This document shows, piece by piece, positions 1-21,007 of a stretch of DNA of 21,007 nucleotides. The stretch spans positions 1 through 21,007 of the IMG/VR virus record IMGVR_UViG_3300032093_006343. One strand, written 5' to 3'. Position numbers and translations under genes: made by a program. Numbering within the stretch: position 1 is the first letter of the stretch; every line of letters starts with the position of its first letter. Under the pieces are notes generated by a model. It had not been told where the DNA came from, did no database searches, and saw only the letters and a list, made by a program, of their open reading frames with translations. The DNA comes from a virus.

Positions 1-51
1 TTGCAGACCACTAAGATTAGCGAATTGAGGAGTGAAGGAATAGTCAGCCAT
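1..51 (-). CDS. Partial gene at left edge, unknown product
   Basis: Only the first 17 residues are in the window (MADYSFTPQFANLSGLQ); the reading frame runs off the left edge. The start is supported by a TAATG junction with the stop codon of the 167-residue gene upstream and by an SD-like GGAGG six bases before the ATG. The position directly after the Gln/Ala-rich virion proteins suggests another structural or ejected protein, but the visible residues do not identify a family. Confidence 0.6.
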   Translation of the reverse strand, partial: MADYSFTPQFANLSGLQ

Positions 52-554
52 TAGGAGCCTCCGAAAGAAAGATTAGCAGCAGAAGGAAGTTTGAACATAT
101 TAGCAGGTTGACCAGTTCCGCCAGCACCGAGATTAGCGGCCATAGCAGCTCCGGGAATTACGCTAGGAGCAGCACCAGCACCACCAATACCCATAGATGC
201 GGCTTTCTCTGTTTGAGACGCTTGACCGCCACCACCAGCGATTGCGCTAGTTCCAATAGCACCTTGAGCTTGTTGCGATGCAGTCAATGCGGCTTGATCA
301 CTGGCTTGCTGTTGAGTAGAAAACTGTCCTAGTTGTTGACGAGCTAGTTGTTCGCCTTGTCGTTCAGCCGCAAATCCAGCCTCGCGTTGTTGTTCAAGCA
401 ATGCTTGTTGGCGAGCCTGTTCAGCCATACGAGATTGTTCAGCGGCTTGTTGAGCCTGCTGTTGTTGCTGTTGCATCATCATAACCATCATAGGGTCTGT
501 TGATGGCTGTGGTTTGGGTTTTGGTTGTTTTGGCCCTTTGAACATTCCTCCCAT
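51..554 (-). CDS. Gln/Ala-rich MGG protein, putative internal virion protein (167 aa)
   Basis: This small low-complexity protein has an MGG start, a basic Lys/Pro segment (residues 5-17), a Met-rich stretch and a run of six Gln (about 28-33). A Gln/Ala-rich probable helix follows (about 33-100), then a Gly/Ala-rich tail ending in FGGS. It is a paralogue of the 199-residue protein encoded just upstream: both share ERQGE (64-68 here), GTSAI plus a Gly run, and a C-terminal block of the form AN-F-LP-N-FGG. The gene lies two bases after that paralogue. Composition and position downstream of tail genes fit ejected internal virion proteins of podoviruses, which are often Gln/Ala-rich; that role is inferred. 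No enzymatic motif is visible. Confidence 0.75.
   Translation of the reverse strand: MGGMFKGPKQPKPKPQPSTDPMMVMMMQQQQQQAQQAAEQSRMAEQARQQALLEQQREAGFAAERQGEQLARQQLGQFSTQQQASDQAALTASQQAQGAIGTSAIAGGGGQASQTEKAASMGIGGAGAAPSVIPGAAMAANLGAGGTGQPANMFKLPSAANLSFGGS
58..62 (-). promoter_or_regulatory. SD (GGAGG) for the left-edge gene, inside the preceding coding sequence
   Basis: On the minus strand GGAGG lies six bases before the ATG at 51. The same bases encode the Gly-Gly of the C-terminal FGGS of the 167-residue protein. Good SDs are scarce in this window, so this one is worth marking. Confidence 0.5.
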
Positions 555-556
555 AA

Positions 557-1156
557 TTATACTCCTCCGAATTTTATATTGCTTGTTTTTGGTAAGTTAA
601 AAATATTAGCTGAACGAGTTGCTGGAGTTGTTGTGGTGGAATCACTCATTCCGTAGAATGGCAATGCAGCACCAGTTGGAATAGCTCCCATCCCTGCGAG
701 ATTTGCAGCCTGCTCCTGCTGTGCTTTACCAATATCAAATCCTCCGCCAATAGCAGATGTTCCTGCTGTTTGGTATGCTTTCTGTTGAGCTTGTTGCGCG
801 GAAATATCTTTAGCTTGCTGCATCGCTCCAGCTTGAGACAAAAATTGTTGCGCCCCTGTTTCACCTTGACGCTCAGAGGCCATAGCAGATTGTTTTTGGG
901 CTTCAAGAAATGCTTGTTGTTGAGCCTGTCGAGCAGATTCAGCTTGGGCTTGTTGCTGCGCTTGCATTTGAGACATATAAGCCAACATCGGATCAGGTGG
1001 GGGAGTTGCACCACCGCTCTTTTTCTTTTTCTTATCACTAGACTTCCAAGATGGTGTTCCGAACTTACCTCCTTTTGGGCCGGGTAAAATTCCCAAAGGG
1101 TCCATTATATTAAATGGATCAATAACTTTTCTTGTAGTTTTTAAAGCTCCTCCCAT
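557..1156 (-). CDS. Gln/Ala-rich MGG protein, putative internal virion protein (199 aa)
   Basis: The protein begins with MGG. A short segment (about 10-30) contains DPFNIMDPLGILPGP, followed by a Lys run (42-46), PPPDP, a Gln/Ala-rich likely helical region (about 58-130) and a Gly/Ala/Thr-rich end finishing FNLPKTSNIKFGGV. It is the paralogue of the downstream 167-residue protein (shared ERQGE, GTSAI-GGG and C-terminal LP-N-FGG blocks). The gene starts one base after the stop of the cysteine-cluster gene, with an A/T-rich leader and no SD. An internal or ejected virion role is inferred from composition, duplication and location; nothing shows an enzymatic function. Confidence 0.75.
   Translation of the reverse strand: MGGALKTTRKVIDPFNIMDPLGILPGPKGGKFGTPSWKSSDKKKKKSGGATPPPDPMLAYMSQMQAQQQAQAESARQAQQQAFLEAQKQSAMASERQGETGAQQFLSQAGAMQQAKDISAQQAQQKAYQTAGTSAIGGGFDIGKAQQEQAANLAGMGAIPTGAALPFYGMSDSTTTTPATRSANIFNLPKTSNIKFGGV
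562..568 (-). promoter_or_regulatory. Strong SD (GGAGGAG) for the 167-aa gene
   Basis: The minus strand reads GGAGGAG, seven bases, then ATG at 554. The GGAGGA also encodes Gly-Gly of the C-terminal FGGV of the upstream 199-residue protein, so the SD is embedded in the end of the preceding gene. It fixes the start of the 167-residue gene. Confidence 0.6.
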
Positions 1157-1157
1157 A

Positions 1158-1451
1158 TTATTTGATATTTAGTTTTTTTCGTGCTTCAAGGCATAAGTCG
1201 CCATTCGGCTTAAATTGCCTACAAGAATTAGGTCTGTCAAAGTAAATTGAGCATGATACACAATTTCCTACAACGCCTTGCAATGCCACACATCTATTAT
1301 TCTCAGTTTTCATCAAAGGATAGTCTCCTCGTTGCATTTCTTTCGGTATCTTTTCTGCATCCGATCTGTCACGCTTAAGAAGCGGCCAAGACCATTTGTA
1401 AGAACAGCAAGCACCGCAAGAAATACAGTCTTCACTTGTTACTTCTTCCAT
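1158..1451 (-). CDS. YkgJ-type cysteine-cluster protein (97 aa)
   Basis: The protein has CISCGACC at residues 9-16, then Cys54, Cys64, Cys67 and the signature C-IYFDRPNSCRQF (67-79), with a further Cys87. The CxxCxxCC plus C-x-Y-x-RP-xx-CR-F arrangement is that of the YkgJ/UPF0153 family, small proteins thought to bind zinc or an Fe-S centre; their biochemical role is poorly defined. The start codon lies 13 bases inside the end of the PAPS-reductase-like gene, so the two are probably translationally coupled and may work together, for example with one protein supporting a metal centre of the other (inference). Length is normal for a minimal family member. Confidence 0.8.
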   Translation of the reverse strand: MEEVTSEDCISCGACCSYKWSWPLLKRDRSDAEKIPKEMQRGDYPLMKTENNRCVALQGVVGNCVSCSIYFDRPNSCRQFKPNGDLCLEARKKLNIK

Positions 1452-2275
1452 TCCACAGGGCGGAATCCAAGGTCATCAATAACGATGTCCTCGTATGGAG
1501 CCATTTCGCTTATATTCGTGATAGTGGCGTTTAGTTTAGGGCAATGCACATGACGACCTAAATGTCGATTCACGCAATTAAAACAAGTCGGATAAAAGTC
1601 GGCATTGAGAGATTTATCTGGATTGTTATACCACTTATCATCTTTTTTAATATACCGAGTTGGATCAGGTTCAACTCCACTTTCCTCTAAATACTCAAAA
1701 ATATCATCATCAGTCCAGTCGCGCATTGGATATAGCGATACTGGCGAACCATCAACAATGCGGATGTCTTGAGCGAGCGGAACATGACCTTTGATTAGGT
1801 CAGTATCCTCGTATTTAGTTCCGATAAATACTGCACCCCACGGCCAGTTAAATGTTCCAGTAGGGCGTTGCAGGAAGTCATCAACGCCACACAAGAACCT
1901 TTCATCTGACTTTGGAGTCTCTGTTCCCAAAGATAAGACTACGCAATTTTTACCCCATTGGAAGTAATGAAGCATATCGAAGCGAACCTCGCCAGTATTG
2001 ACATCTGGGCCATCTGCGAGTGAAACCTTCATCGGCGGATACTCATATACCTCCAAGTCCCATTCCTTGATTAAACGATCAGAATAGGCATATCGCTCAC
2101 GGAATTTTGGCTGACGATACTGAACAACAGGAATATCAATCTCTGCTCCATATCGGATCAAATGAAGCAATGCAGTAGAGTCTTTACCTCCACTCCATAA
2201 TACTACTGATCTAGGCCATCTTTTGTTCCACTCTTTTATTCTATTTATTGTTTTATTTATTAGGTGATGTCTCAT
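1439..2275 (-). CDS. PAPS reductase-like adenine-nucleotide alpha-hydrolase family enzyme (278 aa)
   Basis: The PP-loop SGGKDS is at residues 28-33 after a hydrophobic strand (VVLW), the hallmark of ATP-pyrophosphatase/PAPS reductase-like enzymes that activate a substrate by adenylation or use PAPS. A later LYPMRDWTDDDIFEYL (181-196) matches the family's P-x(4)-W-x(3)-D[IV]-x(2)-Y region. The C-terminal YPTCFNCVNRHLGRHVHC (229-246) has Cys231, Cys234 and Cys245, a possible zinc or Fe-S site as seen in DndC-like and thiolation relatives. Phages commonly carry such genes, usually annotated phosphoadenosine phosphosulfate reductase; true substrates are generally unproven and may involve nucleic-acid or sulfur modification. 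The start is TAATG-coupled to the 270-residue gene and the end overlaps the YkgJ-type gene. Assimilatory sulfate reduction is not implied here. Confidence 0.85.
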   Translation of the reverse strand: MRHHLINKTINRIKEWNKRWPRSVVLWSGGKDSTALLHLIRYGAEIDIPVVQYRQPKFRERYAYSDRLIKEWDLEVYEYPPMKVSLADGPDVNTGEVRFDMLHYFQWGKNCVVLSLGTETPKSDERFLCGVDDFLQRPTGTFNWPWGAVFIGTKYEDTDLIKGHVPLAQDIRIVDGSPVSLYPMRDWTDDDIFEYLEESGVEPDPTRYIKKDDKWYNNPDKSLNADFYPTCFNCVNRHLGRHVHCPKLNATITNISEMAPYEDIVIDDLGFRPVEWKK

Positions 2276-3087
2276 TAAATAATAATTGCCGCTCCTATAG
2301 CCGCCCCAGCTACTGCGCCTCCCGCGCCAATCATCTGTCCAGTCATTGCGTTTTGAGAAGCTGCATTCTGAACAGCATTGTTATACATTGCTTGTTCGTA
2401 GTTCTGCTTGTTCTGTTGAGATACTTGATTGGCTTGTGCAAGTTCACCAAGATTTTGATTGATAAAATCAGAGGTAGATTGTTGCAATCTTTGTCCGCTC
2501 GCAAGAACATTTTGCTGGTATTGTTGCATTGCCTGAAGATTTGCTGACTTAGCCGCCATCTCAGCTTGAATAGCAGTAGCTGGATCAAGCCCTCCGATAG
2601 GTGCTGGAGTTTGCGCCAAATATCCCTGTTGAAGTGCCAGATTTCGCAGTCGAGCTTGTCGTCCAGCTTCAGTTCCAGCATCATAGATCGCAGCGCGACC
2701 AATCGTCCCGCCAAGCCCCGTTGTATATCCAGAGGTCAATCCTTGCTTTTTAGCAAACTCATCCATGCTTCGCTGAGTAGCTGTAATATCAGATAGCTCC
2801 GCAACCCTTCCACCCATCTGGCTCCGCATTCTTGCAGCCTCTGGATCAGTTAAAGCCTCAAGTTCACGAGAACGAGTGATGTTTTCAAGTCCAAATTCAG
2901 CAGCTTCTTTAGATGTCCTGCCAGCATCAAAGGTTTGAGTTTTTGGAGGGAGTGCAGCATATGCTTTTACAAGTTCACCTTGCGACTGCAAATACTGACC
3001 CCCGATGCCTTGCTTTGCAGCAAGCAAAGCATACATAGATGTGTCATCAGGTTTTGGTATTTTAGGACTAGAAGTTGATCCACCCAT
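2275..3087 (-). CDS. Gln/Ala-rich MGG protein, putative internal virion protein (270 aa)
   Basis: It begins MGGSTSSPKIPKPDD, continues with a long Ala/Gln-rich helical region, and ends in a Gly/Ala-rich hydrophobic tail (NAMTGQMIGAGG... to AAIII, residues 246-270) that could insert into or contact a membrane. It is clearly paralogous to the upstream 308-residue protein: RELE (73-76), TTGLGGTIGRAAIYD (122-136), QAPIGG/APIGG followed by P-T-I, and NAMTG are shared in order. An internal or ejection protein is the best guess from composition and position; the family is not recognised with certainty. An AGGAG SD lies ten bases before the ATG. The stop overlaps the ATG of the PAPS-reductase-like gene. 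Confidence 0.78.
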   Translation of the reverse strand: MGGSTSSPKIPKPDDTSMYALLAAKQGIGGQYLQSQGELVKAYAALPPKTQTFDAGRTSKEAAEFGLENITRSRELEALTDPEAARMRSQMGGRVAELSDITATQRSMDEFAKKQGLTSGYTTGLGGTIGRAAIYDAGTEAGRQARLRNLALQQGYLAQTPAPIGGLDPATAIQAEMAAKSANLQAMQQYQQNVLASGQRLQQSTSDFINQNLGELAQANQVSQQNKQNYEQAMYNNAVQNAASQNAMTGQMIGAGGAVAGAAIGAAIII

Positions 3088-3092
3088 AAATT

Positions 3093-4019
3093 TTATGCTC
3101 CTGCTAGAGTATAATATTGACCGCCAGTTGCAGATGTTCTTGGGACATATTGCTGTCCTCCGTATCCAGTAATGGATGATCCGCCAGCACCGCCACCCAT
3201 TTGACCATACGCTCCAATAGCAGAGGATGCAATATTCCCTCCAGCTTGGATATAAGCTCCGGTCATTGCATTTTTAGATGCTTGATTTTGAGCTTGGTTT
3301 TGAAGCATGGCTTGCTGGTATGCTTGTTGAGATTGTTGTTGAGCTTGTTGCGCTCTAGCAAGGTTGCCAAATTGATTCATCGCAGACTCATACCCAGTTT
3401 GACCAAATCCAGCAACCGATCCAAACATTCCTTGCTTATATGCCTCTTGCGCGGCGATATTTTGAGCTTCAGCAGCTTGCTTTGCGGCAATAGATGTCTC
3501 TGGTGAAATGCCGCCAGTTGGAGCTTGCGTTGAGGCAAGATATGCTTGGCGTTGCGCGGATAGATTTTGTTCGTATGCCTGTTTAGCGGCAAGCGCACGA
3601 TCATACATTGCGGCACGACCAATAGTAGAATCTCCAAGTCCAGTCTCGTATTGCGTTGGAAGACCTTGTGTCCGCATATACTCTCGCATATACTGATCAG
3701 CATTTTGTTGTGCTGTAAGGTCTTCAATCTGCTGAGATTGAGCAAGTCGCATTGCCGCTTCTTGAGGATTGGTAATGCGTTCCAATTCTCGTTGCCTATA
3801 AATGTTTTGCAATCCAAGTTCAGCGGCACGACGAGATTGCTGAGAAGCATCATACATCTGTTGCTCTGGAGCCATGCCAGCATATTGCTGAAGCATTTGT
3901 GCTTGGTTAGCCATTTGACGTTGTTGAGCTTGCTGCATCATCATGGCAAGAGCAATATCACGCGATGGATCGCGTTTAGAGATATACTTGTTTGCGTCTA
4001 CTGTTTTTGCTCCACCCAT
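3093..4019 (-). CDS. Gln/Ala-rich MGG protein, putative internal virion protein (308 aa)
   Basis: It begins MGGAKTVDANKYISKRDPS. An Ala/Gln/Met-rich helical stretch (about 25-65) leads to the block shared with the 270-residue paralogue: RELERITNP (77-85), YETGLGDSTIGRAAMYD (124-140), STQAPTGGISPETS (163-176). A further Gln-rich region (about 217-248), NAMTG (250-254) and a Gly/Ser/Tyr-rich tail follow. The predicted structure is mostly helix with a small-residue-rich end, as in ejected inner-core proteins of short-tailed phages (inference). The gene starts two bases after the stop of the 129-residue gene with no SD. No lytic transglycosylase or other enzymatic motif is seen. Confidence 0.78.
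   Translation of the reverse strand: MGGAKTVDANKYISKRDPSRDIALAMMMQQAQQRQMANQAQMLQQYAGMAPEQQMYDASQQSRRAAELGLQNIYRQRELERITNPQEAAMRLAQSQQIEDLTAQQNADQYMREYMRTQGLPTQYETGLGDSTIGRAAMYDRALAAKQAYEQNLSAQRQAYLASTQAPTGGISPETSIAAKQAAEAQNIAAQEAYKQGMFGSVAGFGQTGYESAMNQFGNLARAQQAQQQSQQAYQQAMLQNQAQNQASKNAMTGAYIQAGGNIASSAIGAYGQMGGGAGGSSITGYGGQQYVPRTSATGGQYYTLAGA
3098..3102 (-). promoter_or_regulatory. SD (AGGAG) for the 270-aa gene
   Basis: The minus strand reads AGGAG ten bases before the ATG at 3087. It falls in the final codons (Leu-Ala-Gly-Ala-stop) of the upstream 308-residue gene, the same arrangement as at 58-62 and 562-568. Confidence 0.45.
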
Positions 4020-4021
4020 TT

Positions 4022-4411
4022 TTAAGTCAATGAATCGTAACTATAAATCTCTCTATTCATCTTAGTCAATCCCAATTTACCCATAACATCATTAGTAAAT
4101 TTTGGTCGATCATCAATAAGAGGAACGCCAATATATCCAAGCCCTCCAGAAAGTTGAGCGTGTGCCCTCCAATCGCTCATAACTTGGATTACATCCTGCG
4201 GCCTAGTATGATTCGGGTGAAAAGCTGGATAGACAGTAGGAATGAAAACATGGTCAGAATAGCCAAACAACTCACCATTCCGATAATGAGCGTAAATATT
4301 GATGTTAGGATGTTCGACAATTTTGTGGTCAAACGATTCAGCGAAGTCTTGTAAATTTCCAAATTCAAATGATCCTTTAGGAACGAGTCGATAGTCGATT
4401 CTGGTTTTCAT
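4022..4411 (-). CDS. Unknown 129-aa protein
   Basis: This is a soluble mixed-composition protein with aromatic and His-rich segments: FGNLQDFAESFDHKIVEHP (17-35), YAHYRNGELFGYSDHVFIP (40-58) and YPAFHPNHTRPQDVIQVM (61-78). It has a globular look, no membrane segment and no signal peptide. The pattern of a GY-x-F core followed by PAFHP and a helix is reminiscent of small phage virion-cluster proteins of unknown function, and a distant acetyltransferase-like fold is possible but not demonstrable here. It sits between the 84-residue gene (five-base gap) and the first MGG gene. Confidence 0.7.
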   Translation of the reverse strand: MKTRIDYRLVPKGSFEFGNLQDFAESFDHKIVEHPNINIYAHYRNGELFGYSDHVFIPTVYPAFHPNHTRPQDVIQVMSDWRAHAQLSGGLGYIGVPLIDDRPKFTNDVMGKLGLTKMNREIYSYDSLT

Positions 4412-4416
4412 ATTTA

Positions 4417-4671
4417 TTAATTGAATCCGGCCTTAGGATTGTTCCCTGCAATTTCATTAGGGATGTAATCTTTAAATCGGTTTGCTTGTTGTGCAATGAT
4501 TTTTTTGCGGTCTGCATAGTTTCCGCAAGCGGCACATGGCAAACATCCAGCTTGAGGAGAGAATAAAGGAACAGAAGAATACAGCGGCACAACAGGATCA
4601 TCCTTGAATGGCGAGATGTATCGAAACGGGAAATCTGTTACTTGCTTTGAGGCTGTTGTGATAGATGGCAT
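4417..4671 (-). CDS. Unknown 84-aa protein with CxxCxxC
   Basis: A short protein with a Pro/Ser-rich N-terminal half and a GCLPCAACGNYADRKK segment (42-57) giving Cys43, Cys46 and Cys49, followed by a polar helical tail. Three closely spaced Cys could bind a metal, but a fourth ligand is not evident. The gene is tightly packed, starting three bases after the nozzle-like gene ends and stopping five bases before the next start. Its function is not recognised; a structural or assembly accessory is plausible from context only. Confidence 0.65.
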   Translation of the reverse strand: MPSITTASKQVTDFPFRYISPFKDDPVVPLYSSVPLFSPQAGCLPCAACGNYADRKKIIAQQANRFKDYIPNEIAGNNPKAGFN

Positions 4672-4674
4672 ATA

Positions 4675-6807
4675 TCAGCAGGGATTCTGTGCGAGGTATT
4701 GTTGCGCGGCTTGGTTGGCGGCATTTTGAGCTAATTCACCAGCTTGATTCTTTGCGTCAATCTGTGAAATGCCAGACAAGTAGCTTGCCGATGCGGTAGC
4801 AGAAATAGACTTTGTGGGATCAATCGTGCATGAAAGAGTCGCAGTCCTAAATTCTTTGGCCCACCAAGACCTTTGCGTAGTGTCTGCTTGCTCATACGGG
4901 CTAGGAAGCAAGTCAATTTCAATGCTAGTTCCATCTTGTGCTGTAACACATGATTTAGTCTCTGGAGCTTGAGGAACGCCAGTGCTGCGCTCGCTCCAAG
5001 GATCAAGGAATACACGCAATGATTCAATGCCCATTTCGCCACACCACTCGATTAGCACAGAGAATGCTTTGTCAATGTCGTTTGTAAGGCTGGACTCGCA
5101 AGTAATGGCCGATTGTCTGCGCTGACTATTTTCAGTAATCAACCTACGATATTGCGTGTTTAAGAATCCAAGTTCGGCAATCTCTTTAGCGTAGTCGCTA
5201 TTCACCCACTGGTAATCTGAAGTTACCGCCAGCAATCGAGTATCAAGAATGTTTTGGTAGAAGCCTTTTGAACCGCGATACGAAACTCGCGCATCCACAG
5301 TTCCGCCAATTTCGCAAGCCTCAATTTCACCATACTGGAATTGCTTGAAATCAAGACCATCACCAAGAAGTCCAGTCTCCATCTGTGCGTAGATGCGATT
5401 TACTTTTTCTGTGATTCCACCATCGACATCAATATCGAAATATGTATCTGCGCGATTAGACATGAATGCTTCCCAAAGATGATTGTAAGAACCATCATTT
5501 GTTGCAGCGTAATCAACAGAGAAATGGAAACAACGAGGTGCGCCATTTACAACGCCAGAAATCCACTCTACGGGCCTTGTTCCAGTCCATACGCCACACC
5601 ATGCTGGGATGCGTTGCGATGACCACTCAGCGGCGGCAGCGTAATCAAGAACCATCGTTGCTGAATTACATGGCTCCAAGTAAGGGACGGAATATAGCAA
5701 GTAGTTCTCAAACGACATCGCGCAAATCTTTGATGTATCTCCAGCCATGTATGCTTTGATGCGAGCCATCTCAACATCTCGATAAAGCGACTCCGATGTA
5801 ACATAGACTGACGCCGCAATGTCAGCAGATATTAGTCCGCCTTGGGAATACCACCACATTTGTCCAGCTTGAAACGAAATAGATTTGCCAGCAACGCAGC
5901 CAATCGTCGGATACAATGTCGTTTGGAAATTTGCAGTAGTTACCCATTGAGTTCTATCGTAGATTCCACTTGCCAGTGAGTATGTCGCACGATCAGTGAA
6001 TACAATCAGTTTTGTGTCGTTATCCTGACCAATGTAATTCGTCATTCCAGTAACAACGCGAGCAAATGCAAAGTCACCACGGCCAGTTCCAGTCAGTCTT
6101 TCCGTGAATGAAGTTGGATCGCCTAAATCAGATGCTAGAACGATGTTCTTTGATGCAACCCAAAGTCGATTTCCACTAAATGACATCCAATATCCAACAG
6201 GAATTGAAGTTGTCTGGATGCCAGTCTGATTTGACCCATCCCAGTATGCAGGAGTAGAAATGCCATCTTGGATTACAACGATACGATGAGATGGAGTTAC
6301 TGTTACATCACCACCAGTTGATACCTTTGCGGTTTGCGTTGCTAGAGTGAAAACAAACTGGTCAACACTTGGGTCTAGCTTGATATTTTTGAGTCGATAA
6401 TCTTCCCAGTTTTTCGGTTGAGTCAATGGGAATGGCGAGTAGTAAACATTTCCATTAACTGCGAACACTACAAACGGCAATTCATCAGCAACAGATGTTG
6501 TTCCATCTGGATTGTAGATTTGCGCTGGAATAGTTTTCGTGACTCCATTTTGGATCACAGTATCTGATGCACTTGCTTGCTTGTTTGATGAGAAAAAGAT
6601 TCCTCCTTGGAAATTTCCCGGAGGAAGCGAGAGACGCATTGAGTATCCCGGCCTAGTTTGAACAACTCCACCACGAACAGAACAATTTACTGCCCACTTA
6701 ATCTGGTTGTCTGGCAATGCCCACGGATTTCTTATTGAGTTGACACCAAGAATCCACCCAGAAGAAACTTTTACTTCTCTTCCTGAAGTTATCTGTGCGC
6801 TTTTCAT
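4675..6807 (-). CDS. Nozzle-like tail protein (710 aa)
   Basis: The N-terminus has GWILGVNSIRNPWALPDNQIKWAVN (17-41) followed by RGGVVQTRPGYS (45-56). This pattern of a short glycine motif, LPDNQ-x-NC and a basic/RPG turn is typical of podoviral nozzle (tail tubular B-like) proteins. The body is beta-rich, with segments such as RIVVIQDGISTPAYWDG (175-191) and SGNRLWVASKNIVLASDLGDP (211-231) that look like beta-propeller blades. The C-terminus is Ala/Gln-rich (about 685-710). Its length fits nozzle proteins (about 600-900 residues). The start overlaps the stop of the adaptor-like gene (TAATG), the adaptor-then-nozzle order seen in many short-tailed phages. Assignment is by pattern, not by a search. 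Confidence 0.65.
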   Translation of the reverse strand: MKSAQITSGREVKVSSGWILGVNSIRNPWALPDNQIKWAVNCSVRGGVVQTRPGYSMRLSLPPGNFQGGIFFSSNKQASASDTVIQNGVTKTIPAQIYNPDGTTSVADELPFVVFAVNGNVYYSPFPLTQPKNWEDYRLKNIKLDPSVDQFVFTLATQTAKVSTGGDVTVTPSHRIVVIQDGISTPAYWDGSNQTGIQTTSIPVGYWMSFSGNRLWVASKNIVLASDLGDPTSFTERLTGTGRGDFAFARVVTGMTNYIGQDNDTKLIVFTDRATYSLASGIYDRTQWVTTANFQTTLYPTIGCVAGKSISFQAGQMWWYSQGGLISADIAASVYVTSESLYRDVEMARIKAYMAGDTSKICAMSFENYLLYSVPYLEPCNSATMVLDYAAAAEWSSQRIPAWCGVWTGTRPVEWISGVVNGAPRCFHFSVDYAATNDGSYNHLWEAFMSNRADTYFDIDVDGGITEKVNRIYAQMETGLLGDGLDFKQFQYGEIEACEIGGTVDARVSYRGSKGFYQNILDTRLLAVTSDYQWVNSDYAKEIAELGFLNTQYRRLITENSQRRQSAITCESSLTNDIDKAFSVLIEWCGEMGIESLRVFLDPWSERSTGVPQAPETKSCVTAQDGTSIEIDLLPSPYEQADTTQRSWWAKEFRTATLSCTIDPTKSISATASASYLSGISQIDAKNQAGELAQNAANQAAQQYLAQNPC

Positions 6808-9800
6808 TAGAACATTACTGGATCAGTCGTATCTCCGTATGTGATCGCATTGATCTGCGGGACTGACATTGCATGACCATCAATACTCTCTTGCTGATTC
6901 TTTAGATAAGCAAAAGCAATCTGCCAGTAGCGAGCCGATTGATCAGCGAAATCTTTATCTTCCAAATCGCAAGCGTGAACAGCAGTGATAATTGCTCGCT
7001 CTTGCTCTAGCGGAATAAAGTCATAGATGCTGGTGATACTTGGAGTCTGGATGCGATAAGAAATCCTAGCCCACGCACAAGGCTTACCAATGCGAATCCT
7101 GCGGTATTGAGGATTAACTTCAGATGGATGATATTGACCAATTAGAGTCATGTCATTGCTACGGCCATAATCGTAAGCATAAAGCGACACATAGCCTTCA
7201 GTAATTGGCTTGTCGATTTGAGAAACTGACTTCACGAATGTTGGCAATGTTACAGAGTCAACAAAGAATGTTGATTCTACAGTCTCGCCAGTTGTCGTGT
7301 ATGTCTTGCGACCAGTAGTAGACGATGTATTTCTTGCTTGAGCAAGTGTATCGTAAAGCTCAAACGAATTATTATCTAGCCTGCGAGCGTAGTATGTCGT
7401 TCCAGCAGTCAATCCAGTTGGCAATACATCGCCTTCTTTAGCGCGAGGAACAACGGCATCACCAGTATTGAAATGAGCTTGGTCAGCGTCAATGCTCGTA
7501 GATGAAGGGACATTGAATGTGCGAAGAATGTCTAGGCTTAACTGACCAGTCCCCGGAGTTGTCAATACCTGCAAGATTCCACCCAAGTAAACCTTGATTG
7601 AATTACCAAATAGTTTGATGGTATAGTCGGTTCCAGAAACAAGAGGAGCAGGAAGCGTGTTCGTCGTGGAGAATCGAACAATTTGATCTTCGCTCAAGAA
7701 TACAATTTCAGATGGAGTAATTAGATTTCCAAATGGCAAGGAACGGAATGATTTCCTAAGAGCATAGTAAGACTGACCAGAACCGAATGAGGTAATCGTG
7801 ATAAGACCAGTTACTCCTCCAGCATTGGCGTTGACTAAACTATTGTAAATCTTACCAGTCGTGTTGTTGATCTTATTTAGATAAAATGGAGTTACTCCAT
7901 TATCAATAGATGGAGATGTATTTGGAAGCAGATAATCAGTTCCAAAATACAATTCTTGTCCAGTAACGAGATTAGTAAAATCACTCTCCCAATTGTTGTT
8001 GAATGTCACGCTAAATGAACGGGACAATGATACATACAATGTCCCAGTGCCAGATGAAGTAATATTTACATCATTGAAGTCTGCGCCTTTTACTGTAAAG
8101 TTACCAGTAGAAGTGTTAAGTGGGGCTTCTGCGCGATATGCTACTCCAGAAACCAATGGTGATGGCAATGATCCAGTAGAAGTAAAGCTAATAAATACAC
8201 CAGTCGATGGCGAGATGGCGACTGTTGGAACAGATGTATATCCAGTTCCAGATGTTATTAGATTAAGACCAGTAACAACTCCTGCACTTACTGTTGCAGT
8301 TGCAGTTGCGCCACTTCCGTTTCCTCCAGTAATTTTAACTTGAGGTGCTTCGGTATATCCAGAACCTCCAGAAATAAGAGTGAAATGTGATAGAAATGAT
8401 GTTGTTATATTTGCGGTTGCTACGGCTTGACTTCCAGCCTTCAACGCACAAGTCATTGTTCCAGTTGCGGGAGTAGAAAAAACATTAATTGTTCCAGTTG
8501 CTGGACTCAGAAGACCTCCATCAACAGAATAATCAAATGTGCTTGCCGTGACATTAGAAATAATAGCTTGTTTATTGTATGCTGGTGGGGTTGCCCCGCT
8601 AATAAGAACACTCTGACCATTAGAAAAGCCATGCGGAGTTGATGTTGTTGCAGTAGCAGTTGTTCCAGAGCTTGCAGATGCTGTTATTGATCCAGTTGCA
8701 TCAACACCGGGATCGCTTGCCATTGTGTATGTAAATTGATTTGGATTTACATAAACAATTGTAAATGTTCCGTTATATTGGGATTGGTTTGCTCCAACAA
8801 TTATAACGCTTTGCCCATTAGTAAATCCATGACTTGTACAATTTACTGTAGCAGTAGTTGTTACATGGGTTATTGAGGTAACTGCCTTCCCGCTTACGAG
8901 AGATGATATTGATTTATCATATCCAACTGAAGCATTTAAGGTATATGTAAATGTATTGGAGCCAGTGACATTTACAATATATGTTCCATTGTATCCAGTT
9001 GGTGTAGCTCCAGAAATAGTAACTTCATTTCCACTTGTAAAGCCATGTGGATTAAAAGTTGTGCAAGTAGCTGTAGTTGCAGATGATGTTAGACTTGTTA
9101 TTGAAATTGATGGATTTATAGGGGGCGGATCAATTGTAATCAAGGGCGAAGTTGAATATCCAAGGCCCGGATTCGTGATTACAATTCCAGAAATAGTATT
9201 ATTTACAGTATTGCGAACGGCATATCCAGTTGCAGTCAGTGGAGTAATAGGGCTTCCAACTGGTGGCGTCGGGGGAGCAGAAAATGCTATATTAGGAGTC
9301 GCGGTATATCCACCTCCAGAGGCAGTAATGTTTATTTCAGTTACAGAGCCAACGACAACAGCTTGAAAATTAGCTCCAGAACCAGAGGGGGTTGGGATGT
9401 TAAGTCCCGGTGCGGTGATTTGAGACGATGTTCCAGTCGTAGCAGTAGCTGCAATCAGCTTAACAATAGAGTTCGTTCCACTACCAGAGTCTTTAATAAC
9501 AATTGGATTTACAAGGCTTGTTGGTGTCGAAGCAATCGCATCAGCTTGATTTTCGTGAAGCGAAATACTAAATGGATCAATGACATTAACGAAATAGTTT
9601 TGATTCGCAATAAGAGGCTTTGGAAGATTTCCAGATGCAGTAAATGCTTGGACTTGATCTCCGTCATTGTAGTAGTGACGAACAGAGAAAGTCAGAGTAG
9701 TTTGCGGATCAATCTTTTTGCGAATATCTACTTCTAGCGTTCCGGGTGCTGGAGGAACAGGCCCAGTCGTTCCAGTCGTGTAAACTGGATTGATATTCTT

Positions 9801-10790
9801 TTTGGCATCATCTGAGGTTTCAAATACAGTCAAATGCGTCGAGTCTTCGGCATTTGCGTAGTATGTAGTTTCAGGATTAAGCGGAGCAGGAAGTGATTGA
9901 CCAGCGGGGAATGTGATTTGATTAGCAGTATCAAGCGTGAATGCTGGAGCAGAAGAAAGCTCAAGTGCAGTTATAACCTGTGATTCACGGCTATCTTTAA
10001 AATCAAGGCTATTTGGAATAACGATGCTCTGCAAGTTGATTGGATATTGCAACGCTTGAGCATTCAGAGGATCATTGAAAAGCTGGATTGTGAAAGCATC
10101 AATAACTCCAATGTAATATGTCTGACCATTCTCCAATGCTACAGGAATCGTTCCAGATGTCGCAGTAACGCTCATTCCTTGACCAGATGATAGTCCGTGC
10201 GCCGCTGTGCTAGTAAACAGATTGATTGGCGTAATAGCAACGCTACGGGTCTTTACAGTAGCATCATCTGGAGCAATCGTTCCATAAGCAAAATCACTTT
10301 GCGAGTGAATTGGAACAAGCAAGCCATCAACACCAGTTCCATTCGCAAGTTGCGAGCGAAGTGTGCGATTGTTCTGATCGTTTCCAAGAACGCGAATCGT
10401 CTTGCCAACATCATTCTCCAACTCTGCGACAGCGACAAGCTGTGAAGGCTGGATGATGTCCATGAGTGTCGCGACATATCCGCGATCATCCCATGCCCAT
10501 TCAACGGAATTAAACATTCCGCCTTTGTTTACATGGTATTGAAATAAACGATTGCGGAAGTATGTCGGAGAGCCATCAATGTTGACTGCAAGAGGAACAT
10601 CAATGTTTCGAGGAAGCGTGATAGAACAACGATCCCAGCCTGTGCATACATCAACATCAGCGACAGAGTGAGTCCAGTGACCAGACTCCATCAAGGTCGC
10701 TACCGCCTGCTGAATTTTACGAAAGATTTTACTTTCGTCAGTCGTTCCTAGAATTTCAGCACATTCCTCAAAGATTTGCGAGACAAACAT
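6807..10790 (-). CDS. Giant adaptor-like tail protein with about 1000-residue repeat insertion (1327 aa)
   Basis: Residues 1-160 ([26 protein letters not shown]39, [17 protein letters not shown]) look like the N-terminal half of a tail adaptor/gatekeeper (T7 gp11-like), usually about 200 residues. Residues about 1185-1327 ([63 protein letters not shown]) look like its C-terminal half. Between them are beta-rich repeats: six degenerate LP-PL-G-YY-type units (about 213-246, 298-331, 387-420, 873-907, 1044-1074, 1121-1154), three HGF-x-x-G-x-x-V units (582-756) and two GSGY units (487-556, 802-862). The inserted domains probably project from the tail as a collar or appendage (inference). The next gene is nozzle-like, matching the adaptor role. 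No frameshift is seen across the frame. Confidence 0.72.
8205..8387 (-). repeat. GSGY-type beta repeat, adaptor-like gene, copy 2
   Basis: The encoded residues about 802-862 contain [37 protein letters not shown] and [14 protein letters not shown], a complete two-arm unit. It is closest in pattern to the copy in the 793-residue tailspike (16595-16819). Confidence 0.65.
8483..9113 (-). repeat. Three tandem E1_FCCH-like repeats within the adaptor-like gene
   Basis: Encoded units start with [14 protein letters not shown] (residue 582), [14 protein letters not shown] (654) and [14 protein letters not shown] (720). Each is followed by a YNG/YNK turn and a TFTY/QFTY/TFDY strand. Spacings are 72 and 66 residues (216 and 198 bases). 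The pattern matches small beta-barrel repeats (ubiquitin-activating-enzyme FCCH-like) often found in phage and bacterial surface proteins. The repeats have diverged, so the duplication is not recent. Confidence 0.7.
9123..9332 (-). repeat. GSGY-type beta repeat, adaptor-like gene, copy 1
   Basis: The encoded residues about 487-556 contain [16 protein letters not shown] and [18 protein letters not shown]: two half-units of the form [IV]-T-x-x-G-x-GY-x-x-x-P-x-[IV]-x-[IF]. The same pattern recurs at residues 802-862 of this protein and in the 793-residue tailspike. Confidence 0.6.
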
Positions 10791-10799
10791 GGCGCGACA

Positions 10800-11123
10800 T
10801 TATCGCATCGAACCTTCTGCCGCAAGTGATTTAAGAAACTCTTCGTCTTCAGCGGTTGCAACAGCCTCTGGAGCCATTTCTTCGGCAACAGCAGCGGCTT
10901 CACCACCCTTTTGAGCGTCAACCTCTGCCTTGAGTGTTTCAAGACCAGACTGGAGTTGGCTAACAAGGGTGTAGATGGAATCAAAAGCATCAGATGGCAT
11001 TTGAACCATAACCTTGCCACCAGCAGGAGGAGCCATGTCAGGAGTTGGTGCGGCCATTTCCCCCGGCATCGCTTCTGGTGTTGGTGTTGGAGCTTCAGTG
11101 AGCATTTCGTTTTTCTTAGCCAT
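10800..11123 (-). CDS. Ala/Pro/Glu-rich small protein (107 aa), unknown
   Basis: The N-terminal half is a Pro/Thr/Met-rich, probably disordered segment (APTPTPEAMPGEMAAPTPD). A short likely coiled coil follows (SDAFDSIYTLVSQLQSGLETLKAEVDAQ, about 44-71), then an Ala/Glu-rich acidic tail. There is no membrane segment and no catalytic motif. It lies nine bases before the adaptor-like gene and four bases after the acidic 132-residue gene. Composition would suit a small scaffold-like or virion accessory protein, but this cannot be decided from sequence alone. Confidence 0.65.
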   Translation of the reverse strand: MAKKNEMLTEAPTPTPEAMPGEMAAPTPDMAPPAGGKVMVQMPSDAFDSIYTLVSQLQSGLETLKAEVDAQKGGEAAAVAEEMAPEAVATAEDEEFLKSLAAEGSMR

Positions 11124-11127
11124 AAAA

Positions 11128-11526
11128 TTAATCTTCGTATTCTTCTTCGTTTTCTTCTTCGCCCTCGGCTTCTTTCAAGCCTTTTTCGATAGCGTCTTCA
11201 TCATCCTCTTCTTCTTCCATCATTGGCTCCATCTTGGATTTGCCATTGGATTTGATGCCGTGGATTTCAAGTTCTACGCAATAGCATTTCTTCTCTTCGC
11301 CATCGCGCATAATAGTCTCTTTCTTCTCCATGACTTTCTTGAAATGAATGACAGCAGTTCCCTCTTTGGGGAAATCCATCAACTCTTTAGCATTGCTAAA
11401 ATAGAGAGAAGGATAGTGAACAGAAGATGGTTCACGCTCAATTTCAATAGCCATCGCTGGCTTCATTTCTTCGCCAAGGTCAACAAAACCCTCTGGCAAA
11501 CTTACTTTTTTAGATGTGTATGGCAT
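11128..11526 (-). CDS. Small protein with strongly acidic tail (132 aa), unknown
   Basis: I chose the ATG at 11526 (MPYTSKKVSLPEGFVDLG); the longer frame to 11544 would need a TTG start and only adds MPLFLN. Residues about 1-95 look like a compact beta-containing domain (HYPSLYFSN, EGTAVIHFKKVMEKKET, CYCVELEIHGIKS). From about residue 100 the chain is almost all Glu/Asp (EEEEDDEDAIEKGLKEAEGEEENEEEYED region). The gene overlaps the membrane-protein gene by 17 bases. Role unknown; the acidic tail could bind a basic partner or keep a virion component soluble (inference). Confidence 0.65.
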   Translation of the reverse strand: MPYTSKKVSLPEGFVDLGEEMKPAMAIEIEREPSSVHYPSLYFSNAKELMDFPKEGTAVIHFKKVMEKKETIMRDGEEKKCYCVELEIHGIKSNGKSKMEPMMEEEEDDEDAIEKGLKEAEGEEENEEEYED

Positions 11527-11818
11527 ATTTAAGAATAAAGGCAATAGTTATTACGATTACAGATGGGATTGTCAAGTCTGCAAGTAGTGCTTTAAGCGTC
11601 CAGTATTTTGGATTGAACCCACCAAACACACTCATATCTTTCCTTAACTTGCTTGGAGATGCTTCAATATTCTTATACTCGGCTTGAGCAATCTCCCTGC
11701 CAGCAAAGAAGAATATCCCTGCAATAGCTCCGATAAATGGATTCTTTGTCAGAGCATATCCGATTCCTTGGAACGCAAGGCAGATTAAGATATGAGAGAT
11801 GTTGATATAGTTTTTCAT
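11510..11818 (-). CDS. Small membrane protein (102 aa)
   Basis: Hydrophobic segments lie at about residues 8-22, 28-40 (NPFIGAIAGIFFFAGRE) and 81-101 (IPSVIVITIAFILKYAI), with a polar middle (REIAQAEYKNIEASPSKLRKD). Two or three transmembrane helices are likely. It resembles small phage membrane proteins with a GRE-x-AQAEY motif of unknown role; a holin or lysis accessory is possible, but the lysis pair is about 9 kb away. The start is TAATG-coupled to the 41-residue gene, and both genes begin MKNYINI. Confidence 0.7.
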   Translation of the reverse strand: MKNYINISHILICLAFQGIGYALTKNPFIGAIAGIFFFAGREIAQAEYKNIEASPSKLRKDMSVFGGFNPKYWTLKALLADLTIPSVIVITIAFILKYAIHI

Positions 11819-11943
11819 TAATATTGTGTAATCCGACCTTCTTTTTGGGCTTGTTCGTATTCTTCCTTGGTCACTTTATTTTTAGCAAGGATTTCTTTAG
11901 CTTGTTCGGTTGTCATGTAATGGATGTTAATGTAGTTTTTCAT
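11818..11943 (-). CDS. Small 41-aa protein, unknown
   Basis: The frame reads MKNYINIHYMTTEQAKEILA and ends KEGRITQY. It is bounded by an ATGA overlap with the 588-residue tailspike stop and a TAATG overlap with the next gene, which strongly suggests real translation. The body is one charged helix-turn-helix-sized segment (TTEQAKEILAKNKVTKEEYEQAQKE region), like small phage peptides annotated as hypothetical. An internal Met at residue 10 could be an alternative start. Function unknown. Confidence 0.6.
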   Translation of the reverse strand: MKNYINIHYMTTEQAKEILAKNKVTKEEYEQAQKEGRITQY

Positions 11944-13706
11944 GCAATGACATACTGACCAGTAAATATAATTGATGTTGTTGCGGAAAGATCACCTAAA
12001 GAAACTGTGCTTGGACTTGCTGAAGCTACTGTTCTTTTATTAAGCCTGATTCTATTTGTATTTAAATCAAGCGAACCTTCCATTGAAACAATGGATGTTG
12101 TCATATTGGATGTAAGACATTGAACAACGCCTTGGAATTCATTCCCATTTTTAATTGTAAATGGCAATCCAGAAATTGCTATCTGCCCAGTAGCATCAAG
12201 AGAAACAGCACTTAAATTTATTCTTCCAGTAAAAAAACAACGATTCCCTATTCTTGTGTAAGACCCAGTTTGAAGTCCGTATGCCCAACCTGTTCCGCTT
12301 ATAGTTACACCTTCAAGTGATGGGGTAAATGTATTTTCATTATAAAATGAAAGTGCAGAATCACTTGCATTAAACTTTATTCCTCCATTTGCAACAATAG
12401 CTCCAACTGGATAATTTGCTGAAATGCTATTGTATATTTCTACGGCACAATTAATAAGTCGATAGTTTCCCCAATCTGAAAGTAAATAATTTGCCCCAGT
12501 AATACTTTCCAATGAAAATCCACCTTCAGTTCTTCCAACTGATGGTTGTGTTCCTGTAATTCTAATTCCCTCTGCTGCCATATAGGTATTACAGAGTCTC
12601 ATGTTTAAAGAATCAACAGAATCCCCATTAAACCAACATCCCCATTTTCTGGTAGCCCTTCCATCCGTTATTGCATTTGTTCCAGAAATAATTAAAGAAT
12701 TACTTAATTCTGAATATCCAGATGCAATATAATTTGTAGATGATGTTGGACTCAATACAACTCCTACACCATCATTATTTTCAGATGTATAAGAAAGTAA
12801 TGTATTTCCTCTATGAAACCATAGTCCAATTCCATATCCCCATAATGGATTTGTTGTTTCATTAAATGCTTTATCTGATCCATTTGCGTTTGCATATAGA
12901 TCAGAAATTGTTAATGCGTTAACTTTATTTCCACCAGTCCATGAATAATCTAATGTTCCCCTTCCTATAGAAATTCCGCAACCTTGATTTTTAAATGCAC
13001 TTATTTTTTCATAAACACCGCTATAAGTTCCATCTAAATAAAATGCGTGTTTTGTAGTATTTGTAATTACTATATTTTTGATTACAGGTTCAGACAATCT
13101 TATTGCATAAACTCCAAATCCAGCTTTATTATTTCCATCAATTACGATGTTTTCTAATTTTAATCCAAAAACTACAGAGTCAAAAGTTTGTGGATTTTGA
13201 ACTCCAATAGATGTAAGAGATACAAGCAATACTGCTGTTGTGGTGGACATTGGCCCATCATAAAACAAAATACATTCTTTTTTCCCATCCCATGTTGGCC
13301 CACCAGATTGCGATGTATATGGATAATTTGTTGGAAATTCACAACCTATAATACCTGCATTTCTATTTCTGTTTGGTGAAATAATAAGTGACGATGTAAC
13401 TCGATATTTACCTGCTGGGAACAATACTGTTTTATTAGAATCCAAAGCCGCTTGAATCGCAGCAGTATCATCCGCTACCCCATCACCCACCGCACCGAAG
13501 TCCTTCACATTGACCACATCAGCAAACCTGTTTGCCAATGTCCTTGCCGTAGTCGATCCAGTTGCCGTGACATTGGTATTGCTGATTGCCCCTACAAAGC
13601 TATTTGCTGTGACTACGCCAGCGTTGCTCACAGTCATCTGGTCTACTCCACCTACCCCGATTATTGCCTGTGTTCCGTCTACTGATGCTTTAATGTTTGC
13701 GCTCAT
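11940..13706 (-). CDS. Tailspike with pectate-lyase-type beta-helix (588 aa)
   Basis: A virion-anchor-like N-terminus (1-50) is followed by STTARTLANRFADVVNV (51-67) and FGAVGDGVADDTAAIQAAL (70-88), the start of the pectate-lyase-3 beta-helix fold used by phage depolymerase tailspikes. The middle (about 90-450) is repetitive, Asn/Gly/Ser-rich and helix-like. The C-terminus (about 459-588: FTPSLEGVTISGTGWAYG, GSYTRIGNRCFFTGRINLS, ISGLPFTIKNG) matches a common tailspike trimerisation/tip module. It likely binds and perhaps cleaves surface polysaccharide; catalytic residues cannot be fixed by eye. It is the last of three tailspike genes and its stop overlaps the 41-residue gene. Confidence 0.82.
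   Translation of the reverse strand: MSANIKASVDGTQAIIGVGGVDQMTVSNAGVVTANSFVGAISNTNVTATGSTTARTLANRFADVVNVKDFGAVGDGVADDTAAIQAALDSNKTVLFPAGKYRVTSSLIISPNRNRNAGIIGCEFPTNYPYTSQSGGPTWDGKKECILFYDGPMSTTTAVLLVSLTSIGVQNPQTFDSVVFGLKLENIVIDGNNKAGFGVYAIRLSEPVIKNIVITNTTKHAFYLDGTYSGVYEKISAFKNQGCGISIGRGTLDYSWTGGNKVNALTISDLYANANGSDKAFNETTNPLWGYGIGLWFHRGNTLLSYTSENNDGVGVVLSPTSSTNYIASGYSELSNSLIISGTNAITDGRATRKWGCWFNGDSVDSLNMRLCNTYMAAEGIRITGTQPSVGRTEGGFSLESITGANYLLSDWGNYRLINCAVEIYNSISANYPVGAIVANGGIKFNASDSALSFYNENTFTPSLEGVTISGTGWAYGLQTGSYTRIGNRCFFTGRINLSAVSLDATGQIAISGLPFTIKNGNEFQGVVQCLTSNMTTSIVSMEGSLDLNTNRIRLNKRTVASASPSTVSLGDLSATTSIIFTGQYVIA
13451..13557 (-). repeat. Tailspike linker cassette, copy in the 588-aa gene
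   Basis: This segment encodes the STTAR-LANRFADVVNV-FGAVGDGV-DDTAAIQAA region. It aligns at DNA level, at a constant offset of 2070 bases, with 15521-15627, including a perfect 24-base identity at 13451-13474 versus 15521-15544. A shorter, more diverged copy is at about 18040-18107. Confidence 0.75.
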
Positions 13707-13709
13707 AAA

Positions 13710-15854
13710 TTAAATTGCTGAAATGATAAATGCTAAAAGTTGATCGTATCTAATCCCGTATCTGTTGCCAGCTGGTCGATATTGTTGAATTACATTTCCA
13801 TCAGAATCTTTTTCTTCTGGCTGTTCGTCCCACTCATCATAGCATAGCAATCCATATTTAGTAGCGTCAAGTTCTTCTGATTCAAATGCCGATACAACTT
13901 CTTGTGCAATAACGCCAATATGGATTCGGGCATCCTCCCCTTTTGCAGAAACTGCATCTTTGAAACGGAACTTTTTAACAATTGATTTTAATGAAATAGC
14001 AACTCTTTTTTCAGCCTCATTTAGATTTTCAATATCTTGTTTTTCTCGCTCGTCCGAAGTGTTAATTACATTAGTCCCTGCAAAAAGTTGTGACCAACGA
14101 AATGATCCACTTCCAAGTGATACAAGATTGTCTGAACCGGGAGTAAATGATCCCTCGCCAACACCTGTAGGAACAGAGAAAATATCAACATACCCAAGAG
14201 AGTTGCTATATCTCGTTCCAAGACCACCTGTAGATGTTGTTCTATTTAATGTAAATGGTAGTGAAGATGAGTATGCACCTTGATTTCCAAGAACAAATGA
14301 GCCGCTTGTATTTATTCCATAACCACCCATCTTGTGATCTATTTCAAATGGAGTAGTAAAAGAGGTTAGCGTGAATAGAGGAATGGTTTGATCCCAAATA
14401 TTATTTTTAACAATGACATTTGTAAATGTATTAGAAGACGACCTAATTACAGAAACAACTGTAGCACCAAGATTTGAAACTGTATTATTAGTAAAAATAA
14501 ATCCACTTATATCATATACTGAAATAAATGCCCACCTATTAGCTGTTCCATCCAATCCCACCGAATCAATTAAATTATTTGTTATAACAAAATTTATAGG
14601 ATTAACAACTGGACTTGATGAATCATTTAATACAGCAATAGCCCCAGCAGATGTTCCGCAAATTGTATTTCCAGAAATCAATGTATTTTCCAATTTGGAA
14701 AGACCATCAAATCTAATTGATGTAAATGGACGCATATTACTTCCATCTACTATTCCGGCAATTGCTCCACCGAGTTTATTGTTTGATATTACAAGATTTT
14801 CAGAAGTCGAAAGAGGGCGAAATGAAATTGGAACTGAACTGCACAAGTCGGCAACATTCCCGTCAATAATTGCACCGCTCATTCCTGCTGTTCCTTCTAC
14901 CTCAATAAATCCTTGTCCAATATCAATGCAGTTATTTGAATAAATTGGCGATCTTTGAATATAGTTTTTAACAGTAACAGCATAGTTGCCCCCATGAAAT
15001 CTGTTATTTGTTATCCTTTGCGCCCTTCCCTTATATTCATTACCTTGCTGCAAATCTCCTCCTGATGTTCCGCTCGCAGGCCAATCAAGAGTAATCGAAT
15101 CGCCACCATTCAAAGATGAAAAAACATTTTTATCTGCATGGAGAGCGCGGCCATAAAAATAAATTGGGCTAAATAATTCATAAAATTCACAATCATAGAC
15201 ATATCCATCCATGTCATCTGTATTTGTGATTTTTTGAAACAACAATCCAATGTCATTTGTATTTCCTGAATCACCTCGAAACTTTAAACAATTAAATGTT
15301 ACTTGGCTTTCGGTAATAAGAAAAATTGCAGTTGCTGGATCGGTATTAAGAATATCAAGTTGGATTATTGATCCATAGTTATTTGTAGTAATATCACCTT
15401 TCCCACCAATACTTCCACCATCACCAAAGAATCCTTGACCTCTCGTTGATATTGTAATTGTAGATGTGGTGCGATACTTGCAAGATGGAAAGTAAACATT
15501 TTTACCCGTGTTGACAGCAGCTTGAATCGCAGCAGTATCATCCGAAACCCCATCACCAACCGCACCAAAGTCCAGCACATTCACCACATCAGCAAAGCGA
15601 TTAGCCAGCGAACGAGCAGTTGTGCTGCCAGTAGCAATCGCAGTCGAGTTACTGATATTGCCAGATGGGATTGTTCCAGCAAACGACACATTCCCGCTTG
15701 CATCTACACTAATCACATCCTGCGTAGTTGCTCCAGCATTGCCCCGTGCCAGCTTAATCGTGCCGTCTGGTGACGATGGCACTGCCAGCGTGAAGTTCTG
15801 CGTTGCTGTAGGTGATTGTCCGATCTGGACTGCGTTTGCTTTGATGAGACTCAT
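13710..15854 (-). CDS. Tailspike with beta-helix and C-terminal S74 chaperone/protease (714 aa)
   Basis: The N-terminal 75 residues form an anchor-like region (MSLIKANAVQIG, then a VISVDASGNVSFAG strand-turn). STTARSLANRFADVVNV follows at about 77-93 and FGAVGDGVSDDTAAIQAAV at 96-114 opens the beta-helix, which runs to about 560. The C-terminal 115 residues are a peptidase S74 intramolecular chaperone: SDEREKQDI with Ser600 and Lys605 spaced as in the known Ser-Lys dyad of endosialidase, followed by HIGVIAQEV, LLCYDEW and YGIRYDQLLAF. By family knowledge the domain trimerises, guides folding and cuts itself off before Ser600, leaving about 599 residues. Its ATG overlaps a nine-codon remnant frame. 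Substrate specificity is not readable. Confidence 0.87.
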   Translation of the reverse strand: MSLIKANAVQIGQSPTATQNFTLAVPSSPDGTIKLARGNAGATTQDVISVDASGNVSFAGTIPSGNISNSTAIATGSTTARSLANRFADVVNVLDFGAVGDGVSDDTAAIQAAVNTGKNVYFPSCKYRTTSTITISTRGQGFFGDGGSIGGKGDITTNNYGSIIQLDILNTDPATAIFLITESQVTFNCLKFRGDSGNTNDIGLLFQKITNTDDMDGYVYDCEFYELFSPIYFYGRALHADKNVFSSLNGGDSITLDWPASGTSGGDLQQGNEYKGRAQRITNNRFHGGNYAVTVKNYIQRSPIYSNNCIDIGQGFIEVEGTAGMSGAIIDGNVADLCSSVPISFRPLSTSENLVISNNKLGGAIAGIVDGSNMRPFTSIRFDGLSKLENTLISGNTICGTSAGAIAVLNDSSSPVVNPINFVITNNLIDSVGLDGTANRWAFISVYDISGFIFTNNTVSNLGATVVSVIRSSSNTFTNVIVKNNIWDQTIPLFTLTSFTTPFEIDHKMGGYGINTSGSFVLGNQGAYSSSLPFTLNRTTSTGGLGTRYSNSLGYVDIFSVPTGVGEGSFTPGSDNLVSLGSGSFRWSQLFAGTNVINTSDEREKQDIENLNEAEKRVAISLKSIVKKFRFKDAVSAKGEDARIHIGVIAQEVVSAFESEELDATKYGLLCYDEWDEQPEEKDSDGNVIQQYRPAGNRYGIRYDQLLAFIISAI
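15521..15627 (-). repeat. Tailspike linker cassette, copy in the 714-aa gene
   Basis: This is the partner of 13451-13557 with the same 2070-base offset throughout. Most differences fall at third codon positions, so the protein motif is better conserved than the DNA. Confidence 0.75.
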
Positions 15855-15880
15855 AGTGATGCTTTAATGTTTGCGCTCAT
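15851..15880 (-). pseudogene. Nine-codon remnant of a tailspike start (MSANIKASL)
   Basis: Bases 15857-15880 are identical over 24 bases to 13683-13706, the first eight codons (MSANIKAS) of the 588-residue tailspike gene. Here the frame continues with Leu and stops at a TGA overlapping the ATG of the 714-residue gene. This is best read as the stump left when one tailspike start was replaced or duplicated by recombination. It might also serve as a leader frame for translational coupling. Confidence 0.65.
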
Positions 15881-15895
15881 GTTTATTTAGTTTTT

Positions 15896-18277
15896 TTAAC
15901 CAATTACTTGTATCCTGTAATCTTTTGGTGATCCAGTTCTATTTTCAATCCATAAATCACCATTTAATAGTCCAAATGTAACATTTCCTAAAATTCCAGT
16001 TGTTCCATTTAATGATGCTCCATTTGCGTTTACAGCAATCCCAGTAGATGATCCAGCCAATATTGTGAATGATGTGGATGATGGAACTATTTGGATGATC
16101 GTTGCTGCATTATTTCTAACATTAATACTTGCAAGAAGCCTATCACCAGATCGAATTATTTTGGGTATTTTTGCAACTTGGTTATCTTCTATCGCTAAAA
16201 AATAAGCATTATCAATAAATACATTTACATCAGGATAGGTTGTTTTTCTAACGCCTAGATTAAGACTTGGATCATATTCTATAACATTTCCAGTAATTAA
16301 TTTGACATTGTTATTTACAATTTGAGCAGTATTTAAATCCACAGTTCCAGCAGTATCAAATACAATACAAGTTCCGCCATTTCTTGCAATAGTTTCAATT
16401 CTGTTGTCTTTTATAATAATATTTTCAGCGAAAGTGTTTGATGTCTCTGGGAATATGTAAACAAATCTATTAATAACTCCTTTAACTATATTATTTTGGA
16501 TTACAATAGGAATGTCATAGTTTACGAATCCATCTAAACTATTTATTCCAAATGCAACAAATGTATCGCATCCAGAAGCTGGAGTTACAAAATCCATTAC
16601 AGGTATTGCTACTGCTCCAGAACCACCTCCTCCTGTGAATGAAATTGATGGAGGTTCCGTGTATCCACTACCATTAAGATTTACTGTTATTGCAGTTACT
16701 GCACCTGCTGCAATCGTTGCAGTAGCTGTTGCAGTAACTCCAGATGCTGGAGGTGAAATAACTACATTTGGAGCAGTTGCATATCCACTTCCTCCGTTGG
16801 TTACTGTAATGCTATAAACATCTAGATTATTTTTATTTGGATATGCCAATGAATCGTATGTGCAGTTTTGAACTGTCAATCCAGCAGCATCCTCGTAGAT
16901 ATTTATTACTGTTGTAAATGGCCCACTAAATACAACATTATCAATAGTTGTGTTCCTTCCACGGCAATTGATTCCCGTAGTGCAATCGGTGATATATCCG
17001 TTACTGATAATTCCATTTTCAGAACCTCCATGCATTCCAATTCCGAAACTAAATGCAGATGGATTTAAATCGCTTGGAAGCCAAGCTCCACCACCATTTA
17101 CAACAAAGTTTGTTACTTGCCAATCACGAGCAGGGCCATTGATTCCCGGATATACCCAAGGCGCACTTCCATTTGATGGAACCCCATCAATGCAATCTGC
17201 ATCAAAAGACCTGCGTTGACCATTTGATTTTAGCCCATCCAAAAGCAAGCCAAGAGACCCATCTGTTGCTAGTCCATATCCATTGACTCCGCTATTTGGC
17301 ATAGATGCCGTCTGCTCAAATATGATATTCGTATATTTTGAATTAATGGTTAATTTGTCGCTGATGCAACGCTGCGTAAATCCTTTAAGTTTTACATTCT
17401 CTACAATAGAATTAACAGATTGTTGAATCTGAATTCCAACAGATGTTGTTCCTGCTGGGGGATATGGACTTTCGAGATTGATATTTTTAATAGTAACCTT
17501 GCATGGGTTCCATGCTCTTATTACTATATCATAAGATGTATCTGCTGGTGAATATACATCTCTTGTATAATCTTCAATATACACTTTATTTCCTACAATC
17601 CCCACAATTTTATGGATTTCTCCACAGAATTTTCCAATTCCCGTTAGGGCATCATACCTAGAACCATTATACCATTCTCTGCTAGTTGAAATCTGTATAA
17701 CCATTCCAACAGAAAGCCCTGCGACACTAGTTAATGTAAAAACAGATTGACCAACATTTACATCTCCAGACAATGTTAATCCTGTTACATTTGAATACCT
17801 TATATCAGGAAAACTAAACATTGTTAGGCCAGCATTTGCTGCTGCTGAATTAGCAATCAATGTTGGCTCATTCCCGTCATCTCCAATTATGCTAACTTCA
17901 AATGCATTTGTTGATGTGTTTGTATATCCATCGAATTGATATGTTCCAGATGGAATATAAACTGTTTTATTGTTTTGAATTCCGTAATTGATTGCAGCAT
18001 TTATCTGTGAAGTGGTATTTATTGCTCCAGTAGGATCAGCACCAAAATCCAATACATTCACAACATCAGCAAACCTATTTGCCAATGAACGAGCAGTCGT
18101 GCTATCAGTAGCCGTAATAGGTGCAATTTTAGATTCAGTTACTGCGTTGCTTGCAATTTTAGACTCTGTTACTGATCCATCTTGGAGATTTGCAGCATTT
18201 ATAATAAAATTACCAGAAATGTCTCCTCCAGTTACATTGCCAAATAGTCCAGATGTTCCGTTGAGAATTAGTGACAT
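15896..18277 (-). CDS. Tailspike with beta-helix and inserted GSGY domain (793 aa)
   Basis: The N-terminus is fibre-like (MSLILNGTSGLFGNVTGGDI) with paired SVTESKIA/AVTESKIA repeats (35-52). The shared linker STTARSLANRFADVVNV (59-75) and FGADPTGAINTTSQINAAI (78-96) open a long beta-helix with typical segments such as NPCKVTIKNINLESPYPPAG and GIISNGYITDCTTGINCRG. A GSGY-type domain interrupts the helix at about 487-561. The C-terminus is beta-rich and ends in WIENRTGSPKDYRIQVIG. It has no S74 domain. The gene lies four bases after the 207-residue fibre-like gene. A receptor-binding and polysaccharide-processing role is inferred from the fold. Confidence 0.8.
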   Translation of the reverse strand: MSLILNGTSGLFGNVTGGDISGNFIINAANLQDGSVTESKIASNAVTESKIAPITATDSTTARSLANRFADVVNVLDFGADPTGAINTTSQINAAINYGIQNNKTVYIPSGTYQFDGYTNTSTNAFEVSIIGDDGNEPTLIANSAAANAGLTMFSFPDIRYSNVTGLTLSGDVNVGQSVFTLTSVAGLSVGMVIQISTSREWYNGSRYDALTGIGKFCGEIHKIVGIVGNKVYIEDYTRDVYSPADTSYDIVIRAWNPCKVTIKNINLESPYPPAGTTSVGIQIQQSVNSIVENVKLKGFTQRCISDKLTINSKYTNIIFEQTASMPNSGVNGYGLATDGSLGLLLDGLKSNGQRRSFDADCIDGVPSNGSAPWVYPGINGPARDWQVTNFVVNGGGAWLPSDLNPSAFSFGIGMHGGSENGIISNGYITDCTTGINCRGRNTTIDNVVFSGPFTTVINIYEDAAGLTVQNCTYDSLAYPNKNNLDVYSITVTNGGSGYATAPNVVISPPASGVTATATATIAAGAVTAITVNLNGSGYTEPPSISFTGGGGSGAVAIPVMDFVTPASGCDTFVAFGINSLDGFVNYDIPIVIQNNIVKGVINRFVYIFPETSNTFAENIIIKDNRIETIARNGGTCIVFDTAGTVDLNTAQIVNNNVKLITGNVIEYDPSLNLGVRKTTYPDVNVFIDNAYFLAIEDNQVAKIPKIIRSGDRLLASINVRNNAATIIQIVPSSTSFTILAGSSTGIAVNANGASLNGTTGILGNVTFGLLNGDLWIENRTGSPKDYRIQVIG
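16595..16819 (-). repeat. GSGY-type beta repeat inserted in the 793-aa tailspike
   Basis: The encoded residues about 487-561 (ITVTNGGSGYATAPNVVIS, ATATATIAAGAVTAITV, NGSGYTEPPSISFTGG) are the same two-arm unit as residues 802-862 of the adaptor-like protein. Confidence 0.65.
18040..18107 (-). repeat. Tailspike linker cassette, diverged copy in the 793-aa gene
   Basis: This encodes STTARSLANRFADVVNVLDFGA. The protein is nearly identical to the other two copies, while the DNA has drifted and the downstream GDG-DDTAAIQAA part is replaced by PTGAINTTSQINAA. Confidence 0.65.
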
Positions 18278-18281
18278 AATA

Positions 18282-18905
18282 TTATACGATTGTGTAAACG
18301 CTTCCTGCTGGGATTGTCAATACAACTCCAGAGTTTACTGTGATTGGCCCTGCGGACATGGCGTTCTTGCCAGAAGTAATAGTGTAATTATCCGTCATTG
18401 CAATATCATTTTCAAAGAAAACACGATTTACTCCACCACCAACAGGTTGATCTCCGATACCAGACCAAGTTGTATTGTTGTATCCTTCAAATTGATTGCG
18501 GTCTGTGTTGAAACGAACAAGACCCGTTTGACCCGTTGGACGAGTTGCTGTTGTTCCTACAGGAAGTTTAATCCAGTTAAATGTTTTCTGACCCGTAATA
18601 GTTTGATTGCCAGAAATAGTGACTACATCATTAATATCTGGAAAAGCATTAAAGTAACGAAGAATGTAGCAAAGCAAGCCTTCGTCTGGCAACCTTTGGA
18701 ATCCATCAATCTCGGCAGTATTGTTCGGGTCGCAAGGAACATTCCAAACTACTCGTCCATTCTCGACTGATTTAGTGATTTCTCCGTAAAGAGCGTTTAC
18801 AAGGTTGGAAATTAACGAAGGAACCGATTCAGGAGAAACCTGCGGATATGGCGTGTCAGGGCAGCAAGTGCTGACATAGGTAGAATTATTGCAATTGCAG
18901 GACAT
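18282..18905 (-). CDS. Fibre-like virion protein (207 aa)
   Basis: The N-terminus is Cys-rich (MSCNCNNSTYVSTCC, Cys 3, 5, 14, 15). A middle segment, LPVGTTATRPTGQTGLVRFN (114-133) followed by a TDRNQFEGYNNTTWSGIG stretch, is a widespread phage fibre motif that pairs a short strand with the phrase RFNTD-FEGY-W. The C-terminus (FENDIAMTDNYTITSGKN, AMSAGPITV, VVLTIPAGSVYTIV) is a second widespread virion beta module. TISGNQTITGQKTF (96-109) is also typical of fibre shafts. It probably assembles as a trimer that links to, or acts beside, the tailspikes. It starts 44 bases after the metallopeptidase gene, the largest gap here. Confidence 0.75.
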   Translation of the reverse strand: MSCNCNNSTYVSTCCPDTPYPQVSPESVPSLISNLVNALYGEITKSVENGRVVWNVPCDPNNTAEIDGFQRLPDEGLLCYILRYFNAFPDINDVVTISGNQTITGQKTFNWIKLPVGTTATRPTGQTGLVRFNTDRNQFEGYNNTTWSGIGDQPVGGGVNRVFFENDIAMTDNYTITSGKNAMSAGPITVNSGVVLTIPAGSVYTIV

Positions 18906-18915
18906 AATTTCTTTG

Positions 18916-18943
18916 ATTTAATTGTTTGAAATTACTTTGTCAA
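18916..18943 (-). promoter_or_regulatory. Candidate sigma70-like promoter ahead of the fibre/tailspike block
   Basis: In the only gap over 40 bases, the minus strand has a perfect TTGACA (18943-18938), a 16-base spacer and TTAAAT (18921-18916, four of six consensus positions), then 10 bases to the ATG at 18905. The leader would be nearly absent, and A/T-rich gaps give such matches by chance. Confidence 0.25.
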
Positions 18944-18949
18944 AACATA

Positions 18950-19222
18950 TCAAGAAATTTGTTCCATTTCTTCGTAACTCTCCGCCAGAAGCGTACCCAT
19001 GTCTTCGACTGCTTCTTCCTCAAGGTCGGGAAACCTCGCATGAAGCAATTCATGGCATAGAACATTTAACATTGACCTTTCGCATTTCGGATTGATGAAA
19101 ATAGTTCTACTTGAGTAGTCACAGATTCCGTCGTTATCGACTCCGTTTGTCTTTCCTGCGTGACCCAATCGTATCTTCCATGACTTTCCGTTGATTGTCT
19201 TTTTGATTATTTTCTTTTTCAT
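18950..19222 (-). CDS. Small HExxH metallopeptidase-like protein (90 aa)
   Basis: The core is VLCHELLHARFPDLEEEAVEDMG (54-76). His57-Glu58-x-x-His61 is the zinc-binding site, and one of Glu68, 69, 70 or 73 is the likely third ligand. Upstream, KSWKIRL and GICDYSSRTIFIN (32-44) match the strand and GxCDY-x-x-x-T-I-x-I pattern before the zinc helix in small phage SprT/ImmA-like families, supporting the ATG at 19222. The substrate is unknown. The first 89 bases overlap the preceding gene in another frame. There is no signal peptide, so it should act in the cytoplasm. Confidence 0.75.
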   Translation of the reverse strand: MKKKIIKKTINGKSWKIRLGHAGKTNGVDNDGICDYSSRTIFINPKCERSMLNVLCHELLHARFPDLEEEAVEDMGTLLAESYEEMEQIS

Positions 19223-19445
19223 GGAATTTGTAGTGAGGAATCCTCATTATGCGATCTCTTTTAATCAAGAACTTCTTCTCTGTAACATATCCAAGTTCTT
19301 TTCCAGTTTTAATTTTCTTCTGGACATTACTTATAGTCACTCCCCACATTTTTGTTAATTCAATAGCGGAATACCAGCCATCAGGAATCTTATCCAATGG
19401 CATAGATTCTTGCTGGATGATTTTTAGAAAATCATTTGGTGTCAT
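19134..19445 (-). CDS. Small helix-turn-helix-like protein (103 aa)
   Basis: I chose the ATG at 19445, which makes an ATGA overlap with the phosphoesterase stop; a longer frame to 19517 would use TTG. Residues about 26-60 (DGWYSAIELTKMWGVTISNVQKKIKT) look like a winged or MerR/AlpA-type helix-turn-helix, and LGYVTEKKFLIKRDRIMRIPHY would be the wing. The C-terminal 30 residues are highly charged (Lys/Arg/Asn/Gln) and lie over the start of the metallopeptidase gene. It could be a DNA-binding regulator of the late region, or a small structural-cluster protein; no target is visible. Confidence 0.6.
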   Translation of the reverse strand: MTPNDFLKIIQQESMPLDKIPDGWYSAIELTKMWGVTISNVQKKIKTGKELGYVTEKKFLIKRDRIMRIPHYKFHEKENNQKDNQRKVMEDTIGSRRKDKRSR

Positions 19446-20206
19446 ATTGGCAACCTCCACACATCTCCTTTTGCTCGTTGTGTAATTTGCAGGGATGACT
19501 GATGCAATGATTCGCAATACTCACCCCACAACCATCCTTGACACCAACTGAATGTGCTTCTGCGATTTTTTGCATATTCTAATGCACCGCGAGCAGTCAA
19601 TGTTCCGATATTATAGCAAGTTCCACCATGATATGTTCTGGCATTCTGAATGGCTACACGATGGGTATGTCCCATGATTATCTTTCGCCTATTCCTGTCG
19701 CAATACTGCTCTGCCATGTCTCTAGCGGCTGATTCTCCGAAGCAAGTTCCGTGAGTAAAACCCATATCGGAAATATCAACAATTTGTTCGATTCCAGAAT
19801 ATGGAATGAGGCGAGCTTTTAGTTTTTTTGATGTGTCTTCAATCGCACAAACAATCTTGTGAGCGCAATATTGTGTTACAGCATTCTTGCTATTTGTGAG
19901 CTTCCAAGCACGATCTTCATGGTTGCCACAAAGGATGTATGGGTCTTTGCATCCAGCCATCAGTTCTCGCAAGTGCATTAATCCAGTATCAATATCTGGA
20001 GTTATCTCATCTCCATCACTTCCAGAACCAGCACCATTCCCCATTAGCGCAGACATATCAATGAAGTCTCCTAGATGCAAAATTGTATCTGGCTTGTATT
20101 TTTCTCTGAAAGACATTACTGCCTTCCACGCTTCCTTATCACAGAATTTTGCATGGCTACAGGACACAGCTAGTATCCGTTTCCACTTATGATTTATATT
20201 TGCCAT
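19442..20206 (-). CDS. Calcineurin-like metallophosphoesterase (254 aa)
   Basis: Ordered motifs are SCSH (15-18), HLGDFID with GDxxD (46-50), CGNHED with GNHE (94-97), FTHG (150-153) and GHTH (179-182), the five blocks of calcineurin-like phosphoesterases that use two metal ions. In motif I the usual Asp-x-His reads Cys-x-His (Cys16, His18), so one metal ligand differs. Possible substrates are nucleic acids, nucleotides or protein phosphates. It starts one base after the endolysin gene stop and overlaps the helix-turn-helix gene (ATGA). Phages often carry such enzymes; the role here is unknown. Confidence 0.88.
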   Translation of the reverse strand: MANINHKWKRILAVSCSHAKFCDKEAWKAVMSFREKYKPDTILHLGDFIDMSALMGNGAGSGSDGDEITPDIDTGLMHLRELMAGCKDPYILCGNHEDRAWKLTNSKNAVTQYCAHKIVCAIEDTSKKLKARLIPYSGIEQIVDISDMGFTHGTCFGESAARDMAEQYCDRNRRKIIMGHTHRVAIQNARTYHGGTCYNIGTLTARGALEYAKNRRSTFSWCQGWLWGEYCESLHQSSLQITQRAKGDVWRLPI

Positions 20207-20731
20207 TTATTTATTGATGGAGCCGCTTGGATTAATCCGAATTAAATCTTTTACAAGAGTTTTTTTTCTTACTTTTCTCCAAACACCATCACCAGACTCT
20301 GAATCTCTCTCGCCTTTTCCATTCGTATTACCTTCTATGCATTCTATCCAATGGCCGTTGTCGCTGACAACAAAGCCAACATGAGAGAAATCAAATGTAA
20401 CAATATCTCCCGGTTTTGCTCTGTCTTTTTCAGAGAAAATACGAGTAGTATTTGGACGCTTTCTAGCCCATGAAGTTAATCCATAAGCAAGCGCAGTCTT
20501 TGGACGCCACTGCTCAGGAGTGCTTCGCTGAAGATTGAGCCATTTGACAGCTTGGGAGTCTTCAAGCCATTCCTTGATGCACCAGTCAATGAATGCGGCG
20601 CACCAAGGCCAAGCGGCAGGAGCAAGCTCAGTTGCTTTCTGATATTCGCGGATTTGATCTCCGCGATTATTCCCGCCAATCTCTCTAACGCCAACCTGCG
20701 ACTCCGCAATGGCAATTAGCTTTTCGAGCAT
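20207..20731 (-). CDS. CHAP-type endolysin (174 aa)
   Basis: The N-terminus LIAIAESQVGVREIGGNNRG leads into WPWCAAFIDWC with catalytic Cys44. SHVGFVV supplies His117, and WIECIEGNTNG (128-138) supplies the EGN motif (Glu133, Asn135). These are the CHAP/NlpC-P60-type cysteine amidase signatures, so it should cut peptidoglycan amide bonds. There is no cell-wall-binding domain and no signal peptide, so release would need a holin, encoded directly upstream (TAA followed at once by this ATG). GGGG lies just before the stop of that gene, a weak SD. Confidence 0.87.
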   Translation of the reverse strand: MLEKLIAIAESQVGVREIGGNNRGDQIREYQKATELAPAAWPWCAAFIDWCIKEWLEDSQAVKWLNLQRSTPEQWRPKTALAYGLTSWARKRPNTTRIFSEKDRAKPGDIVTFDFSHVGFVVSDNGHWIECIEGNTNGKGERDSESGDGVWRKVRKKTLVKDLIRINPSGSINK

Positions 20732-20905
20732 TTATTTCCCCTTGCGAAGAACATTAATGATGCCAATAACTCCAAGTCCAGCGGCAAGAATTTGATTCTG
20801 AAGTTCTGGATCGAGCTTGAGGCCAAGGGCAGTTGCAACTAGGATAAGTCCACGCCAAGTGCTGTTTTCGCTGAGTCGTTCAAGAACTGTATTTACAATT
20901 TTCAT
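20732..20905 (-). CDS. Putative small holin (57 aa)
   Basis: The frame begins MKIVNTVLERLSENSTWRGL, continues through hydrophobic ILVATALGLKL and ILAAGLGVIGIINVL (about 39-53), and ends RKGK. Two short hydrophobic helices, a WRG motif and a basic C-terminus match a frequent type of small phage holin, and the endolysin gene follows directly. Holins form membrane lesions that let the endolysin reach the wall. The gene begins one base after the stop of the partial right-edge gene. The assignment rests on pattern and context. Confidence 0.7.
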   Translation of the reverse strand: MKIVNTVLERLSENSTWRGLILVATALGLKLDPELQNQILAAGLGVIGIINVLRKGK

Positions 20906-20906
20906 A

Positions 20907-21007
20907 TTATTTGTCTTTTATGGTTTTAGAAAAGTGTTCCCAAGCATATTTTACGCTTGAATCTTTTCTGTCTGGATTGGCATATGGAATATACGAAACC
21001 GACAACT
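20907..21007 (-). CDS. Partial gene at right edge (C-terminal 32 residues)
   Basis: The open frame enters from beyond the window and ends at a TAA (20909-20907); the visible part includes SYIPYANPDRKDSSVKYAWE and ends KTIKDK. It is directly followed by the holin ATG, so it belongs to the same operon. Too little is present to identify it. Confidence 0.5.
   Translation of the reverse strand, partial: LSVSYIPYANPDRKDSSVKYAWEHFSKTIKDK

Follow-up and report, generated by a model that had tools for sequence, protein, structure and literature searches.

The need to fit both the portal and the nozzle usually keeps phage connector proteins small and conserved. Among described adaptors, those of T7, KP32 and SU10 are built in the order helix bundle, fibre dock and C-terminal embracing loop (PMC9509320), a layout also found in the adaptor of P-SCSP1u (PMC10575957), and the adaptor gene of T7 and that of P22 stand directly before the nozzle or closure gene. 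T7-type adaptors are proteins of ~200 aa with a small fibre-dock domain and no module chain.

Strings of small beta domains have been described in other virion proteins, and the nearest precedents for the protein analysed here are the domain strings of T4 Hoc and the Ig-like insertions in phi29-like knobs. In phi29-like phages of Gram-negative hosts, Ig-like domains are inserted in the tail knob (up to six in gp11 of Acinetobacter phage Phanie) and are predicted to project sideways like fibres (PMC11476376). Here too a beta-domain chain is carried by a short-tail tube protein, but the knob is not an adaptor, belongs to another fold lineage and has no reported variation of module number between near-identical phages. 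T4 Hoc (PMC10385173) combines a conserved virion anchor with a string of variable Ig-like domains; in this it resembles the present protein, from which it differs in that the string is terminal and on the capsid rather than inserted in a connector. A brief search of open-licence papers found no description of a connector of this type with a comparable insertion, nor of module-number variation between near-identical phages.

The window analysed here is the whole stretch of 21,007 nucleotides of IMG/VR record IMGVR_UViG_3300032093_006343. It encodes a candidate connector that accommodates an insertion three times as long as the connector itself, and phages that are almost identical differ in this insertion by whole domains. 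This suggests that, in environmental phages, modular evolution is rapid at the portal-tail junction as well as in the fibres.

Architecture of the split gene

The gene at 6807-10790 is a single open frame whose stop overlaps the start of the downstream gene at position 6807 (Table 1). No DNA tandem repeats were found in it, so that its repeats are seen at the protein level only. When residues 186-1175 were aligned with themselves, local scores reached 153 against a shuffled maximum of 66 (420 trials), and an HMM search with profiles built from the repeats detected six A modules, three C modules and two pairs of B repeats (GSGYT), arranged as A A A B C C C B A A A. All three kinds score far above shuffled controls, which bears out the first-pass annotation, where the middle of the protein had been described as a mosaic of at least three kinds of repeats; the limits then proposed for it, residues 186-1180, are close to those given by the profile of insertion-less homologues (~168-1174). 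The HMMs of the A and C modules cross-match, and A and C therefore probably form one superfamily of beta modules of 65-85 residues, with B separate.

Structure was predicted with AF2 for L174 (1084 aa), the shortest of the close relatives, using an alignment of 44 sequences. Its middle is predicted to be all-beta, with pLDDT mostly 75-93, and helices are predicted at residues 4-14 and 19-35 in the N-terminal end and at residues 1019-1033 and 1037-1058 in the C-terminal end, confidence being low in residues 39-116 and in the C-terminal strands. In the window protein, the N-terminal half of the unsplit protein (residues 1-167) has two predicted helices followed by the motifs LPRxxxxPLAVNxDGxP..RLFQYHxNxxG, and the C-terminal half (residues 1175-1327) consists of strands, two predicted helices and a conserved C-terminal tail, which has an identity of 0.77 among relatives and is predicted in the L174 model to be without structure on its own. 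Over 91 relatives, the mean identity of the two ends is 0.82 and 0.80; the A and B modules are less conserved than the ends (mean identity 0.55-0.63), and the C modules are hardly conserved (identity 0.03-0.22, occupancy 0.03-0.48).

Two database matches within the insertion were set aside. The match of the C modules to Pfam E1_FCCH, considered as a functional hint, is weak and below the cut-off, and the match to PHROG phrog_460 (head closure Hc2) covers only B repeats (775-863) and is therefore no evidence of a head-closure function.

Table 1. Positions of the candidate connector gene, its modules and related genes in the window.
Feature	Residues	Positions	Strand	Basis
Split connector (adaptor-type) protein, whole gene, 1327 aa		6807..10790	(-)	single open frame
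N-terminal half of unsplit protein	1-167	10290..10790	(-)	insertion-less profile (A10) 3-166, 137 bits
Insertion, ~1007 aa, predicted all-beta modules	~168-1174	7269..10289	(-)	absent from insertion-less homologues; AF2 of L174
A module 1	186-258	10017..10235	(-)	HMM iE 1e-28
A module 2	~272-340	9771..9977	(-)	HMM iE 1e-18
A module 3	360-432	9495..9713	(-)	HMM iE 3e-30
B repeat pair 1, GSGYT type	479-553	9132..9356	(-)	HMM iE 4e-11 and 2e-7
C module 1, number variable	563-632	8895..9104	(-)	HMM
C module 2, number variable	633-699	8694..8894	(-)	HMM
C module 3, number variable	700-772	8475..8693	(-)	HMM
B repeat pair 2	801-860	8211..8390	(-)	HMM
A module 4, divergent	~935-995	7806..7988	(-)	HMM
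A module 5	~1019-1068	7587..7736	(-)	HMM
A module 6	1095-1160	7311..7508	(-)	HMM
C-terminal half of unsplit protein	1175-1327	6810..7268	(-)	insertion-less profile (A10) 164-302, 74 bits
Candidate nozzle / head-closure Hc3-type tail protein, 710 aa		4675..6807	(-)	next gene downstream
Tail-spike gene of same phage, with B-type repeats	487-562 (repeats)	15896..18277	(-)	sequence search

Homologues without the insertion

Scans for distant relatives returned only insertion-bearing relatives, and the insertion-less ones came only via a degenerate motif. Shorter phage proteins have a motif resembling the RLFQYHxN region, and a DNA search with a degenerate pattern encoding L[FY][QE][FY]HxNGPG gave 50 contigs (L383-L432), among which 38 complete insertion-less ORFs of 302-355 aa, mostly 314-335 aa, were found; an HMM of the joined ends detects them with E-values down to 7e-57. 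A profile built from 15 of these homologues (A10) aligns to two separate parts of the window protein, residues 2-167 and 1175-1315, that are adjacent in the profile and 1007 residues apart in the window protein (Table 1). HMM searches found no A, B or C modules in the insertion-less homologues, which resemble the window protein in both halves and differ from it in this respect. They also stand before the same nozzle family: the gene is followed by a nozzle homologue in 33 of the 35 cases with a downstream ORF (E 1e-41 to 1e-104).

Since the ends are contiguous in these homologues, the window protein is, on the evidence of this comparison, a ~320-residue protein split at one point by about 1007 residues. 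The first-pass annotation had proposed an ordinary protein interrupted by a mosaic of roughly 1000 residues, to be refuted if homologues without the insertion did not exist; they do exist, with contiguous ends and in the same gene position, and only the size then given for the unsplit protein, 200-300 residues, was slightly short.

Variation of module number among insertion-bearing relatives

IMG/VR contains hundreds of relatives for each end of the window protein, and these come from a large assemblage of uncultured phages, most of them of lake type. All scans pooled, 104 distinct full-length relatives were obtained, every one with an insertion, which measures 740-1377 aa and of which ~740 aa form a constant core. 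Within the branch of the window (68 distinct proteins), insertion length changes in steps of ~75-80 aa, and proteins with 0, 1, 2, 3, 4 and 5 C modules have, with some exceptions, insertions of ~740, 828, 905, 985, 1083 and 1150 aa, respectively; the correlation between C-module count and length (r 0.92) falls to 0.63 once the second branch is added, because other modules vary there.

Length also changes between very close relatives: 36 of the 89 pairs with ends at least 97% identical differ by at least 60 aa, these counts being of sequences and not of independent events. In L222, which is 97% identical to the window protein over residues 1-835 and 90-96% identical after the insert, a clean 156-aa insert of two C modules is placed at 835/836, within B repeat pair 2, and in L090 and L245 a clean C module of 79/80 aa is found at ~992, at the end of A module 4. 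As read from these alignments, type-C modules are gained and lost fast while the ends hardly change. The length of the downstream nozzle gene is nearly fixed (695-712 aa in 73 relatives).

Adaptor-type features and the downstream gene

The downstream gene is identified as a nozzle gene with moderate confidence. Its AF2 model is weak (pLDDT 55), and the best PDB matches of this model are the podophage tail chains 9nwi_Y, 8jov_A and 9k09_U, the phages concerned being Pa223 (E 6e-4, probability 1.00), GP4 and cyanophage A4; a PDB profile search with the sequence gave no match. Of 35 members of its family, 3 give a match to a head closure Hc3 family of PHROG (phrog_8040) and 25 to phrog_511 (internal virion protein), P22 gp10 belonging to a different Hc3 family (phrog_578) and not to phrog_8040. 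The split gene precedes this nozzle candidate in 336 of 342 cases of the insertion-bearing group.

The ends of the window protein had been read, in the first-pass annotation, as those of a T7 gp11- or P22 gp4-type adaptor. Gene order fits this reading, the window gene lying directly upstream of the candidate nozzle gene as does the adaptor gene of T7, and so does the predicted topology. In the L174 model, the order is two helices, strands, the insertion, strands, two helices and the conserved tail, and this prediction follows the order of T7-type adaptors: T7 gp11, KP32, SU10 gp11 and P-SCSP1u gp22 likewise have helices at both ends, a beta part between them and a C-terminal tail. Profile similarity, in contrast, stays within shuffled or chance levels when the ends are compared, as had been suggested, with T7 gp11, P22 gp4 and similar proteins. 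Scores of hhalign against 13 T7-type adaptors were 13.3 to 17.5, versus ~14-15 +/- 3.5 for shuffled sequences, and comparison with LUZ24 gp60 and P22 gp4 remained at chance level, with which distant homology is compatible. Some alignments to T7-type adaptors have a sensible register (ESGHW with QSRGW, VNKGG with VNRGG, and the C-terminal helices); as their scores are at chance, they are not used as evidence.

No significant similarity was obtained by other routes, namely by tblastn against INPHARED with each end and the joined ends, by PHROG searches with the ends and the insertion-less homologues, or by PDB profile searches with the ends and the short family. Foldseek with the whole AF2 model found no PDB match at E<=1e-3 and, in BFVD, only beta-repeat matches (baseplate, fibre and Gp10-type), and is therefore uninformative on the ends. 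The window protein is adaptor-type by position and predicted topology, with no membership of an adaptor family by test, and the unsplit ~320-residue protein is likely, although not proven, to be the tail adaptor between portal and nozzle.

A proposed arm at the head-tail junction

There is a good probability that this protein is a connector whose inserted chain of beta modules forms outward arms, for contact with the host or environment or for the docking of spikes. In the mechanism proposed, an adaptor-type connector of ~320 residues would have acquired a chain of small beta modules in a single loop at the surface of its fold, and since the chain enters and leaves the compact domain at the same point, it would form an out-and-back arm. 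Owing to the ring symmetry of connectors, six or twelve arms per virion would result; the first-pass annotation had likewise suggested that twelve copies of the insertion might build a large collar or set of whiskers. The constant core of A and B modules may be the base of the arm, to which each interchangeable C module would add about one domain, and the position of the arm would correspond to that of the fibre-dock domain in the T7 and SU10 adaptors. The likeliest use of such an arm would be contact with the outside, either through weak binding to host surface glycans or to the environment, or by docking the three tail spikes of the phage, which are of the pectate-lyase type.

At the junction of head and tail, each virion would probably carry variable arms arranged as a ring. 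It is put forward more tentatively, as a possibility that falls short of even, that these arms make up a new virion part, namely a ring of six or twelve beta arms at the portal vertex that gains, loses and swaps whole domains on a fixed connector and acts as a fast-evolving collar for adhesion or the presentation of spikes. If so, arm length and surface would change by gain, loss or swap of modules while the connector stays fixed.

An arm could also be structural, serving as a collar or docking frame either to hold the tail spikes or to brace the portal vertex, its reach tuned by module number and without host contact of its own. The constancy of the core in all the relatives, the dock domains that hold fibres in the T7 and SU10 adaptors (PMC9509320) and the presence of three spike genes in the same cluster are consistent with such a frame; however, the fast gain and loss of C modules and their low conservation resemble exposed, exchangeable surface domains and not a load-bearing frame, and this explanation appears rather unlikely. 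The unsplit protein could, moreover, be another component of the neck or tail, for instance a ring that anchors the spikes or a second subunit of the nozzle, given that adaptor similarity is absent in every profile test and that its length exceeds that of T7 gp11 (196 aa) and P22 gp4 (166 aa). This is held to be improbable in view of the gene position immediately upstream of the nozzle, as in T7 and P22, of the predicted helix-helix...helix-helix ends, and of the ten other small ORFs of the near-complete relative G002, none of which matches an adaptor family.

The insertion itself can be questioned in two ways. Because repeats are present in every relative of the close family, the ends might belong to the repeat architecture of a large fibre or adhesin with no insertion at all, a view refuted by the contiguous homologues of 302-355 aa that have no modules and occupy the same gene position, and thus given almost no weight. 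The gene might also be an artefact of assembly or a frameshift fusing unrelated genes in what is a single metagenomic record, but the frame is intact in the 104 distinct relatives, from many metagenomes, and the contigs L001, L002 and L081 have N- and C-terminal ends identical to those of the window, and this view is refuted as well. For the connector with outward module arms, proteins of 302-355, 1084, ~1175, ~1250, ~1330, ~1430 and ~1490 aa form a natural series with and without the insertion that lets the role of the arm in adsorption or assembly be tested.

Related modules in other virion proteins

Modules related to those of the insertion also serve in virion proteins that are exposed: B repeats occur in the phage's own third tail spike (Table 1), related modules occur in structural proteins of cyanophage and Rhizobium phage, and two type-C modules are inserted in gp29, the head-closure protein of EBPR podovirus 1 (L251:5984-7558). 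The latter, of the P22 gp10/Hc3 type, is like the window protein in having type-C modules inside a neck protein, but its modules are two single ones and lie in the closure/nozzle protein instead of the product of the preceding gene. The neighbouring gp30 ends, as judged by eye, in one type-C module.

Genome neighbourhood

In G002 (62,098 bases), the terminase is recognised by a PHROG match and is followed by genes that, judged from their size and order, would be those of the portal, scaffold and capsid in the usual arrangement, none of the three having a profile match. The order continues with the spikes, the split connector gene, the nozzle and a late protein of 2131 aa. No tape-measure protein was recognised in G002, and a short-tailed virion is therefore likely. 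The 807-aa portal-sized, 410-aa capsid-sized and 700-aa nozzle proteins of this genome (L189-L192) are nearly without matches in PHROGs and Pfam, and likewise in INPHARED where searched, and the genome represents an undersampled group of 60-65-kb phages. The split-connector family was not found in bacterial genomes, and no cultured relatives of these environmental phages were found in the collections searched.

In the window, three consecutive pectate-lyase-type tail-spike genes (11940-18277, minus strand) have in common the N-terminal anchor TxxTARSLANRFADVVNVLDFGA; a peptidase S74 chaperone forms the end of the second, and the third is the one with B repeats of the connector arm. Four Q/A-rich proteins that start with MGG (51-1156 and 2275-4019, minus strand), variable in length among relatives, are probably internal virion or ejection proteins. 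Between them (1158-2275, minus strand) lie a PP-loop ATP-pyrophosphatase/PAPS-reductase-like gene, recognised by eye from VVLWSGGKDSTALLHL, and after it a gene for a small cysteine-cluster protein; relatives conserve these genes midway through the cluster of virion genes, G002 having both of them and G006 the PP-loop gene. Beside the spikes (18950-20731, minus strand) are genes for a small HExxH-type protein, a metallophosphoesterase-like protein and an endolysin-like protein, a relative's copy of the last matching PHROG endolysins.
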